This document shows, one piece after another, positions 1 to 64,000 of a DNA stretch of 64,000 nt. Position 1 is the stretch's first letter. Each line of letters opens with the position of its first letter. The notes beneath the pieces were generated by a model that did no database searches, had not been told where the DNA came from, and saw nothing but the letters and a program-made list of their open reading frames with translations. Made by a program: the position numbers and the translations under genes. The stretch comes from Haladaptatus sp. R4 (GTDB lineage Archaea; Halobacteriota; Halobacteria; Halobacteriales; Haladaptataceae): positions 248,001 through 312,000 of the forward strand of contig NZ_LWHG01000021.1 of NCBI RefSeq assembly GCF_001625445.1, read 5' to 3'.

Positions 1-164
1 TTCGAGCACTCCTGCGCGAGGACGCCAACCGACTCGTCGCGTCGGAAATCGAGTCGCGTGGTGGAATCGCGGAACTGGTCGAAGCCGTTTTCGAGCGTGA
101 AACCGACCCGTATTCGGTCGCCGACGAGGTCATCACGCCCATCGAAGACTGTATTCACGACTGA
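1..164 (+). CDS. meaB: Methylmalonyl-CoA mutase-associated GTPase MeaB, C-terminal end (partial)
   Basis: The window opens inside a reading frame that stops with TGA at 162-164. The visible residues end with DPYSVADEVITPIEDCIHD. The DPY-x-A-AD-x-(I/L) pattern preceded by an alpha-helical, charged stretch is typical of the C-terminus of the MeaB/ArgK (LAO/AO ATPase) family. These P-loop GTPases load and protect the B12 cofactor of methylmalonyl-CoA mutase. The GTPase domain lies outside the window, so the call rests on the tail only. The mutase catalytic subunit is in this window at 48119, not next to it. Confidence 0.7.
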   Translation, partial: RALLREDANRLVASEIESRGGIAELVEAVFERETDPYSVADEVITPIEDCIHD

Positions 165-208
165 TTTCTGGCATAACGGATAAACCCGTTCGGGTCGCCC
201 CTTCACGT

Positions 209-1147
209 ATGAATCTTCGACGACTTGCGGCGGCGACGGCTGGCGGAGTTGGACTCACGGCAGCGCTCAATCGATCGCTCGCCCGAAGTGCGGAACCGCT
301 CGACCCGCCGCTCGAAGGGTTTCAGGGAACCTATCGCTGGCGCGGGTTCGACGTAGCCTACACCGAAGCGGGTGACCCGGACAACCCCGACGTTCTTTTC
401 CTCCACGGGATTCACGCCGCCGCATCGAACAAGGAATTCGACCAGATTTTCAGGCAACTGGCCCAGCAGTACCACGTCATCGCACCCGACCTTCCCGGAT
501 TCGGGCGGTCGTCGCGACCGCCGGTCGTGTACACCGCGTCGCTGTACACCTCGTTCGTCGTGGACTTCGCCGAGGACGTGACCGATAACGCCATCTGTCT
601 CGTGTCGTCGCTCTCCGGGGCGTACGCCACGCTCGCACAGGTCGAGACGGGCGCGTTCTCCCAACTGGAACTCATCTGTCCGACCGACGACGCCGGAAAG
701 CGTCGGAAGTGGCTTCGAAACCTCGTTCGGTCGCCGCTCCTCGGAACCGCGCTGTTCAACGCCATCGCCAGCAAGCGCTCGATTCGCCGGTTCAACGAAC
801 GCGACGGCTACTTCAGCGAGGCGTCGTACACGGAGAAGGACGTCGAGTTCGAGTGGCAGACCGCCCACCAACCCGGTGCCCGGTTCGCACCCGCGTCGTT
901 CGTCTCGGGGTATCTCAACCCGGACGAGGACCTGGGCGAGGAACTCGCGCGCGTGGACGTCCCCGTAACGCTCGTCTGGGGGCGAGAAGCGAAGGTCACG
1001 CCGCTCGAAGGCGGAAAAGAACTCGCGGACGAAGCCGACACGCGCCTCGTCGTGTTCGACGAGGCGCGACTGCTTCCGCACGTCGAACATCCGGGGCCGT
1101 TTCTGGACGTCCTATTCGACGAACTAGCGCCGCTCGAACAGCAGTAG
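209..1147 (+). CDS. Alpha/beta hydrolase
   Basis: A 312-aa protein with an alpha/beta-hydrolase fold. It has the oxyanion-hole motif FLHGIHAAAS near residue 65 and the PDLPGFGRSS strand-loop near residue 95. The nucleophile elbow reads SSLSG, with Ser in place of the usual first Gly. A late Asp region (VTLVWGREAKVTP) and a late His (HVEHPGPF) can supply the rest of the triad. The N-terminus (MNLRRLAAATAGGVGLTAALN) is hydrophobic but lacks a clean Tat or Sec cleavage pattern, so it may be a membrane anchor or just N-terminal. The substrate is unknown. The 3' end overlaps the convergent DUF35 gene by 24 nt. Confidence 0.8.
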   Translation: MNLRRLAAATAGGVGLTAALNRSLARSAEPLDPPLEGFQGTYRWRGFDVAYTEAGDPDNPDVLFLHGIHAAASNKEFDQIFRQLAQQYHVIAPDLPGFGRSSRPPVVYTASLYTSFVVDFAEDVTDNAICLVSSLSGAYATLAQVETGAFSQLELICPTDDAGKRRKWLRNLVRSPLLGTALFNAIASKRSIRRFNERDGYFSEASYTEKDVEFEWQTAHQPGARFAPASFVSGYLNPDEDLGEELARVDVPVTLVWGREAKVTPLEGGKELADEADTRLVVFDEARLLPHVEHPGPFLDVLFDELAPLEQQ

Positions 1148-1501
1148 TCGGTCACCGTTCGTTTTCGATTCGCCGATAGTCAGGGAAACGGTATCCCCGA
1201 CCGCCACGTCGTCGGGTGCCATCGCGGTCACTCGAACCGGCCCGAAGTCGGCGATTGCGGTCGTGTACGGTGCGTCGTCCGCGAACGACGGTGCCGCGAC
1301 GTGGACGACGGTGTACGTGTCGATAGTTCCGGTTTCGGGGAGCGGCGTCTCTTCGAGGCCGATTTCCCCGCACTCGGGGCAGATTCGACGCGGCGGCAGC
1401 GAGCCGTGTCCGTTCGAACATTCGAGGTAGTAGGCGTTTCCGTCCTCGATGGCGTCCAACCACTCGTCGTAGCCCGTGTTTGCGTGCTCGTTCTCGCTCA
1501 T
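1124..1501 (-). CDS. Zn-ribbon/OB-fold protein, DUF35 family (thiolase partner)
   Basis: A 125-aa protein with an N-terminal rubredoxin-like zinc ribbon (CSNGHG followed by CPECG) and a C-terminal OB-fold (TYTVVHVAAPSFADDAPY, then VRVTAMAPDDVAVGDTV). This is the DUF35 architecture. Archaeal and actinobacterial DUF35 proteins pair with thiolases or HMG-CoA synthase, binding CoA intermediates and bridging enzymes. The start ATG (1499-1501) overlaps the stop of the upstream thiolase gene by 4 nt (ATGA), so the two are translationally coupled and probably form a complex. Confidence 0.85.
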   Translation of the reverse strand: MSENEHANTGYDEWLDAIEDGNAYYLECSNGHGSLPPRRICPECGEIGLEETPLPETGTIDTYTVVHVAAPSFADDAPYTTAIADFGPVRVTAMAPDDVAVGDTVSLTIGESKTNGDRLLLFERR

Positions 1502-2664
1502 TTGTGGACCTCCAAAACGTGAACCGTCGCACTCGCGACCGTGCCACCCGCGTTGTGGGCCACGCCGACTTTGGCGTCCGGGACGGCGTCGCTGTTGGGG
1601 TGGTCGCCGCGCAGGATGCGCGTCATCTCGGCCAGTTGGCTGGCACCCGTCGCGCCGACGGGGTGACCCTTGGCCTTCAGGCCGCCCGAGAGATTGATCG
1701 GGCGGTCGCCGTCACGTGTCGTCTCGCCGCGCTTGGCCGCGCCGATTCCCTCGCCGGGTGCGTAGAAGTCGAGGGCTTCGAGCGCCAGCACTTCCGCGAT
1801 GGTGAAACAGTCGTGCACCTCGGCGACGTCCACGTCGTTCGCGTCGATTCCTGCATCTGCGTAGGCTTCCTCGGCGGCCTCCTCGGCCGCAGGCGAGCGG
1901 GCGAGGTACTCGCGCCCTTGGAGCGCCATCCGGTCGCCGCCCTGTCCGGTTCCCGTGACCGAAACCGGCGCGTCGAGGCCGTGTTCCTCGGCGTACTCGT
2001 CGCTGACGAGCACGACGGCGGCCGCACCGTCCGTGATGGGACACGCGTCGAATAGGCCGAGCGGTTCGGCGATCATCGGTGCGTCGAGCGCCTGTTCGAG
2101 TTCGATCTCCTTCTGGAACTGGGCGTGTTCGTTCGGCACGGCGTTCGCGTGGTTTTTCACCGCGATGTGAGCCAAATCCTCGCGCGAACCACCGTACTGC
2201 TCGAAGTAAGCCCGCGCCATCAGCGCGTACGCGCCGGGGAACGTTATCCCGGCCCGAACCTCGTACAGGTCGTCCGCCGCGATGGCGAGGGCTTCCGTCG
2301 TCTTCGCCGTCCCGAGGTTGTTCATCCGTTCCGCCCCGCCGACGAGAATCGCGTCGGCCTCCCCGTTCCGAACGTCCTTGACGGCCTGCCGAATCGCGAC
2401 GCCGCTGGATGCACACGCGCTCTCGTAGCGCGTCGCGGGCGCACGAATTCCCGCGGCTTCCGCCATCAGCGGTCCTTGGTGGCCCTGATGTTCTGCCAAT
2501 TCGCCCATGAAGTTTCCGTAGTAGAGTTCCTCGATATCGTCGCGGGGGACCTCCGCATCGGCGAACGCGCTCGCGCTCGCCTCGGCGAACAGGTCACGCC
2601 CCGTCCGCTCGGGATGCTTCCCGAAGTGAGTCAATCCGACTCCTGCAATCCGAACACCTGTCAT
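1498..2664 (-). CDS. Thiolase family protein (SCP-x-like acetyl-CoA acyltransferase)
   Basis: A 388-aa thiolase. The start chosen is the ATG at 2662-2664 (MTGVRIAGVGLT), because thiolase homology begins there; an upstream in-frame ATG would add 12 unrelated residues. The nucleophilic Cys lies in YESACASSG. The C-terminal catalytic segment has GLKAKGHPVGATG (His) and the glycine-rich VGVAHNAGGTVASATV. The second catalytic Cys of biosynthetic thiolases is replaced by NAGG, as in the SCP-x-type group, which usually pairs with a DUF35 protein. Expected role: CoA-dependent condensation or cleavage of beta-ketoacyl-CoA. It forms an operon with the DUF35 gene. Confidence 0.88.
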   Translation of the reverse strand: MTGVRIAGVGLTHFGKHPERTGRDLFAEASASAFADAEVPRDDIEELYYGNFMGELAEHQGHQGPLMAEAAGIRAPATRYESACASSGVAIRQAVKDVRNGEADAILVGGAERMNNLGTAKTTEALAIAADDLYEVRAGITFPGAYALMARAYFEQYGGSREDLAHIAVKNHANAVPNEHAQFQKEIELEQALDAPMIAEPLGLFDACPITDGAAAVVLVSDEYAEEHGLDAPVSVTGTGQGGDRMALQGREYLARSPAAEEAAEEAYADAGIDANDVDVAEVHDCFTIAEVLALEALDFYAPGEGIGAAKRGETTRDGDRPINLSGGLKAKGHPVGATGASQLAEMTRILRGDHPNSDAVPDAKVGVAHNAGGTVASATVHVLEVHK

Positions 2665-2994
2665 GGGAGAACGTACGAGCGGCCCGGTTAAGAAAGCCAC
2701 TCCTTTCGATTTCAGGCCGAATGGGAGAAATTTCAGCCGGTTGTCCCGGGTCGGGATGGACGAACGTACAATTACCTACCGCCAAATCCTTCATTAATTT
2801 TCAAAACTGAACGTTCACCGGAAAATCGACAAATCGGTGCCGCTGTGTGGAAATAACTAGCGGACGTACCGCGTTACCGTCCCGCATTTTTCCCGGTTCG
2901 CCGCGTCCGTTTTTCGCCCGAGTCGACTCATCACCGGCGGTACGACTCGACGGGAGAACGGGAAGAGGGTAGAATCGAACCGTTCGGCACCGAA
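2665..2994. other. Intergenic region, 330 bp
   Basis: There is no convincing reading frame. The short minus-strand frames here have low-complexity Arg-rich translations typical of shadow frames. An AT-richer block (about 2770-2860) probably holds the thiolase promoter. No tRNA, repeat array or strong hairpin was seen. Confidence 0.5.
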
Positions 2995-3249
2995 TCAGTT
3001 CGCGGAATCGACGACATCGACGTCCTCGGCGTCGATGGCGTCCGTATCGAGCCAGTGGGGAACGTAGTTCCGGCGGTCGAAGTCCTCGCGTTCGTCCTCG
3101 GTACCGATGACACACCACAGTTGGGGTTCGTCCGGGCCGTGCCAGTCTCCCTGTCGGGTGATGGAGAAACAGACCTGTTCTACGTCGTCGTAGTTGATGA
3201 TCGCGTCGTCCCGGATTCCGGGGTCCCCGTGGATGATGAGCCGTTTCAT
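2995..3249 (-). CDS. HAH_0734 family protein
   Basis: An 84-aa acidic protein beginning MKRLIIHGDPGIRDDAII and containing QVCFSITRQGDWHGPDEPQLWCVIGTEDER. The sequence matches the small, widely conserved haloarchaeal family named after Haloarcula HAH_0734, whose function is unknown. It is a compact single domain with no membrane segment, so probably cytosolic. It is a monocistronic minus-strand gene between the thiolase operon and the exported lipase-like gene. Confidence 0.8.
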   Translation of the reverse strand: MKRLIIHGDPGIRDDAIINYDDVEQVCFSITRQGDWHGPDEPQLWCVIGTEDEREDFDRRNYVPHWLDTDAIDAEDVDVVDSAN

Positions 3250-3324
3250 ACGAGAGGGTTTGTAAGGCGGTCAATTAAGCGCTTTGCAACCGCCGTTCGA
3301 CTCCGCTTCGGGTACGGATTCGTC

Positions 3325-4233
3325 TCAGACGTAGTATGGGACGTTGTTCATGTGGGTGACGATTTCGTCGCCGAGGGTGTCGAGATAGTTCGAGTGGTCG
3401 TCGCCAACTTGCGAAGTCGCGTCGTACTCGACGTAGTTGGGTGCGGGCGTGTTGCCGTCCTCGTACCCCGTCTCGCCGAGCGCCTGGTCGAACTCGATGG
3501 TGTTGTACACCCACTCCAGCACGTCGTCCTCCTCGTTGTGGTAGTTGAACGTCGCCGTCGTCTGGTTCGTGATGGCGTTGTACGTGTCCATCCACTCCTT
3601 GGTGGGCGCTTCGTTGTCCGTCGCCGCGCCGAGCATGTGGGTCGAGTACACCTCGTAACCGCCGTCGTTCCACCACGAGGTCACGTCGAGCGAGCGAAGC
3701 GAACTGAGGAGCACCTGTGCACCGAGCGAGTGGCTGGCGAACCTGAGCGTGGTGTTCGGACAGTAGTATTTGAGGTACACCGCGAACTGCGCGAGTTTGA
3801 CGCCATTCTTCTGGGCGACGTCCTGTGCCGTCCCCCAGCCGAAGTCGACGCCGCCACCGGCGTCGCTGTCCCACGAATAGCCGATAAGGGTTCCGTCGTA
3901 CCCTGCGGCGTCGAGGTTGTTCTTCGCCGAGAGGAACTTGTCTTGGGCCTCCTGCACGGGGTCGCCGCCCGTCTTGTGCCAGCCGTGGATGAACACGGTC
4001 AAATCGTCCACACAGCCGGTATCGACGCCCGGAACATCGCCAGTGGTGTCGTAGCCCGTCTCGGTGTGGCCCGAAGTCAAGTTACCGTCGTCGTCGAAGT
4101 GGCCGCGTGTCGAGACGATGGGAATCCCGTATCGGTCCGCGCTTACCGTTCCCGTTCCCATTCCGAGCGCTGCGAGTCCCGCCCCTGCGACACCGGTTCG
4201 TTTGAGAAATTGCCGTCGATTGACGTTTGTCAT
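3325..4233 (-). CDS. Tat-exported lipase-like alpha/beta hydrolase
   Basis: A 302-aa protein. The start ATG at 4231-4233 gives a clear Tat signal: RRQFLKRTG followed by AGAGLAALGMGTGTVSA. The longer in-frame extension has no such logic. The mature part has strand-loop VFIHGWHKTGGD near residue 75 and nucleophile elbow ASHSLGAQ, resembling the GHSLGA motif of lipases. A downstream Asp and a His (VGDDHSNYLD) could complete the triad. Expected role: an extracellular esterase or lipase folded in the cytoplasm before export, the common haloarchaeal route. It is divergent from the ribosomal operon. The substrate is unknown. Confidence 0.75.
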   Translation of the reverse strand: MTNVNRRQFLKRTGVAGAGLAALGMGTGTVSADRYGIPIVSTRGHFDDDGNLTSGHTETGYDTTGDVPGVDTGCVDDLTVFIHGWHKTGGDPVQEAQDKFLSAKNNLDAAGYDGTLIGYSWDSDAGGGVDFGWGTAQDVAQKNGVKLAQFAVYLKYYCPNTTLRFASHSLGAQVLLSSLRSLDVTSWWNDGGYEVYSTHMLGAATDNEAPTKEWMDTYNAITNQTTATFNYHNEEDDVLEWVYNTIEFDQALGETGYEDGNTPAPNYVEYDATSQVGDDHSNYLDTLGDEIVTHMNNVPYYV

Positions 4234-4401
4234 GATGTATTCACTCTGTATTTTATGGAGATGAACTTCAAAATTTTTATTTTCATAATAGAATGAAATA
4301 GACTCACGGAGAGGGCTATATATTCCGTCCCGCATCCGTCGCAGTGGAAACCAAACGGGTTTTAAGTCCCGGCCCGCAATTTCACCGTAAGGTCGATATC
4401 T

Positions 4402-4683
4402 ATGCAGATGCCACGTCGATTTAACACGTACTGTCCGCACTGTCACTCACACCACGAACACGAAGTCGAGAAGGTCCGCACTGGCCGACGAACCGGTATG
4501 AAGTGGGACGCTCGCCAGCAGAAACGCGGTAAAGCCGTCATCGGTAACGCTGGTGGTTTCTCGAAGGTGCCCGGTGGGGACAAACCGACGAAGAAGACCG
4601 ACTTGAAATACCGTTGCAGCGAGTGTGGCAAAGCACACCTCCGCCCGGGATGGCGTGCAGGCCGACTCGAATTCCAGGAGTAA
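4402..4683 (+). CDS. rpl44e: 50S ribosomal protein L44e
   Basis: A 93-aa ribosomal protein with two zinc-binding CxxC pairs: [12 protein letters not shown] near the N-terminus and CSECGK near residue 74. Its rich basic stretch ([19 protein letters not shown]) binds 23S rRNA near the E site. The start could be the ATG at 4402 (MQMPRRF) or at 4408 (MPRRF); the latter matches the usual archaeal N-terminus. It is first in a tight operon with rps27e, eif2a, nop10 and the PAC2 gene, a conserved archaeal translation cluster. Confidence 0.95.
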
Positions 4684-4687
4684 ACAC

Positions 4688-4861
4688 ATGGCAGGAAATT
4701 TCTACAAAGTTCAGTGTCCGGACTGTGAGAACGAACAGACCGTCTTCGGCAAGGCGTCGAGCGAAGTCAACTGCGTCGTCTGTGGTCACAACCTCGCCAC
4801 GCCGACCGGCGGCAAGGCAGAAATCAACGGCGACGTCCTCGAAACGATAGCATCCCGATGA
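4688..4861 (+). CDS. rps27e: 30S ribosomal protein S27e
   Basis: A 57-aa zinc-ribbon ribosomal protein ([27 protein letters not shown]) with four Cys ligands. The start chosen is the ATG at 4688 ([13 protein letters not shown]), only 4 nt after the L44e stop. An upstream in-frame ATG lies inside rpl44e and adds a non-homologous extension. The stop overlaps the next ATG (ATGA), so translation is probably coupled to aIF2-alpha. Confidence 0.95.
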
Positions 4862-5658
4862 AATACAGTGGCTGGCCCGACACTGGCGAACTCGTCGTCG
4901 GTAAAGTAGACGAGATTGAAGACTTCGGGGTCTTCATCGACCTCGAAGAGTACGAAGACAAGCGTGGGCTTGTCCACGTCAGCGAGGTCGCCAGCGGTTG
5001 GATCAAAAACGTCCGAGACCACGTCAGCACCGGACAGACCGTCGTCTGTAAGGTTCTCGACGTTGACGAGGGGTCCCAACAGATCGACCTCTCGATCAAG
5101 GACGTGAACGAGCATCAGCGAAGCGACAAGATCCAGGACTGGAAGAACGAGCAGAAGGCCGACAAGTGGATGTCGCTCGCGTTCGGCGAGGACATGGGCG
5201 ACGAGCAGTACACGCACGTCGCAAACGAACTCCTCTCCGAGTTCGGCAGCATCTACGACGGCTTCGAGCAAGCGGCGATTCACGGTCCCGAAGCGCTCGA
5301 CAGCACCGACCTCACGGACGAGGAAATCGGACAACTAGTCGAGACCGCTCGCGAGAACGTCTCGGTTCCCTACGTCACCGTCACCGGCTACGTCGACCTC
5401 CGCAACCCGGGGAAAGACGGCGTCGATGGCATCAAGGAGGCGCTCAAAGCCGCCGAAGGAAACGGCGACATTCCCGACGAAGTGGAACTCGACGTTACCT
5501 ACGTCGGTGCACCCGAATATCGCGTTCGTGTGAAGGCACCGAACTACAAGACGGCGGAGGCGCAACTCGAAGAGAGCGTCCACCGTGCGGAGGTCGTCAT
5601 GGACGGCATCGAGGGGACCGCCGACTTCCACCGTGACCGCCACACCGAAGACGAATGA
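4858..5658 (+). CDS. eif2a: Translation initiation factor aIF2 subunit alpha
   Basis: A 266-aa protein. Residues about 8-85 form an S1 RNA-binding domain ([23 protein letters not shown], then [16 protein letters not shown]). A helical middle domain follows, then the alpha/beta C-terminal domain that contacts the gamma subunit ([23 protein letters not shown]). With beta and gamma it brings initiator Met-tRNA to the small ribosomal subunit. Length is normal for the family. It overlaps rps27e and nop10 by 4 nt each. Confidence 0.96.
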
Positions 5659-5837
5659 AATCGAACATCCGGGTATGTTCCGCGTGGGAGGCGGAACACG
5701 ACCGCCCGGTGTACACCCTTTTGACGACGTGTCCCGACTGTGGAGCGAACGCCGTAAACAGCGCACCCGCCCCGTTCGACCCGAACGACCCGTACGGGGA
5801 GTACCGACGCGCACTTAAGCGGCGCGACCACGAATAA
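5655..5837 (+). CDS. nop10: H/ACA RNP protein Nop10
   Basis: A 60-aa protein with the Nop10 pattern: an N-terminal zinc ribbon (IRVCSAWE, then TCPDCG) followed by a linker and the helix containing [17 protein letters not shown]. Nop10 bridges Cbf5 and L7Ae in guide-RNA-directed pseudouridylation. The first Cys is followed by S-A-W rather than a CxxC, so one half of the zinc site departs from the usual pattern. The ATG overlaps the eif2a stop (ATGA), as in many archaea. Confidence 0.93.
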
Positions 5838-5842
5838 GGTAC

Positions 5843-6607
5843 ATGGACGAAATCGACATCGACATCGTCGCCAATCCCGACTTGGAAAGCCCCGTCCTCA
5901 TCGAGGGACTTCCGGGCGTCGGTCACGTCGGTAAACTCGTCGCCGAGCATCTACTCGAAGAGAAAGAAAGCGAACTCGTTCGACGGGTGTACTCCGAGTA
6001 TCTGCCGCCACAGGTGAGCGTCGGGGACGACGGCACGGCCGCACTGGTCTGTGTGGAACTCCACGCGTTGACGCTGGACGGGCAGGACGTACTCGTCCTG
6101 ACGGGCGACTATCAAGCCCAGGACAACGTCGGCCACTATCGGCTGACGAACGCCTTTTTGGACATCGCCGAGGAGTTCGGTGTCGAACGCGTCTTCGCGC
6201 TCGGCGGCGTGCCGACCGGCGAACTCATCGAGGAGTACGCCGTGTTAGGTGCGGCCGCGACGACGGAGTTCGTGGACGAACTCGAAGACGCGGGCGTCGA
6301 GTTCCGCGAGGACGAACCGGCGGGCGGCATCGTCGGCACCAGCGGACTCCTGCTCGGTCTCGGCGGACGGCGCGGGTTCGAAGCGACGTGCCTGATGGGC
6401 GAGACGAGCGGGTATCTGGTCGACCCGAAAAGCGCGCAGGCGGTCCTCGAAGTCCTCCAGAAGGTGCTCGATTTCGAGGTCGATTTCAGTTCGCTCGAAG
6501 AGCGCGCCGAGGAGATGGAGGAAGTCGTTAACAAGATAGAGGAGATGGAATCCCAATCCCAACAGGCATCCATCCCGTCGGACGACGACCTGCGGTACAT
6601 CGGCTGA
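5843..6607 (+). CDS. PAC2-family proteasome assembly chaperone-like protein
   Basis: A 254-aa protein with the PAC2 signature PVLIEGLPGVGHVGKLVAEHLLEE at the N-terminus, TGDYQAQ near residue 93, and LGGVPTGELIEEYAV near residue 120. The C-terminus is a charged helix (SLEERAEEMEEVVNKIEEMES). Family members help proteasome assembly in eukaryotes; the archaeal role is inferred. It is fifth in the translation operon, 5 nt after nop10, a conserved archaeal neighbourhood. Confidence 0.88.
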   Translation: MDEIDIDIVANPDLESPVLIEGLPGVGHVGKLVAEHLLEEKESELVRRVYSEYLPPQVSVGDDGTAALVCVELHALTLDGQDVLVLTGDYQAQDNVGHYRLTNAFLDIAEEFGVERVFALGGVPTGELIEEYAVLGAAATTEFVDELEDAGVEFREDEPAGGIVGTSGLLLGLGGRRGFEATCLMGETSGYLVDPKSAQAVLEVLQKVLDFEVDFSSLEERAEEMEEVVNKIEEMESQSQQASIPSDDDLRYIG

Positions 6608-6638
6608 GCAGTCACGTTTTCCCCGTCGTAACGGCCAG

Positions 6639-7165
6639 TTAGAACAGCGAACGCTCTTGTCCGTTGTAAATGTGGTACAGCGCGGAGACGAGGAAGAACG
6701 TCAAAAAGAACCACGTCCAGAACTCGAAATCCAGCAGTTGTATGGAAAAGAGGTGGAGTTTCGCCGCGAAGAGGACGATGAACTCCAGTACCCCGAGACC
6801 GAGATAGTACGTCGGCCACGAAACGTCGTGTTCGGCGACGACCTCCATATACACCTCGACCTCGCGTGCGCGGTCGTTGAGAACCAGTTCCTTCGACCGT
6901 TGGTCGTACTCCACGATACCGAGGTCGTCCAGTTTCGGGAGGTGTGTCTGATGGAGCGAAACGTAGACACTCTTTCTAACGTTTCTGGGTGGGGGGACTC
7001 CCCCGTTTCCAGCGTGGCGATGTGTTCCGCGAGGTCGTCGACGGCCAGTGAGTCACCCGTTTGGCGAAGATACCGAATCGTTTCGCGTCGTCGGTCGTTC
7101 CGCAAGACGTTATGAATCTGACTCTCGTCGAGTTCCCCTTTTGTCCCCGGTTCGGTGAGTTTCAT
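6639..7165 (-). pseudogene. DUF7344 winged-helix regulator with membrane tail, frameshifted
   Basis: The N-terminal half (MKLTEPGTKGELDESQIHNV to ETGESP) is in one frame. The continuation (RNVRKSVYVSLHQTHLPKLDDLGIVEYDQRSK onward) is in another. The switch lies at a G6 run at 6991-6996 (C run on the coding strand), where one added base restores a 175-aa DUF7344-type protein. That family has a winged helix and, here, two C-terminal membrane segments (LGVLEFIVLFAAKL and WTWFFLTFFLVSALY). The break is most simply a homopolymer sequencing error; a true null mutation is possible. Expected role: a membrane-attached haloarchaeal transcription regulator. Confidence 0.8.
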
Positions 7166-7395
7166 AGCTTGGAGGTAAACATGAGATTATCTCCGAGTTC
7201 GATACACACGCATATATTATAACCAAGGGTATTAACTTTGCCACCCAACAGGCGTTTTTTTAGAACAGTATTTTCCACGAACCACTTTGCCGCAAGCGAT
7301 TCACTCACCGTTGAAATGGGTCGAGTTGACTCGTTTCCTCACACGACGCCTGACGAACCCGCAAAGGAATTGCAGCATTTTTGAACGACTGTAAC

Positions 7396-8178
7396 TTATT
7401 CGACGTTTGCAACTTCGTAGGCGACACCGACGTCCCGAAGGGCGTCGGTGACGCGCCCGACGCTGTCGGAGGTTGCGACGATGACCACGTCCAAGCCACG
7501 CTCCGCGGCCTCGGCGGCGACTTCGCCCGCGGCGAACGTCGTGTCGGGTTCGAGACCAGCGGACTGCAGCGCGACGACAGCTTCGACACCGGTCGCAGCG
7601 AGGACGGGAGCGCCGTCACAGACGGCCGCCAGCGCGTCCGAATCGATCGACCGACTACCTCCGGAACGGACCGGCGGAACCTGATACACCGTCACGTGGC
7701 CGGGATCGAGGTCGATGATTCCTTCGAATTCCGTGACGCCGACTTCCGTGCCCTCCTCGGCGTCCGTCGTGGCGATACCGGTCGCAGGCCCTTCGTCGCC
7801 CGGCGTCGCGTGGAGTAATCCATCGGCGAGCGTGATCGAGACGGTCGTTCCCGCGTCGATGTTGGTCCGTGCGATTGCGGCGTCCTCCCCGACGTTCCCG
7901 AGGATATCGTCCGTGACGTGATCCGCGAAGCGCCGGACGTCGGTCGCGGACTGCAACAGCCAATCGACGCCCTCCTTGGTCACCCGATAGCGAGAGCGTC
8001 CTTCCTTTTCTACGAGCCCGTCGTCCACGAGGCCGCGAATGTACTCGCTGACGGCTTGGCTCGTGACGCCGACGGCGTCGGCGATTTCGCCTTGACTCAC
8101 CGCCGGTTGGCGGTCAGCGATCTCCGAGAGGATTCGAAACCGGGTCGCGGCTCGCTTGTCCTCCAACACGTCGGCCAT
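7396..8178 (-). CDS. Winged-helix transcription regulator with C-terminal sensor domain
   Basis: A 260-aa protein. The start chosen is the ATG at 8176-8178 (MADVLEDKRAATRF), because the preceding 22 residues look like leader. Residues about 10-75 form a MarR/TrmB-like winged helix (AVSQGEIADAVGVTSQAVSEYIRGLVDDGLVEKEGRSRYRVT). The rest is an alpha/beta domain of unknown ligand (VVIVATSDSVGRVTDALRDVG). No metal site is obvious. It is divergent from archaeosortase A, but a regulatory link is only inference. Confidence 0.75.
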   Translation of the reverse strand: MADVLEDKRAATRFRILSEIADRQPAVSQGEIADAVGVTSQAVSEYIRGLVDDGLVEKEGRSRYRVTKEGVDWLLQSATDVRRFADHVTDDILGNVGEDAAIARTNIDAGTTVSITLADGLLHATPGDEGPATGIATTDAEEGTEVGVTEFEGIIDLDPGHVTVYQVPPVRSGGSRSIDSDALAAVCDGAPVLAATGVEAVVALQSAGLEPDTTFAAGEVAAEAAERGLDVVIVATSDSVGRVTDALRDVGVAYEVANVE

Positions 8179-8329
8179 ACCCGAACCGTCGGGCGGAACG
8201 ATAAAAATACCAGCGGTCGGCGAGTGAAAGCGGGAGACGACCACCTCGTGTGGAAACGCATCGGGTGTCGACGTATTCGGGCGATTTGAAGAACGTCAAC
8301 TCTATATTTTCCGAGAACAAGGACGAATC

Positions 8330-9283
8330 GTGATCGAAGTCGCCCCCGTCGCCCTTTCCGTCCCTCTTTCGTTATCGGTCTCGTGGCTGACGACGACGTT
8401 TCCCGATTACCTCGTGTGGGTCGTCATCGCCGCGTTCGTCGCCACCGCCGCGCTCGAAGGATACGACCGCGATCTAGCGCGTGGCGTCGGCATGGGGGCG
8501 TGGGTGCTGTTCGGGCTCTTTTGGGGCGTTCTCTTTCCCCGGTTCGCGTTCGAGATGCGGAGTTTCATCGAGGGTACGTTGTGCCTCGTCGCGGTTCCGT
8601 TGTGCGTGTATACGGGCTACCAACTGTACACCGGACGGGATTCGCTCTTCGTCCTCTCCCGCGGCGTCGCGGCGATGGGACTCATCTACGTCCCGTTCCT
8701 GACGATCGAACCGCTCCGCCAGTGGATCGTCGAACTCGTGAGCGCACAGACGAACGCCGTCATCCACCTGCTCGGGTACGACCCGGACTTCACTATCGCG
8801 GAACAGAACGGCTATCACAGCGCGTTCATCTTCCACGACAGCAACGGCCACCGGTATTACACGTATCTCGTCTTGGCGTGTACCGGAATCGGCAGCATGA
8901 GTATCTTCGGCGGCCTCATCGCCGCCGTCCGCGCGCCGCTCCGCCGAAAGATCAGCGCGTTCGCGGTGGCAATTTCCATTATCTGGGTGCTGAACGTCAT
9001 CCGCAACGTGTTCATCTCCGTCGCGTTCGGCAACCAATGGTTCCAGATATTCGTCGGTCCCGTCACCAGTCTCACGGGCTACGCCGACCCGAAGATGGTC
9101 TCGTTCTTCATCGCGGACAGGGTACTCAGCCAACTGCTCGCCGTGATATCGCTCGTCGTCATCCTGTGGTTGGTGGTCCGTATCCTCCCCGAACTGCTGA
9201 CGGTCATCGAGGACGTCATCTACCTCGTCTCCGGACGGGAGTACGACCTCAGCCAACGTACCCGGGCCGATGGTCGACGCTGA
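8330..9283 (+). CDS. artA: Archaeosortase A
   Basis: A 317-aa multi-pass membrane protein starting at GTG 8330. It has the exosortase/archaeosortase catalytic set: Cys184 in YLVLACTGIGSMS, Arg225 in WVLNVIRNVFIS and Arg264 in FFIADRVLSQ. The spacings (41 and 39 residues) equal those of the characterised Haloferax enzyme. ArtA processes the PGF-CTERM tail of the S-layer glycoprotein and other surface proteins and attaches them to lipid. The 3' end overlaps the metallophosphoesterase gene by 14 nt. Confidence 0.93.
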   Translation: MIEVAPVALSVPLSLSVSWLTTTFPDYLVWVVIAAFVATAALEGYDRDLARGVGMGAWVLFGLFWGVLFPRFAFEMRSFIEGTLCLVAVPLCVYTGYQLYTGRDSLFVLSRGVAAMGLIYVPFLTIEPLRQWIVELVSAQTNAVIHLLGYDPDFTIAEQNGYHSAFIFHDSNGHRYYTYLVLACTGIGSMSIFGGLIAAVRAPLRRKISAFAVAISIIWVLNVIRNVFISVAFGNQWFQIFVGPVTSLTGYADPKMVSFFIADRVLSQLLAVISLVVILWLVVRILPELLTVIEDVIYLVSGREYDLSQRTRADGRR

Positions 9284-9956
9284 ATTCGCGGACCGCGCCG
9301 TTTTCCTTCCGTCCGCCGACGCGCTCGTCCTCGCCGACCTCCACATCGGACGGGACGCGACGTCGAACGTTTCCCTGTCGCTCGGCGAGCGAACCGATCT
9401 GACCACGAGAGTTTCCGACCTCCTCGACCGTTTTTCCCCGGGCGAAGTCGTCCTCGCGGGCGACGTTCTCCACGCCTTCGACAGACTGCCGGAGGAGGCC
9501 GAATCGACGTTCGCCGACTTCCGGGAACTCGTGGACGAAGCGGGTGCCACACTTGTCGTCGTTCGGGGCAACCACGATACGTTGCTCGACGAACTCGCCG
9601 ACCCACGGGACGAGTACCGTCTCGCGGACGGGACGCTGGTCCATCACGGCCACGAGGAACCCGACGCGGACGCGCCCCGATACGTCGTCGGTCACGACCA
9701 TCCGGCCATCGAAATCGAGGGGAAGCGTCGCCCGTGCTACCTCTGGGGGGAGGAGACCTACCGAGGATCGGACGTTCTCGTCCTCCCGGCGTTCACCCGT
9801 TTCGCGAGCGGAATGGTCGTAAACGACCTGCGGGGGGGCGACTTTCAGTCCCCCCTCGTCACGCGGACGAATCCGCTCCGACCCATCGTCCGCGACGAGG
9901 ATGCCGACGAAACCTACCGGTTCCCGCCGCTCGCCGAGTTTCGGAAACTGCTGTAA
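9270..9956 (+). CDS. Metallophosphoesterase (calcineurin-like)
   Basis: A 228-aa protein with the standard dinuclear-metal motifs: DLHIGRD near residue 24, GDVLHAFD near residue 66, VRGNHD near residue 93 and GHDHPAIE near residue 138. It resembles the archaeal YfcE/MJ0037-like phosphoesterases often found beside DNA helicase genes. Its neighbour here is archaeosortase A, whose 3' end it overlaps, which suggests co-transcription. The substrate is unknown. Confidence 0.88.
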   Translation: MVDAEFADRAVFLPSADALVLADLHIGRDATSNVSLSLGERTDLTTRVSDLLDRFSPGEVVLAGDVLHAFDRLPEEAESTFADFRELVDEAGATLVVVRGNHDTLLDELADPRDEYRLADGTLVHHGHEEPDADAPRYVVGHDHPAIEIEGKRRPCYLWGEETYRGSDVLVLPAFTRFASGMVVNDLRGGDFQSPLVTRTNPLRPIVRDEDADETYRFPPLAEFRKLL

Positions 9957-10078
9957 TCCGTAGTTCGGAGGAAGCGTTGCCGAATCGGGTATTCGATGGG
10001 ATATCTTATCGAAGTGTTCAGCAAGCGTCGATTCGGCAATCGAACTGCAAGGAGAAATTCGGTCGGGAGCACCGGAGA

Positions 10079-10597
10079 TTATAGGTTTTCGATCAGTTTT
10101 ATCAGTCGATTATTCGAGACCGATACGAAGACATCCACGACTTTTTGTCCTCGTTTGTACGTTTTCTCGAACGAGCGAATCCGTTCGAGATCTTCCCTCG
10201 CACGCTCATCGTCCACTCCTTCGAGGCGGTCCTCGGCGGATTCGAGTGCACGAGTCATGATGTCCAGTTCGCGTTGAACTTCCCGACGGAGAAATTCTTG
10301 GACGATACGCCAAAGATCGGTTTCGGCCTCGTAAAACGCCTTTTTGCCTTCGCCCGGAATCGAGCGACGGTGCACGACGTGAAATTGCTCTAGGCGTTTC
10401 ATCGCCGTACTCACCGTGGACTTCGCATAGCCGCTCTCTTCAACGATTTCGTCGAGAGAAACCGGTCGGTTTTCGAAGAACAGTATCCCGTACAGGCGTC
10501 CGTAACTTCCGTTGAACCCGTACACCTCAGCGCTGTGTTCTAACGCTTCGATGACCTCCTCCCGTGCCTCGGTTACCGGATCGACATCGTTGCTCAT
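10079..10597 (-). CDS. GbsR/MarR-family transcription regulator
   Basis: A 172-aa protein. The winged helix is FFENRPVSLDEIVEESGYAKSTVSTAMKRLEQFHVVHR, and a long dimerising helical tail follows (FLRREVQRELDIMTRALESAEDRL). This is the GbsR layout, known in bacteria and archaea as a choline or osmolyte-linked repressor; the effector here is unknown. It is divergent from a flavin monooxygenase gene. A strong inverted repeat at the monooxygenase start (10732-10755) is a plausible operator for it. Confidence 0.85.
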   Translation of the reverse strand: MSNDVDPVTEAREEVIEALEHSAEVYGFNGSYGRLYGILFFENRPVSLDEIVEESGYAKSTVSTAMKRLEQFHVVHRRSIPGEGKKAFYEAETDLWRIVQEFLRREVQRELDIMTRALESAEDRLEGVDDERAREDLERIRSFEKTYKRGQKVVDVFVSVSNNRLIKLIENL

Positions 10598-10731
10598 GTT
10601 CGTTATAATCGGTACGTAGTAAAAATAGAAAACGGTTCCTCGAACCGCTCGACATCGATTTTTCCACTTTCAGACGGCGGCGGCACGCACAAAACTCGAA
10701 AATATAGGAAGAGTTATGGTTTTGTGATCTT

Positions 10732-10755
10732 TATATTCGGTATATGCCGAATATA
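10732..10755. promoter_or_regulatory. Inverted repeat over the monooxygenase start codon (candidate operator)
   Basis: Perfect 9-bp arms TATATTCGG and CCGAATATA are separated by tatatg. The ATG at 10744 lies in the spacer. A TATA-like AATATAGG about 40 nt upstream would place transcription start just before the repeat. A repressor bound here would block transcription. The adjacent GbsR-like protein is the obvious candidate; binding itself is inferred. Confidence 0.55.
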
Positions 10756-11958
10756 GAAAACGGAGGTGGGGACCAACCCCAAGCAAACCAACAACGGGTT
10801 CTCATCTGTGGTGCGGGAATCGCCGGGCTAACGCTAGCATGGTGGCTAGATCGGGATGGATGGGACGTCACGTTGATCGAGAAGGCGGCCGGATTGCGCG
10901 AGGAAGGATATATGATCGATTTTCTCGGCTCCGGGTACGACGTGGCGAAACGAATGGGCATCCTCCCACGACTCAAAGAGGTAGAATACCCGATTGCAGA
11001 GATCATCGATGTCGATTCGAACGGGAACACCGTCTCTACGATAGATTACGAGTTGTTCAGGCGTCTGAAGGACGGAGAACTGCTCTCACTGATGCGTGGG
11101 GATTTGGAGCGTGTGCTTTACGAATCCCTGTCGGATGACGTCGAAATTCGCTACGGTCTCACTGTGGACGAGGTCGGGCAGAACGGACGCGAGGTAACTG
11201 TCGATCTCACCGATGGAACAAAAGAACAGGTCGACCTACTAGTCGGTGCTGATGGGATTCATTCCCGCGTTCGGGAACTCACGTTTGGGGAGGAGGAGAA
11301 GTACCGTCGCTATCTCGGCTATCAGACTGCAGCGTACATTTTCGAAGACGATGCATTTAGACGAAAGTTGGACGGCGGATTTCGGGATATCACGGTGGAG
11401 AATCGGACCGCCGGTTTCTATCCGATTCGGGACGGAAAAGTCGCCACCTGGTTCGCCCACGATGCGCCGGACGAGAAGTTACCGGCCGCTCCCTGTGACG
11501 AGTTGCGGAGGACGTTCGGCGACATCGGATGGATCGTACCCGACGCGCTCGATCATTGTTCGGATGGCGATAGCATCTACTACGACCAGGTCGCACAGAT
11601 CGAGATGGATCATTGGTCGAGGGGACGAGTGACGTTAGTCGGGGACGCCTGTTACGCCGTTTCGCTCCTCGCGGGACAAGGGGCATCCATGGCGATGGGT
11701 GGTGCCTACGTTCTCGCTCGTAAGCTACGCGAAGCTTCCGTTATCGAAGAGGGATTGGCTGAATACGAGGCCAAGATGAAACCGGAGATCGAGAAAAAGC
11801 AAGCGTACGGGAGGCGCACTGCGAGTTTTCTCATCCCCCCTACGAAGTGGCACGTCAAAATGCGGGATGCAGTGCTCAACCTCTCCCAACTTCCCGGACT
11901 GTACTGGCTCCTTCGACCCGTTGTAGCGGGGACCGACAGCGTCATCTCGACGAAATAG
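10744..11958 (+). CDS. FAD-dependent monooxygenase (aromatic hydroxylase type)
   Basis: A 404-aa protein with a Rossmann GxGxxG dinucleotide fold (RVLICGAGIAGLTLAWWLDRDGWDVTLIEKA), the DG motif (VDLLVGADGIHSRVRE) and the GD motif (VTLVGDACYAVSLLAGQGASMAMGGAYVLA). These define group A flavoprotein monooxygenases of the PHBH/TetX type. The first residues (MPNIENGGGDQPQANQQ) are unstructured. The substrate is not deducible. It is divergent from the GbsR-like gene, which probably controls it. Codon use is somewhat less GC-rich than its neighbours, so it may have been acquired. Confidence 0.85.
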   Translation: MPNIENGGGDQPQANQQRVLICGAGIAGLTLAWWLDRDGWDVTLIEKAAGLREEGYMIDFLGSGYDVAKRMGILPRLKEVEYPIAEIIDVDSNGNTVSTIDYELFRRLKDGELLSLMRGDLERVLYESLSDDVEIRYGLTVDEVGQNGREVTVDLTDGTKEQVDLLVGADGIHSRVRELTFGEEEKYRRYLGYQTAAYIFEDDAFRRKLDGGFRDITVENRTAGFYPIRDGKVATWFAHDAPDEKLPAAPCDELRRTFGDIGWIVPDALDHCSDGDSIYYDQVAQIEMDHWSRGRVTLVGDACYAVSLLAGQGASMAMGGAYVLARKLREASVIEEGLAEYEAKMKPEIEKKQAYGRRTASFLIPPTKWHVKMRDAVLNLSQLPGLYWLLRPVVAGTDSVISTK

Positions 11959-12040
11959 GCACCGTGTGTCCCTTCGAAGCGTCCATGGCATCCTGTAATT
12001 GTTCCGATATGGTCGCATGTACACCTGAAGGATTACCGCT

Positions 12041-12943
12041 CTATCTTCCGCTCCGATTCGGAACGTACCGTTCTCCGACCGCGAATCGCATCGCGTTCGG
12101 GCGGCAGCGAACGTCCATCTCGGCACGCTGGACCATCTCCCCGTCGAGGCTGAACTGAACCGGGTCCCCGTCGTGTTCGAGGTGGAGACGGGGCACCTTC
12201 AACCGCGACAGGTACGTCGAATCCCGGCGTAACAACACCTCCACGGCACCGGCCGAGAGGTAATCGAGCGACGGGGCGCGCTCGATGATGACCACGTTCA
12301 GCAGGCCGTCCTCGACGTTCGCCCGGCGCTCACGTTCCCCGGGAAATCGCCGAGCGTTACCGATGAGGATCATTTCCGCCTCGCCCGACCATATCGGGTC
12401 GTCCCGCGGCCCCGCTCGAACGTCGAGTCGAAGGCCGTCGAACTCCCGCGCCTCGTGCAGCGTGCTCAGCACGTAGGCGAGGACGCCGAGCCGTCGCTTC
12501 CGCTCCGGCGTCGTTCGAGCGCTCGCCTCGGCGGTCAACCCGCCAACGCAGGAGTTGACGAACGGCCGGTCGTCGGCCATTCCGAGGTCGAGCCGTCGTT
12601 CCTCGCCGGATTCGACCACGTCGAACGCGTGGGAGAGCCCTCGAATCCCGAGGTTGTCCGCGAAATCGTTGCCGGTTCCCGTGGGAATCACCCCGAGGCG
12701 AACGTCGTCGAGCGCGCCCGCCGCATCGACACCTCTGACAACTTCGTTGAGAGTCCCGTCGCCGCCACAGGCCGCGATGACCGACGCACCGTCTCTCGCC
12801 GCCGCCTCCGCGAGCGACAGGGTTTCGCCGCGGGCCGTGCTGTTCCGAACGTCGTAGCCGCGACGACGTGCGATGTCACGGGCCTTGACGCTCTTTCGTC
12901 GGTCGCCACCGTTCGGATTCCGAACCAGGACCGGCTTCGTCAT
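12041..12943 (-). CDS. Diacylglycerol/sphingosine kinase-family lipid kinase
   Basis: A 300-aa protein. The start chosen is the ATG at 12941-12943 (MTKPVLVRNPNGGD), matching the conserved N-terminal strand of the family. ATP-binding motif: IAACGGDGTLNEVVRG; second motif: VIPTGTGNDFADNLGI. The C-terminal beta-sandwich has VEDGLLNVVIIERAP and VQFSLDGEMV. The family phosphorylates lipid alcohols; in haloarchaea it may act on archaeal lipid precursors. The start is 33 nt inside a longer frame. Confidence 0.85.
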   Translation of the reverse strand: MTKPVLVRNPNGGDRRKSVKARDIARRRGYDVRNSTARGETLSLAEAAARDGASVIAACGGDGTLNEVVRGVDAAGALDDVRLGVIPTGTGNDFADNLGIRGLSHAFDVVESGEERRLDLGMADDRPFVNSCVGGLTAEASARTTPERKRRLGVLAYVLSTLHEAREFDGLRLDVRAGPRDDPIWSGEAEMILIGNARRFPGERERRANVEDGLLNVVIIERAPSLDYLSAGAVEVLLRRDSTYLSRLKVPRLHLEHDGDPVQFSLDGEMVQRAEMDVRCRPNAMRFAVGERYVPNRSGR

Positions 12944-13009
12944 CGTTTCGAATTGATTTCTGCCGGGAATCGACAAAATCGTATCGCCCGTTTCAGAGGA
13001 CGGTGACGA

Positions 13010-13735
13010 TCACAGATCGTCGTACACGGCGAGCGCGGCTTTTCGCCCGCTCTCCATCGCGGCGTTGAGCGAGGACGCCTCGGTGTAGTCCCCCGCGAGG
13101 TACACTGACGTCTCGTCGGTTCGAGTAGTCGGGAGCGTGTCGAAGACTCCCGGCGGTTGGGCGAACTGCGCGAACTCGATGCGGTCGGTGTGGAGGTGTT
13201 CGAGAGAGTCAAAATTCCGGTCGGGATACCACCGCTGTAGCGTCTCGACCACCGTTTCCGCCAGTTCCTCGTCCGACTCATCGGGCAGGCCGAGGAACGT
13301 CGCGGAGAGGAGTTCGCGCCCGTCGGGGGCGAACTCCGGCGCGACCGTGGACAGCGGGACGATTTCGTTCGGCGCGTCGTTCCCGACGTTGAGCAGGATT
13401 CGGTCGCCGGTGTCGAGCGGTTCGTCGTGGGCGAAATACTGGGTGACACAACTGCGAGCGTCGGTCGGAATCGAATCGACGCCCGTCAACTCGCGCGCGG
13501 CCTTCGGGTCGGTGGCGACGACGGCGGCGTCGCCGGTGATGGTTTCACCGCCGATTTCGACGTGGACTTCGTCGTCGTCCGATTCGACCGCCGAAACGAC
13601 CTCTTCGAGGTGAATCGTCGCCCCGGCCGCCCGTGCATTCCGCGCCAACTGTTCGGAAATCGCGCCCATGCCGTCGGCGGGAACGGCGATTCGTCCCGTG
13701 GACAGCATCTTGAACGTGAACTCGAACACCTTCTT
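13010..13735 (-). pseudogene. FAD-dependent oxidoreductase, C-terminal part (split by the element)
   Basis: This is the 3' half of an amine-oxidase/phytoene-desaturase-like gene. Residues VFEFTFKMLSTGRIAVPADGMGAISEQLARNA continue naturally from the N-terminal half at 22669-23210, which ends TLDRSLSTSKKV. It includes the substrate/FAD domain and the final FAD-binding motif (SVYLAGDYTEASSLNAAMESGRKAA). The separation is caused by the inserted element. An ATG exists just inside the element (13777), so a truncated product is possible, but it would lack the Rossmann domain and be inactive. Confidence 0.85.
13721..13735. repeat. Left attachment site (attL core)
   Basis: aacaccttctt at 13725-13735 is repeated exactly at 22669-22679. 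Including flanks, ctc(g/c)aacaccttctt matches over 15 bp with one mismatch. Joining the host halves across the core restores the oxidoreductase frame, so this is the recombination core. It is protein-coding, not part of a tRNA. Confidence 0.8.
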
Positions 13736-13779
13736 GGTGTTTAGCGAGTACTTACATCGTATTACGACGAAGGACAACT

Positions 13780-14268
13780 ATGCCAAAGAAAGTTATCTCC
13801 ATCAAAGTAGGAGAATCGGTTAAAGATGAGTGGCAACAGCACGTTGAAGGAAATCCCGAAGTCGAGTCAGTCTCTCACCTAATCAGACTCTCGGTAAACA
13901 AGGAAATTCACGGAGGGCACGAATCTCCCGAGAAGGCCGTACAGTCGTCCACAGACAGCAAGCAACTCGGAGAAGTGGTAGAAGGTCTATCGAAACTTCA
14001 AGACTCTGTAGAGGGCGTACAAGAGAGATTGACGGCTATAGAGAAGGAGAAAACCGTCACTCAAAACAAAGACATTCAGTCGATGGTTTTCGGCATGTTG
14101 CCAACGTGTGACCGTCCGAAGGAAGGTGCCACCGTTGAGGACCTTGCCAGTAACCTTGAGGAATCACGGGAGGATGTAGAGGAAGCCCTTCTTGACCTTC
14201 TATCAATCACCGGACAGATTCAGCACGAAGTTGTTAACGGTACCGAAAGGTGGTGGAAGAAAGAATGA
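13780..14268 (+). CDS. Ribbon-helix-helix/coiled-coil protein preceding the integrase
   Basis: A 162-aa protein. The N-terminus (KKVISIKVGESVKDEWQQHVE) looks like a ribbon-helix-helix DNA-binding unit. A coiled-coil follows (LGEVVEGLSKLQDSVEGVQERLTAIEKEK), then a winged-helix-like end (ATVEDLASNLEESREDVEEALLDLLSI). It starts 44 bp from attL and overlaps the integrase start (ATGA), so the two are coupled. Probable role: a recombination directionality or accessory factor, or a regulator of the integrase; this is inferred from position and domain type. Confidence 0.65.
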   Translation: MPKKVISIKVGESVKDEWQQHVEGNPEVESVSHLIRLSVNKEIHGGHESPEKAVQSSTDSKQLGEVVEGLSKLQDSVEGVQERLTAIEKEKTVTQNKDIQSMVFGMLPTCDRPKEGATVEDLASNLEESREDVEEALLDLLSITGQIQHEVVNGTERWWKKE

Positions 14269-15281
14269 CCGTCCTCGAAAACAAGTGGCCTTCAACGGAA
14301 GAGAGGTACGTCATTAAGCGACTGAAGCGGAAGAAAGGAGACTCCACGTTTACGGAGTACGAAAGGCACTGTCGAAACTTCCGCGATTGGCTGACAGACG
14401 AGGCTGATTTCCCGAAGGAATCCATCTTCGAGGCAACCAGTGCCGACATTGAGGACAACATCGCCAATATGCTGGATGAAGGGTATTCGGCCTCCTCCGT
14501 CCGTATTCGGCGTGCTGCTATCTCCGAGTTTTTCGAGGAAGCCTTAGGCTTAGACAGTCGTCGTCTATCCATAGACATTGACGAGAATCCGACCGACCGG
14601 GTGTCACTCGGCAAATGGCAGGAAATCAGCAAGCAGGAGAAGGAGAAGCAGTATGACAGCAAGGACGACGTACCGTACCTCACTCCCAAGGAAATCGACA
14701 CACTCGCTAAGAATGTACCGAAACCGTCTGTCCGTAACGAGTTGCTAATCAGACTCGCCTTTCAGACTGGCCTTCGTCGGAAGGAATTATGCGGCCTCAA
14801 GCTGGATGATGTAGACTTTGACGCACGTCGGGTACTTGTCCGGGAGGAAAATGCCAAAAATGGGAGAAGCCGAGTTGTCGGTTATCAGGCAAATCTCGAC
14901 TTCTTGATGAATCAGTGGGTAAGCGTCTACAGAAAGAGTGTCACGTATGCCGACAGTGAGTATCTTTTCCCAACCAACTACTCCGAGAAACTATCCGGCC
15001 TTCAGTTTAACCGGGTGGTCGGCAAAGCTGCCGAAAATGCCGGGATTCAAGAAGTGAAATCGACAATCAAGGACGGTCGGGAGAGGGCAGCAATTCACGC
15101 ACACGTCCTCCGTCACTCGTTTGCAATGGCAGCCATCGAAAACGGTTGGAATCTCTACGTACTGAAGGACGCTTTAGGGCATCATTCTGTTGAAGTGACA
15201 GAAAAGTACCTACACGAAGACGAGAAACGAGTAATGACAAACTTCGAGAGAAGAGGGCCTTCTACCTACGAAGGAGATTAA
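14265..15281 (+). CDS. Tyrosine recombinase (integrase)
   Basis: A 338-aa XerC/D-like integrase. The ATG at 14265 is preferred over the GTG at 14250 because it couples to the upstream stop. The N-terminal SAM-like DNA-binding domain (TFTEYERHCRNFRDWLTDE) is followed by the catalytic domain: Arg171 in FQTGLRRKELCGLKLDDVD, HAHVLRHSFA (His and Arg), LGHHSVEVTEKY with nucleophile Tyr315. All catalytic residues are present, so it should be active. It would recombine the 11-bp core at 13725/22669. Confidence 0.93.
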   Translation: MTVLENKWPSTEERYVIKRLKRKKGDSTFTEYERHCRNFRDWLTDEADFPKESIFEATSADIEDNIANMLDEGYSASSVRIRRAAISEFFEEALGLDSRRLSIDIDENPTDRVSLGKWQEISKQEKEKQYDSKDDVPYLTPKEIDTLAKNVPKPSVRNELLIRLAFQTGLRRKELCGLKLDDVDFDARRVLVREENAKNGRSRVVGYQANLDFLMNQWVSVYRKSVTYADSEYLFPTNYSEKLSGLQFNRVVGKAAENAGIQEVKSTIKDGRERAAIHAHVLRHSFAMAAIENGWNLYVLKDALGHHSVEVTEKYLHEDEKRVMTNFERRGPSTYEGD

Positions 15282-16263
15282 AGGCGGTTTTATCCATAGA
15301 GAAGCTGTCAGTCTACAGAATCCTTCTTTTTCGGTCGATTACCTCGTTTTTTGCACCTTAAATGCAGTTTAGCCGGTCAGATTCCAACAAGGCGACAAAT
15401 TTCACTCTCAAGAAGCTGTAATTTAGGTGGATGTCTTGCCTCTCGTTTTCTGAAGGTAGAGAGGTTGTATGTGAAGAATCCAATATTTCCATGGGGTTAA
15501 ATTCCAAATACGAGATGCATCACATTTTTGAGATGTCGGGCCGTCGATTTCGAGGTATTTCTGCCGTCGCGTGTTTGCTAACTCTGGCTTCGACCTCTGG
15601 GAGAAGCATACACTATCCTGACTCACAGGAAGCCCGCATTTGCGTCCTGACGGGATTCTTTCTCTCGTGAGTCCTATACCACTCCGAAAACCTCTTTCCT
15701 TTCTACGGGCAAGCTGCTGCCTTAGAAGACACACAGGAATATCTTGCCTCAAAAACCATATCGGTAGATTTAATACCATCCTCTCGAAATAGCTAACCGA
15801 GTAAAACGTTAAATGCCGTATTCTTGAGGTATAAACTTTCTCCTGCGGTTATAAACTCACTTAAAAGGTACTTAAGGGACCATTCTCAGAAGTTGAGAAT
15901 TAGAAACACGTTTCTCAGCTGTCCTATCTCTGTTTTGAAATAAACTAAACTATCGGTACCTTTAAGTACCCTGCCAACATATACTCTTACAAGAAGATTC
16001 GACTTAGAGACAAATCAGCGTTACTCTATCTATATACGGACTCTCGTCTATTCGGGGTTTCTAAAGCAAAAAGGGGAAGCTGACTTGACAGACAGCCAAC
16101 TGAGTGTATCAGCACTCAGGTAAGTAGATTATTACAGTTAAAAGATAGTCGTCGTACTATATAAGTCTTTCGTCGGCTTGAATTTCTTATCTATTCTTTT
16201 AGTGGTTGTCATGTCCAGCAACAGCGGTGTTGCTGAATTTCTTGTCGTCTTCGGTGATTCAAT
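15282..16263. other. Hairpin-rich non-coding region, about 980 bp (candidate origin)
   Basis: No credible gene: the frames here (for example 15423-15779 minus) have no start context or recognisable composition. Several perfect stems occur: CCTCTC/GAGAGG (15439/15459), GACTCAC/GTGAGTC (15620/15667), ATTCTCA/TGAGAAT (15882/15894), GGTAC/GTACC (15955/15966) and CTGAGTG/CACTCAG (16100/16113). GGTACTTAA (15867) also pairs with TTAAGTACC (15962). It ends with a TATA box (TATATAAG near 16158) for the HNH-rep operon. An AT-rich, palindrome-rich region upstream of rep suits a replication origin; that function is inferred. Confidence 0.5.
16216..16235 (+). promoter_or_regulatory. Leader hairpin before the HNH-rep operon
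   Basis: CAGCAACA-gcgg-TGTTGCTG, a perfect 8-bp stem, ends 28 nt before the HNH start. It lies downstream of the TATA-like TATATAAG, so it should be in the transcript. It could be a translational control hairpin or a protein-binding site. Confidence 0.5.
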
Positions 16264-17121
16264 ATGACACAAGAGAATCAAGACCACGAAATTGACGACC
16301 AACACATAGAAACATTAATCGACCAACTCGAAGCACCACACCAGAATAAGACGGTACTAACTCACCTCTACGTAGAGTGTGTATACAACACCTACGAGTG
16401 TGCTGACATACTTTCAGTCTCACAGCGTACTGTTAGAAAGTGGCTTAAAGACTGGAATATCCCTCGGAGAGGACACGGTGGCCGGAAGAAGACTCATCCA
16501 TCATTTACCAGCTTTACACCCAAGGATAACGATTATATCCACGTCCAAAGTGGAGATAAGACAGCTTATATCCACCAGTTAAATCTAATCGCTGATGGTC
16601 ATGACCCAAATGACGTATTTGGCAAGGATAATCACGTCCACCACATTGACGGAATTAAGTATCACAACCTACCCGAGAATCTAACGCTGATGGATGTGTC
16701 AAAACACCATAAGCACCACAATGATGTAATGTACGCTGACTCTCCGTGGAGAAACCAAGAGGTAATGCAAGCACTGGTAGATGAGAAAGTTAGCATCCAG
16801 TATGCTTCAGACATTATCGACTGCAATGACGCCACAATACGAGAGTGGAGAAACAAATTCGACCTTGAAGGTGACACTCTCCGACGAGATAACAACGAGG
16901 TGACACCGTGGAGAAATCCCGTAATCCTCCGGTATCTGATTGAGGAAGAAGGTATTCAGCTTAAGCAAGCGTCAGAAAGGTTTGATGTAGACCCTTCAAC
17001 TCTGACGAAATATACTAATCTGCATGAAATAGACGTACCTAACGGTAGCCAGCGGGACATAATGCGAAAGGTGCGAGAGTTGCAACAACGTAACAGCGGA
17101 TTCATGGAGGCTGATGACTGA
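16264..17121 (+). CDS. HNH endonuclease-like protein with multiple helix-turn-helix units
   Basis: A 285-aa protein. The N-terminal HTH is YNTYECADILSVSQRTVRKWLKDWNIPRRGHGG. The HNH motif is NHVHHIDGIKYHNLPENLTLMDVSKHHKHHN (residues about 122-152), with the His-His, Asn and final His ligands in order. Two further HTH-like units follow (VSIQYASDIIDCNDATIREWRNKF and IQLKQASERFDVDPSTLTKYTNL). The layout resembles homing endonucleases that bind an extended site. The stop overlaps the rep start by 1 nt. It may cut at or near a specific element or host site; the target is unknown. Confidence 0.75.
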   Translation: MTQENQDHEIDDQHIETLIDQLEAPHQNKTVLTHLYVECVYNTYECADILSVSQRTVRKWLKDWNIPRRGHGGRKKTHPSFTSFTPKDNDYIHVQSGDKTAYIHQLNLIADGHDPNDVFGKDNHVHHIDGIKYHNLPENLTLMDVSKHHKHHNDVMYADSPWRNQEVMQALVDEKVSIQYASDIIDCNDATIREWRNKFDLEGDTLRRDNNEVTPWRNPVILRYLIEEEGIQLKQASERFDVDPSTLTKYTNLHEIDVPNGSQRDIMRKVRELQQRNSGFMEADD

Positions 17122-18761
17122 TGTCTAAAGCCGTTTCAGTTTCCTCTGCCTTCGAGGGTAATACCACCTTTGAGTGTAAAACCTCCTCTCGCCTCTCTCA
17201 ACTCGTCTGTGAGACGGCAGGATTCCTTGATGTAGAATCAGGGGAAACGGTACCGAAGGAGGAAGTTTGGCAGCAGGGCAAGGCCGTAGGGTATTCTCGT
17301 GGAGATTTCGAGGATATTCTCTCCAAAGCTGGTGCAACTGCTTCGACCTCCTTTGTCGTCCCCAAGAGAGACGGTACGCACTTGGGAGACGTATGGGCCT
17401 TTGAGAAGGAAGCCAGTAGAGTACCGGGTGCTAACTCCGTAAAAGACACCTTCGATGAATGGTTACAGTATAAACGAAACAAGAAGTACAAGGAAACTTC
17501 CTCTGGCAATAAGGTACAATTCCGTCCAGACCATTCTTTCAGTCGAAAGGAAGAAGATAGAAGGTTTGCCCGTGCTGCTGATGTCGAAAGATTCTACGTA
17601 CAGAATACAGACATTTATTCAACCGTCTGGATTTCACTTAGTGCTGACAATTCTGGAGAGACACCTGTAGAGAATGCCTCCAAATTCTTCCCATCGAAGC
17701 TGAAGGACAAAATCCGCAATGACCTCAAGAAGTACGACCTCTGGAAATCAGCTGCTGTCCTTCGAATGTTGGCACCTAATAAGCCACCGGACAACCTTCC
17801 GAAGACTCACGGACACCTTGCAATATGGATTCCGGGTGAGGTAACGCCGGAGATGTTTCACGGAATCGTTGAAAAGCACTGTGAGGAAGTACCGGGTGCT
17901 TCGATGGAGGACAATCCTCTTGACAAATCTGTGTCAGTACATGTACACATCTCGGATGAAGTGGAATCTCCCGACTACATCGACTCCTCGAAGGGACACA
18001 CGTCGGCGTTACCTCATGAAATCAGCAACAATCTCCCTATCTACAACGGAGAAATGGGTGCTGGTATGGATGCCCTCAATTGTCAGGAATACATCAAAGA
18101 GTGGTGTGCCTACATCTCTGCTGGAAACGATGGCAAGCATACAACGAATGGAATCCGTCGTTGGAGTCCTCAAGGGAATTTCAAGAAGATTGCCGACTAC
18201 ATGGACGGCCAGATTGACGACTGTAGAGTACCGGGGGTTAACTCCGTAAAAGAGGATGAATCTGTAGAGAAGAAATCTTCTGATGAATCACCTACTGTTG
18301 AGGAAGAAACTCACTCCAATGAAACCCCCGCCACAGTACCGGGGGCTACCTCCGTAAAAGAATCATCTTCGGAGAAGAAGTTTGCTTTCCAGCGAGAAGA
18401 TTACTTCAGTGAGGGTAAGCAATCTGCCCGTAGAGTACCGGGGACTAACTCGGTAGAAGAAACACCTTCTGATGAGTGTCCTTCCTCTATAGAAGGTAGT
18501 CCTTCTCACGATTCGACCTCCACAGTACCGGGGGCTACCTCCGTAAATGAGGAAACTACCTCTACTGAAAGTAGACCTTCGGAGAAATCCCCGCCAGCAG
18601 TACCGGGGGGTAACTCGGTAAACGAGGAGGAAGACGAAGGTTGTCCTCGTTGCAATAGCACCGACCTCCTCGAAGTGGATGTACCATATGCAGATGAGAT
18701 GTATGCTTGCTGCAATTGTGATAAGACTTTCACACGACGAAGCAAGGGGAAACTATCATGA
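17121..18761 (+). CDS. Large replication-initiator-like protein with embedded DNA repeats
   Basis: A 546-aa protein. Residues about 120-360 contain KTHGHLAIWIPG (His230-Gly-His232, compatible with the HUH metal motif) and EYIKEWCAYISAG (Tyr324, Tyr331 as candidate nucleophiles), suggesting a rolling-circle Rep. The motifs deviate from consensus, so this is tentative. Residues about 370-505 form a Ser/Glu-rich, probably disordered linker with five VPGxxSV peptides. A C-terminal zinc finger follows (CPRCN at 508 and CCNCDKTF). The VPG peptides are encoded by a 20-nt repeat that also exists in non-coding DNA. It overlaps the HNH gene. Alternative: a DNA-binding regulator rather than a Rep. Confidence 0.6.
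   Translation: MSKAVSVSSAFEGNTTFECKTSSRLSQLVCETAGFLDVESGETVPKEEVWQQGKAVGYSRGDFEDILSKAGATASTSFVVPKRDGTHLGDVWAFEKEASRVPGANSVKDTFDEWLQYKRNKKYKETSSGNKVQFRPDHSFSRKEEDRRFARAADVERFYVQNTDIYSTVWISLSADNSGETPVENASKFFPSKLKDKIRNDLKKYDLWKSAAVLRMLAPNKPPDNLPKTHGHLAIWIPGEVTPEMFHGIVEKHCEEVPGASMEDNPLDKSVSVHVHISDEVESPDYIDSSKGHTSALPHEISNNLPIYNGEMGAGMDALNCQEYIKEWCAYISAGNDGKHTTNGIRRWSPQGNFKKIADYMDGQIDDCRVPGVNSVKEDESVEKKSSDESPTVEEETHSNETPATVPGATSVKESSSEKKFAFQREDYFSEGKQSARRVPGTNSVEETPSDECPSSIEGSPSHDSTSTVPGATSVNEETTSTESRPSEKSPPAVPGGNSVNEEEDEGCPRCNSTDLLEVDVPYADEMYACCNCDKTFTRRSKGKLS
17422..17441 (+). repeat. 20-nt semi-palindrome, copy 1 (inside rep)
   Basis: taccgggtgctaactccgta, encoding VPGANSV at residues 101-107. 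It differs by one base from the non-coding copy at 22578. It lies far from the main linker cluster. Confidence 0.85.
17890..17900 (+). repeat. Partial copy of the 20-nt repeat (left half)
   Basis: taccgggtgct, encoding VPGA at residues 257-260, then the sequence diverges. It is in the same frame as the full copies. It could be a decayed copy or chance. Confidence 0.45.
18229..18620 (+). repeat. Five in-frame copies of the 20-nt repeat in the rep linker
   Basis: Full copies start at 18229, 18337, 18436, 18526 and 18601 (encoding VPGVNSV, VPGATSV, VPGTNSV, VPGATSV and VPGGNSV). Centre spacings are 108, 99, 90 and 75 bp, all multiples of three and shrinking. Sequences between the copies are unrelated Ser/Glu codons. 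Consensus: TACCGGGNGCTAACTCSGTA, often preceded by GTAGAG or CCACAG and followed by AAAAG. In the CGGTA versions the TACCG and CGGTA ends form an inverted repeat. Confidence 0.9.
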
Positions 18762-19155
18762 TTCCTCATACCCGGTAGCTTCGCAGAAACCTTTCTCCTT
18801 TCTTTGTAGCAGCAGCACCTTCAAATAGAGTAAACCCGGTTTTTCATAGGAGATTGTCAGAAACCCTACACTCTTCAAAATCAGGTACTGTCCGACCAGC
18901 ACCCGCGTGTGTACGCCCAGTCTGAAGAAAGTAGGTCTGTCTGACAAAGCATATAAACTACCTCGATAGAAACCTGTAAGAATCTCCAACAAAGCATAAT
19001 CTGTTTGTAGACTCCCCTAATTTCAAAACTGGAAGTTGGATATAAATACAATGCACATATCTGGTCTACAGTGTATGTAACTGCACAATTCGAGGCAAGA
19101 AGTGTCGTTTTTACTAAACGAAACCTGTAGTACTTGTAGGATACTTGAGTGGTAC
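18762..19155. other. Non-coding region after rep, about 390 bp
   Basis: No credible gene; the minus-strand frames lack start context. It is AT-rich. GGTTTTTCATAGGAGATTGT at 18838-18857 resembles a stretch just after the integrase (15286-15311). TATA-like boxes occur near 18949 and 19034. It probably separates the rep transcript from the hairpin region and may hold the rep transcript end. Confidence 0.45.
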
Positions 19156-19164
19156 TTTATAAGG
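19156..19164 (+). promoter_or_regulatory. TATA-like promoter before the hairpin region
   Basis: TTTATAAGG in an AT-rich setting. Archaeal spacing would put transcription start near 19185, just before the first hairpin, so the RNA would begin with the structured region. Confidence 0.5.
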
Positions 19165-19431
19165 AGGACTTTTCTTACTATCCGAACGGAGCTATATGAA
19201 ATGTAGTAGTATGGCTTCGACCGACTCTAAAGGTCGGACAACGACAAATTGGCATTCAGGGGGATTAGCGTCCCCCAACTCAGTATTCTCGAATGTCTTG
19301 GACTTAGTATAGTCATTCCTGAGTTGAAAAATAGTTAGAAGGTTGGCTTCCTCGACTGGTTTGCCGACCTCCTCGATTAGGTGCCTTTGGACACACTCTA
19401 AGGGTTTCAACAGACGTTATCGTCTGTCATG

Positions 19432-19448
19432 ACGGGTGCTAACTCCGT
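19432..19448 (+). repeat. Short hairpin related to the rep repeat, copy A
   Basis: acgggtgctaactccgt shares the core GGGTGCTAACTCCGT with the rep copies but begins ACGG, so its ends (ACGG/CCGT) pair. It lies in the RNA-like region. Confidence 0.7.
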
Positions 19449-19461
19449 TTAAAGGTTAGCG

Positions 19462-19478
19462 ACGGTGTCTAACACCGT
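19462..19478 (+). repeat. Short hairpin related to the rep repeat, copy B
   Basis: acggtgtctaacaccgt is a perfect 6-bp stem (ACGGTG/CACCGT) with loop tctaa. It keeps the GGTG-TAAC core of the rep repeats while both arms changed together, as expected if pairing is selected. Confidence 0.7.
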
Positions 19479-19605
19479 TTCACTCAAGTTAGAGAGGGAT
19501 TACAGACACCTCTATGCAAACGTCTTAGGCCGTGTTGTATCATTTAACGCTTTAGATACAATACCACCGATGGTTTGACTTGTGCCATTACAAGCAGGTC
19601 ACTTA

Positions 19606-19637
19606 GGAAGTTGTCGGTCAAACGACAGCTTCCCTTT
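19606..19637 (+). terminator. Long hairpin followed by a T-rich tail
   Basis: GGAAGTTGTCG and CGACAGCTTCC pair over 11 positions (one G-U) around the loop gtcaaa, followed by ctttt. It may end the candidate RNA or act as a processing site 19 nt before the first small gene. Confidence 0.5.
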
Positions 19638-19655
19638 TCATAAATCATAACAATC

Positions 19656-19802
19656 ATGAGGACTAAAAATATCAGAGTTTCGGATGAAGAATTTGCACTA
19701 CTGGAGTCATATTGCACTCACGCTTACGGTAGCCCAGATAGCATTGCTTTCGGTGCAGCAATGCGTGAATGTATCGAGTACAAAATGGAGGCAGACAGAT
19801 AA
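19656..19802 (+). CDS. Small element protein, 48 aa (RHH-like)
   Basis: Starts at the ATG at 19656: MRTKNIRVSDEEFALLESYC, ending CIEYKMEADR. The N-terminal strand followed by helices suggests a ribbon-helix-helix fold; this is tentative. It is first in a run of overlapping small genes; its TAA overlaps the next ATG (TAATG). It follows the hairpin region by 18 nt. Confidence 0.65.
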   Translation: MRTKNIRVSDEEFALLESYCTHAYGSPDSIAFGAAMRECIEYKMEADR

Positions 19803-20008
19803 TGTCTCACGGTGAGTTAGTTAAATTTACGGTTGAGTTTAAAGATGAAGATGTAGACCTTCTACGAGATTACGTAGAGGCAAACGGAGGAGTTGGCGGT
19901 TACGATAAGAAACAGCGACGGATGGATTTCTCTTATCACGTACAGAGGGCAGCTATTGAGACGTTTAAAGAATATAGCGAAGACGAAGACGAGGAAAACG
20001 AGGAATGA
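19802..20008 (+). CDS. Small element protein, 68 aa
   Basis: The start ATG at 19802 overlaps the previous stop; the longer in-frame version beginning at 19769 sits inside the previous gene. Sequence: MSHGELVKFTVEFKDEDVDL, then a Gly-rich turn, a helix and an acidic tail. No family recognised. A strand-then-helices pattern again hints at a small DNA-binding fold. It overlaps the next start by 4 nt. Confidence 0.65.
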   Translation: MSHGELVKFTVEFKDEDVDLLRDYVEANGGVGGYDKKQRRMDFSYHVQRAAIETFKEYSEDEDEENEE

Positions 20009-20235
20009 GTAACGCCTTGCAAGTGAAGGAAACTGTCCGACTTCTCCTTGAAGACGCAGGGAAGTCTGAAGTACGCGATTCCTGTGTACGCCAGTCCAAG
20101 GAAGGTGTGTGGCTTTATATAACCACAGAAGACGGCGAAGAATATTCTCTTGGTAGTCTATTCCGTGAGGTAGATGACGACCTCATTTCTCAATTTGAAG
20201 AAGAGTTGGAGGAGGAGTTGGAGAAACACCTATGA
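20005..20235 (+). CDS. Small acidic element protein, 76 aa
   Basis: Starts MSNALQVKETVRLLLEDAGK. It has an alpha-beta pattern (VWLYITTEDGEEYSLGSLF) and an acidic helical tail (EEELEEELEKHL). Family not recognised. It overlaps both neighbours by 4 nt (ATGA), so it is translationally coupled in the element operon. Confidence 0.65.
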   Translation: MSNALQVKETVRLLLEDAGKSEVRDSCVRQSKEGVWLYITTEDGEEYSLGSLFREVDDDLISQFEEELEEELEKHL

Positions 20236-20459
20236 AGACTCCTAAGCAGCAGGTAGAAGACAATCTTCAGACAATCCGAGAAGAGTACGGAAACCAGCCT
20301 CTCGGACACCACGACGTATCTATCAGGGAAGACCGTGCTATCATTGATACAAAAGTCTCTAACGACTGTGAAAACCATCAGCAGATTACATGGCTGGTTT
20401 ACGGCGAAAACCTAACTCATCCTCAACTCGCAGGCTTGATTTTTGAAACAGAATTATGA
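20232..20459 (+). CDS. Small element protein, 75 aa
   Basis: Starts MKTPKQQVEDNLQTIREEYG; the C-terminal part (ITWLVYGENLTHPQLAGLIFE) looks like a strand-helix unit. No family recognised and no membrane segment. It overlaps both neighbours by 4 nt. Confidence 0.65.
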   Translation: MKTPKQQVEDNLQTIREEYGNQPLGHHDVSIREDRAIIDTKVSNDCENHQQITWLVYGENLTHPQLAGLIFETEL

Positions 20460-20611
20460 GTTACTTAGACGACCTCAAGGAATTAGAGGCAGAATTATCA
20501 GAATCGGGGAAACTCCCATATCTCCTCGATTCAGTACGGCGGTCAATCGCACGACAAGAAGAGAATAATCGGACAGTCGCACAGTTATCAGACAATAACA
20601 AGGAGAAATAA
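20456..20611 (+). CDS. Small element protein, 51 aa
   Basis: The start ATG at 20456 overlaps the preceding stop. Sequence: MSYLDDLKELEAELSESGKL, then YLLDSVRRSIARQEENNRTV and a polar tail. Mostly helical and charged, possibly a coiled-coil adaptor. No family recognised. Two nt separate it from the next gene. Confidence 0.6.
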   Translation: MSYLDDLKELEAELSESGKLPYLLDSVRRSIARQEENNRTVAQLSDNNKEK

Positions 20612-20613
20612 AC

Positions 20614-20916
20614 ATGAAAGGCACAGTTACAATGAAATTAGATGAAGAGACACGGCGGAATCTAAGAATTATCGCAGAGGAAAAGTACGGTGGAGAAATC
20701 AACGCAAGTGAAGCACTCAAGAAGCTTGCAGCAGAGGAAGTCACGGAGTTGATGGAGACACAGGAAGCTATAGAGGCAAAGCAAGAGGCACTACGGGAAG
20801 GCTTTGGCAATTCCGACGATGGGGACACCTCCAACAAGGAAACGGATTCAGACGACAGTGTGGCTGCACAGAAGCAGGCAGAGATTCGAGAGAATATGCT
20901 TGGAGGCAACCAATGA
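20614..20916 (+). CDS. Putative ribbon-helix-helix protein, 100 aa
   Basis: The N-terminus MKGTVTMKLDEETRRNLRII fits a ribbon-helix-helix DNA-binding domain, with a second helix EINASEALKKLAAEEVTEL. A disordered acidic Asp/Ser-rich segment follows (GNSDDGDTSNKETDSDDS). It could be an operator-binding or copy-number regulator. It overlaps the next gene by 4 nt. Confidence 0.65.
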   Translation: MKGTVTMKLDEETRRNLRIIAEEKYGGEINASEALKKLAAEEVTELMETQEAIEAKQEALREGFGNSDDGDTSNKETDSDDSVAAQKQAEIRENMLGGNQ

Positions 20917-21197
20917 AAGGACAATCAGTTGGCGACGTAACAATCCCGCTTACTCTCTACAACCAGCTATTCGCTGAATCGCAGCACGATGGGATTAATG
21001 AAATCAAGGAGAAGTATCCAGACCGAATGGGTAAAGGAGATGTAAAGCTTTGGGTACTACAGGCATGTGTAGAGAAAGCGGTACGTGAGGGACGAGTCGA
21101 TGGTTTGGATGAAGATGATGATGTTTTCGTTACCATTGCTGGCGGTATCAAGAGGTTTGACGACTCCGAAAGAGATTCCTCCGGCAGATTCCAGTAG
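20913..21197 (+). CDS. Element protein of unknown function, 94 aa
   Basis: Starts MKGQSVGDVTIPLTLYNQLF. A helical middle (VKLWVLQACVEKAVREGRV) is followed by an acidic turn and VFVTIAGGIKRF. No family recognised. It directly abuts the tail-hub-like gene, so the two may be coupled. Confidence 0.65.
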   Translation: MKGQSVGDVTIPLTLYNQLFAESQHDGINEIKEKYPDRMGKGDVKLWVLQACVEKAVREGRVDGLDEDDDVFVTIAGGIKRFDDSERDSSGRFQ

Positions 21198-22310
21198 ATG
21201 ACTGATTTTGTGTCTCAAGAGGTTGATTGTACTATACTCATAGAGGGATTGCCGTATCTTGTGACAGATATGAATGTAAAGACGACTCAATATAATGAGG
21301 CTGATATGTGTCAGGCTACTGTCGTACCTGACGGACACCAGTTTCAGCCAAATGCAGGCAACGACGCAGCTGTTACAATCAATGACGACCTTGTATATAC
21401 AGGATATGTCAGAGAAGCTAACAACAATGCTGATGGCAGCTATGACGTGAAACTCCTCGATGCAATCCACCTCCTTCAGTCGGGAAGAGTAAATATTTCA
21501 ACAGACACGCAGATTCCAGCCAGCGACCTTCTACGAAATCACTTGTTTCCTCAATGCAACGTTGAAAACTTTGAAATAGACCTTGCAAGTAAGGCAGAGA
21601 GTCACCTTGCAAGCAAGTTAGGTCTTTCTGGCAGCTACGGATTACCTGTAGACAATGACATTGTATTAGACCGTACCGAAGCACCGGGAAATAAAGTCCT
21701 CGATGATGTAGCCACTATGTGTAACGCCGTTTGGTGGGTCGATATTGAGGGTACTATCCACGTAGGGCAACCCGAGTATCGCTATCACGGCGAGTTAACG
21801 TACATTCTCGAAAACGGAAACACTCCGGGAAAGCTAACACCTGCATACCAAAGTGTAGTCGTCAGAGGTGACGGAGTGGTTTCGGCAGGTGGCAAGGGTT
21901 GGCAGACTCGAAACCTCATCTCTAAAGAAGGTGTCAAGTCTACAAGGACACTCAAGAATCTTGGTGCAACTCAAGAAGAAGCTAAGGAGATTTCGCAACG
22001 GGATAAGGTCGAGTATGCAGTAGAAGAGGGTACACTTACACCACCAACATTCACAGTGACAATCCCTGAATTAAAGACTCAATCGCAGGCTGATGCAGCA
22101 GCAAATAGACTTGCCAGCAAGTTGATAGAACAAGCTGGAAAAGGACACGTCAAAGTATGCGGTCGTAGCGATATACAGGTCTGTGATTCGTTTAAAATGC
22201 CTGACGAGTTGGGTGGTGCGATTTATCAGGTGAGTGGCATCGAGCATATCGTAAACTCCTCGGATGGATTTGTCTCAAAAATCTACTGCGGTGGAGTCCT
22301 ACAGCCTTGA
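21198..22310 (+). CDS. Phage tail-hub-like protein (late control D/gp27-type fold)
   Basis: A 370-aa protein. The N-terminal part resembles the paired beta-barrels of baseplate hub proteins (CTILIEGLPYLVTDMNVKT, then NDDLVYTGYVREA). The C-terminal ~95 residues follow the gpD/VgrG-like pattern: a helix with QSQADAAANRLASKLIEQ, then VCGRSDIQVCDSFKMPDELGGAIYQVSGIEHIVNSSDGFVSKIYCGG. Such proteins cap or centre contractile tails and injection machines. No sheath, tube, baseplate or capsid genes are visible here, so it is an orphan. It is last in the small-gene run. The assignment is by sequence pattern only. Confidence 0.6.
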   Translation: MTDFVSQEVDCTILIEGLPYLVTDMNVKTTQYNEADMCQATVVPDGHQFQPNAGNDAAVTINDDLVYTGYVREANNNADGSYDVKLLDAIHLLQSGRVNISTDTQIPASDLLRNHLFPQCNVENFEIDLASKAESHLASKLGLSGSYGLPVDNDIVLDRTEAPGNKVLDDVATMCNAVWWVDIEGTIHVGQPEYRYHGELTYILENGNTPGKLTPAYQSVVVRGDGVVSAGGKGWQTRNLISKEGVKSTRTLKNLGATQEEAKEISQRDKVEYAVEEGTLTPPTFTVTIPELKTQSQADAAANRLASKLIEQAGKGHVKVCGRSDIQVCDSFKMPDELGGAIYQVSGIEHIVNSSDGFVSKIYCGGVLQP

Positions 22311-22668
22311 TTTGTGATACTGTTTTTCTGTAGCCACACAAATCTCGTGTGTTAGTTAGTTTCACGAGTAATTAACTCTACAAAAAAGGCTAATTCTCTA
22401 CGATTTTACCACCTATATTTTCAGTCGGGGTGGGGTGACATTGAGACGATTTTCTTTTTCGCTGATATAAAAAAACTGAGTAGTGGCAACATTTGCACCA
22501 GCCCCTTGCAACACCACTTTGTTTACTCAAAGGGGTAGGGGTTATGCGAATGTGAGTGCCTACAAACGTCTGTAGAGTACCGGGTGCTAACTCGGTAAAA
22601 CTCCTTGTCGATACTTTTATGCTGCCATAGGGTTATGGGTAATACGTCGTAATTCGCAATAATACTCC
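22311..22668. other. Right-end non-coding region, about 360 bp
   Basis: No gene. It holds CACAC/GTGTG and CCCCTT/AAGGGG stems, the last copy of the 20-nt repeat (22578), and a TATA-like TACTTTTATG near 22612. In a circular form this region lies just upstream of the integrase operon. Confidence 0.5.
22578..22597 (+). repeat. 20-nt semi-palindrome in non-coding DNA
   Basis: taccgggtgctaactcggta: same sequence as the rep copies (one base from copy 17422), preceded by GTAGAG as there. It is outside any gene, 72 bp before attR, showing that the repeat is not merely a peptide motif. Confidence 0.9.
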
Positions 22669-22679
22669 AACACCTTCTT
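22665..22679. repeat. Right attachment site (attR core)
   Basis: aacaccttctt at 22669-22679, the partner of 13725-13735. On the right it continues directly into the host oxidoreductase codons (SLSTSKKV on the minus strand). Confidence 0.8.
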
Positions 22680-23210
22680 CGAGGTCGAAAGCGACCGATC
22701 CAGCGTGATACCGCCGTAAAACGGCCCGACGAAGTTGTCCCGAAACGACTCGGAGAAACCGCGTTTGCGGAGGTATTCCTCGATGGACTCGTCCTCCCCT
22801 GCGAATATCTCGCGGTTCGGTTTGCGGGTCAGCTCTCGCCGGAGTTTCAAGGTCCGAACCTTGTCGCCGAGACGAACCTCGCGGTTCGCCATCGACTCGA
22901 ACAGCGTGCCGGGATCACGAAGCGGGTCGCTCAGGATGGATCGACTGCCGGGACGGGCGAGCACCGCGCCGGGGGCGAAATAGCGCAGATCGAGTTCGTC
23001 GAAGTCGAGTTCACGTCTCGCGGCAGGGTAGGAGGTAAAGAGCACCTGAAAGCCACGGTCGAGGACGAACCCGTCTTTCCGCTCGGTTCGGACCCGGCCG
23101 CCGACCTCGTCCTCGCGTTCGAAGACGTGAACGTCCACCCCCAACCGGGCGAGGTGCCGGGCGGCGACGAGGCCCGCGAGTCCCGCCCCGGCGACGATGA
23201 CTGTGGTCAT
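22669..23210 (-). pseudogene. FAD-dependent oxidoreductase, N-terminal part (split by the element)
   Basis: Start ATG at 23208-23210 (MTTVIVAGAGLAGLVAARHL): a Rossmann FAD-binding motif, then VHVFEREDEVGGRVRTERKDGFVLDRGFQVL, as in NAD(P)/FAD-dependent amine-oxidase or protoporphyrinogen-oxidase-like proteins. It breaks after TLDRSLSTSKKV, which joins to VFEFTFKML at 13735. The frame runs on about 17 residues into the element before a stop. The intact gene followed the Nudix gene on the minus strand. Confidence 0.88.
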
Positions 23211-23269
23211 GGGGGAAGGTCGGTCGTCCTCCGTAAACCTCTCTCGGCCCATCAGGTTGGGGTTCGACG

Positions 23270-23857
23270 TTACCGGGACGGTGCCAACGATCCGATCTCC
23301 GCTTCGAACTGCGTTCCGTCCGGCAGGTCAGAAATCGGGAGCCACGCCGCTTCTTCGATGGCGTCCTCGGTCGTTCGAATCTCGCCGCCGACTCGCCGCG
23401 CGACGAATCCGGCCTGCAACACGGAGATGAGGACGGACTCGCCGTAATCGAATTGGAGCGTTTCGGTGAACAGCAGGCCGGTGATTTCGCACTCGATGCC
23501 CGTCTCCTCGCGGGTTTCGCGCCGAGCAGTTTCGGAATACGATTCATGGGATTCGTCCTGCTCGCGGTGTTCATCGCTCGCTCTCTTCGAGGTTCTTCGA
23601 ACCTCGCCTTTCCCCCCGGGTGGCTCCCACACGGACGAGTGGCCCGAATCCTGTACCAGCAACACCCGTCCGTCCGCTACCACGAAGCAGACCGAAACCC
23701 ACGGGAAGATGTCGTCCGGCGTCGTCGGGAAATCGTACTCCGGTACCGAGATTGGGTCGCGTACTCGATGCGGAACGTCCTCCCAGCGAGCCGTCAACGA
23801 CTCACGGTGTCGCTCCACCCGGTCGGCGAGGATCGACTGAACGGTTTCCGGTTTCAT
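23270..23857 (-). CDS. Nudix hydrolase with an insertion in the Nudix box
   Basis: A 195-aa protein. The start chosen is the ATG at 23855-23857 (MKPETVQSILADRVE); the upstream in-frame extension is unlike a protein start. The Nudix signature is split: PGGKGE, then about 20 extra charged residues (EVRRTSKRASDEHREQDESH), then the normal ESYSETARRETREETGI. The catalytic REXXEE residues remain. The extra stretch is encoded by DNA with a perfect hairpin at 23588-23606. Substrate unknown (nucleoside diphosphate derivative by family). It lies just upstream of the split oxidoreductase on the same strand. Confidence 0.85.
   Translation of the reverse strand: MKPETVQSILADRVERHRESLTARWEDVPHRVRDPISVPEYDFPTTPDDIFPWVSVCFVVADGRVLLVQDSGHSSVWEPPGGKGEVRRTSKRASDEHREQDESHESYSETARRETREETGIECEITGLLFTETLQFDYGESVLISVLQAGFVARRVGGEIRTTEDAIEEAAWLPISDLPDGTQFEAEIGSLAPSR
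23588..23606. repeat. Perfect hairpin inside the Nudix gene
   Basis: CGAGGTTC-ttc-GAACCTCG, an 8-bp stem in the segment encoding the extra residues of the Nudix box. It may be part of a small inserted palindrome. Confidence 0.6.
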
Positions 23858-23934
23858 ATCCGACAGTCGGCGAGCAGGGGCAAAAGGGACGGGGGATGAA
23901 CAGGGCTTAGTGGTCCCCCTTCCCACCTTCGGGC

Positions 23935-25128
23935 ATGGAGACGACGGACGCATTCATCGGACTGACGTGCGTGGACTGTGGCGAGACGTTCGACGCCGAA
24001 GTGGGGACACACCGCTGTCCCGACTGCGACGGCATCCTCGACCCGGAGTACGACTACGACGCCATCGACGTATCGCGCGAGGAGTTCGAATCCCGACCGT
24101 TCGAGACGATGTGGAAGTACGCGGAACTCCTGCCGTTCACCCGCGAATCGGCGGTGACGATGGACGAAGGTGCGACGCCCCTCGTCGAGTGCCCGAAACT
24201 CGCCGAAGAGATGGGCGTCGGACGCGTCCTGTTCAAGGACGAAGGACGCAACCCCACCGGGACGTTCAAGGACCGCGGCCAGACGATGGCCGTGACCGCG
24301 GCGGCCCAACACGGCGCGACGGACATCGCGCTCGCGTCGGCCGGAAACGCCGGACAGGCGGCGGCCGCCTACGCCGCCCGTGCCGACCTCGAATCGCACG
24401 TCTTCCTCCCGACGCGCGCCGGGTTCACGAACAAGGCGATGGTCAACGTCCACGGCGGGGACATGACCGTCGTCGAAGGGAGAATCGGCGACGCGGGCGC
24501 GGCCGACGCCGACGCGATGGAGGAAGAAGACGACTGGTACTCGGTGAAGACGTTCGTCACGCCCTACCGCCACGAGGGGAAGAAGACGATGTTCTACGAA
24601 ATCGCCGAGCAGATGGACTGGGACGTCCCCGACGCCATCGTCTACCCGACCGGCGGCGGGGTCGGCCTCGTCGGCATGCACAAGGCCGCAAAGGAGTTCC
24701 GCGATTTGGGACTCACCGACGACCTTCCGGCGATGTACGCCGCGCAAGCGACGGGGTGTGCGCCGATCGTCAAGGCATGGGAAGAGGGCGAGGACGTCCA
24801 CGAAGCGTGGGAGACGCCGGACACCATCTGCGGCGGTATCGAAATTCCCGACCCCGGCGCGAGTCCGATGATCCTCGACGCGCTCCGCGAGAGCGACGGC
24901 GGCGCGGTGGCGACCAGCGACCAGGACATCCTCGATTCGGCGGTCGCAATCGCACAGAAGGAAGGACTGGAGATGGGTGCGACCTGCGCCGCCGCCGCGA
25001 GCGGCGCGTGGGAACTCGCCCAACGAGGGGAGTTCGACGAAGACGACACCGTCGTCATCCTCAACACCGGCGAGGGCAACAAGGACGACGACGTGCTCCG
25101 CAGCCACCTGATGGGAATGGGCGTCTAA
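23935..25128 (+). CDS. thrC: Threonine synthase
   Basis: A 397-aa PLP enzyme. It begins with a zinc-ribbon-like segment (TCVDCGETFDAEVGTHRCPDCDG) seen in many archaeal ThrC proteins. The PLP Lys lies in NPTGTFKDRGQTMAV; the phosphate-binding loop is YPTGGGVGL. Substrate is O-phosphohomoserine, product threonine. The C-terminal serine-like cofactor contact is in VVILNTGEGNKDD. Normal length. A small membrane-protein gene follows 12 nt later. Confidence 0.92.
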   Translation: METTDAFIGLTCVDCGETFDAEVGTHRCPDCDGILDPEYDYDAIDVSREEFESRPFETMWKYAELLPFTRESAVTMDEGATPLVECPKLAEEMGVGRVLFKDEGRNPTGTFKDRGQTMAVTAAAQHGATDIALASAGNAGQAAAAYAARADLESHVFLPTRAGFTNKAMVNVHGGDMTVVEGRIGDAGAADADAMEEEDDWYSVKTFVTPYRHEGKKTMFYEIAEQMDWDVPDAIVYPTGGGVGLVGMHKAAKEFRDLGLTDDLPAMYAAQATGCAPIVKAWEEGEDVHEAWETPDTICGGIEIPDPGASPMILDALRESDGGAVATSDQDILDSAVAIAQKEGLEMGATCAAAASGAWELAQRGEFDEDDTVVILNTGEGNKDDDVLRSHLMGMGV

Positions 25129-25140
25129 GGGGGAGAACGC

Positions 25141-25326
25141 ATGGTTTCCCCTGCTGGCAGAACCGCACTCATCTCCGGAGCCATCGGGTTCATCGCGGTG
25201 TTTCTCGTCGCGCTCTTCGCGCTCGGGTACAACCCCCAGCAATCCGTCGTTGCTTCCATCTCACCCGCAATCGGGGCGGCCATCGGCATCTACATCGCCA
25301 ACCGATTCATCATCGGACGGAACTGA
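25141..25326 (+). CDS. Small membrane protein, 61 aa
   Basis: Two hydrophobic segments (LISGAIGFIAVFLVALFAL and VASISPAIGAAIGIYIANRF), and a short basic C-terminus (IIGRN). No family recognised. It starts 12 nt after thrC, so probably co-transcribed, although there is no known link to threonine synthesis. Confidence 0.7.
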   Translation: MVSPAGRTALISGAIGFIAVFLVALFALGYNPQQSVVASISPAIGAAIGIYIANRFIIGRN

Positions 25327-25395
25327 ACGACGGGAGACGACCGGGCTACTTTTTCGCGTAGGTTTATATCGAAAGCCGGGGCCAATGCGGTTCGA

Positions 25396-25692
25396 ATGGG
25401 CGACTACGTAACGGTTCGGGAGGAAACGAGCAGGGAGGGGCCGTTCATCACCCACATTCGGGTTCGAAAGACGAACGACTCCAAATATCCATGTGGTTGG
25501 GACTACGCGCTTCATTTCGGTACGGTAGAAGGAACTACATTGGTTCGCTACGATAATGCACACGAACGGACGAAAGGCCATGAGCGCCACTCCTGCGACG
25601 GGATAACGCGAATCGAGTTTCCGGGAATGTACGCCTTGGTAGAACGGTTCGAACGTGACGTTGCAAGAATACAAACGGAGGATGAACGATGA
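25396..25692 (+). CDS. TumE-type toxin (DUF6516 family)
   Basis: A 98-aa protein (MGDYVTVREETSREGPFI; VRYDNAHERTKGHERHSCDG) resembling the DUF6516/TumE toxin family, whose members pair with an HTH antitoxin. The toxic activity of this copy is inferred. It overlaps the downstream HTH gene by 4 nt (ATGA), the usual toxin-antitoxin arrangement. Moderately lower GC than flanking genes suggests acquisition. Confidence 0.7.
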   Translation: MGDYVTVREETSREGPFITHIRVRKTNDSKYPCGWDYALHFGTVEGTTLVRYDNAHERTKGHERHSCDGITRIEFPGMYALVERFERDVARIQTEDER

Positions 25693-26093
25693 CTGAATCG
25701 AAGACATTGTACGTTCGTGTTGGTGCGGCCGAACAACTGTTCGAAGAGACCAAAGACGCCATCGAAACGCTTGAACGCGGTGAGCCCGTGGCGAAGCCAT
25801 ACGTCCTCCATTTGGAAGACGAATCCGACCTCGGTTGGCTCGTGAGTGGTCCGACCCTCGAACTCATGCGAACGATTTCGAGAGACGAACCGAAGAACGT
25901 TCGAGAACTGGCCAACACCCTCGGCCGGAAGTACGAGTCCGTCCGGAATGACATCGCCGAACTCGAAACACTACGTGTCGTCGAATGTGACGACGTTGAC
26001 GGCGAACAGCGTCCACACGTTCGATTCGATTCTATCGAGATAGACATCCCCGTCTCACCGGACGCGCAAAACAGCAGTTCGGTCGTCGTTTGA
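25689..26093 (+). CDS. HTH antitoxin (TumA-like partner)
   Basis: A 134-aa protein with a winged helix at residues about 55-95 (MRTISRDEPKNVRELANTLGRKYESVRNDIAELETLRVVE). The N-terminus (TLYVRVGAAEQLFEETKDAIETLERGE) matches the haloarchaeal antitoxin partners of DUF6516 toxins. Expected roles: neutralise the toxin and repress the operon. Confidence 0.72.
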   Translation: MTESKTLYVRVGAAEQLFEETKDAIETLERGEPVAKPYVLHLEDESDLGWLVSGPTLELMRTISRDEPKNVRELANTLGRKYESVRNDIAELETLRVVECDDVDGEQRPHVRFDSIEIDIPVSPDAQNSSSVVV

Positions 26094-26178
26094 TTTCGTT
26101 GCGGCGACCGCAGCAATTGCTATGAAGACGTAGAAATCCCTTGCCGTTCCAACGATATCAAAAAAGAGTCCGTCCGCG

Positions 26179-27327
26179 TTACAGCAGGTCTTCGTCGGCC
26201 AACCGTTCGACCGCTTCCTCGATTCGCTCCAGGTTCGCCGCATACGAGACTCGCGCGTAGCCGGGCGCGCCGAAGGCGCTTCCCGGAACCGTTGCGACGT
26301 GGGCCTGCTCCAGCGCGTCCTCACACCACTGCTGGTCGTCGTCGGCGACTGGAATCATCATGTAGAACGCCCCGTCCGGCGTTCGAACGTCCACGTCGTG
26401 CTGTTTCAGCAGGGCGACGAGTCGGTCGCGGCGCTCGTGGAACGCCTCGACCATCTCGCTCACGTCGTCCTCGGTGTTCGCCAGCGCTTCGACGCCCGCA
26501 CGCTGGACGAAGTTCGTCGCGGAAGAGACCGAATGCGAGTGGAGTTTGGCCGCCTGCGAGACGAGTCCCTCCGGCGCGGCGAGGTAGCCGAGCCGCCAAC
26601 CGGTCATCGAGTAAGCCTTCGAGAAGCCGTTGACCGTTATCGTGCGCTCGAACATCCCGTCGAGGGTGCCGAGGCTGGTACACTCCGCGCCGTATGTGAT
26701 TTGCTCGTAAATCTCGTCGCTGATGACGGTGATATCGTGCTCGACGGCCAAGTCCCGGACGCCTTCGAGTGCCTTGTCCGAGTACACCGCGCCGGTCGGG
26801 TTCGACGGCGAGTTGACGATCAATAGCTCGGTATCGTCCGAGACGGCCTCGGAGAGGTCGTCGAGGGCGGGTTCGAGTTTGAAGTCGTGCGGTGCGAGGT
26901 CCACGCGGTTCAGGTCGCCGCCCGCGAGTTTCACCATCGCCTCGTAGGACACCCACGCCGGGTCGAGGAGGACGACTTCGTCGCCGTCGTCGACGACGGT
27001 CTGCACCGTCTCGTAGAGCGCCTGCTTCGCGCCGGGCGTGACGATGACGTTGTCCGCCTCGTACGGGAGACCGTCCGCTTGTAGCTTCTCCGCGATGGCC
27101 TCGCGGAGTTCGGGGACGCCGTTGGACGGCGGATAGCCGGTGTGGCCCTCCTCCATCGCGGTTTCGCACGCTTGTACGATGTTCGTCGGCGTCGGGAAGT
27201 CGGGTTCACCGACGCTCAGGTCGATGACGTCCGCACCATCCGCTTTCAGTTCCGTCGCGAGGCTGCTGATCGCGAGCGTTGCGCTCGGTTCGACACGTCC
27301 GATTCGTTCCGAAAATTCCATCGTCAT
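26179..27327 (-). CDS. PLP-dependent aminotransferase, class I (AspC-like)
   Basis: A 382-aa fold-type I enzyme: substrate loop SVGEPDFPTP, NSPSNPTGAVYS, SDEIYEQITYG, and PLP Lys in NGFSKAYSMTGWRLGYL. The late Arg is in PGSAFGAPGYARVSYA. Archaeal AspC-like family; aspartate or aromatic amino acids as donors are possible. The start overlaps the ribH stop by 4 nt, so the two genes form an operon. Confidence 0.88.
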   Translation of the reverse strand: MTMEFSERIGRVEPSATLAISSLATELKADGADVIDLSVGEPDFPTPTNIVQACETAMEEGHTGYPPSNGVPELREAIAEKLQADGLPYEADNVIVTPGAKQALYETVQTVVDDGDEVVLLDPAWVSYEAMVKLAGGDLNRVDLAPHDFKLEPALDDLSEAVSDDTELLIVNSPSNPTGAVYSDKALEGVRDLAVEHDITVISDEIYEQITYGAECTSLGTLDGMFERTITVNGFSKAYSMTGWRLGYLAAPEGLVSQAAKLHSHSVSSATNFVQRAGVEALANTEDDVSEMVEAFHERRDRLVALLKQHDVDVRTPDGAFYMMIPVADDDQQWCEDALEQAHVATVPGSAFGAPGYARVSYAANLERIEEAVERLADEDLL

Positions 27328-27728
27328 TGTAGTTCTTCCACCAAATCGAGTGCACCTTCGACCGCTCGTGCACCGTAGTCGGTACGCTCGCGTGCTTCCG
27401 CCGCCGACATGCCCGGTCCGGTGATTCCGAGGGCGACCGGCGTATCCCGGTCCAAGCTCACGTCGGTGAGCTTCTGTGTCGTTGCGGTCGTGATGACGTG
27501 ATCGTGGTCGGTGTCGCCGGTGATGACGGCACCGAGCACCGCGACCCCGTCGATGTCGTCCCGTCGCGCGAGTCGGTCCGCCGCGAGGGGCGAATCGTAC
27601 GCACCGGGAACGTGTAGCGTTTCGACGATTTCCGCACCTCGCTCGGCGGCAGCCTCACGCGCCGACGCCTCCATCTGCTCCGTTATCGGCGCGTTGAACT
27701 CCGCGACGACGAGTCCGAGCGTTACCAT
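27324..27728 (-). CDS. ribH: 6,7-dimethyl-8-ribityllumazine synthase
   Basis: A 134-aa protein. Start chosen at the ATG 27726-27728 (MVTLGLVVAEFNAPITEQME), where family homology begins; the frame extends upstream without homology. Motifs: HVPGAYDSPLAADRLA, VAVLGAVITGDTDHDHV (catalytic His) and LGITGPGMSAAEARERTD. It condenses a ribityl-uracil with dihydroxybutanone phosphate in riboflavin synthesis. Slightly short, as in other archaea. Overlaps the aminotransferase gene. Confidence 0.93.
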   Translation of the reverse strand: MVTLGLVVAEFNAPITEQMEASAREAAAERGAEIVETLHVPGAYDSPLAADRLARRDDIDGVAVLGAVITGDTDHDHVITTATTQKLTDVSLDRDTPVALGITGPGMSAAEARERTDYGARAVEGALDLVEELQ

Positions 27729-27809
27729 GTGTGGCGGGAGGCCACCCCGGCTAAAAGAACTACCGCTCTCCGCAAGGCTTGTATCCCCGCTCTGTCTTGA
27801 GGCAAAACA

Positions 27810-29564
27810 ATGAGTTCGAGCGAACACCCGCTGACCGGGTGGACGGCCCGAAATCGGGGTTTCGCTTTCATCTGTGCCATCACGGTGCTAGCACTAGCGC
27901 TCCGGCTTGTCGGTCTCGGCACCCGGTTCGCCCACTGGGACGAAGCCCGCGTCGGCTACTGGATACTCCGCTATCAGGAGACCGGCGTCTGGAATTACTA
28001 TCCGCCGATTCACGGACCCTTTTTCCCGCAGGTAAACAGCATTCTGTTCGAACTGTTCGGCGCGAGCGACTTCGTGGCGCGACTGCCGGTGGCACTCGTC
28101 ACCGGATTGGTGCCGCTGGCCGCGTGGCTCTACCGCGACCACCTCAGCGATTCCGAGATGGTGGCGTTCGCTTTCTTCCTCGCCGTGAATCCCGTCGTCC
28201 TCTACTATTCGCGATTCATGCGGTACGACGTGTTGCTCGCGGCGTTCATGGTGTTCGCGCTCGGTTTCTACCTCCGCGCACAGGCGACCGGGAAGGCACG
28301 GTACCTCTACGCCGGAACCGCGGCGTTGGCGCTCGGCTTCACGACGAAGGAAAACGCCATTCTGTACGTCCTCGCGTGGCTCGGAGCGCTCGTCCTGCTG
28401 TTCGACCATCGACTGCTCCTCTCCCGGAATCACGACCGGGAATGGACCGAGACGTTCGTCGACACGACCAAAGAAACCGGTCGGGGGCTCCTTCGATTCG
28501 CTCCGTACATCTTCGTTGCACTGGTGGAGTTCTTCGTCATCATCGTCTACTTCTACGCTCCCCGGGCGAACGGAACCAGTGGGCCGGGGTTGTGGAAGGC
28601 GTTCGGACAGCCGTCGATGTTCGGTGCGGTCGTCGCGGAGGCGACGGTCGGGACGTGGGACAAGTTCACCGGACAGTGGGTGACGAGTCAGGGTCACGCC
28701 TATCTTCCCTTCCTTCGGCATTTCATCACGGTACTCGAACAGGGTGCGATCGTGGTCGTCCTCCTCTCCGTCGTCGGCTTCCTCGCGGCGCGATACGTGG
28801 ATGACCGCCCGCGCGACCTCGTCTCGTTCGCGTTCTACTGGGGCGTGGTGAGCATCCTCGGCTACCCGCTCGTGACCGACATCCAGGCGGGGTGGGTGAC
28901 GGTGCACGCCATCGTTCCGCTCATGATTCCCGCGGCAGTCGGCGCGGGAATCATCTATCGCTGGGGACGGGAGGCGTACGAGGACGACGACCGGGTCGGA
29001 ACGACCGCGACGATCGTCATATCCCTCGTTCTCGTCGTGCTGATCCTCTTTCCGGCGACGACCGTCGTCTACATGCACCCCCAAGACCCCGACACGCCGA
29101 GCGTGTTCGGCGGGCAGCGGCACAACGACATCGTCCAGTGGGGCCAACCCGCCGCCGGTATCAAATCGACGATGGAGAAGGTACAGCAGGTGTCGAAGGC
29201 GAACGAGGGAGGGACAGACGTACTGTACTACGGCTACGTGGACGATCAGAGTAACTACGTGTTCTACGTTCCGGACGAGAGCAGCAACGACGGCCCACCA
29301 CCGGCCGCGAGCGGTTGGTACAACCGCCTCCCGCTCCCGTGGTACACCGAGATGGCGAACGCGAGCGTCGGCAGCACGCTGGACAACGAGAGCCTGAAGA
29401 CCCGACAGCCGCCGGTCGTCATCACCCGAACCTCACGCGAAGGGGACGTGGCGAAGTATCTCGACGGCTATCGTGCGTATCGACACGATCTGACGCTCTG
29501 GGGTGCTCCGACGACTATTTACATCAAAAAGAGCGCACTTCGAAAGGCGAACCAAGCGGAATAG
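27810..29564 (+). CDS. agl23: Flippase activity-associated protein Agl23 (TIGR03663 family)
   Basis: A 584-aa multi-pass membrane protein of glycosyltransferase-39 type. The N-terminal first loop has FAHWDEARVGYWILRY (Asp-Glu catalytic pair), then WNYYPPIHGPFFPQVNS. About ten hydrophobic segments follow, then a soluble C-terminal domain. The family is named for its association with flippases of archaeal N-glycosylation. A role in lipid-linked glycan handling for surface glycoproteins is inferred; archaeosortase A, another surface-protein enzyme, is in this window. Confidence 0.87.
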   Translation: MSSSEHPLTGWTARNRGFAFICAITVLALALRLVGLGTRFAHWDEARVGYWILRYQETGVWNYYPPIHGPFFPQVNSILFELFGASDFVARLPVALVTGLVPLAAWLYRDHLSDSEMVAFAFFLAVNPVVLYYSRFMRYDVLLAAFMVFALGFYLRAQATGKARYLYAGTAALALGFTTKENAILYVLAWLGALVLLFDHRLLLSRNHDREWTETFVDTTKETGRGLLRFAPYIFVALVEFFVIIVYFYAPRANGTSGPGLWKAFGQPSMFGAVVAEATVGTWDKFTGQWVTSQGHAYLPFLRHFITVLEQGAIVVVLLSVVGFLAARYVDDRPRDLVSFAFYWGVVSILGYPLVTDIQAGWVTVHAIVPLMIPAAVGAGIIYRWGREAYEDDDRVGTTATIVISLVLVVLILFPATTVVYMHPQDPDTPSVFGGQRHNDIVQWGQPAAGIKSTMEKVQQVSKANEGGTDVLYYGYVDDQSNYVFYVPDESSNDGPPPAASGWYNRLPLPWYTEMANASVGSTLDNESLKTRQPPVVITRTSREGDVAKYLDGYRAYRHDLTLWGAPTTIYIKKSALRKANQAE

Positions 29565-29647
29565 CCCGATATTCGTTACACGTTCGTGCGTATTTCTCGT
29601 CCAAGTTGGCAAATCTTATGCACCCACAGGGATAGCTTTCGGGCAAC

Positions 29648-30817
29648 ATGGTTACGGCATCACCGCTTACCCTCGGCGTCGTCGGTGGCGGCCAACTCGG
29701 CCGGATGATCGCGGAAGCGGCATCCCCGCTCGGCGTCGAACTGATCGTCCTCGACCCGACACCCGACTGCCCGGCGTCACTCGTCGCCCGCGACCAAATC
29801 GTCGGCGACTTCGACGACGAGGACGCGATTCGAGAACTCGCGAAGCGAAGCGACGCGCTGACGTTCGAAATCGAACTCGCCGACCCCGACGTGCTCGAAG
29901 CCGTGGGAGAGGAGTTCGACGTCCCGGTTCATCCGGACCCGGCGACGCTCCGCACCATTCAGGACAAACTCGTCCAGAAACGCGCGCTGCAGGACAGGGG
30001 CATCCCGGTCCCGGACTTCCGCCAAGTCGATTCCCGCGAGGACCTGCTCGAAGCGGGCGAGGAGTTCGGCTATCCGATGATGTTGAAGGCCCGCCGCGGC
30101 GGCTACGACGGGCGTGGCAACGTCCCCGTCGAGGACGAGGACGACGTGGACAACGCCATGTCCCAAGTCTCGGGCGAACTGATGGTCGAGGAATTCGTCC
30201 CCTTCGAGCGCGAACTCTCCGTTATCGCCGTGAAGGGCGACGACGAGGTGGCGACGTTCCCCGTCGGGGAGAACGTCCACGAGGACGAGATCCTGCGACA
30301 GACCGTCGTCCCCGCACGAACGTCCGACGAGGTTCGGGAACGCGCGGAGGAAGTCGCGCGGGAAGTGCTCTCGGCGCTCTCGGGGAGAGGCACGTACGGA
30401 ATCGAGTTGTTCGAGAGGGAAGATGGGGAAATTTCGGTCAACGAAATCGCCCCGCGACCACACAACTCCGGACACTACACCATCGAAGGCGCGCTCACCT
30501 CGCAGTTCGAACAGCACGCCCGCGGCGTGCTGGGGTACCCGCTCGGGGCGACGACGCTCCGCGGTTCCATCGTGATGTCGAACATTTTGGGCGACGTGGA
30601 CGAACCGGAACCCGCCGACCTCTCGGGCGTCGAGGGCGTGCTCTCGACCCCCGGCGCGTCGTTCCACTGGTACGGCAAGCACAACGTGCGGCCGCTCCGG
30701 AAGATGGGCCACGTCACGCTCGTCGGCGACGACGACCCGACGACGGTCGATGAATCGACACTCACCGACCTGCACGGTGACGCAAAAGACCTCACCGACT
30801 CACTCACATTCCGATGA
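29648..30817 (+). CDS. purK: 5-(carboxyamino)imidazole ribonucleotide synthase
   Basis: A 389-aa ATP-grasp enzyme: N-terminal LGVVGGGQLGRMIAEAASPLG, ATP-grasp KARRGGYDGRGN and VNEIAPRPHNSGHYT. It carboxylates AIR with bicarbonate and ATP. Overlaps purE by 4 nt. Normal length. Confidence 0.95.
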   Translation: MVTASPLTLGVVGGGQLGRMIAEAASPLGVELIVLDPTPDCPASLVARDQIVGDFDDEDAIRELAKRSDALTFEIELADPDVLEAVGEEFDVPVHPDPATLRTIQDKLVQKRALQDRGIPVPDFRQVDSREDLLEAGEEFGYPMMLKARRGGYDGRGNVPVEDEDDVDNAMSQVSGELMVEEFVPFERELSVIAVKGDDEVATFPVGENVHEDEILRQTVVPARTSDEVRERAEEVAREVLSALSGRGTYGIELFEREDGEISVNEIAPRPHNSGHYTIEGALTSQFEQHARGVLGYPLGATTLRGSIVMSNILGDVDEPEPADLSGVEGVLSTPGASFHWYGKHNVRPLRKMGHVTLVGDDDPTTVDESTLTDLHGDAKDLTDSLTFR

Positions 30818-31434
30818 CCACCGCAGAATCAGTCACGAGCCTCATCGAACAGTTCGAAGCCGAAGCGAACCGCGACCGACCGACGGAGGAAACCCCCGAA
30901 ATCGGCATCGTCATGGGAAGCGACTCCGACCTGGACGTGATGTCGGGGGCGTACGACGCGCTCACGGAACTCGGCTTCGAGGAAGTGACCGACGACGAGA
31001 ACCCGCCGGACGCTCGATTCACGTTCGAAACGTACGTCGTCTCGGCCCACCGCACGCCGGAGTTGATGTACAGTTACGCGAAGACGGCCGAAGCGCGTGG
31101 GTTGGACGTCATCATCGCCGGGGCGGGCGGAAAGTCGGCCGACCTCCCGAACATGACGGCGTCGCTCGCGTACCCGATTCCCGTCGTCGGGGTTCCCGTC
31201 CAGGAAAAGTCGGTGTCGTCGGTCATCGGGATGCCGACTGGCGCGCCCATCGTCGCGGTGGACGCCGGTAAGTCGTTCAACGCCGCGCTCTCGGCGGCAC
31301 AGATGCTCGCCCGAGAACATGACGAGTTACGGAAAAGACTGGTCACGTACCACGACGAGTTACAGACCGACGTCGGGAACGTCTCCCGTCGCCTCCACGA
31401 AGAAGGAACGGATTCGTTCCGTAACGAACAATAA
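30814..31434 (+). CDS. purE: 5-(carboxyamino)imidazole ribonucleotide mutase
   Basis: A 206-aa protein with GIVMGSDSDLDVMSGAYDAL, VVSAHRTPELMYSYA, IAGAGGKSADLPNMTASL and VGVPVQEKSVSSVIGMPTGAP: the PurE phosphate- and substrate-binding set. Both ends are extended relative to bacterial PurE, as in other haloarchaea. It follows PurK in de novo purine synthesis. Confidence 0.95.
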   Translation: MTTAESVTSLIEQFEAEANRDRPTEETPEIGIVMGSDSDLDVMSGAYDALTELGFEEVTDDENPPDARFTFETYVVSAHRTPELMYSYAKTAEARGLDVIIAGAGGKSADLPNMTASLAYPIPVVGVPVQEKSVSSVIGMPTGAPIVAVDAGKSFNAALSAAQMLAREHDELRKRLVTYHDELQTDVGNVSRRLHEEGTDSFRNEQ

Positions 31435-31620
31435 TATATAATTTTATATACTAGTATCCCCATTGGTACAGTTCAATTCTCTAGAGGAACGGGGCGTTAT
31501 CGAAGAGAAAGCGTTAGTTGCCCGAATACCGGCGGGAGAGGGGTTTCAGGCCCAGAATCCCAAGAATCAACGCTTATAGGTGTGCGCTCACAAATTACCA
31601 CTTGCTAGGAGAAATCGGTA
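31435..31620 (+). promoter_or_regulatory. Promoter region of the nuo operon
   Basis: AT-rich (taatatataattttatata near 31432-31451), with a possible TATA box (GCTTATAGG near 31572) some 45 nt before nuoA. No gene fits here. Start-point assignment is tentative. Confidence 0.45.
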
Positions 31621-32028
31621 ATGAATCCATGGGTAGCCATCGGCGCGTTGGCGCTGGTGGGGATTGCGATACCATCTAGTATGATGATGATATCGAGTCT
31701 CCTCAGACCAACAGTGCCCGAACAGGGAAAATCCGCCACCTACGAGAGCGGTGAAATTCCAACCGGGACGACGCGCATTCGGTTCAACATTCAATACTAT
31801 ATGGTTGCGCTGTTGTTCGTCGTCTTCGACATCGAGACGGTCCTCATCTTCCCTTGGACCGTCATCTATCGCAACGCTATCGACAGCGGCGTCGGCCTTG
31901 CGACGGTGCTCGTCCCGATGTTGGCATTCATCGCGGTTCTCGTCGTCGGCCTCGCGTGGGCTTGGCGTAACGGTGCGGTGCGGTGGGTTCGTAGCCCCCG
32001 CGGAACGAGACAGGGTATGGAACAATGA
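31621..32028 (+). CDS. nuoA: NADH-quinone oxidoreductase-like complex, subunit A
   Basis: A 135-aa membrane protein with three hydrophobic segments and the NuoA signature YESGEIPTG and RFNIQYYMVALLFVVFDIETVLIFPW. It is the first gene of the haloarchaeal nuo operon and overlaps nuoB by 4 nt. In haloarchaea this complex probably accepts electrons from ferredoxin or another carrier instead of NADH because NuoEFG are missing. Confidence 0.94.
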   Translation: MNPWVAIGALALVGIAIPSSMMMISSLLRPTVPEQGKSATYESGEIPTGTTRIRFNIQYYMVALLFVVFDIETVLIFPWTVIYRNAIDSGVGLATVLVPMLAFIAVLVVGLAWAWRNGAVRWVRSPRGTRQGMEQ

Positions 32029-32729
32029 GTAACGAACCACGGGAGTACATTCAGGATAGTACAGCACCCCAGACGAAGACCCAAGACGCTCGGATGGGCA
32101 CGGGGGTCGATGACCGTTTCAACTCGAAGCTTCGGGAGGCGTTCGGCGCGTCACCATTCATTCTCACGAAGTTCGACAAGTTCATGAACTGGGTTCGGGG
32201 GTCGTCCATGTTCATGCTGCAGTTCGGCATCGCCTGCTGTAGCATCGAGATGATGCACACCTACGCCGTGAAACACGACTTGGACCGATTCGGTTCCGGC
32301 GTCCCGCGTGCATCGCCGCGACAGGCCGACGTGATGATCGTTCCCGGGACCATCGTCTCGAAGTTCGCGCCGCGGATGAAGCGCGTCTACGACCAGATGC
32401 CCGAACCGAAGTTCGTCGTGAACATGGGGTCGTGCTCGATCAGTGGCGGCCCGTTTCAGGAGGGCTACAACGTCATCAAGGGGGCGGAGGAGGTCATTCC
32501 GGTCGACATCCACGTCCCCGGATGCCCGCCGCGCCCGGAAGCGCTCGTCTACGGTGTCGTGAAGCTCCAGGAGAGCATCGCGCACGGTGAATCGAACCCG
32601 GTGACTGTCAAGCCGTACGAACTGGAACAGTTCGGCGACTTGGAGCGCGACGAGTTGGTACAGTCGCTCGCGGACGAAATCGACGAGGACTCGCTCGTCA
32701 TGCGCTACAACTGGGCTGATTCGCCATGA
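32025..32729 (+). CDS. nuoB: Complex I subunit B (N2 cluster)
   Basis: A 234-aa protein with the [4Fe-4S] N2 ligands Cys71-Cys72 in [10 protein letters not shown], a Cys in [11 protein letters not shown] and a Cys in [11 protein letters not shown]2 is the last iron-sulfur centre before quinone. Longer than bacterial NuoB owing to an N-terminal extension. It overlaps nuoA and nuoCD by 4 nt. Confidence 0.96.
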
Positions 32730-34390
32730 GTTCCCAGGAGGAAGTCGAATCGGGAGCGGAAGAGTCCGCGTCCCCCGGAGACGAACTCGCCGAATTGCTC
32801 GGCGATCACGTCATCGGGCGCGAACAACACCTCAACGCGCCCGGCTTCGTGGTCCGACCGGACGAAGTGCAGGACGTGCTGACGATCCTGCGCGACGAGG
32901 CCGGATTCGACCATCTCTCGAACGTCACGGCGCAGGATTACGAGGATCGGTACGAGAGCATCTACCACCTCAAACAGTACGACGATCCGACGCGGGAGGT
33001 AAGCGTCGTCGTCCCGACGCCATGGGACGCCCCGAAGAGTCAGACGGCGGAACCGGTCTACCGGACCGCCGACTGGCACGAACGGGAAGCGTACGACCTC
33101 ATCGGCATCGAGTACGAGGGACATCCGGATCTGCGACGCATCCTTCTCCCCGAGACGTGGCAGGGTCACCCCCTGGCGAAGAACTACGATCAGGACCGAC
33201 CACAGATCGTCCCGTTCGAGGAGCACAAAAATCCGCTTGAGGACGACCGCTACGATGCGGAGTCCGACACGATGCTCCTCAACATCGGACCGCACCACCC
33301 GGCGACACACGGCGTGTTGCACCTGGAGACGGTGCTCGACGGGGAACAGGTGGCGGACGTCGAACCGGACATCGGCTATCTCCACCGCTGTGAGGAACAG
33401 ATGGCCCAAAACGGTACGTACCGGCACCAGATCATGCCGTATCCCGACCGCTGGGACTACGGTTCCTCCGGACTGCTCAACGAGTGGGCCTACGCACGTG
33501 TGGCGGAGGACCTGAACGACATCGACGTCCCGGAGTACGCGCAGATAATTCGGACGATGGGCGCCGAACTGTGCCGCATCGCATCCCACATGCTGGCACT
33601 GGGGACGTTCTGTCTCGACATCTACGGCGACTTCACTGCGATCTTCATGTACGCGATGCGCGACCGGGAACTCGCCCAGAACATCCTGGAGGACCTGACC
33701 GGTCAGCGCATGATGTTCAACTACTTCCGCCTCGGCGGCGTCGTCTGGGACATTCCCGAACCACGGGAGGCGTTCTTCGACGAGACTCGGGATTTCCTCG
33801 ACGGGCTTCCGTCGGCGCTCGACGAGTACCACGACCTCATCACCGACAACGAGTTGCTCCAAATTCGGACCGTCGGCACCGGCGTCCTCGAACCCGAGGT
33901 CGCAAAACAGTACGGCGTTACGGGACCCGTCGCTCGGGGGTCAGGGATCGACTACGACCTGCGCCGCGACGACCCGTACGGCTACTACGACCAACTCGAA
34001 TGGGACGTCGTGACCGAGGACGGCTGTGACAACTACTCGCGCCTGTTGGTTCGAATGCGCGAGGTCGAACAGTCGGCGAAGATTGTCGAGCAGTGTCTCG
34101 ACCTGCTCGAAGACTGGCCCGAGGACGAGCGCGAGATTCAGTCGAACGTCCCCCGGACGCTCAAACCGGACGCGGACACCGAGACCTACCGCGCCGTCGA
34201 AGGTGCGAAAGGTGAACTCGGGATTTACATCCGCTCGGACGGGACGGACAAGCCCGGCCGATTCAAGATTCGAAGTCCGTGTTTCAGTAACCTGTCCGCG
34301 CTCGGCGAGATGTCAGAAGGGGAGTACGTCCCCGACCTCGTCGCGACCCTCGGTAGCCTCGACATCATTCTCGGGGAGGTCGATCGATGA
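32726..34390 (+). CDS. nuoCD: Complex I subunits C and D, fused
   Basis: A 554-aa fusion. Residues about 30-165 are the NuoC domain ([38 protein letters not shown]). From about 185 comes NuoD ([29 protein letters not shown]; a [16 protein letters not shown] helix; C-terminal [16 protein letters not shown]). The C-terminal Asp of the hydrogenase-like fold is kept. The NuoD part forms the quinone pocket with NuoB. The fusion is common in haloarchaea. Confidence 0.95.
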
Positions 34391-35471
34391 TTCCCGGCCT
34401 CACGAATATGGCGCTCTTCCCCGAGGAGATCGCCCACGCGATCGGTGGCAACAACCCCAGTGCGCCGATAGAGCTGCTTTCGGCGCTCATCGCGGCGGCC
34501 GTTATCGGCACCATCATGCTGACGATGACGGCGTTCGCGGGGCCGTGGGCCAAGCGGAAGATCACCGCCGCGTTCACGGACCGCATCGCGGTCAACCGCC
34601 TCGGACCGGCCGGGGTACTGATCATCATCCCCGACGCAGTGCGACTGTTGTCGAAGGAACTCATCATTCCGGACGGTGCGGACCGTCGGCCTACGACATC
34701 GCTCCGATGGTGATGGCGGGGTCGGCGTTGCTCGGTTTCGCGGTCATTCCGATGGGTCATATTTTCGGTCTCAATCTGCAACTCGCCGATCCCGAAATCG
34801 GGCTGGCGTACGTGTTTGCGGTCGCCTCCCTTGCGACGCTCGGATTGACGATGGGTGGCTACGCGTCGAACAACAAGTTCTCGCTGCTCGGGGGACTCCG
34901 TGCGGTGGCACAGAACATCGCGTACGAGATTCCCCTCGTCGTGACGGCGGCCTCCGTCGTCATCTTCGCGGGATCGCTTCGGACGAGTCAGATCGTCGCG
35001 GCTCAGCAGACCACCCTGCTCAGCATCGGTGGGTTCCACGTTCCCTCGTGGTACGCGTTCGTGAACCCGTTCGCGTTCGTGTTGTTCCTCATCGCGAACC
35101 TGGCCGAGGTCGGACGGAACCCGTTCGACCTACCCGAGGCACCGACGGAGATCGTCGCCGGATACATGACTGAGTATTCGAGCGTCTACTTCGTGCTGTT
35201 TTACCTCGGAGAGTTCCTGCACATCTTCCTCGGTGGGGCCATCATCGCCACCGTCTTCCTCGGCGGTCCGGACGGTCCCGCACAGCACTGGCTCGGTTTC
35301 GTCTGGTTCACGATCAAGATCTGGGCCGTGTTCCTGTTCACGCAGTGGGCACGCTCGGCGATTCCGCGCGTCCGTATCGACCAACTCATCGAGATCGGCT
35401 GGAAGGGCATGCTCGTCCTTTCGTTCGCTAACTTGGTGCTCACGGCAGTTATCGTAGGGGTGACACTATGA
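34387..35471 (+). pseudogene. nuoH: Complex I subunit H, frameshifted
   Basis: The first part ([20 protein letters not shown] to [11 protein letters not shown]) is in frame with its ATG. The rest ([27 protein letters not shown] through NLAEVGRNPFDLPEAPTE) is in another frame. One added base near 34684-34688 restores a 361-aa NuoH with its quinone-contact loop (EVGRNPFDLPEAPTEIV). The gene is otherwise intact and overlaps nuoCD and nuoI by 4 nt. In a conserved operon this looks like a one-base sequencing loss. Confidence 0.9.
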
Positions 35472-35929
35472 TCGGAGTTCTCAAATCGATGGCAACCACG
35501 ATGAAGCACGCATTGGGCGGGACGACGTTCACGGTCGAATATCCCGACGTCGCTCCCGAAGTAAGCCCACGCTTCCGTGGGATTCACAAGTTCAGCCAGG
35601 AGCGCTGTATCTGGTGTCGCCAGTGTGAAAACGTCTGTCCGAACGACACGATTCAGATCGTGCAGGACGACAAGCGTAACGGCGAGCAGTACAACCTCCA
35701 CGTCGGCCAGTGCATCTATTGCCGACTGTGCGAGGAAGTGTGCCCCGTCGATGCCATCCTGCTCACGCAGAACTTCGAGTTCACGGGTGACACGAAGAGC
35801 GAACTGGTGTACAACAAAGAACAGCTGAGAAACGTTCCTTGGTACAAGGATATCGACCCCCTCGAATCGCGCGAACCCGACCGGAGCGCATGGATCGGGG
35901 AGGGCGAAGGAGCGGTCGACTACAACTGA
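35468..35929 (+). CDS. nuoI: Complex I subunit I (two 4Fe-4S clusters)
   Basis: A 153-aa ferredoxin-like protein with CIWCRQCENVCPND and CIYCRLCEEVCPVDA, the two CxxCxxCxxxCP sets (clusters N6a and N6b). It carries electrons to NuoB. Overlaps nuoH by 4 nt. Confidence 0.96.
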   Translation: MIGVLKSMATTMKHALGGTTFTVEYPDVAPEVSPRFRGIHKFSQERCIWCRQCENVCPNDTIQIVQDDKRNGEQYNLHVGQCIYCRLCEEVCPVDAILLTQNFEFTGDTKSELVYNKEQLRNVPWYKDIDPLESREPDRSAWIGEGEGAVDYN

Positions 35930-35984
35930 AACGCCCGTCTCGAAATCTTAAAAGGGCGTTTACGCAAACCCAAAGGTGACTCAA

Positions 35985-36251
35985 ATGGCATATGAAATGA
36001 TCGCGTTCGCGCTGTTCGCCATCCTCACGGTGGCGAGTAGCATGGGCGCAGTCCTGGTTCAGGACGTGTGGCATTCGGCGCTCTTGCTCGGCGTTTCGCT
36101 GCTGAGCTTCGCCATCCACTACGTTATGTTACAGGCGGAGTTCGTTGCTGCGATGCAGATTCTCGTCTACGTCGGCGGGGTTCTCGTCCTGATAACGTTC
36201 GCCGTCATGCTCACACGTCGTTCAAGTACAGAGGAGGTGACTAACGCATGA
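35985..36251 (+). CDS. nuoJ1: Complex I subunit J, N-terminal half
   Basis: An 88-aa membrane protein. The ATG at 35985 (MAYEMIAFALFAILTVASSM) is preferred over the GTG at 35976. It has the conserved NuoJ piece FAIHYVMLQAEFVAAMQILVYVGGVLVLITFAVML. NuoJ is split in two genes here, a known haloarchaeal arrangement. It overlaps the second half by 4 nt. Confidence 0.92.
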   Translation: MAYEMIAFALFAILTVASSMGAVLVQDVWHSALLLGVSLLSFAIHYVMLQAEFVAAMQILVYVGGVLVLITFAVMLTRRSSTEEVTNA

Positions 36252-36616
36252 CATCACGGCCACGAATGCGCGACCCGAGTACGATGCTTCCCGGCCTCGT
36301 CGCGGTTGCGCTGTTCGTCGTTCTCGCCGTCGTGTTCCTCGGTGCGTCGTTCGGCGACGCACGCGGTTTCGCAAGTGGGGCCAACATCACGGCGAGCATC
36401 GGCTATTCGATGTTCAATATCGGCACCGTCGGCGGGGAGACCCTCGTCCACGGCGAGGGATTCCTCGCCGCGTTCGAGGTTATCGACCTCGTGCTCGTCG
36501 CGGCGCTGGTGGGTGCGGTCATGCTCGCCAGCCGCGAGGATAGTGGCATACTCACGACCGCCACCTCGCCGCTTCGAACCGACGGCGGCCGGACGAAAGG
36601 AGGTGACGAGGAATAA
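36248..36616 (+). CDS. nuoJ2: Complex I subunit J, C-terminal half
   Basis: A 122-aa membrane protein with hydrophobic segments LVAVALFVVLAVVFLGASFG and VIDLVLVAALVGAVMLASRE and a charged tail. The final VGAVMLA pattern matches the NuoJ C-terminus. Overlaps nuoK by 1 nt. Confidence 0.85.
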   Translation: MTSRPRMRDPSTMLPGLVAVALFVVLAVVFLGASFGDARGFASGANITASIGYSMFNIGTVGGETLVHGEGFLAAFEVIDLVLVAALVGAVMLASREDSGILTTATSPLRTDGGRTKGGDEE

Positions 36617-36924
36617 TGGCAGCAGTACCTGTCCAATACTACCTCCTGCTTTCGGCGGCCGTGTTCTGCACGGGGTTGTTCGGCATCCTCACCCGGAAGA
36701 ACGCGATGATGTTCCTCATCAGCGTCGAGTTGATGCTCAACGCGGCGAACATCAACCTCGTCGCGTTCTCCCACTACTACGGCAACGTGACCGGCCAGAC
36801 GTTCAGTCTGTTCACGTTGGCGCTCGCGGCCGCGGAGGTCGCGGTCGGGATCGGCATCATCCTCGTACTGTATCGTAACTTCAACGACGTGGACGTGACC
36901 CAAGCGACGACCATGAGGTGGTAA
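36616..36924 (+). CDS. nuoK: Complex I subunit K
   Basis: A 102-aa protein with three membrane segments and the NuoK glutamate region NAMMFLISVELMLNAANINLVAF, then the second conserved Glu in AAAEVAVGIGIILVLY. Both Glu residues are part of the proton path. Normal length. Confidence 0.95.
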   Translation: MAAVPVQYYLLLSAAVFCTGLFGILTRKNAMMFLISVELMLNAANINLVAFSHYYGNVTGQTFSLFTLALAAAEVAVGIGIILVLYRNFNDVDVTQATTMRW

Positions 36925-36925
36925 A

Positions 36926-38956
36926 ATGACGGCAACTGCATTCCAACTGGCACCCGTCATCGCACTCCTGCCGTTCATCTCGTTCCTGATAGCGATGCTC
37001 GGCGGCGAGTTCGCCCGCAAGATGCTGCCGAAAGGCGGCGCGATTCCGGGCATCATCGCGACCGGTGGATCGCTTCTCCTGTCGCTGTGGGCGTTCCTCA
37101 CGGTGAGCGGCGGGAACACCTACCACGAGATGATCACGTGGGTTCCGGGTGACGCGTACGATACCTTCACCTTCCACTTCGGTATCTTCATCGACCCGCT
37201 GTCGGCGTTGATGCTCGTCATCGTCTCGCTCATCGCGTTCCTCGTCCACATCTTCAGTCTGGGATACATGAACGACGAGGGCGAAATCGGGCTGCCGCGC
37301 TACTACGCCGGTCTCGGACTGTTCGCCTTCAGCATGCTCGCGTTCGTCTTCTCGGACAACCTGCTGATGTCGTTCATGTTCTTCGAACTCGTCGGGTTCT
37401 GTTCGTACCTGCTCATCGGGTTCTGGTTCCGCGAACAGGGACCGCCGAGCGCCGCGAAGAAGGCGTTCCTCATGACGCGCTTCGGGGACTACTTCTTCTT
37501 CATCGGCGTGGTGGCCGTGTTCGCCACCTTCGGCACGGCCCAGTTCGCTGGAAGCAACTCGTTCGCGCATATGGCCGACCAGGCCATGTCGGGGAGCGGA
37601 AACGCGACCCTCCTCTTCGGTCTCGATCCGAAGACGTGGTTCTCGATCATCGGTCTCCTCGTGTTGGGCGGCGTGCTCGGGAAATCCGCACAGTTCCCGC
37701 TCCACACGTGGCTTCCCGACGCGATGGAAGGCCCGACGCCCGTCTCCGCGCTGATCCACGCCGCGACCATGGTCGCGGCGGGTGTGTATCTCGTCGCGCG
37801 GATGTACGGCTTCTACGCCCTGCTCCCGCAGGTGCTCGCCATCATCGCGTTCATCGGTGGCTTCACGGCGCTGTTCGCGGCGACGATGGGCGTCGTCAAA
37901 CAGGAACTCAAACAGGTGCTCGCGTACTCCACCATCTCCCAGTACGGGTATATGATGCTCGCACTGGGGTCGGGTGGGTACGTCGCGGCGACCTTCCACC
38001 TGATGACCCACGCCTTCTTTAAGGCGCTCCTGTTCCTCGGAGCGGGGTCGGTCATCATCGCCATGCACCACAACGAGAACATGTGGGACATGGGCGGTCT
38101 CAAAGACCGAATGCCCGTCACGTACTGGACGTTCCTCGCCGGGTCGCTCGCGCTCGCGGGCATCGTTCCGTTCGCCGGGTTCTGGTCGAAGGACGAGGTG
38201 CTCTACGAGGCGCTCGTCCACGGCATGGGCGGCAACCCGCTGTTGCTCGTCGCGTACGCGATGGGTCTCATCGCCGTGTTCTTCACCGGGTTCTACACCT
38301 TCCGGATGGTCTTCTTGACCTTCCACGGCGAACCCCGGACCGACACGGCGCGTGACCCGAAGGGCGTGGGTTGGAACGTGAAGTTCCCGCTCGTCGTCCT
38401 CGGCATCCTCGCGACGGTCGGTGGCCTCGTCAACATGGGACCGGTTGCGAACCTGCTCGACGCGTCGAACATCGAGTTCCTACACGCGTGGCTCGACGGA
38501 CCGGTCGCCTCGACCAGCGTCCACCACTACGAGGAACTCGTCAACGCCACGTACGGCGAACCGGCGTCGTTCTCGTCGCTGATTTCGAGCCTCGTGTCGC
38601 TCGCGTTCGCGCTCGCGGGCCTCGCGCTCGCGTGGTCGCTCTACAACGTTCCCGAACCTGTCGAGCACACGGACAAGTTGGGCGGCGCGAAGACGCTGCT
38701 GTTCAACAACTACTACCAGGACGAGTATCAGGTCTGGCTCGCGACCGGAATCACGCTTCCGGTGGCACGCGCGGTGGACAAGTTCGATCAGGGCGTCATC
38801 GACGGCGTGGTCAACGGCGTCTCCAGCGTGAGCCTATTCGGCGGCAGTCGAGTGAAGCGGGTACAGGACGGCATCGTGACGAACTACGCGCTCATGTTGG
38901 TGCTCTCGTTCGTCATCCTGCTTCTCATCCTCGGCTTCACCGGAGGTTGGTTTTAG
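36926..38956 (+). CDS. nuoL: Complex I subunit L (antiporter-like)
   Basis: A 676-aa multi-pass protein. Key residues: Glu in MFFELVGFCSYLLIGFW, Lys in SAQFPLHTWLPDAMEGPTPVSALIHAATMV, and the C-terminal lateral helix leading to FDQGVIDGVVNGVS. It belongs to the Mrp/antiporter family and pumps protons or Na+. One nt separates it from nuoK. Confidence 0.95.
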   Translation: MTATAFQLAPVIALLPFISFLIAMLGGEFARKMLPKGGAIPGIIATGGSLLLSLWAFLTVSGGNTYHEMITWVPGDAYDTFTFHFGIFIDPLSALMLVIVSLIAFLVHIFSLGYMNDEGEIGLPRYYAGLGLFAFSMLAFVFSDNLLMSFMFFELVGFCSYLLIGFWFREQGPPSAAKKAFLMTRFGDYFFFIGVVAVFATFGTAQFAGSNSFAHMADQAMSGSGNATLLFGLDPKTWFSIIGLLVLGGVLGKSAQFPLHTWLPDAMEGPTPVSALIHAATMVAAGVYLVARMYGFYALLPQVLAIIAFIGGFTALFAATMGVVKQELKQVLAYSTISQYGYMMLALGSGGYVAATFHLMTHAFFKALLFLGAGSVIIAMHHNENMWDMGGLKDRMPVTYWTFLAGSLALAGIVPFAGFWSKDEVLYEALVHGMGGNPLLLVAYAMGLIAVFFTGFYTFRMVFLTFHGEPRTDTARDPKGVGWNVKFPLVVLGILATVGGLVNMGPVANLLDASNIEFLHAWLDGPVASTSVHHYEELVNATYGEPASFSSLISSLVSLAFALAGLALAWSLYNVPEPVEHTDKLGGAKTLLFNNYYQDEYQVWLATGITLPVARAVDKFDQGVIDGVVNGVSSVSLFGGSRVKRVQDGIVTNYALMLVLSFVILLLILGFTGGWF

Positions 38957-40495
38957 ATGATAGTCGAAGCACTTCTCGCGGTAACGTTGGTCAGCGCGTT
39001 CGCGACCTTCCTCGCACCGGACAAGGTCGCGGGGAAACTCGCGTTCGTGCTGAGTCTGCTCCCGGCGGCCGGGAGCATCTGGATGTACAGTGCCTTCGAC
39101 GGCAGCGGTAACGCCCTGTTGGGCGGGACGCTCGCCTTCGAAGAGACGTTCAAGTGGGTCTCGTTCGGGCAGTACACGCTGAACTGGCACGTCGGACTCG
39201 ACGGCATCAGCATGCCGCTGTTGTTGTTGACGACGATTCTCACGCCGCTTGCGATTCTATCGGCGTGGACGCCGATTCAGTCCCGTGAGAGCCAGTTCTA
39301 CGGCCTGATGCTGTTCACCGAAGTGTGTCTCATCGGCCTCTTCTCGGCGCTCGACTTCTTCGTCTGGTTCGTCTTCTGGGAACTCGTGTTGGTCCCGATG
39401 TACCTGCTCATCGGCGTGTGGGGCGGCCCACGGCGCAAGTACGCGGCGATCAAGTTCTTCGTCTACACGAACGTCGGGTCGCTGCTGATGTTCATCGGGT
39501 TCATCGGTCTCGTCTTCGGACTGGGCGACTCCATCCACTCCCTCAGCATGCCCGCAATCGCGCAGGCGCTGAACGGCGGACAGTTGGGAAGCCTCGGCGG
39601 CATCGCCCCGAGCACGCTGAAGACGCTGGCGTTCTTCGCCATCTTCATCGGATTCGGCGTGAAGGTGGCCGTCATTCCGCTCCACACGTGGTTGCCGGAC
39701 ACCTACGCCGAAGCGCCGACGCCGGTCGTCATCATGCTGTCCAGCCTACTCCTGAAGATGGGGACGTACGCGCTGTTGCGCTTCAACTTCACCATGCTTC
39801 CGGACGTGGCGAAACAGTACGCGTTCATCATCGCCCTCGTGGCGGTTGTCACCGTCATCTACGGTGCGCTGCTCGCGCTGGCACAGTCGGACCTGAAACG
39901 GATCGTGGCGTACTCCTCGATTTCGTCGACGGGGTACATCGTTCTCGGACTGGTCGCGTTCACGATGTACGGCATCGGTGGCGCGACCCTCCAGATGGTC
40001 GCCCACGGCCTCATCTCGGGACTGATGTTCATGGCCGTCGGCGTCATCTACAACAAAACGGGGACCCGGATGGTCTCGGACATGTCCGGGTTGGCCGACG
40101 AGATGCCGATCACGGTCACCCTGTTCGTCGCGGGTGCGTTCGGCTACATGGGCCTGCCGTTGATGGCCGGTTTCACGGCGGAGTTCTTCATCTTCGTCGG
40201 GGCCTTCCACTCGACGGTGCTCGCGGGCAACGCGCTCGCACTGTTCACTGCGGTGGCGATGTTCGGCATCGTCATCGTGGCCGGTTATCTGCTGTTCGCG
40301 ATGCAACAGACCCTCTTCGGGCCGTTCAAGCTCGAAAACGGCACCGAAGTCAGTCGTGCGTCGTTCCACGACGTCGCACCGCTCGTCGTGCTCGTCCTGC
40401 TCATCATCCTGCTCGGTGTGCAACCGAACATCCTCTATCAGATGATTCAGGACGCCGTGGGTAAGATGGCGCTCGTCACGGGAGGTGGGTTCTGA
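38957..40495 (+). CDS. nuoM: Complex I subunit M (antiporter-like)
   Basis: A 512-aa multi-pass protein: FVWFVFWELVLVPMYLLIGVWGG (Glu), VAVIPLHTWLPDTYAEAPTPVVIMLSSLLLKMGTYALLRFNF (Lys), AYSSISSTGYIVLGL. It immediately abuts nuoL and overlaps nuoN by 1 nt. Confidence 0.95.
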   Translation: MIVEALLAVTLVSAFATFLAPDKVAGKLAFVLSLLPAAGSIWMYSAFDGSGNALLGGTLAFEETFKWVSFGQYTLNWHVGLDGISMPLLLLTTILTPLAILSAWTPIQSRESQFYGLMLFTEVCLIGLFSALDFFVWFVFWELVLVPMYLLIGVWGGPRRKYAAIKFFVYTNVGSLLMFIGFIGLVFGLGDSIHSLSMPAIAQALNGGQLGSLGGIAPSTLKTLAFFAIFIGFGVKVAVIPLHTWLPDTYAEAPTPVVIMLSSLLLKMGTYALLRFNFTMLPDVAKQYAFIIALVAVVTVIYGALLALAQSDLKRIVAYSSISSTGYIVLGLVAFTMYGIGGATLQMVAHGLISGLMFMAVGVIYNKTGTRMVSDMSGLADEMPITVTLFVAGAFGYMGLPLMAGFTAEFFIFVGAFHSTVLAGNALALFTAVAMFGIVIVAGYLLFAMQQTLFGPFKLENGTEVSRASFHDVAPLVVLVLLIILLGVQPNILYQMIQDAVGKMALVTGGGF

Positions 40496-41980
40496 TGGCG
40501 TTCGCATTGCCCGACTGGGCTGCACTCTCGCCCGCCATCGTCCTCACCCTGACGGCGCTGTTGTTGCTCGTCGTGGACAGTGTCTACCCACACACGTCGG
40601 ACAGACCGCTTCTCGCGGGTATCTCGACGGTTGGATCGGTAGTCGCTGGCGGTCTCGCTCTGTGGTTCATCACCGCGGGAACCGGCGACAACCCGGTTCA
40701 TCTCTACGGCAACGCGCTGGTCGTCGATACGATGAGCCTGTTCTTCGTGGTCATCTTCACCAGCGTCACCGCGCTGGTCTCCATCGCGAGCTACGACTAT
40801 CTGCAGGATAACCCGTATCAGGCGGAGTACTACACGCTGGTCGTCCTCGCGGCGACCGGAATGACGCTGATGGCGAGTTCGAACAGCCTCGCCATGGTGT
40901 TCATCAGCCTCGAACTGGCCAGTCTCCCGTCCTACGCGCTCGTCGCGTCCTGAAGAAGAACCGCGGCAGCGTCGAAGCGGGTCTCAAGTACTTCCTCATC
41001 GGAGCGCTCTCGTCGGCCATTTTCGCCTACGGCATCAGTCTGGTGTACGGCGTCACCGGCCACCTGCAACTGAACGCGTCGCGACCGCACTCGGAAGCGG
41101 TTTCGACGGCATGAGCGGCATCCTCGGCATCGGCGTGCTGATGGTGCTCGCCGGGTTCGGGTTCAAGACGGCGTCCGTTCCGTTCCACTTCTGGGCACCG
41201 GACGCGTACGAAGGCGCGCCCGCACCGATTTCGGGCTTCCTCTCGTCGGCCTCGAAGGCCGCCGGGTTCGTCGTCGCCTTCCGCGTGTTCCTCACCGCGT
41301 TCCCGTTCGCGGCGGTTTCGGGAACGGTCGACTGGGTGTTGGCCTTCCAGATTCTCGCCGTCATCACGATGACGCTCGGGAACTTCGCGGCCGCCACGCA
41401 GGACAAGGTCAAGCGGATGCTCGCGTACTCCTCTGTCGGACAGGCGGGGTACGTTCTCATCGGCCTCGCCGCCCTCTACGGCGGCAACAACGACGGCGTG
41501 CTGAGCGGCGCGATGTTGCAGTTGTTCGTCTACGGCTTCATGAACACGGGCGCGTTCCTGTTCATCGCGCTGGCCGAACACTGGGGCGTCGGCAAGACGT
41601 TCGAGGACTACAACGGACTGGCGGAGAAGGCCCCGGTGGCCTGTGTCGCCATGACGGTGTTCCTGTACAACCTCGCTGGTCTCCCGCTCGGCGCTGGCTT
41701 CCTGAGCAAGTACTTCCTGTTCGGTGCCGCGGTCGGTGCCGGATTCTGGTGGCTCACCGCCATCGCCGCCGCGAACAGCGCGCTGTCGGTGTTCTACTAC
41801 AGCCGCGTCGTGAAGGCGATATGGTTCGAGGACCCGGACGACGAGTTCACGATTCGAAGCAGGCCGACCGGCCTCTACGTGGCGATTCTCGCCGCGGCGG
41901 TCGTGACTGTCGTGTTGTTCTTCGCGTTCGGTCCGCTCTCCCACGTGGCTCACAACGCCGCTGCCACCCTTCTCGCCTGA
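40495..41980 (+). pseudogene. nuoN: Complex I subunit N, frameshifted twice
   Basis: The frame breaks after SLPSYALVA (near 40947-40950), where one added base gives [17 protein letters not shown]. It breaks again after LQLNA (near 41076-41080), where one added base gives [14 protein letters not shown]. The remaining sequence is a normal NuoN (FKTASVPFHFWAPDAYEGAPAPISGFLSSASKAAGF; AYSSVGQAGYVLIGL), 495 aa when corrected. Two compensable single-base losses in one gene suggest sequencing error. It is the last nuo gene. Confidence 0.9.
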
Positions 41981-42179
41981 ACGGTCGCGTTCGGGCTTGA
42001 ATTCGGGTTTGCGTTTTCTTCCGATTCACCGTATTTGATCCGTTTTCGTGACTTCGAGGCGATCAACGCCGATTCAAATTTCCCGGAATAGAACGTCTTT
42101 ACGGCCATTATTCGGTACAATCGGTGCCTGAACGGATTCCCAACAAGTTTTAGGTGTCAGACTCTGAATCGGGGGTAAG

Positions 42180-43666
42180 ATGGTTTCGCGGCTCATGCTC
42201 GGCTGTGGTTCCGTCGGGCATACCATCGTTGACTCGGTGGCCGACTGGTCCGGTGCTCTCGTCGTCGTCGATGAGAGCGAGAGTAGAGTCGAAACGCTCC
42301 GTACGGAGGGCGTTTCGGCCACCCGTGGTGACCCGACGGACCGCGAAACGGTCGCAGGGAAGCCACACGTGGATATCGCCTTCGTCTGTGGCGACGATCC
42401 GGAGAGAAATAGGGAGGCCGCACGGATAGTGCGGGAGGTACACCCGAACGCCTATCTCGTCTCGTACGGGGGTTCCCACCCCTCCGAGGAGGTTCGGACG
42501 GAACTCGACGAGTTGTCGGACACATTCATCGACCCCGGTCGGGCGCTCGTAGAACATCTCCTCCCGCTGACGGACGCCGACACCGCGTTTCGAACGCACG
42601 AACTCCAGCGCACCCTTCGGGACATCGACGGCAAACTCGGAATTTTCATGCACGACAATCCCGACCCGGACGCCATCGCCAGCGCAGTCGCGCTGGAGGG
42701 GATGGCCGAGTCCGTCGGAACCGAAGCGGAAACCTGCTACTACGGGGCGATTTCCCATCAGGAGAACCGTGCGTTCGTCAACCTGCTCGATCTGAACCTC
42801 AGAAATCTAGAGGAAGGTGCGGACCTTTCCGAGTTCGCCGGACTCGCGCTGTTGACCACTCCAGTCCGGGCGTCAACGACCAACTGCCCGAGGAGACGCC
42901 CGTCGATATCGTCATCGATCACCATCCGCCGAACCACCCGGTCGAAGCGCGGTTCGTGGACCTCCGAAGCGGTGTCGGTGCGACGAGTTCGCTGCTCGCT
43001 GACCACTTGGAACAACTCGGAATTCACCCCAACGAACGGGTTGCGACAGGCCTGTTGTACGGAATCCGCGTGGACACGAAGGATTTCACCCGCGAGGTGT
43101 CCGAGGCGGACTTCGAGGCGGCGGCGTTCTTGCTCCCACACGCCGACACGAGCATCCTGGAACGCGTCGAGACGCCGTCCATCAGCACCGATACGTTCGA
43201 GACGATTTCACGGGCGATCCGAAACCGGGAACTCGACGGAACGGTGCTGGCCAGTTGCGTCGGGTCGCTTTCGGACCGTGATGCGCTCGCGCAGGCAGCG
43301 GACCGGTTGCTCAACATGGACGGCGTGACCGTCACGCTCGTGTTCGGCTTCATGGACGGGACAGTGTACGTCTCCGCACGCGCGCGTGGGACCGACGTCG
43401 ACCTCGGCGAGACGATGCGGGCGGCGTTCGGTCAGATCGGAAGCGCAGGCGGACACGCCGACATGGCCGGTGCACAGATTCCGCTGGGCTTGCTTGGAGA
43501 AGTGGAGGACGACGAGGAGGAGTCGCTCTCGACCATCGTCGGCGAAATCATCACCGACCGGTTCTTCGAGACGGTTCGCTCCCGACCGGGTCCGGGGGAG
43601 TTCGAAACCGACCGCGAACGGGTCGCGGCGTTCGACATTCAGCTCGCGGAGAACGACGAGAGCTGA
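42180..43666 (+). pseudogene. DHH-family phosphoesterase with TrkA-N-like domain, frameshifted
   Basis: The N-terminal domain (MVSRLMLGCGSVGHTIVDSV; VVVDESESRVETLR) resembles a Rossmann TrkA-N unit. The DHH domain starts GKLGIFMHDNPDPDAIASAVAL. Near 42850 one missing base breaks the frame; repaired, it reads ALVDHSSPGVND, then VDIVIDHHPPNH. The DHHA1-like C-terminus has GSAGGHADMAGAQIP. Corrected length is 495 aa. Expected role: a manganese phosphoesterase acting on small nucleotides; specifics unknown. Confidence 0.85.
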
Positions 43667-43707
43667 CGTCGGGAGGTTTTTCCCTCGGGGCGGCGTCGAT
43701 ACTCTGC

Positions 43708-44561
43708 ATGGACGAGACCGAGGAGGAAACGGAAAGTCGCACGTCCTCCAACGTCGGTATTGCGCCCGACGGCGGAACTGAGGGCCTCAAAGCGAAGGTA
43801 AAGGAGTACATGACTCGCGACGTAGCGACGGTCTCCCCCGACGCGACCGTCGAAGAGGTCGCCCGGCGAATCGCCGAAAGCGACGGGCACAACGGATTTC
43901 CGGTCTGTGACGGACGGCGTGTCGAGGGATTCGTCAGCGCCCGCGACCTGTTGCTCGCCGACGAAAAGGAACCCATCTTCAAGGTGATGACGCAGGAACT
44001 CATCGTCGCACACCCGGACATGGTGGTCAACGACGCCGCGCGCGTCATCCTCCGTTCGGGCATTCAGAAACTCCCGGTCGTGGACGACGCGGGTAACCTC
44101 GTCGGCATCATCACCAACACGGACTTCATCCGCAGCCAAATCGAGCGCGTGACGCCGGAGAAGGTCGGCAAACTAATGCGAACGCTCGAATCAATCCACG
44201 ACACCGAAGTGACCCAGCGACGGCGAAAAGTACGGCTTGCCGACCTCGTGCCGACACAGGGGAAGGTGTACGCAGACGAGCTAGAAGGACGCGTGTACGA
44301 GATGGAACGCGGACTGGCCGAACCGCTCGTGGTCATCGAAAACGGTCACACGCTCCTGCTGGCGGACGGCCACCACCGGGCGAAGGCCGCGGACCGACTC
44401 GACATCGAGGAGATGGACGCCTACGTCATCATCACCGACCACCGGGTCGAACTCGGGATGGCTGAGAGGCGCGCAAGGAAGGGCTCGAAAGCATCGACGA
44501 CATCCAAGTCGTGGATTACGCACGCCATCCACTGATGGAGACGACGAAACGGTTGCAGTAA
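43708..44561 (+). pseudogene. CBS-domain protein with ParB-like C-terminus, frameshifted
   Basis: Two CBS domains (VKEYMTRDVATVSPDATVEE and VMTQELIVAHPDMVVNDAARV; PVVDDAGNLVGIITNTDF) are followed by a ParB/sulfiredoxin-like segment (GRVYEMERGLAEPLVVIENGHTLLLADGHHRAKAADRL). The annotated stop comes from a missing base near 44461-44480. Restored, the protein ends EGLESIDDIQVVDYARHPLMETTKRLQ, at TAA 44559-44561, 284 aa. CBS pairs usually bind adenosyl ligands. It lies 41 nt after the DHH gene. Confidence 0.82.
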
Positions 44562-44570
44562 TCACTCTAC

Positions 44571-44630
44571 GTCCACGACGTTCAGCTTACATCCACGACG
44601 TTCAGCTTACATCCACGACGTTCAGTTCCT
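44571..44630. repeat. 20-bp tandem repeat, nearly three copies, at a gene end
   Basis: Units at 44571-44590, 44591-44610 and 44611-44630, core tccacgacgttcagcttac. On the minus strand it spells the end of the HTH gene (ELNVVDV). Since 20 is not a multiple of three, the duplication sends the frame into a TGA at 44602-44604, so the protein ends ...ELNVVDVS; without the duplication the end would be ...ELNVVDVE. Confidence 0.9.
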
Positions 44631-45459
44631 CGTCGAGCGTCAGCGTCGGTGCGTCCTCCTCCGGTCCGACTTCGATACGAATTCGGTACGGGTCCTCCGA
44701 GACGACGTCCGTCTGAGTCTCGCTTCGAACGAAATCGAACGAGAGAAACGGGACTTCCCGCACGTCGATTCCCTGTTCGTAAAAGTACGAGACGATAGCG
44801 GGATGGCGGATGACCGAACTTTCGACGGGCAAGTGCATTCGCATCCAACAGGAATCACAGTCGATTCGTGTGACGAGGCTGTCGCCGTCCGTCCAGTGAG
44901 GTTTCTCCACGGACATCGACCCGCTACAGAGGAAACACGTCCCATCGACCGCCTTCTGGATGTGGTGTTGTGACTCCACGTTGGCGAACGCGACGATTTC
45001 CGAAACCGATCGGTTCGCGGCGGCCTGCGGCGGAACGCTCGTTTGGAATACCATGTCGTGTTCGTCACATTCGGTTCGCACGAGACCGTTCTCGTAGATG
45101 CCCGTCAAAGACCGCTCACACTGGGGACACGTGTGTTCGAGCGTCGCTGACCGCGACTCCGTTCGGTCGGTGAACGCCCCTTCCCGTATCGCTCCGACGA
45201 GTTTGAGTGCGGCGTATCGAGGATAGTACTTCCCGTCGCGTTTGACGACGAATCGATCACGGAGTTTCGAGAGGTGATAGTTGAACTGTCCAGCATCGGA
45301 AACGCCAACCGCTCGCCTGAGTTCCGCAAACGAAGGGCCGTCAGTTCCTTCGATAGTTGCCTCCTCCGCGAGCGCTTCGATGATGGCGACTCGCGTCTCG
45401 TCGGCGAACAGCGCGAACGCCTCTGCCGGTGGGAGCGACTCGGAATCGTCGTCGGTCAC
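44602..45459 (-). CDS. Winged-helix regulator with zinc-ribbon C-terminal domain
   Basis: A 285-aa protein. N-terminal ArsR-like winged helix: LFADETRVAIIEALAEEA, SFAELRRAVGVSDAGQFNYHLSKLRDRFVVKRDGKYY. Then a zinc-ribbon pair CPQCE and a CxxC set (CFLCSG, CDSCW). This resembles the haloarchaeal HTH-plus-DUF7351 regulators. Its C-terminus lies in a tandem duplication (44571-44630). It is divergent from the ABC exporter and may control it; that is inferred. Confidence 0.8.
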   Translation of the reverse strand: MTDDDSESLPPAEAFALFADETRVAIIEALAEEATIEGTDGPSFAELRRAVGVSDAGQFNYHLSKLRDRFVVKRDGKYYPRYAALKLVGAIREGAFTDRTESRSATLEHTCPQCERSLTGIYENGLVRTECDEHDMVFQTSVPPQAAANRSVSEIVAFANVESQHHIQKAVDGTCFLCSGSMSVEKPHWTDGDSLVTRIDCDSCWMRMHLPVESSVIRHPAIVSYFYEQGIDVREVPFLSFDFVRSETQTDVVSEDPYRIRIEVGPEEDAPTLTLDEELNVVDVS

Positions 45460-45561
45460 GGTTCACGGTTTTCGATCTTCTCGCATAACAGTTTCGTGTC
45501 AGAAATAATGCTGAAAGGCCGTTCTGGAAACGATTATATTGTCAACACGACAGGAAGACGT

Positions 45562-46614
45562 ATGAGCATCGAATCGCCCCGAGCGGAGTCGAAAGCCGAC
45601 GAGGCGACGGGAGCGAACGGAGAAGCGGCAACGGGAACGACGGAGGGCGAGACGGAATCCATCCTCCGCGTCGAAAACCTGCAGAAACGATACGGGGACG
45701 GGGTGGATGCGGTCACTGCCGTTGACGGCGTCTCGTTCGACGTGGAGCGGGGGTCCGTCGTCGGACTGCTCGGTCCGAACGGGGCAGGGAAGACGACGAC
45801 CATCAAATCGATCCTCGGACTGATCATTCCCTCCGGCGGTCGGGTGATCGTCGACGGTATCGACGTACACGCCGACACGAAGCGAGCATATCGTCACGTC
45901 GGCGCGATGCTGGAGGGCGCACGCAACGTTTACTGGCGACTGACCGTCCGGGAGAATTTGGATTTCTTCGCGGCGCTGGCCGGGCAACGTCCCGCCGATA
46001 CCCGCGAGCGTCACGACCAACTCCTCGACCAGTTCGACCTCTCGGACAAGGCCGACACCGCGGTTCGAGAACTGTCCCGCGGGATGAAACAGAAGGTGTC
46101 GCTCGCCTGCACGCTGGCCCGCGACGTGGACGTCGTCTTCCTCGACGAACCGACCCTCGGGTTGGACGTCGAGAGTTCGCTCGAACTGCGGGCCGAACTC
46201 CGCAATCTGGCTGACGAAACGGGAACGACCGTCCTCCTTTCGAGCCACGACATGGATGTCATCGAAGACATCTGCGACCGCGTCATCATCATGAGCGACG
46301 GTCACGTCGTCGCCGACGACAGCCCCGACAACCTGCTCGATCTATTCCACACACAGGCCTACGCGGTGCAGGTGGCGAGCGAGATTTCCGCTGCGACGCG
46401 TCGCCATCTCGAAGACGCGTTCGACGCGACGGAGTTCGAACGGCAGGCCGACCGCGAGCGGTTCGTCGTCTCCGTGACGGGCGACGAATTCTACGAGTTG
46501 GCCGACTGCCTCCGCGAGAACGGTCTCACGGTCGCGTCGATGGCGTCCGTCGAACCCGATCTGGAGGACGTGTTCCTCAGCATCACCGACGACACAGGAG
46601 GTGAGGGCGCGTGA
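45562..46614 (+). CDS. ABC transporter ATP-binding protein (ABC-2 type)
   Basis: A 350-aa protein. Start at ATG 45562 (MSIESPRAESKADEATG); the longer frame runs upstream into the divergent regulator. Walker A GPNGAGKTTT, signature ELSRGMKQKVSLA, Walker B VVFLDEPTLGLD, switch His in LLSSHDMDVIE. A ~45-residue N-terminal acidic extension precedes the domain. It partners the next gene, overlapping it by 4 nt. Confidence 0.9.
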   Translation: MSIESPRAESKADEATGANGEAATGTTEGETESILRVENLQKRYGDGVDAVTAVDGVSFDVERGSVVGLLGPNGAGKTTTIKSILGLIIPSGGRVIVDGIDVHADTKRAYRHVGAMLEGARNVYWRLTVRENLDFFAALAGQRPADTRERHDQLLDQFDLSDKADTAVRELSRGMKQKVSLACTLARDVDVVFLDEPTLGLDVESSLELRAELRNLADETGTTVLLSSHDMDVIEDICDRVIIMSDGHVVADDSPDNLLDLFHTQAYAVQVASEISAATRRHLEDAFDATEFERQADRERFVVSVTGDEFYELADCLRENGLTVASMASVEPDLEDVFLSITDDTGGEGA

Positions 46615-47444
46615 GCTACGGGTCTGAAGGGTCGAACGCGGCGTCGGATTCGGACGTCGCCGGGGTGCTGACGCTCTTCGCGGCCGTCCTCCGCAAGCGC
46701 GTGCTTCTCTTGGTTCGCTATCCGATGAACACGCTCGCACAGATCGTGACCGTCTACCTCTTCTTCGCCGTTATCTTCTTCGGCGGGAAGGCGGCCGCCG
46801 GGAGCATCGGCGCTGCGAGCGCACTCTCCGGCACGTTCGGGGGTCTCATCGTCGGGTGGTTCCTGTGGACGATGGCGCTGGCGGCGTACTTCAGCCTCGC
46901 AACGAGCATCACCCGCGAGGCACAGTGGGGCACGCTCGAACAGTTGTACATGTCCCCGTACGGATTCGGGGCGGTGATGGTGTCGAGCGTCGTCGCGTAC
47001 CTCCTCGAAAGCATGCTGTGGGGCGCGATCATCCTCCCGCTGATGCTCGTGACGACCGGGCAGCACCTCGCCGTCGATCTGCTGACCGTCGTTCCCATCG
47101 TCGTCCTGACGCTGCTTCCCGTGGTCGGCATCGGGTTTGTCTTCGCCGGACTCGCGCTGTTGTACAAGCGCATCGAAAACGTCTCGCAGTTGATGCAGTT
47201 CGTCCTCATCGGCCTCATCGCGGCCCCCGTGGCCGACTTCGAACCGCTCCGCTACCTCCCGCTGGTGCAGGGAAGCGCGATGCTTCAGCGAGCGATGCAG
47301 AACGGGGTCCGTCTGTGGCAGTTTCCCGCGACCGACCTCGCTATCCTCGTCGCCGCCGCGGTCGGTTACTGTCTGCTCGGCTTCTACGTCTTCACGCTGG
47401 CCGCGCGCCGCGCTCGACGACAGGGCGTGTTGGGCCACTACTGA
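46611..47444 (+). CDS. ABC-2 family transporter permease
   Basis: A 277-aa membrane protein starting with GTG 46611 (overlaps the ATPase stop). About six hydrophobic segments; ABC-2 elements such as EAQWGTLEQLYMSPYGFG and the final LGFYVFTLAARRARRQG. It exports an unknown substrate with the ATPase. Confidence 0.87.
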   Translation: MSYGSEGSNAASDSDVAGVLTLFAAVLRKRVLLLVRYPMNTLAQIVTVYLFFAVIFFGGKAAAGSIGAASALSGTFGGLIVGWFLWTMALAAYFSLATSITREAQWGTLEQLYMSPYGFGAVMVSSVVAYLLESMLWGAIILPLMLVTTGQHLAVDLLTVVPIVVLTLLPVVGIGFVFAGLALLYKRIENVSQLMQFVLIGLIAAPVADFEPLRYLPLVQGSAMLQRAMQNGVRLWQFPATDLAILVAAAVGYCLLGFYVFTLAARRARRQGVLGHY

Positions 47445-47460
47445 CCGTTCCCCCTTCCTG

Positions 47461-47526
47461 CCGACACATCGTTCCCACCGTTCCGACACATCGTTCCCAC
47501 CGTTCCGACACATCGTTCCTACCGTT
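47461..47526. repeat. 22-bp tandem repeat, three copies
   Basis: ccgacacatcgttcccaccg plus tt, at 47461-47482, 47483-47504 and 47505-47526 (third copy with one change), then partly continued (ccgtcacgtcg). It lies just after the permease stop, between two genes. No spacers, so it is not a CRISPR array. It may be a minisatellite or a binding array. Confidence 0.9.
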
Positions 47527-47578
47527 CCGTCACGTCGTCGCCGACAGGTACAACTCTTCTCGCTCCCCACCGAAATTC

Positions 47579-47845
47579 ATGCCCGGCGAGAGCGACGACC
47601 CGAGGGCCATCCGCGCCGTCGCGGTCCACGCCGACGACGTGGTGACCGCGCTCGAAGCCACCGAGCGCGGCCGGGAGGCGGTGCTCCGGATCACGGCCCC
47701 GTTCGCCGGACGGGTGCGCGCCCGTCTCCACGTCGTGCAGGCGACGGAACCGGCGGACGACGGCCACGGCGGTCCCGCTCCGATTCGAATCCCACCGCGA
47801 AAGCTCGTGACGGCGGACGCGACCACCGTATCCACGGGTCGATGA
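47579..47845 (+). CDS. Small haloarchaeal protein of unknown function, 88 aa
   Basis: Starts at the ATG 47579 (MPGESDDPRAIRAVAVHADD). An alpha/beta pattern with VVTALEATERGREAVLRITAPFAGRVRARLHV. Its codon use fits the host. The next small gene follows 13 nt later, so they may be co-expressed before the mutase gene. No function is proposed. Confidence 0.65.
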   Translation: MPGESDDPRAIRAVAVHADDVVTALEATERGREAVLRITAPFAGRVRARLHVVQATEPADDGHGGPAPIRIPPRKLVTADATTVSTGR

Positions 47846-47858
47846 TACCGATCCGAGT

Positions 47859-48020
47859 ATGGACGATTCTTCGACCGAGTACGACGTGGAAGCCCACCAC
47901 GAGCGCCACGCGGCGGCGATAGACGGGTGGCGCGAGGACGTTCGTGGGTGCTTCGTCGATTCGGTGGCGTTGACGACGGAAACCGGACCGCATCGCGTTC
48001 GCGTCTCCGTTCTCGGGTGA
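47859..48020 (+). CDS. Small acidic protein of unknown function, 53 aa
   Basis: ATG 47859 (MDDSSTEYDVEAHHERHAAA), then IDGWREDVRGCFVDSVALTT and a strand-rich end (HRVRVSVLG). The codon use and acidic character fit the genome. No family recognised. It sits between the 88-aa gene and the mutase. Confidence 0.55.
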   Translation: MDDSSTEYDVEAHHERHAAAIDGWREDVRGCFVDSVALTTETGPHRVRVSVLG

Positions 48021-48118
48021 GGACCCGAATCGGGGACACGTCGTCGAGAACGACCCTCCTCACGTCGCACGAATCGCTCACCGAATCCTTAATGAATTCC
48101 CCGGCAGAAATTACGACC

Positions 48119-49819
48119 ATGTACGACGAGGATGACCTGCGGGAGATCCGGCAGGGAAAAGAGGAGTGGGAGGAGGATACTCGTTCTCCTGTATTGGAGC
48201 GGTTCGGCGAGCGGAAAGAGCGGTTCGCGACCGTCTCGAACCTCGAAGTCGAGGACCTGTACGACCCGTCCGACGTGGGCGACATCGACTACGAGGAGGA
48301 GTTGGGCTACCCCGGCGAGGACCCGTACACGCGCGGCGTCTACCCGACGATGTACCGCGGTCGGACGTGGACCATGCGCCAGTTCGCCGGGTTCGGGACG
48401 GCCGAGGAGACCAACGACCGGTTCCACTACCTCATCGAGAACGGCCAGACCGGCCTCTCGACTGCCTTCGACATGCCGAGCCTGATGGGCAAGGACTCGG
48501 ACGACCCGCTGTCGGACGGTGAGGTCGGCAAGGAAGGCGTGGCGGTGGACACCCTCCGCGACATGGAAATCCTCTTCGACGGCATCGACCTGGATGAAGT
48601 TTCGACCAGTTTCACCATCAACCCGAGCGCGCCGGTCATCTTCGCCATGTACGTCGCGCTGGCCGACCAGCAGGGCGTCCCCCGCGACGAGATTCGCGGC
48701 ACGTTCCAGAACGACATGCTGAAGGAGTTCATCGCACAGAAGGAGTGGGTCATCCCGCCGGAACCGTCGCTCCACACCGTCACCGACACCGTCGAGTTCG
48801 CGGTGGAGGAGACGCCGAACATCAAACCCATCTCGATTTCGGGCTACCACATCCGCGAGGCCGGTTCGACGGCGGTGCAGGAACTCGCCTTCACCCTCGC
48901 CGACGGTTTCGCCTACGTGGAGGACGCGATGGAGCGTGGACTGGACGTCGACGAGTTCGCGCCCCAACTCTCCTTTTTCTTCAACTCGCACAACTCCATC
49001 TTCGAGGAGGTGGCGAAGTTCCGGGCCGCCCGTCGCATCTACTCGACCGTGATGGACGAGTGGTACGGCGCGGAGTCCGAGAAGTCGAAACAGCTCAAGT
49101 TCCACACCCAGACGGCCGGGCAGTCGTTGACCGCCCAACAGCCGCTGAACAACATCGTCCGCGTGACGATTCAGGCGCTGGCTGGCGTCCTCGGCGGCAC
49201 CCAGAGCCTCCACACGAACAGCTTCGACGAGGCGCTGGCGCTCCCGAGCGAGCAGGCGGTCCGCGTCGCCCTGCGAACCCAGCAGATCATCGCCGAGGAG
49301 AGCGGCGCGGCGGACATCATCGACCCGCTCGGCGGCAGTTTCGCCGTCGAGTCGCTGACCGAAGAGGTGGAGGAAAAGACGATGGCCTACATCGAGGAGA
49401 TCAAGGAGATGGGCGACGGTTCGGTGCGAGACGGCGTCCTCGAAGGCATCGACCGCGGCTACTTCCACCGCGAGATTCAGGAGGCCTCCTACGAGTACCA
49501 GGAGCGCGTCGAGGACGGCGAGGAGATCGTCGTCGGCGTCAACAAGTACGACATCGAGGAGGACACGAAACCGGACATCCTGCAGGTGGACGAGGAGACC
49601 CAGAACCGCCAACTCGCCCGGTTGGAGGAGGTCAAGGAGGAGCGCGACGACGACGCCGTCGAAGCGGCGCTCGACGACCTCCAAGACGCCATCGACGACG
49701 ACGAAAACGTCATGCCGGCCATCGTTGACGCGGTGAAGGAGTACGCCACGATGGGCGAGATCATGGCCGTGTTCGAGGCCGAACACGGCGCGTATCAGGA
49801 GAAGATCGGACTGGCGTAA
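48119..49819 (+). CDS. mcmA1: Methylmalonyl-CoA mutase, catalytic (alpha) subunit
   Basis: A 566-aa protein. Start at ATG 48119 (MYDEDDLREIRQGKEEWEED); the longer frame upstream overlaps the small gene and lacks homology. Typical features: YPGEDPYTRGVYPTMYRGRTWTMRQFAGFG, GLSTAFDMPSLMG, YHIREAGSTAVQELAFTLADG, TQTAGQSLTAQQPLNNIVRVT. No B12-binding domain is present, so it works with a separate small subunit, as in other haloarchaea. It isomerises methylmalonyl-CoA and succinyl-CoA. A MeaB partner gene ends at the window start. Confidence 0.95.
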   Translation: MYDEDDLREIRQGKEEWEEDTRSPVLERFGERKERFATVSNLEVEDLYDPSDVGDIDYEEELGYPGEDPYTRGVYPTMYRGRTWTMRQFAGFGTAEETNDRFHYLIENGQTGLSTAFDMPSLMGKDSDDPLSDGEVGKEGVAVDTLRDMEILFDGIDLDEVSTSFTINPSAPVIFAMYVALADQQGVPRDEIRGTFQNDMLKEFIAQKEWVIPPEPSLHTVTDTVEFAVEETPNIKPISISGYHIREAGSTAVQELAFTLADGFAYVEDAMERGLDVDEFAPQLSFFFNSHNSIFEEVAKFRAARRIYSTVMDEWYGAESEKSKQLKFHTQTAGQSLTAQQPLNNIVRVTIQALAGVLGGTQSLHTNSFDEALALPSEQAVRVALRTQQIIAEESGAADIIDPLGGSFAVESLTEEVEEKTMAYIEEIKEMGDGSVRDGVLEGIDRGYFHREIQEASYEYQERVEDGEEIVVGVNKYDIEEDTKPDILQVDEETQNRQLARLEEVKEERDDDAVEAALDDLQDAIDDDENVMPAIVDAVKEYATMGEIMAVFEAEHGAYQEKIGLA

Positions 49820-49877
49820 CGCGGCACGAGCGAATCGATCCCGGAAGCTTCATTTTATGGAGATTTGTCGTGAGAAC

Positions 49878-50057
49878 ATGGACGTTGACGAGCTCTTGAT
49901 GCCGATCATCGGACTCCAGTGCACGCTACTCGCCGTCTTCCTCGTCGTCGCGTTTCCCCATACACTGTGGGTGTGGCTCTCCTTTCTCCTCGTTGTCATC
50001 GGGACGGTGTTCACGATCGGATGGGCAGTCGCGCCACGGGATTCCGAAGCGGGATGA
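49878..50057 (+). CDS. Small membrane protein, 59 aa
   Basis: The ATG at 49878 (MDVDELLMPIIG) is preferred over 49857 because a TATA-like TTTTATG at 49852-49858 sits about 23 nt upstream, giving a leaderless message. Two hydrophobic segments (CTLLAVFLVVAFPHTLWVWLSFLLVVIGTVFTIGWAV). No family recognised. Confidence 0.55.
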   Translation: MDVDELLMPIIGLQCTLLAVFLVVAFPHTLWVWLSFLLVVIGTVFTIGWAVAPRDSEAG

Positions 50058-50113
50058 AACGAGCGTGTTTCGGCGGGACGATTTTTATCCATCGAGTGCC
50101 ATAGGTCGAACCC

Positions 50114-50941
50114 ATGGAAGTCGCGATTCTCACGGTCGGCGACGAGATCCTCGCGGGGGACACGGTGAACACGAACGCGACGTGGTTAGCGGCGGAGATC
50201 CACGACAGGGGTGGGTCGGTTCGCCGAATCATGACCGTTCCCGACGACATCGAAATCATCGCGGACCGGGTCCGCGAGTGGCACGAATCGTTCGACGCCG
50301 TCATCGTCACCGGCGGTCTCGGCGGAACACCTGACGACGTGACGATGGACGCGGTTGCGATGGCGCTCGACCGAGAACCAGTCCTCGACACCGAGGTGCG
50401 GGATGCGCTCAAGGAGAAAACGCGGAAATTCGTCGAGAAAAACCCCGAGTTGACCGACGAGTACGAACTCGACCTGAGCGCCGACGAGGCGGCCGAACTT
50501 CCGAAGGGTGGCCGACCGCTCGTGACTGACGCGGGGTGGGCACCCGGTTGTGCGGTGGCGAACGTCTACGTCTTCCCGGGCATCCCGCGCGAGATGAAGG
50601 CCATGTTCGAACTCGTCGCGGACGAGTTCGGCGGCGACGTCGTCTCCGAAACGATGTACACGCCCGCACCCGAGGGAGCGCTCGGCGGGACGCTCGAAGC
50701 GGCGCGGGACCGGTTCGACGTCGCCATCGGAAGCTATCCGGGCCGGGACGACGATCCCGGACGCCTGAAGGTGACGTCGACGGACGCCGACGAGGTCGCC
50801 GCCGCTGCCGCGTGGTTGCGAGAGAATGTCGAGACTTTGACAAACACGACGAATCCGGATGAAGTGGCCGATGAAGGGGGACCAGTGGACGACGAAAACG
50901 GTGGAAAATCGAGTGAAGCGACAGAGTCGAAGCGGCAGTAG
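50114..50941 (+). CDS. Molybdopterin-binding-fold protein, CinA-like
   Basis: A 275-aa protein with the MoCF-biosynthesis/CinA-N fold: VAILTVGDEILAGDTVNTNATWLA, TGGLGGTPDDVTMDAVA, AGWAPGCAVANVYVFPGIPREMKAMFE. It resembles archaeal CinA-N proteins (nicotinamide-nucleotide metabolism or a related reaction); the CinA C-terminal amidase domain is absent. The last 30 residues are a disordered acidic tail. Confidence 0.85.
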   Translation: MEVAILTVGDEILAGDTVNTNATWLAAEIHDRGGSVRRIMTVPDDIEIIADRVREWHESFDAVIVTGGLGGTPDDVTMDAVAMALDREPVLDTEVRDALKEKTRKFVEKNPELTDEYELDLSADEAAELPKGGRPLVTDAGWAPGCAVANVYVFPGIPREMKAMFELVADEFGGDVVSETMYTPAPEGALGGTLEAARDRFDVAIGSYPGRDDDPGRLKVTSTDADEVAAAAAWLRENVETLTNTTNPDEVADEGGPVDDENGGKSSEATESKRQ

Positions 50942-51009
50942 TTTTCATCGCGTTCCGAAGTCTGAATTTTACTTTCTCTTCCCGAAATGGTCGGCGAACG
51001 TAGCATATC

Positions 51010-51040
51010 TTTATACCACTCCTTAAAGCATGCTAGCATG
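51010..51040 (+). promoter_or_regulatory. TATA box and palindrome before acetyl-CoA synthetase
   Basis: TTTATA at 51010-51015, then the perfect palindrome CATGCTAGCATG at 51029-51040, where transcription should start. The ATG is at 51046. The palindrome is a candidate operator; the regulator is unknown. Confidence 0.5.
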
Positions 51041-51045
51041 GGCAT

Positions 51046-53016
51046 ATGTCAGACGATACCGTGGAACTCGAAGCGCGGCTCGAAGAGGCAGAATCGTTCG
51101 AGCCACCGGAATCATTCGTTGAACAGGCAAACGTCTCGGACCCCGAGATTTACGACGAGTTCGAAGAGAACTGGCCGGGGGCGTGGGAGCGTGCGGCCGA
51201 CTTGCTCGATTGGTACGAGGACTACGACACCGTTCTCGACGACAGCGACGCTCCATTTTATAAGTGGTTCACCGGCGGGTCGCTGAACGCCTCCTACAAC
51301 TGTCTCGACCGACACCTCGACGAGCGGGGAGACGAGACGGCGATCGAATGGATCGGAGAACTGGGTGAGACACGAACCTACACGTACGAGGAACTCCACC
51401 GCGAGGTGAACGAGTTCGCGGCGGCACTTCGTGAGGTCGGCGTCGGCGAGGACGACGTCGTCACGATGTACATGCCGATGATTCCCGAACTCCCCATCGC
51501 CATGCTGGCCTGTGCGCGAATCGGCGCACCACACAGCGTCGTCTTCGCGGGCTTCTCGGCCGACGCGCTCGCCACGCGGATGAAGAGCGCGGCTTCGGAG
51601 CACCTCATCACCTGCGACGGCTACTACCGCCGTGGGGACCCGCTTCACCACAAGGAGAAGGCCGACAAGGGTCTCTCGCAGGTCGGTCACGACGTGGATA
51701 CGATCGTCGTGGACCGACTCGGCGACGAGTACGACCACCCGATGAAAGAAGAGGAGTACGACTACGCCGACCTCGTGGACGAACAGGAGGGTACGGAGGT
51801 CGAACCCGTCCAGCGTGACGCCGAGGACATGCTGTTCCTGATGTACACCTCCGGAACGACCGGGGAGCCGAAAGGCGTCAAACACACCACGGCGGGTTAC
51901 CTCTCGTACGTCTCGTGGACCTCGCACGCCGTCCTCGACATCAAACCCGAGGATACCTACTGGTGTGCGGCGGACATCGGGTGGATCACCGGCCACTCCT
52001 ACATCGTGTACGGGCCGCTCTCGCTCGGGACGACGAGCGTGATGTACGAGGGAACGCCGGACTACCCGGAGAAGGACCGCCTCTGGGAAATCGTCGAGGA
52101 CTACGGTGTGGACATCTACTACACCGCGCCGACGGCGATTCGGTCGTACATGAAGTGGGGACGCGAGTACCCCGAAAAGCACGACCTCTCCAGCCTTCGA
52201 CTGCTCGGGACGGTGGGCGAACCCATCAACCCGCGCGCGTGGAAGTGGTATTACAAGCACATCGGCCACGAGGACTGTCCCATCGTGGACACGTGGTGGC
52301 AGACCGAGACGGGCGGGATGATGATAACGACGCTCCCCGCCCTCGGAACGATGAAACCCGGCAGTGCCGGACCGCCGCTTCCGGGCATCGACGCACAGAT
52401 CGTGGACACGAAAGGGGAAACGATCCAAGCGGGACGGGCGGGCTATCTCACGGTCCAGAAACCGTGGCCGGGAATGCTCCGCACCGTCTACAAGAACGAC
52501 GACCGCTACATCAGCGAATACTGGCGGGAGTACTCCGACCCCGACGCCGACGAGTGGGTGTATTTCCCCGAGGACGGCGCGAAGCTAGACGAGGACGGCT
52601 ACATCACCGTTCTCGGACGTGTCGACGACGTCATCAACGTCTCCGGACACCGTCTCGGAACGATGGAGATCGAGAGCGCCATCGTCGGCGTGAAGGGCGT
52701 GGCGGAGGCGGCCGTCGTCGGTGGCCACCACGACCTGAAAGGCGAAGCGGTGTACGCCTACGTCATCACCGAGGAGGGCTACGACGGTGACGATGAACTC
52801 TACGACCGCATCGTGGAAGGCGTCGAAGACGGCATCGGACCGATCGCACGGCCCGAGGATATCATCTTCACGCCCGAACTGCCGAAGACGCGGTCGGGCA
52901 AGATCATGCGACGCCTGCTGGAGGACATCGCCAACGAGGACGAACTCGGTGACACCTCCACGCTCCGGAACCCGGACGTCGTGGAGGACATTCAGGGCAA
53001 GGTCCAAGACAGTTAA
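51046..53016 (+). CDS. acs: Acetyl-CoA synthetase
   Basis: A 656-aa AMP-forming enzyme: P-loop YTSGTTGEPKGVKHTTAGY, DTWWQTETGGMM, GRVDDVINVSGHRLGTMEIESA, and the C-terminal catalytic Lys in PKTRSGKIMRR. It activates acetate with ATP and CoA. Start ATG 51046 follows a clear promoter. It is followed by two acetate-transporter-like genes, so acetate use is the likely theme of this region. Confidence 0.95.
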   Translation: MSDDTVELEARLEEAESFEPPESFVEQANVSDPEIYDEFEENWPGAWERAADLLDWYEDYDTVLDDSDAPFYKWFTGGSLNASYNCLDRHLDERGDETAIEWIGELGETRTYTYEELHREVNEFAAALREVGVGEDDVVTMYMPMIPELPIAMLACARIGAPHSVVFAGFSADALATRMKSAASEHLITCDGYYRRGDPLHHKEKADKGLSQVGHDVDTIVVDRLGDEYDHPMKEEEYDYADLVDEQEGTEVEPVQRDAEDMLFLMYTSGTTGEPKGVKHTTAGYLSYVSWTSHAVLDIKPEDTYWCAADIGWITGHSYIVYGPLSLGTTSVMYEGTPDYPEKDRLWEIVEDYGVDIYYTAPTAIRSYMKWGREYPEKHDLSSLRLLGTVGEPINPRAWKWYYKHIGHEDCPIVDTWWQTETGGMMITTLPALGTMKPGSAGPPLPGIDAQIVDTKGETIQAGRAGYLTVQKPWPGMLRTVYKNDDRYISEYWREYSDPDADEWVYFPEDGAKLDEDGYITVLGRVDDVINVSGHRLGTMEIESAIVGVKGVAEAAVVGGHHDLKGEAVYAYVITEEGYDGDDELYDRIVEGVEDGIGPIARPEDIIFTPELPKTRSGKIMRRLLEDIANEDELGDTSTLRNPDVVEDIQGKVQDS

Positions 53017-53127
53017 ACGGCGGCGTCGTCGCGGCAAATTTCTCGATTGTTTTTCGGTCGTGTACTCCTTCTTAAACAAACATTATATATGAATTGCGGA
53101 TAACAACTAAAGGAGTGGTGCTAACGA

Positions 53128-53208
53128 ATGTCATTCGAACACCAGACAACGACACAGAGAACCGGTAGGAAACATCACGGCGATAACGGGTTCGGAGGTG
53201 GAAGATAG
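53128..53208 (+). CDS. Possible 26-aa ORF before the first acetate transporter
   Basis: ATG 53128 to TAG 53208, immediately before the transporter ATG. Sequence: MSFEHQTTTQRTGRKHHGDN followed by GFGGGR. Preceded by a TATA-like TTATATAT at 53083. Polar, no family. Could be a leader peptide or chance. Confidence 0.3.
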   Translation: MSFEHQTTTQRTGRKHHGDNGFGGGR

Positions 53209-53826
53209 ATGCCCGCGGACACGAAGACCGGCAACCCGGCGCCGCTCGGGCTCGTCGGCTTCGGACTGACCACCGTCCTGTTGAGCATGGTGAACGCAAA
53301 ACTGCTTCCCGCGGAGGGGGAAGTGGTCGTTATCCCGCTCGCGTTCGCGTTCGGCGGGACGGCCCAACTGATCGCCGGACTACTGGAATATCGTGAAGGG
53401 AACACGTTCGGGACCGTCGCATTCACCAGCTATGGCGCGTTCTGGTGGTGGTTCGGCCTCCTCGTTATCTTCGGCGAGAACGGTTGGATCAGTCTCGATG
53501 GGGCGACGACTACCCTCGGAGTGGCGCTCATCCTTTGGGGCGTCTTCACGACGTACATGTGGATCGCCACGTTCAAGCTCAACTGGGCGCTCTGGAGCGT
53601 TTTTCTCCTGTTAGCGGTCACGTTCTTCCTGCTCGGCTTCGGCGATTACCTCGGCATCGGGTGGCTCGGAGTCGCCGGTGGCTGGGTCGGCCTCATCACG
53701 GGGCTCGACGCGATGTTCGTCAGTTTCGCCGAAGTGGCCAACTGGGCGTACGACCGGGAAGTCATCCCATTGGGAGGTGCCCCGCTCAAATCGAAGTCGG
53801 GACGAAAGACCCAACCGGCGGACTGA
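53209..53826 (+). CDS. Acetate uptake transporter, GPR1/FUN34/SatP family, copy 1
   Basis: A 205-aa, six-helix membrane protein with the family motif NPAPLGLVGFGLTTVLLS and TFGTVAFTSYGAFWWWFGLLV. Related proteins import acetate or succinate, or export ammonium. Position after acs suggests acetate. A near-identical paralogue follows at 54046. Confidence 0.88.
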   Translation: MPADTKTGNPAPLGLVGFGLTTVLLSMVNAKLLPAEGEVVVIPLAFAFGGTAQLIAGLLEYREGNTFGTVAFTSYGAFWWWFGLLVIFGENGWISLDGATTTLGVALILWGVFTTYMWIATFKLNWALWSVFLLLAVTFFLLGFGDYLGIGWLGVAGGWVGLITGLDAMFVSFAEVANWAYDREVIPLGGAPLKSKSGRKTQPAD

Positions 53827-53960
53827 CGACGGCAACGGATTCAGCGATTCGGAGATTTTTTGGTTGTAATTGGCCCGCACAAGGACTGAGTCATCCGACT
53901 GAGGGAATTTAACAATCAGACAACAGTTATGCTCGCGGGCATGGTGTGACTCCGTGTAGC

Positions 53961-54056
53961 ATGTCACAAATTGGCATCGAATGGTGGGGAAGAGTACGGT
54001 ATCGCGGAGACAGTTTTCGCGGACAAAGCGAAGAGGTGAAAACCGATGCCCGCTGA
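53961..54056 (+). CDS. Possible 31-aa ORF before the second acetate transporter
   Basis: ATG 53961 (MSQIGIEWWGRVRYRGDSFR), overlapping the transporter start by 11 nt. No family. Since both transporter copies are preceded by short ORFs, they may be attenuator-like leaders, but support is weak. Confidence 0.2.
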   Translation: MSQIGIEWWGRVRYRGDSFRGQSEEVKTDAR

Positions 54057-54663
54057 TACCGAGTTCGGCAACCCGGCACCGCTCGGACTCGTCGGCTTCG
54101 GACTGACGACGGTGTTGTTGAGCCTCGTCAACGCGGGGATTTTCGGCAGTAGCTTGGAGATGGCAGTCATTCCGATGGCAATCGCCTACGGCGGGACGAT
54201 TCAGCTATTCGCAGGCTTGTTGGAGTACCGAAATGGGAACACGTTCGGGACCGTCGCGTTCACCAGTTACGGCGCCTTCTGGTGGTGGTTCGCGCTGCTC
54301 GTCCTCTTCGAGTCGAACGGCCTCATCGACACCGTGAGTCCGGGTGCGCTCGGGATAGCCCTCATCATGTGGGGCATCTTCACGGCCTACATGTGGATCG
54401 GGACGTTCAAACTCAACTGGGCGCTCTGGAGCGTGTTCCTCCTGCTGGCGGTCACGTTCTTCCTGCTGGGCTTCGGCAACCTGCTCGGTATCGACGCGCT
54501 CGTCACCGCCGGTGGTTGGGTCGGTATCGTCACCGGTCTCGACGCGATGTACGTCAGTTTCGCCGAAGTCACCAACTGGTGTTTCGACAGGGAAGTCGTT
54601 CCGCTCGGCGGCGTCCCGTACGGTGGACCGACGACCGAACCGCAAACGGGAACCGCCGACTAA
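54046..54663 (+). CDS. Acetate uptake transporter, GPR1/FUN34/SatP family, copy 2
   Basis: A 205-aa paralogue of the gene at 53209 with the same NPAPLGLVGFGLTT and TFGTVAFTSYGAFWWWFALLV motifs but a differing second half of the first loop. The pair arose by tandem duplication. It may differ in substrate or expression. Confidence 0.88.
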   Translation: MPADTEFGNPAPLGLVGFGLTTVLLSLVNAGIFGSSLEMAVIPMAIAYGGTIQLFAGLLEYRNGNTFGTVAFTSYGAFWWWFALLVLFESNGLIDTVSPGALGIALIMWGIFTAYMWIGTFKLNWALWSVFLLLAVTFFLLGFGNLLGIDALVTAGGWVGIVTGLDAMYVSFAEVTNWCFDREVVPLGGVPYGGPTTEPQTGTAD

Positions 54664-54683
54664 CGGTTCCGGCCGCAACACGC

Positions 54684-55085
54684 CTACTCAGCGTGTTTAG
54701 CCCTTGCAACCAGTACCGGTCGGTCGGCGTTGAGGATGACCGATTGTGACACGCTGCCGAACAACGCCTTTCCGGCGGGCGAGCGCCGCCGCCCACCGAC
54801 GCAGACGCAATCGACGTCCCGTTCCTCGGCGACGTCGAGGATTACGTCGGCCGGGTCCCCGCTCGATTCGACGATGTCCGTTTCGATGCCAGCGTCGTCG
54901 AGTACCTCCTTCGCCCGTCGGATACCGCCGACTTGCAGTGCGGAGCCACCGCTCGGATTGTCGGTAAAACAGTAGAGCAGCGTCGCCTGCACTTCGGACG
55001 ACGCCTCGGGAAGGTCAACGACGGCGTTTACCTGCGCCATCGCGCGCGATTCGGTTTCGTCCACTGCCAGAAGGACGTGATACAT
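54684..55085 (-). CDS. Universal stress protein family
   Basis: A 133-aa UspA-like protein: MYHVLLAVDETESRAMAQVN, then the ATP-binding set GGRRRSPAGKALFGSVSQSVI. Convergent with the transporter. The start is at ATG 55083-55085. A 25-nt gap separates it from the upstream small membrane-protein gene on the same strand. Confidence 0.9.
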   Translation of the reverse strand: MYHVLLAVDETESRAMAQVNAVVDLPEASSEVQATLLYCFTDNPSGGSALQVGGIRRAKEVLDDAGIETDIVESSGDPADVILDVAEERDVDCVCVGGRRRSPAGKALFGSVSQSVILNADRPVLVARAKHAE

Positions 55086-55109
55086 GGTAGCATGTCGAAT
55101 GGTGGGAAC

Positions 55110-55376
55110 TTAGCCTTTCGGCTGAGCGTCGTCGTATCGCTCCGCGACGAATATAACGAGCGAGAGTAGGATACCGAGGAAGAGACCGATCGTCACGACG
55201 CCGTAGATGGCGAGTTCGACCGGCGTCGGTTGCAACTCGATGACGCCGAACAGGTGGACGGGGCGCATACCGTCCGGGCCGAACGCGCCGAGGAGGACTC
55301 CCACGACTCCCGCAAACGTGACGATGAGGGCGTACAGGCTGATGACGAGCGAGCGACCTTGCAGTCGAGATGACAC
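55110..55376 (-). CDS. Small membrane protein near the cytochrome oxidase gene, 88 aa
   Basis: Two hydrophobic segments (VISLYALIVTFAGVVGVLLGAF and VELAIYGVVTIGLFLGILLSLVIFVAE) with a short charged tail. It resembles a haloarchaeal family of small proteins near cox genes; its role is unknown. Confidence 0.7.
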   Translation of the reverse strand: MSSRLQGRSLVISLYALIVTFAGVVGVLLGAFGPDGMRPVHLFGVIELQPTPVELAIYGVVTIGLFLGILLSLVIFVAERYDDAQPKG

Positions 55377-55436
55377 GTATTACCCTTTCGGCAGGCCAAG
55401 GATTAGCCTTTTCATCCAGACGTGCTTAGTGGGTGT

Positions 55437-55523
55437 ATGTCCGAAAAAGAACTGCTCTTGCTCGTCCTCGCCGGCATTGCTGCACTGATGTTCGTAATGG
55501 GTATCGTGCTCGCTGCGACGTAA
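55437..55523 (+). CDS. 28-aa single-pass membrane peptide
   Basis: ATG 55437 to TAA 55523: MSEKELLLLVLAGIAALMFV then MGIVLAAT. A charged start followed by one membrane helix, and acidic/host-like codons. It lies between a minus-strand membrane gene and coxA. It could be a small subunit or regulator; unproven. Confidence 0.45.
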   Translation: MSEKELLLLVLAGIAALMFVMGIVLAAT

Positions 55524-55598
55524 CGAGCATCAGTTCGACGATTAAAAAAGCGGGTTTGTTCTACAGCGGATTAGTCGTTCGAGGTTCCGTCACGGAAG

Positions 55599-57377
55599 TT
55601 ATTCTTCCGCAGCGGGCGTTCCTTCGTCCTCACCGCCGTCGGTGAGTGCCGTTTCACGCTTCTTTGCGAACCACGTCCACTCCTTCGAGAGCATTCCGTC
55701 CTCGCCGAGGTTCCACGGGTCGTCGGGAGCGACTGGGCCGTCGAGCCAGGACTGTGCGAGGTTCCAGACGAAGAGGAGCTGGCCGACACCGAGGATGAAC
55801 GCACCGATGGTGGTGATCTGGTGCCACGTCGTGAACTGCGGGAGGTAGGTCGCGTACCGGCGCGGCATCCCGCCGTAGCCGAGGAACAGCATGGCGAAGA
55901 ACGTCACGTTGGTACCGATCATCGTCAGCCAGAAGTGCCAGTGAGCGAGCGTCTTGTTGTACATCTTGCCGGAGACGACCGGGAACCAGTAGTAGATTCC
56001 AGCGAAGACGGCCGTACCGATGGCCCCCATCACGATGTAGTGGAAGTGACCCACGACGTAGTAGGTGTCAGTGAGCACGAGGTCCACGGGAATCGCGGCG
56101 AGGAAGACGCCGGTGACGCCGCCGATGATGAAGTTGGAGACGAAGCCGACACAGAACAGCATCGGCGCGGTCAGGCGAAGCCGCCCGTTCCACATCGTCG
56201 TGATCCAGTTGAACGTCTTGACGGCGCTCGGAATCGCGATGGCCATCGAGACGGCCATGAAACTCGCGCGGAGTCGCGGGTCCATTCCGGTCGAGAACAT
56301 GTGGTGGGCCCAGACACCGAACGAGAGCACACCGATAGCCAGCGTCGAGTAGACGACGAACTTGAACCCGAACAGTTTCCGTCCCGAGAATTTCGGGAGG
56401 ATGAGGCTGATCAGTCCCATCGGCGGCAGGATGAGGATGTACACTTCGGGGTGGCCGAAGAACCAGAAGAGGTTCTGCCACAGCATCGCGCCACCACCGT
56501 CGGCCGCGAAGAAGGTGGTGCCGAAGTTACGGTCGAGCAGCATCATGATGATGGCGCTGCCCAGGAGGGGGAACGCGAACAGGATGAGACCCGACTGGGT
56601 CAGGATGGTCCACGAGAAGATGTCGAGTTCCGGCCATCCGACGTCGTCACCACGCTCGGTGAAGATGGTGGCGATCATGTTGATCGCACCGAGCGTCGTG
56701 GCGATACCGGAGAGGTGCAGTCCGAGGAGCATCATGTCCACGGCGGGGCTCGCCTGTGCCTGACAGGTCGCACCGGCCGCCACGGCCGACTTCCCACAGG
56801 ACGCCAACGGCGTGTACATCGTCCAGCTCGTCTGTGACGGTTGGATACCGCCGAACATGAACAACGGGAATCCGATCCAGATGAGAACCGCTGCGGGCGG
56901 CAACAACCAAAACGCGACGGCGTTGAGACGCGGGAACGCCACGTCGTCCGCGCCGATGAGCAAGGGCATGAAATAGTTCGCGAACGCCGCGATAATGGGC
57001 GTCCCGAACAGGAAGAGCATGGTAATACCGTGCGTCGTCATCAGGCTGTTGTACATGTTCGCACTGAGAAAGTCACCGCTCGGCGTGAACAGTTCTATCC
57101 GCATGAGAAGCACGGAAATGCCACCCCACGCGAACGAGAGAAGACCGAACGTCCCGTACAACAGACCGATATCCTTGTGGTCTACTGTCGTGATCCAACG
57201 AATGATTCCAGCAGGCTTCTCGTGAGTCTGCGTGTTCGATTCTGCGTATCCGTAGCCACCACTGCTGCCAACGGGTGCATACGACCGCCAGTCCTCGAAA
57301 CGAGCGAGGAACGAAGCGACCGCGAGCAAAAGTACCCCCATGACAACGGTGAGAGCCAGCTGCGCAGTAGCTGCCAT
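55599..57377 (-). CDS. coxA: Cytochrome c oxidase subunit I
   Basis: A 592-aa, twelve-helix protein. Start chosen at ATG 57375-57377 (MAATAQLALTVVMG). Haem and copper ligands: HGITMLFLF, WQNLFWFFGHPEVYILILP (His and the Tyr-linked region), WAHHMFSTG and TYYVVGHFHYIVMG. The terminal oxidase reduces O2 and pumps protons. Subunit II is not visible in the window. It is followed by small proteins with DUF6684 and DUF7541 relatives on the same strand. Confidence 0.95.
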   Translation of the reverse strand: MAATAQLALTVVMGVLLLAVASFLARFEDWRSYAPVGSSGGYGYAESNTQTHEKPAGIIRWITTVDHKDIGLLYGTFGLLSFAWGGISVLLMRIELFTPSGDFLSANMYNSLMTTHGITMLFLFGTPIIAAFANYFMPLLIGADDVAFPRLNAVAFWLLPPAAVLIWIGFPLFMFGGIQPSQTSWTMYTPLASCGKSAVAAGATCQAQASPAVDMMLLGLHLSGIATTLGAINMIATIFTERGDDVGWPELDIFSWTILTQSGLILFAFPLLGSAIIMMLLDRNFGTTFFAADGGGAMLWQNLFWFFGHPEVYILILPPMGLISLILPKFSGRKLFGFKFVVYSTLAIGVLSFGVWAHHMFSTGMDPRLRASFMAVSMAIAIPSAVKTFNWITTMWNGRLRLTAPMLFCVGFVSNFIIGGVTGVFLAAIPVDLVLTDTYYVVGHFHYIVMGAIGTAVFAGIYYWFPVVSGKMYNKTLAHWHFWLTMIGTNVTFFAMLFLGYGGMPRRYATYLPQFTTWHQITTIGAFILGVGQLLFVWNLAQSWLDGPVAPDDPWNLGEDGMLSKEWTWFAKKRETALTDGGEDEGTPAAEE

Positions 57378-57410
57378 GCGAGAGGGTGAGAACTGCAAGG
57401 TAAAGAAAGG

Positions 57411-57638
57411 TTATGTTCCAGTTGCGACCTCGATTTTCTGGGCTGCAATATACGTCAACGCGGCGAGGGCGATGAACGGGAGGACGAGGAGTGCGATGCT
57501 GATCATGCCGCCGAGGCCGCTGTTGCTCCACGCGTTGAAGCCAACGAAAGCGACGAAGAAACAGACGATTATCCCCAGGGGAATGATGTTGACCATCAAG
57601 TTGAGGAGGGTTTCCTTGCTGAAGACGCTTTGTGCCAT
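57411..57638 (-). CDS. DUF6684 family small membrane protein
   Basis: A 75-aa protein; start ATG 57636-57638 (MAQSVFSKETLLNLMVNIIP). Two hydrophobic segments (LGIIVCFFVAFVGF and MISIALLVLPFIALAALTYIAA). The family is typical of haloarchaeal oxidase loci. It ends 33 nt upstream of the coxA start and is probably part of the same operon. Confidence 0.8.
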   Translation of the reverse strand: MAQSVFSKETLLNLMVNIIPLGIIVCFFVAFVGFNAWSNSGLGGMISIALLVLPFIALAALTYIAAQKIEVATGT

Positions 57639-57704
57639 GGTACGTAAACGTAGCAAGCACGAGCTAAAATAGGTTAGTGGTTCGTTGCCGACCGTCCGAC
57701 CGTC

Positions 57705-58070
57705 TCAGATGGGATCCGGTTGCCAAAGCGCGCCAGCAACGCCGCCGAGGAGGAGGATGGCCCCACCGATGAGGATTGCCGTACCACGGAGCTGAATCGA
57801 ACCCCCCGTCGTCAACCAAATCGCACCGCCCACGACGAGCGACACGCCCGACGCGGCGATGAGTCCTTTCCACGGGTTGTTGATGTACTCCGATTCGCGG
57901 AGGATGCCGACGATGCTACCGACGAAGATCAACATCCCGCCGACCGCGACGGGAAACAGAATGTTCGCCATCACGATACCCGCCTCGAACATTGCGAGAC
58001 CGAACGCGACGAACAGCGGCCACGGACTGGATTTTCGGTACTGGTCGGAAAGCCCCGGTTGCTCGTCCAT
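57705..58070 (-). CDS. DUF7541 family membrane protein
   Basis: A 121-aa protein; start ATG 58068-58070 (MDEQPGLSDQYRKSSPWPLF). Four hydrophobic segments (LFVAFGLAMFEAGIVMANIL, VGGMLIFVGSIVGIL, LIAASGVSLVVGGAIW, AILIGGAILLLGGVAGAL). The family is often beside cox genes in haloarchaea. Function unknown. Confidence 0.8.
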   Translation of the reverse strand: MDEQPGLSDQYRKSSPWPLFVAFGLAMFEAGIVMANILFPVAVGGMLIFVGSIVGILRESEYINNPWKGLIAASGVSLVVGGAIWLTTGGSIQLRGTAILIGGAILLLGGVAGALWQPDPI

Positions 58071-58145
58071 ACGGACGCTTCGGGCTTCAGTGGTTTCATC
58101 GTTACGTCTTTCCAGTCGACGCACGGGACGTCGTCGCTCGTACGT

Positions 58146-59447
58146 TCAGTCCCCACCGACCGCATCGACGTGCTCGCCGGGCGCGGGGTCGGTGCTGTAG
58201 AGCATGGCGAAGACGAACGACGAAACGATGATGAATCCCGACGCGGCCCAGAACGCGACGAACACGCCCGTGGCGTCCCAAATCGCGCCGATGAACACGG
58301 GACCGCCGACCTGTCCGACCTTCCACGCGATAGAGCGCAGCGAGAGGCTCGACGCCACCGCCTCGAACTGTTCGCCCTCTTCGACGAACAGGGCCATACT
58401 CGCCGGGAGTCGGAGGCTATCGCCGATTCCCAACACGGCGTAGGCGGCAAAGAGGACGAAGAACGCGCCCGGTATCGCCATCGACCCCCCGAACGCGGAG
58501 ACCGTCACGCCGGGGATGTAATCGTCGGCGAGGTCGGCGAACGGGATGAGCGCCGTCCCAAGCGCGTACACGAGCGCCCCCGCGAGAATGAACCTCTCTT
58601 TCTTCCCGACCCGGTCGGTCCAGTCGCCGACTTTTCCCTGCGTCAGCGACTTCGTCAACTTCCCACCGGCCATGATACCACCGACGACAAAGGGATTGAT
58701 ACCGAACTCCGTGTGTGCGTAGATGGGGAGGAAGGTGATGACGGCCATCTTCCCGACGCTGAACGAGAGGCGGAAGAAGACGAGCGCCTTGATGGCCGAG
58801 CGACCGAGCAGGGTTTCGAACGTCTCACGGCTACTCGACTCCTCCGGGTCCTTCCGTCCGCCGGGATTGTCCCGAAGGAACAGGTAGATGGCCAGAAACG
58901 CGCCGATGGTGATGACGCTGAGTGCGGCGTACGTCGCTTCGAACCCGTACAGGTACAACAGCAATCCGCCGAAGATGTCCCCGAACAGGCTGGAGAACGC
59001 GCCGACCTGATTGTACGTCCCGATCCACAACCCGCGGGAATCGTCGTCGCTGATCTCGCCGATGACGGTCGTTCCGGTGAGCCAGAGGATGCTCGCGGCG
59101 AACCCCTGCACGACGCGCATCAGGATGACGCCCGTCACCGAATCCACGAAGCTGAATCCGATGAACACGAGGACGTTGATGAAGAGACCGAACAGCAGGA
59201 TCCGCTTGGAGTTTCGCGTGTCGATGTAGCGGCCGAGCGGGAGGACGATGAGCAGTTGGACGACGGCGAACGCCGTCCCGAACAGGCCCTCGACGGTGCT
59301 CGACGTGTGGAACATGCCCGCGTACAACGACAGCGCGATGAGGATCGTCGAATACGCTTGGCTCCGGGCGAACGCGGTGCCCGCCAAGGCGATGAACTCG
59401 CGGTTCCGAAAGAGGCTGGTCGACCCGCCGCTCGTCTCCTCAGTCAC
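58146..59447 (-). CDS. MFS transporter
   Basis: A 433-aa protein with twelve hydrophobic segments. Typical MFS loops: GRYIDTRNSKRILLFG between segments 2 and 3 and GKVGDWTDRVGKKERFI between 8 and 9. It probably exports a drug or metabolite; no specific substrate is deducible. Confidence 0.88.
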   Translation of the reverse strand: MTEETSGGSTSLFRNREFIALAGTAFARSQAYSTILIALSLYAGMFHTSSTVEGLFGTAFAVVQLLIVLPLGRYIDTRNSKRILLFGLFINVLVFIGFSFVDSVTGVILMRVVQGFAASILWLTGTTVIGEISDDDSRGLWIGTYNQVGAFSSLFGDIFGGLLLYLYGFEATYAALSVITIGAFLAIYLFLRDNPGGRKDPEESSSRETFETLLGRSAIKALVFFRLSFSVGKMAVITFLPIYAHTEFGINPFVVGGIMAGGKLTKSLTQGKVGDWTDRVGKKERFILAGALVYALGTALIPFADLADDYIPGVTVSAFGGSMAIPGAFFVLFAAYAVLGIGDSLRLPASMALFVEEGEQFEAVASSLSLRSIAWKVGQVGGPVFIGAIWDATGVFVAFWAASGFIIVSSFVFAMLYSTDPAPGEHVDAVGGD

Positions 59448-59523
59448 GGTTACGAATCGAAATAGTGGGCGAAGTATAAGAACTTCCGGCTACGGTCGGT
59501 GATTTGCCGAAAGAGGAAGGGGA

Positions 59524-59880
59524 TTACTCTTCGAGCGCGTCGGCGATGCGCTGAAGCTGTCGCGTCGCGTCCCGAACCTCGTCGCGTAGCTGACGAACTT
59601 CGCGGACGAGGTCCTCGTCACCGCCGCCGCCGCGCTCGCGCTGGCCGCCCATGCCGCCAGCGCCCGGACCGCCGCCCATCATGCCGCCCATCATCTGTGC
59701 GAACGGATTACCGCCCATTCCACCGGGACCACCGCCGCCCATGGCCTCCTTCAATCGTTCGTCACGGTCTTCATCGCTCTCTTGTGCGCGTTTCTCTCGG
59801 ATTTCCTCGACGCGCTCCTGGAACGTCTTCTCTTGTTCGTTACCGTTGTCGCCGTTTTCGTTGGATTCCTCGTCTGCCAT
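59524..59880 (-). CDS. Gly/Met-rich protein with helical ends, 118 aa
   Basis: Start ATG 59878-59880 (MADEESNENGDNGNEQEKTF). Charged helix (ERVEEIREKRAQESDEDRDERLKEA), a Gly/Met-rich middle (MGGMMGGGPGAGGMGG) and a C-terminal coiled-coil (DLVREVRQLRDEVRDATRQLQRIADALEE). The composition resembles the GGM linker of DnaJ and the DnaK tail. It is separate from the grpE-dnaK-dnaJ genes and convergent with neither. It may be an oligomeric or chaperone-linked protein; unknown. Confidence 0.65.
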   Translation of the reverse strand: MADEESNENGDNGNEQEKTFQERVEEIREKRAQESDEDRDERLKEAMGGGGPGGMGGNPFAQMMGGMMGGGPGAGGMGGQRERGGGGDEDLVREVRQLRDEVRDATRQLQRIADALEE

Positions 59881-60183
59881 GCATACCCGTTCTTTCGCAC
59901 AACCGAAAAGGGTTGTGACCCGTGGAAAACGAGACGATCCGCGGGGTCTCGTCCGCCTCACACCGTCACGAGACTGACGACGCCGTTGAACGGTTGCTTA
60001 TCCCCCCGAACCGGTCGTTACCGACGAGGACGTGTGACGAAAGGCTCACATCTCGAACGACACGCCGGAGCGGTCGGAGACGATGGCCACTACCGCGGGA
60101 CTGCGCTCCCGTTACGGCGGGTGAACGATGGAAACGGTTGGCAGGGTTGAGATTCACCGGGGACGATACTGGAAGGGAGTTCG
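59881..60183. other. Intergenic region, about 300 bp
   Basis: No convincing gene between the Gly/Met-rich gene (minus) and the HTH gene (plus). No tRNA or repeat seen. It probably holds both promoters. Confidence 0.45.
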
Positions 60184-60540
60184 ATGCCACGGGGAACAGT
60201 CGCTTCGGTGCTCGCGAGCGTGCCCGAGCGTCGCAACCGACTCGTTCTCTATGCCCTCTCCCGACACGCGGAGACGGCCCCGGTCGAACTGGAAGTCCTC
60301 GTCCGGGAGGTCGCGGCGTGGGAACGAAACCAATCCACCGAGTCGGTCTCCGACGAGGCGTTCGAAACGGTGCTCGAAGACCTCACACAGACCCGGCTAC
60401 CGACGCTTTCCTCCCGTGGGCTGGCCGATTTCGACCCGTTGAGTGGATTGGTCGGGCGTCCCACCTACTCGATGTCCGCAACCACGCTCGTCGATTGTCT
60501 CGCCCGTACCGAGTTGGGCGCACCGTTTCTGAAGCCTTAA
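60184..60540 (+). CDS. DUF7344-like winged-helix protein
   Basis: A 118-aa protein starting at ATG 60184 (MPRGTVASVLASVPERRNRL). It has the ERRNRLVLYALSRHAETAPVELEVLVREVAAWERNQ unit and a helix-turn-helix that ends LTQTRLPTLSSRGLADFDPLSG, a pattern of the haloarchaeal DUF7344 domain. Directly upstream of grpE, so it might affect heat-shock genes, which is only inference. Confidence 0.72.
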   Translation: MPRGTVASVLASVPERRNRLVLYALSRHAETAPVELEVLVREVAAWERNQSTESVSDEAFETVLEDLTQTRLPTLSSRGLADFDPLSGLVGRPTYSMSATTLVDCLARTELGAPFLKP

Positions 60541-60566
60541 ACGCGAGGAAGGACTTACGAACGTAT

Positions 60567-61241
60567 ATGACCGAGGAGCAAGCCGCCCAAACGGTAGACG
60601 AAGAGCCAACCGAAGGGGAATCCCCGGCCGAAGGGAACGTCGAGACGGACGAAAATACGCCGGACGAAGAAACGCCGGACGAGGACGTTCTCGGCCCGGA
60701 GGACACGAGCCTCATCGCGCGGGTTGCCATCGCGGACGAGGGCCTCGCCGCGGACGTCGAGGATCGACTCGCGGCTATCGAGTCGGAACGGCAGGAACTG
60801 GACGACGAAGTGGACGACCTCGAAGCGAAACTGCGGCGCAATCGTGCCGACTTCCAGAACTACAAGAAGCGCGCGAAAAAGCGGCAGAAACAGCTCAAAA
60901 AGCGTGCGACCGAGGACCTCGTCGACCGACTCATCGACGTGCGCGAGAACCTTCAGCGCGCTGTCGAAGCGGAACACGACGATGTCGAGAGCCTGCGTGA
61001 GGGCGTCGAACTCACCCTGCGCGAACTCGACCGCGTGTTCGAGGACGAGAACGTCGCGCGGATTCGCCCCGAAGAGGGCGACGACGTGGACCCACAGCGC
61101 CACGAAGTGATGCTCCGCGTCGAGAGCGACCACCCCGAGGACACCATCGCCGACGTGTACCAACCGGGCTACGAGATGGGCGACAAGGTTCTGCAAGCTG
61201 CGCAAGTGACCGTGAGCGACGGCAACGGCGACGAAGCGTAA
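60567..61241 (+). CDS. grpE: Nucleotide exchange factor GrpE
   Basis: A 224-aa protein. Start ATG 60567 (MTEEQAAQTVDEEPTEGESP); the long frame upstream is a shadow of the HTH gene. An acidic N-terminus, a long coiled-coil (IESERQELDDEVDDLEAKLRRNRADFQNYKKRAKKRQ) and the beta domain (DPQRHEVMLRVESDHPEDTIADVYQPGYEMGDKVLQAAQVTVS). It releases ADP from DnaK. It is 26 nt after the HTH gene. Confidence 0.95.
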   Translation: MTEEQAAQTVDEEPTEGESPAEGNVETDENTPDEETPDEDVLGPEDTSLIARVAIADEGLAADVEDRLAAIESERQELDDEVDDLEAKLRRNRADFQNYKKRAKKRQKQLKKRATEDLVDRLIDVRENLQRAVEAEHDDVESLREGVELTLRELDRVFEDENVARIRPEEGDDVDPQRHEVMLRVESDHPEDTIADVYQPGYEMGDKVLQAAQVTVSDGNGDEA

Positions 61242-61561
61242 CCTTCGCCATCTATCGCCATCGGGAGAGGTCACGCTCGGGTGCCGCGTGGCCAATCCTC
61301 GCAGCAGTCGCCCCGGTACGGATTTTCCACCTCCTCACGGGTACCACCTCGCTCTTCAGTCATCTTCTGGTGGACGACCACACCCCGTTCGAGCGTCGCG
61401 TCGTCCGGAAACGCGGGATAGAATATCGGTTCGATAAAAAGCTCCCGAAGCTGGAAGCCGGTAAAAACGAAAACCGCATGACTGCGGAGGGGTGGTGTTC
61501 AGCGTATCCTCGTGACATCTAGTAACCTTTAACCGGCGCAAACGGGTAGGTTGCCCCAACA
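61242..61561. promoter_or_regulatory. Intergenic region with the dnaK promoter
   Basis: No gene seen. CCTTTAACCGG near 61523-61534 could be a TATA-type element about 30-35 nt before the dnaK ATG. Heat-shock control is expected from the gene, not proven by a motif. Confidence 0.4.
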
Positions 61562-63496
61562 ATGACGAGCAACAAGATACTGGGCATCGACCTCGGTACC
61601 ACGAACAGCGCGTTCGCGGTCATGGAAGGTGGCGACCCGGAGATCATCGTCAACGGCGAAGGTGACCGGACCACGCCGTCCATCGTCGCGTTCTCCGACG
61701 ACGGTGAGCGTCTGGTCGGGAAACCAGCCAAAAATCAGGCAGTTCAGAACCCCGAGAAGACGATTCAGTCCATCAAGCGGCACATGGGCGACGAGGATTA
61801 CACCGTCGAAATCGAGGGCGAGGAGTACACGCCGGAGCAGATCTCGGCGATGATCCTCCAGAAGATCAAACGCGACGCCGAGGAGTACCTCGGCGACGAT
61901 GTGGAGAAGGCGGTCATCACCGTCCCCGCGTACTTCAACGACAAGCAGCGACAGGCGACGAAGAACGCCGGAGAGATCGCGGGATTCGACGTTGACCGCA
62001 TCGTCAACGAACCGACCGCCGCGTCGATGGCGTACGGACTGGACGACGACACCGACCAGACCGTCCTCGTCTACGATCTCGGTGGCGGGACGTTCGACGT
62101 TTCCATCCTCGACCTCGGCGACGGCATCTACGAAGTCATCGCCACGAACGGGGACAACGACCTCGGTGGTGACGATTGGGACCAGGCCATCATCGACTAC
62201 CTCGCCGACGATTTCGAGTCGGAACACGGCATCGACCTCCGCGACGACCGACAGGCGCTCCAGCGCCTGAAGGACGCGGCCGAGGAAGCGAAGATCGAAC
62301 TCTCCTCGCGGAAGGAGACGGACATCAACCTCCCGTTCATCACGGCGACCGACAACGGACCGGTCCACCTCGAAAACAGCCTGACTCGGGCCAAGTTCGA
62401 ATCCCTGACGAAGGACCTCATCGACCGCACGGTCGAACCGACCGAACAGGCGCTGTCGGACGCGGGCTACTCGAAATCCGACATCGACGAGGTCATCCTC
62501 GTCGGCGGTTCGACCCGCATGCCGCAGGTTTCGGAGAAGGTCGAGGAACTCACGGACCAGGAACCGAAGAAGAACGTCAACCCCGACGAAGCCGTCGCGC
62601 TCGGCGCGGCGATTCAGGGTGGCGTCCTCTCCGGCGACGTGGACGACATCGTGTTGCTCGACGTGACGCCGCTCTCGCTCGGTATCGAGGTGAAGGGTGG
62701 CCTGTTCGAGCGCCTCATCGACAAGAACACGACCATCCCGACCGAGGAGTCGAAGGTGTTCACCACCGCGGCGGCCAACCAGACCTCGGTGCAGGTCCGT
62801 GTCTTCCAGGGTGAGCGCGAAATCGCCAACGAGAACGAACAACTCGGCGAATTCCACCTCTCAGGAATCCCGCCAGCACCCGCCGGAACGCCGCAGATCG
62901 AGGTGACGTTCGACATCGACAAGAACGGAATCGTCAACGTCTCCGCGGAGGATCACGGCTCGGGTAACAGCGAGGAGATCACCATCGAGGGTGGCGCTGG
63001 CCTCTCCGACGAGGAAGTCGAGCGCATGCAGGAAGAAGCAGAACAGCACGCCGAGGAGGACGAGGAACGCCGCGAACTCATCGAAGCGCGGAACGCCGCC
63101 GAAGGGGCCGTTCAGCGCGCCGAGACGCTCCTCGAAGAGAACGAGGAGAACGTGGACGACGACCTCGAAGCCGAGATTCGGGACGAGATCGAGGACGTGC
63201 AGGAGGTCCTCGAAGACGAGGACGCGACGAAGGACGACCTCGAAGACGCGACCGAGAACCTGAGCAAGTCGCTGCAGGAGATCGGCAAGCAGATGTACGA
63301 ACAACAGGAGCAAGCCCAGCAGGCCGGTGCCGCAGGTCCCGGCGGAATGGGTGGCGGCATGGGCGGCATGGGTGGAATGGGCGGCGGCCCGAACCCCGGC
63401 GCTGGTGCCGACAGCGGTGCTGACGAGAGCGACGACGAGTACGTCGACGCGGACTTCGAAGACGTGGACGACGACGATTCGGACGACGACGAATAA
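61562..63496 (+). CDS. dnaK: Molecular chaperone DnaK (Hsp70)
   Basis: A 644-aa protein. ATPase motifs: [70 protein letters not shown]. Then the substrate domain ([31 protein letters not shown]) and a Gly/Met tail ending in an acidic stretch. Normal length. Follows GrpE and precedes DnaJ. Confidence 0.97.
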
Positions 63497-63642
63497 CACC
63501 ACAACCTGAGGCGGGAACTAACCCGTCATCCGGTGCCGACGGGGACTGACTCGTCGGAAACGCGTTCGCCGCTCGCGGCGAACGCGTGACGAACGGTAGA
63601 CGGACGATTCAAATACCATCCTACATTACCAAACGATAACTG

Positions 63643-64000
63643 ATGAGCGAGGACTTCTACGACGTACTCGGTGTAAGTCGGGACGCCGACGAGGACGAGA
63701 TCAAGAAGGCGTATCGTAAGAAAGCCGCCGAGTATCACCCGGACGTGAGCGACGACCCGGACGCCGACGAGAAGTTCAAGAAGGTGAAAAAGGCAAAGGA
63801 GGTGCTCTCGGACGACGAGAAGCGCCAAGCCTACGACCAGATGGGTCACGACCGGTTCGAACAGGCCGAAAAGCGCGGCGGGTTCGACGGCGGTCGCGGA
63901 CCCGGCGGTGCCGGTCAGGGCAACCCGTTCGGCGGCGGCGGTGGCATGGGCGGCATGGGCGACATCTTCAACGAGTTCTTCGGCGGCGGCGGTGGCGGCC
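63643..64000 (+). CDS. dnaJ: Chaperone DnaJ (partial, runs off the window)
   Basis: Start ATG 63643. J domain: [34 protein letters not shown] with the HPD motif, then a G/F-rich linker. The zinc-finger and C-terminal parts are cut off by the window end. Third gene of grpE-dnaK-dnaJ. Confidence 0.95.

Follow-up and report, generated by a model that had tools for sequence, protein, structure and literature searches.

Within a small integrative element of a haloarchaeal chromosome, about 450 nt separate the replication gene from a run of small genes, and the question raised by this interval is what it does there. An initial annotation described it as gene-free and rich in stems, and proposed either a large structured RNA of the mobile element or a long structured leader of the small genes; a replication origin and the debris of a palindromic repeat are further readings that need to be weighed. 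We analyzed the interval in its window (the whole stretch of DNA considered here, 64 kb, corresponding to C21:248001-312000 of the chromosome) and against its own genome of 4.9 Mb. The sequence evidence indicates that this region of the 9-kb element, between the replication gene and the small-gene operon, probably encodes a heavily folded RNA of ~455 nt.

The element spans about 13725-22679, and its borders are marked by a drop in GC content from 65% in the host to 42-51% inside, as well as by a direct repeat of the attachment core AACACCTTCTT (left copy at 13725-13735, right copy at 22669-22679). At this 11-bp repeat the element splits a minus-strand amine-oxidase/phytoene-desaturase-like gene, the halves of which correspond to ORFs 13010-13777 and 22617-23252 (a label assigned by eye from the translations). 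The cargo comprises a small DNA-binding-type protein, a tyrosine-type integrase (PF00589), an HTH-HNH-HTH protein, Rep, the small-gene run and, in last position, a baseplate-hub-like protein. Some 980 nt between the integrase and HNH genes (15282-16263) also carry no coding signal.

The interval at 19187-19640 is indeed devoid of genes, as initially described. Stop codons interrupt all three plus-strand frames. In none of the six frames does the codon-usage score exceed 0.02, whereas the element's own genes that served as the yardstick score 0.14-0.29. A 48-aa ribbon-helix-helix (RHH) gene excluded from the training set scores 0.08, and a 72-aa TTG-initiated ORF on the minus strand (19192-19410) scores 0.05. 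A hidden gene or pseudogene in the interval is ruled out by codon usage.

The abundance of stems is likewise borne out. Counting only hairpins of 6 or more Watson-Crick pairs, a measure that is neutral with respect to strand, we find 10 non-overlapping hairpins with 71 Watson-Crick pairs; 200 shuffled sequences average 3.45 hairpins and 22.7 pairs, and reach at most 8 and 52, respectively. Among 281 window positions the interval ranks first in hairpin content, narrowly ahead of position 52438 (10 hairpins, 69 pairs). Folded as plus-strand RNA, it reaches a minimum free energy of -157.5 kcal/mol (z -5.96), with none of 100 shuffles as low; the minus-strand RNA yields a z-score of -4.21, and folding as DNA yields -3.99 and -3.00 for the plus and minus strands, respectively. 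A low folding z-score is in itself weak evidence, because the nuoL/nuoM-type genes at 36300-39300 of the same window score equally low (-4.4 to -5.9 on both strands, in 300-nt windows). The near-pairs within stems lean towards a plus-strand RNA: G-U (or G-T) pairs outnumber A-C pairs by 9 to 3 (p 0.15), and by 7 to 0 in the convincing plus-strand stems once one doubtful hairpin is set aside. Between rep and the interval, the minus strand holds a second structured stretch (18843-19020), which scores z -3.3 when 226 nt are folded and -4.6 in a 120-nt window. A TTTATA box precedes it at 19041, and the stretch is possibly a divergent RNA.

The individual stems provide a means of judging whether this excess could be non-functional, made up of remnants of the element's palindromic repeat and of hairpins that arise by chance in a gap of low GC content. 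Stem 1 (19187-19219) contains 11 bp, including 3 G-U pairs, with a mean pairing probability of 0.97. It is followed by the stems AGGUUGGC/GCCGACCU (19340-19370, probability 0.99) and GCCUUUGGA/UCUAAGGGU (19383-19405, probability 0.98), by a perfect 7-bp hairpin with a UUAU loop (19410-19427) identified by both folding and hairpin count, and by a 10-bp stem at 19532-19564 (probability 0.99). Two stems derive from the repeat, as the initial annotation had noticed, but from diverged copies of it: folding and repeat comparison identify copy A as the stem at 19438-19460 and copy B as the hairpin at 19461-19479. The repeat itself, AGTACCGGGNNCTAACTCSGTAAA, is a partly palindromic sequence of 24 nt with seven copies genome-wide, all of them within the element (17404-18625 and 22570-22602). 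Six of the seven are read in frame as part of rep, where they encode VPG-x-[NT]-SV; the seventh is located at 22570-22602. Comparison with viral contigs yielded a single chance match to the repeat and comparison with genome contigs yielded two, all unrelated. When all nine copies are compared, both partners change at two base pairs of one hairpin register, but these paired changes do not constitute proof of structure, since 45 of 500 shuffles match them. That two stems are repeat copies, that other window positions come near in hairpin content and that the nuo genes attain equal z-scores all speak for a compositional origin; yet the majority of stems do not derive from the repeat, the count of ten exceeds the maximum of 8 seen in 200 shuffles, and the stems are bracketed by a predicted promoter and terminator. 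We hence consider it rather improbable that the interval is non-functional debris.

The predicted promoter occupies 19149-19163 (GTGGTACTTTATAAG) and contains the TATA box CTTTATAA (19155-19162), an octamer with no second exact copy on either strand of the element (0.37 expected). The box lies about 27 nt ahead of stem 1, close to where the initial annotation had placed it, and a start ~27 nt past it would fall at 19184-19186, so that stem 1 would begin 1-3 nt into the transcript. A twin of this promoter, GTCGTACTATATAAG, precedes the HNH-rep operon at 16151-16165. The 15-mer pattern GTSGTACTWTATAAG, which describes both, has exactly these two sites in the 4.9-Mb genome, a count that overstates the surprise, given that the pattern was composed after both sites had been seen; even at two mismatches, however, the expectation for the window is only 0.07 matches. 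At the opposite end, the long hairpin with a T-tail reported initially proves to be an 11-bp stem with a 6-nt loop (19606-19633) followed by CTTTTC, forming a terminator-like unit at 19606-19639. Intergenic terminators of Haloferax volcanii consist of a T-stretch with the transcript ending at a C, and one tested hairpin in this species terminated 59% of transcripts (PMC7237163). Sites of this hairpin-T class show no enrichment across the element (7 observed, 7.7 expected). The interval thus presents features of a haloarchaeal transcription unit, with a TATA box ~27 nt ahead of the start and a T-stretch followed by C at the end, and the predicted transcript would run from about 19184/19186 to 19639.

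The same hairpins might instead act as single-stranded DNA, serving as a nick site and a lagging-strand origin in which the repeat copies are Rep-binding palindromes. The rep gene (17121-18761, plus strand) encodes a probable HUH-type rolling-circle initiator. Its product matches PF07232 (putative rep) with an E-value of 2.3e-4, short of the curated cut-off, and its H-x-H motif is invariant in all eight aligned Reps. The AlphaFold model is modest (mean pLDDT 57.9) and gave no Foldseek match below E 0.001, but HUH proteins figure among its best structural neighbors (SIRV1 ORF119, Z 6.8; parvovirus NS1, 5.9; AAV Rep, 5.1; pMV158 RepB, 5.0), at values of 5-7 that are not decisive on their own. 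Taken together, the Pfam match, the H-x-H motif and the structural neighbors make it likely that Rep is a rolling-circle initiator. PF25227, the family that defines the Rep of Rep-Arvir replicons, was not among the Pfam matches of Rep, in a library copy whose inclusion of that family is unconfirmed.

The resemblance of Rep to an HUH nickase favors the origin, as do the adjacency of the repeat copies to the perfect hairpin at 19410-19427 and the precedent of SNJ2 (PMC13107129) and pRN1 (PMC3869888, PMC4234260), the likely origins of which are stem-loops downstream of rep. The element shares with these archaeal replicons the presence of structured noncoding DNA in that position, but the Pfam matches of its Rep include a weak one to PF07232 and none to the Rep-Arvir family of SNJ2; its region also extends further, comprises numerous individual hairpins together with a predicted promoter and terminator, and folds more strongly as RNA than as DNA. 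The strength of RNA folding relative to DNA folding and the lean of the stems towards G-U pairs both count against an origin, as do the seven intact repeat copies outside the region and the flanking promoter and terminator, which an origin would not need. Small haloarchaeal plasmids are nicked at the motif TCTCGGC, and this motif is absent here. An origin is an unlikely reading that nevertheless deserves serious consideration, and if correct it would supply an origin candidate for this element's group of Rep proteins.

If the interval is transcribed, the arrangement of the genes behind it bears on the form that the RNA would take. The downstream operon consists of an RHH-like gene, six small genes and a tail hub, with the small genes nearly abutting and all on the same strand. 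Its first gene (19656-19802) encodes the 48-aa RHH-like protein and starts 16 nt beyond the hairpin tail. Small RHH-like genes with weak similarity (E 0.01-0.5) also occur near rep in five related elements (L021, L016, L011, L024 and L022), which suggests that rep and RHH may form a conserved module. The product of the last gene (21198-22310) resembles a tail baseplate hub and aligns over 98% of its length, at 31% identity, with gene 23 of Halogranum tailed virus 1. This gene stands alone, with no other recognized virion gene in the 9-kb element, and might function as a satellite gene or in interference with viruses. A TATA-like site at 20113 lies within the third small gene and could be useful only to the later genes of the operon.

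We favor, tentatively and at somewhat less than an even chance, a structured and mostly terminated leader RNA of the RHH, small-gene and tail-hub operon. In the mechanism that we infer, the promoter at 19149-19163 would drive transcription of about 19184-19639, the RNA would fold into a string of ~10 hairpins, and the last hairpin with its T4-C tail would halt most transcription, releasing a ~455-nt structured RNA. Part of the polymerase would continue into the operon 16 nt further on, so that folding of the leader might set the output of the RHH-like gene, the six small genes and the tail hub. This reading is preferred to a free-standing RNA because the 16-nt gap is too short to hold a promoter for the RHH gene, and on this ground the leader offered as an alternative in the initial annotation is slightly better supported than an independent RNA. 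Against the leader stand the lack of homologues in the collections searched, the low z-scores likewise reached by the nuo genes of the window, the post hoc composition of the 15-mer pattern and, in terms of length, the contrast between a leader of ~470 nt and the infrequency of 5′ leaders over 150 nt in H. volcanii, structured leaders being considered untypical of haloarchaea (PMC4983044).

A free-standing noncoding RNA, ending fully at 19639 and acting in trans, for instance through protein binding or RNA-only assembly, would not conflict with the scarcity of long leaders in H. volcanii (PMC4983044). It accounts for the two ends no less well than the leader does, as stem 1 and the last stem fit the predicted start and the T4-C end tightly. 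Noncoding RNAs are also the most abundant transcripts of phage ICP1 and PLE satellites (PMC7567579). Such an RNA would, however, leave the RHH gene without a promoter, it belongs to no Rfam family and has no homologue in the collections searched, and its antisense matches to the plus strand of the element are not above chance (longest pairing 11 nt); we regard it as an improbable competitor of the leader. A further variant, to which we assign a distinctly low probability, is a free RNA of a new class whose promoter motif recurs only at the replication operon, such that one element protein could bind both this RNA and the rep message and thereby tie copy number to the RNA. The link to the rep message is drawn from the resemblance of the two repeat-derived hairpins to hairpins in the rep coding sequence.

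Searches for relatives returned no match to Rfam at the gathering cut-off anywhere in the window, and only three chance matches to unrelated families up to E 10 over 18700-19800. BLAST found no homologue of the RNA in 391 Halobacteria genomes, nor was a DNA homologue found in the genomes of the host's family, in 146 genomes of another family (an overlapping set) or in phages and plasmids; viral contigs queried with rep, HNH, the hub, one small gene and the copy-B hairpin gave no matches. A single-sequence covariance model of 19332-19481 attained its best foreign match in the 391 genomes at E 0.003, in one genome and at chance level. Recurrent matches of 20-36 nt to 19338-19384 in many genomes were discarded, because the genes hit are unrelated and the matches vary in both strand and frame; this is a chance effect of common haloarchaeal codon words. 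Relatives of Rep, with 23-33% identity, are present in 14 other genomes among the 391. An alignment of rep offers no stretch conserved enough to serve as a search query. In the loci of these relatives that were read we found no hairpin RNA, hub or small genes at significant E-values, and no comparable RNA adjoining rep or preceding RHH genes. Structured noncoding stretches do lie near rep at L021:7492-7850 (z -4.4) and L024:10225-10600 (z -3.5); these are long palindromes of another kind, unlike the hairpin string, and were rejected as relatives of the RNA.

Among known RNAs of mobile elements, GOLLD and ROOL (PMC12286853) resemble the predicted element RNA in being many-stemmed, several hundred nucleotides long, carried by mobile elements and devoid of a known protein partner. 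They are often, but not obligatorily, found near tRNA genes in phages or prophages, and are characterized by homo-oligomeric RNA-only assembly; many GOLLD members exceed 800 nt. The element RNA differs in its archaeal host, in matching no Rfam family, in its lack of covariation evidence and in lying away from any tRNA island; no tRNA or tmRNA was detected across the 64-kb window. HEARO, the IscB omega RNA, likewise lies near an HNH gene, but there the adjacent gene is of the IscB type (RuvC-HNH), whereas the HNH gene upstream of rep (16264-17121) encodes an HTH-HNH-HTH protein with HTH and HNH family matches only and no IscB/RuvC match, and the RNA has no Rfam match. The initial annotation had invoked GOLLD, ROOL and HEARO as precedents and claimed no homology, and kinship to any of them finds no support in Rfam matches, tRNA genes or an IscB-type gene; the part of its proposal that endures is a structured RNA of the mobile element, flanked by promoter and terminator, as the best single reading. 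The PLE satellites of phage ICP1 (PMC7567579) offer a parallel in setting, being small integrative elements in which a long stretch lacking ORFs separates gene clusters. Their noncoding transcripts have been measured, whereas the RNA described here is predicted from sequence. The PLE RNA is flanked by inverted repeats and runs antisense to its own leaders, an antisense relationship that the element RNA does not share.

If transcribed, the interval would add to archaeal integrative elements a new structured RNA that falls into no Rfam family and whose two ends are predicted with a precision of a few bases. The promoter motif that it has in common with the HNH-rep operon would make its regulation directly testable. 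Whether the product proved to be a large free RNA or a leader of 470 nt under regulation, the result would be informative.
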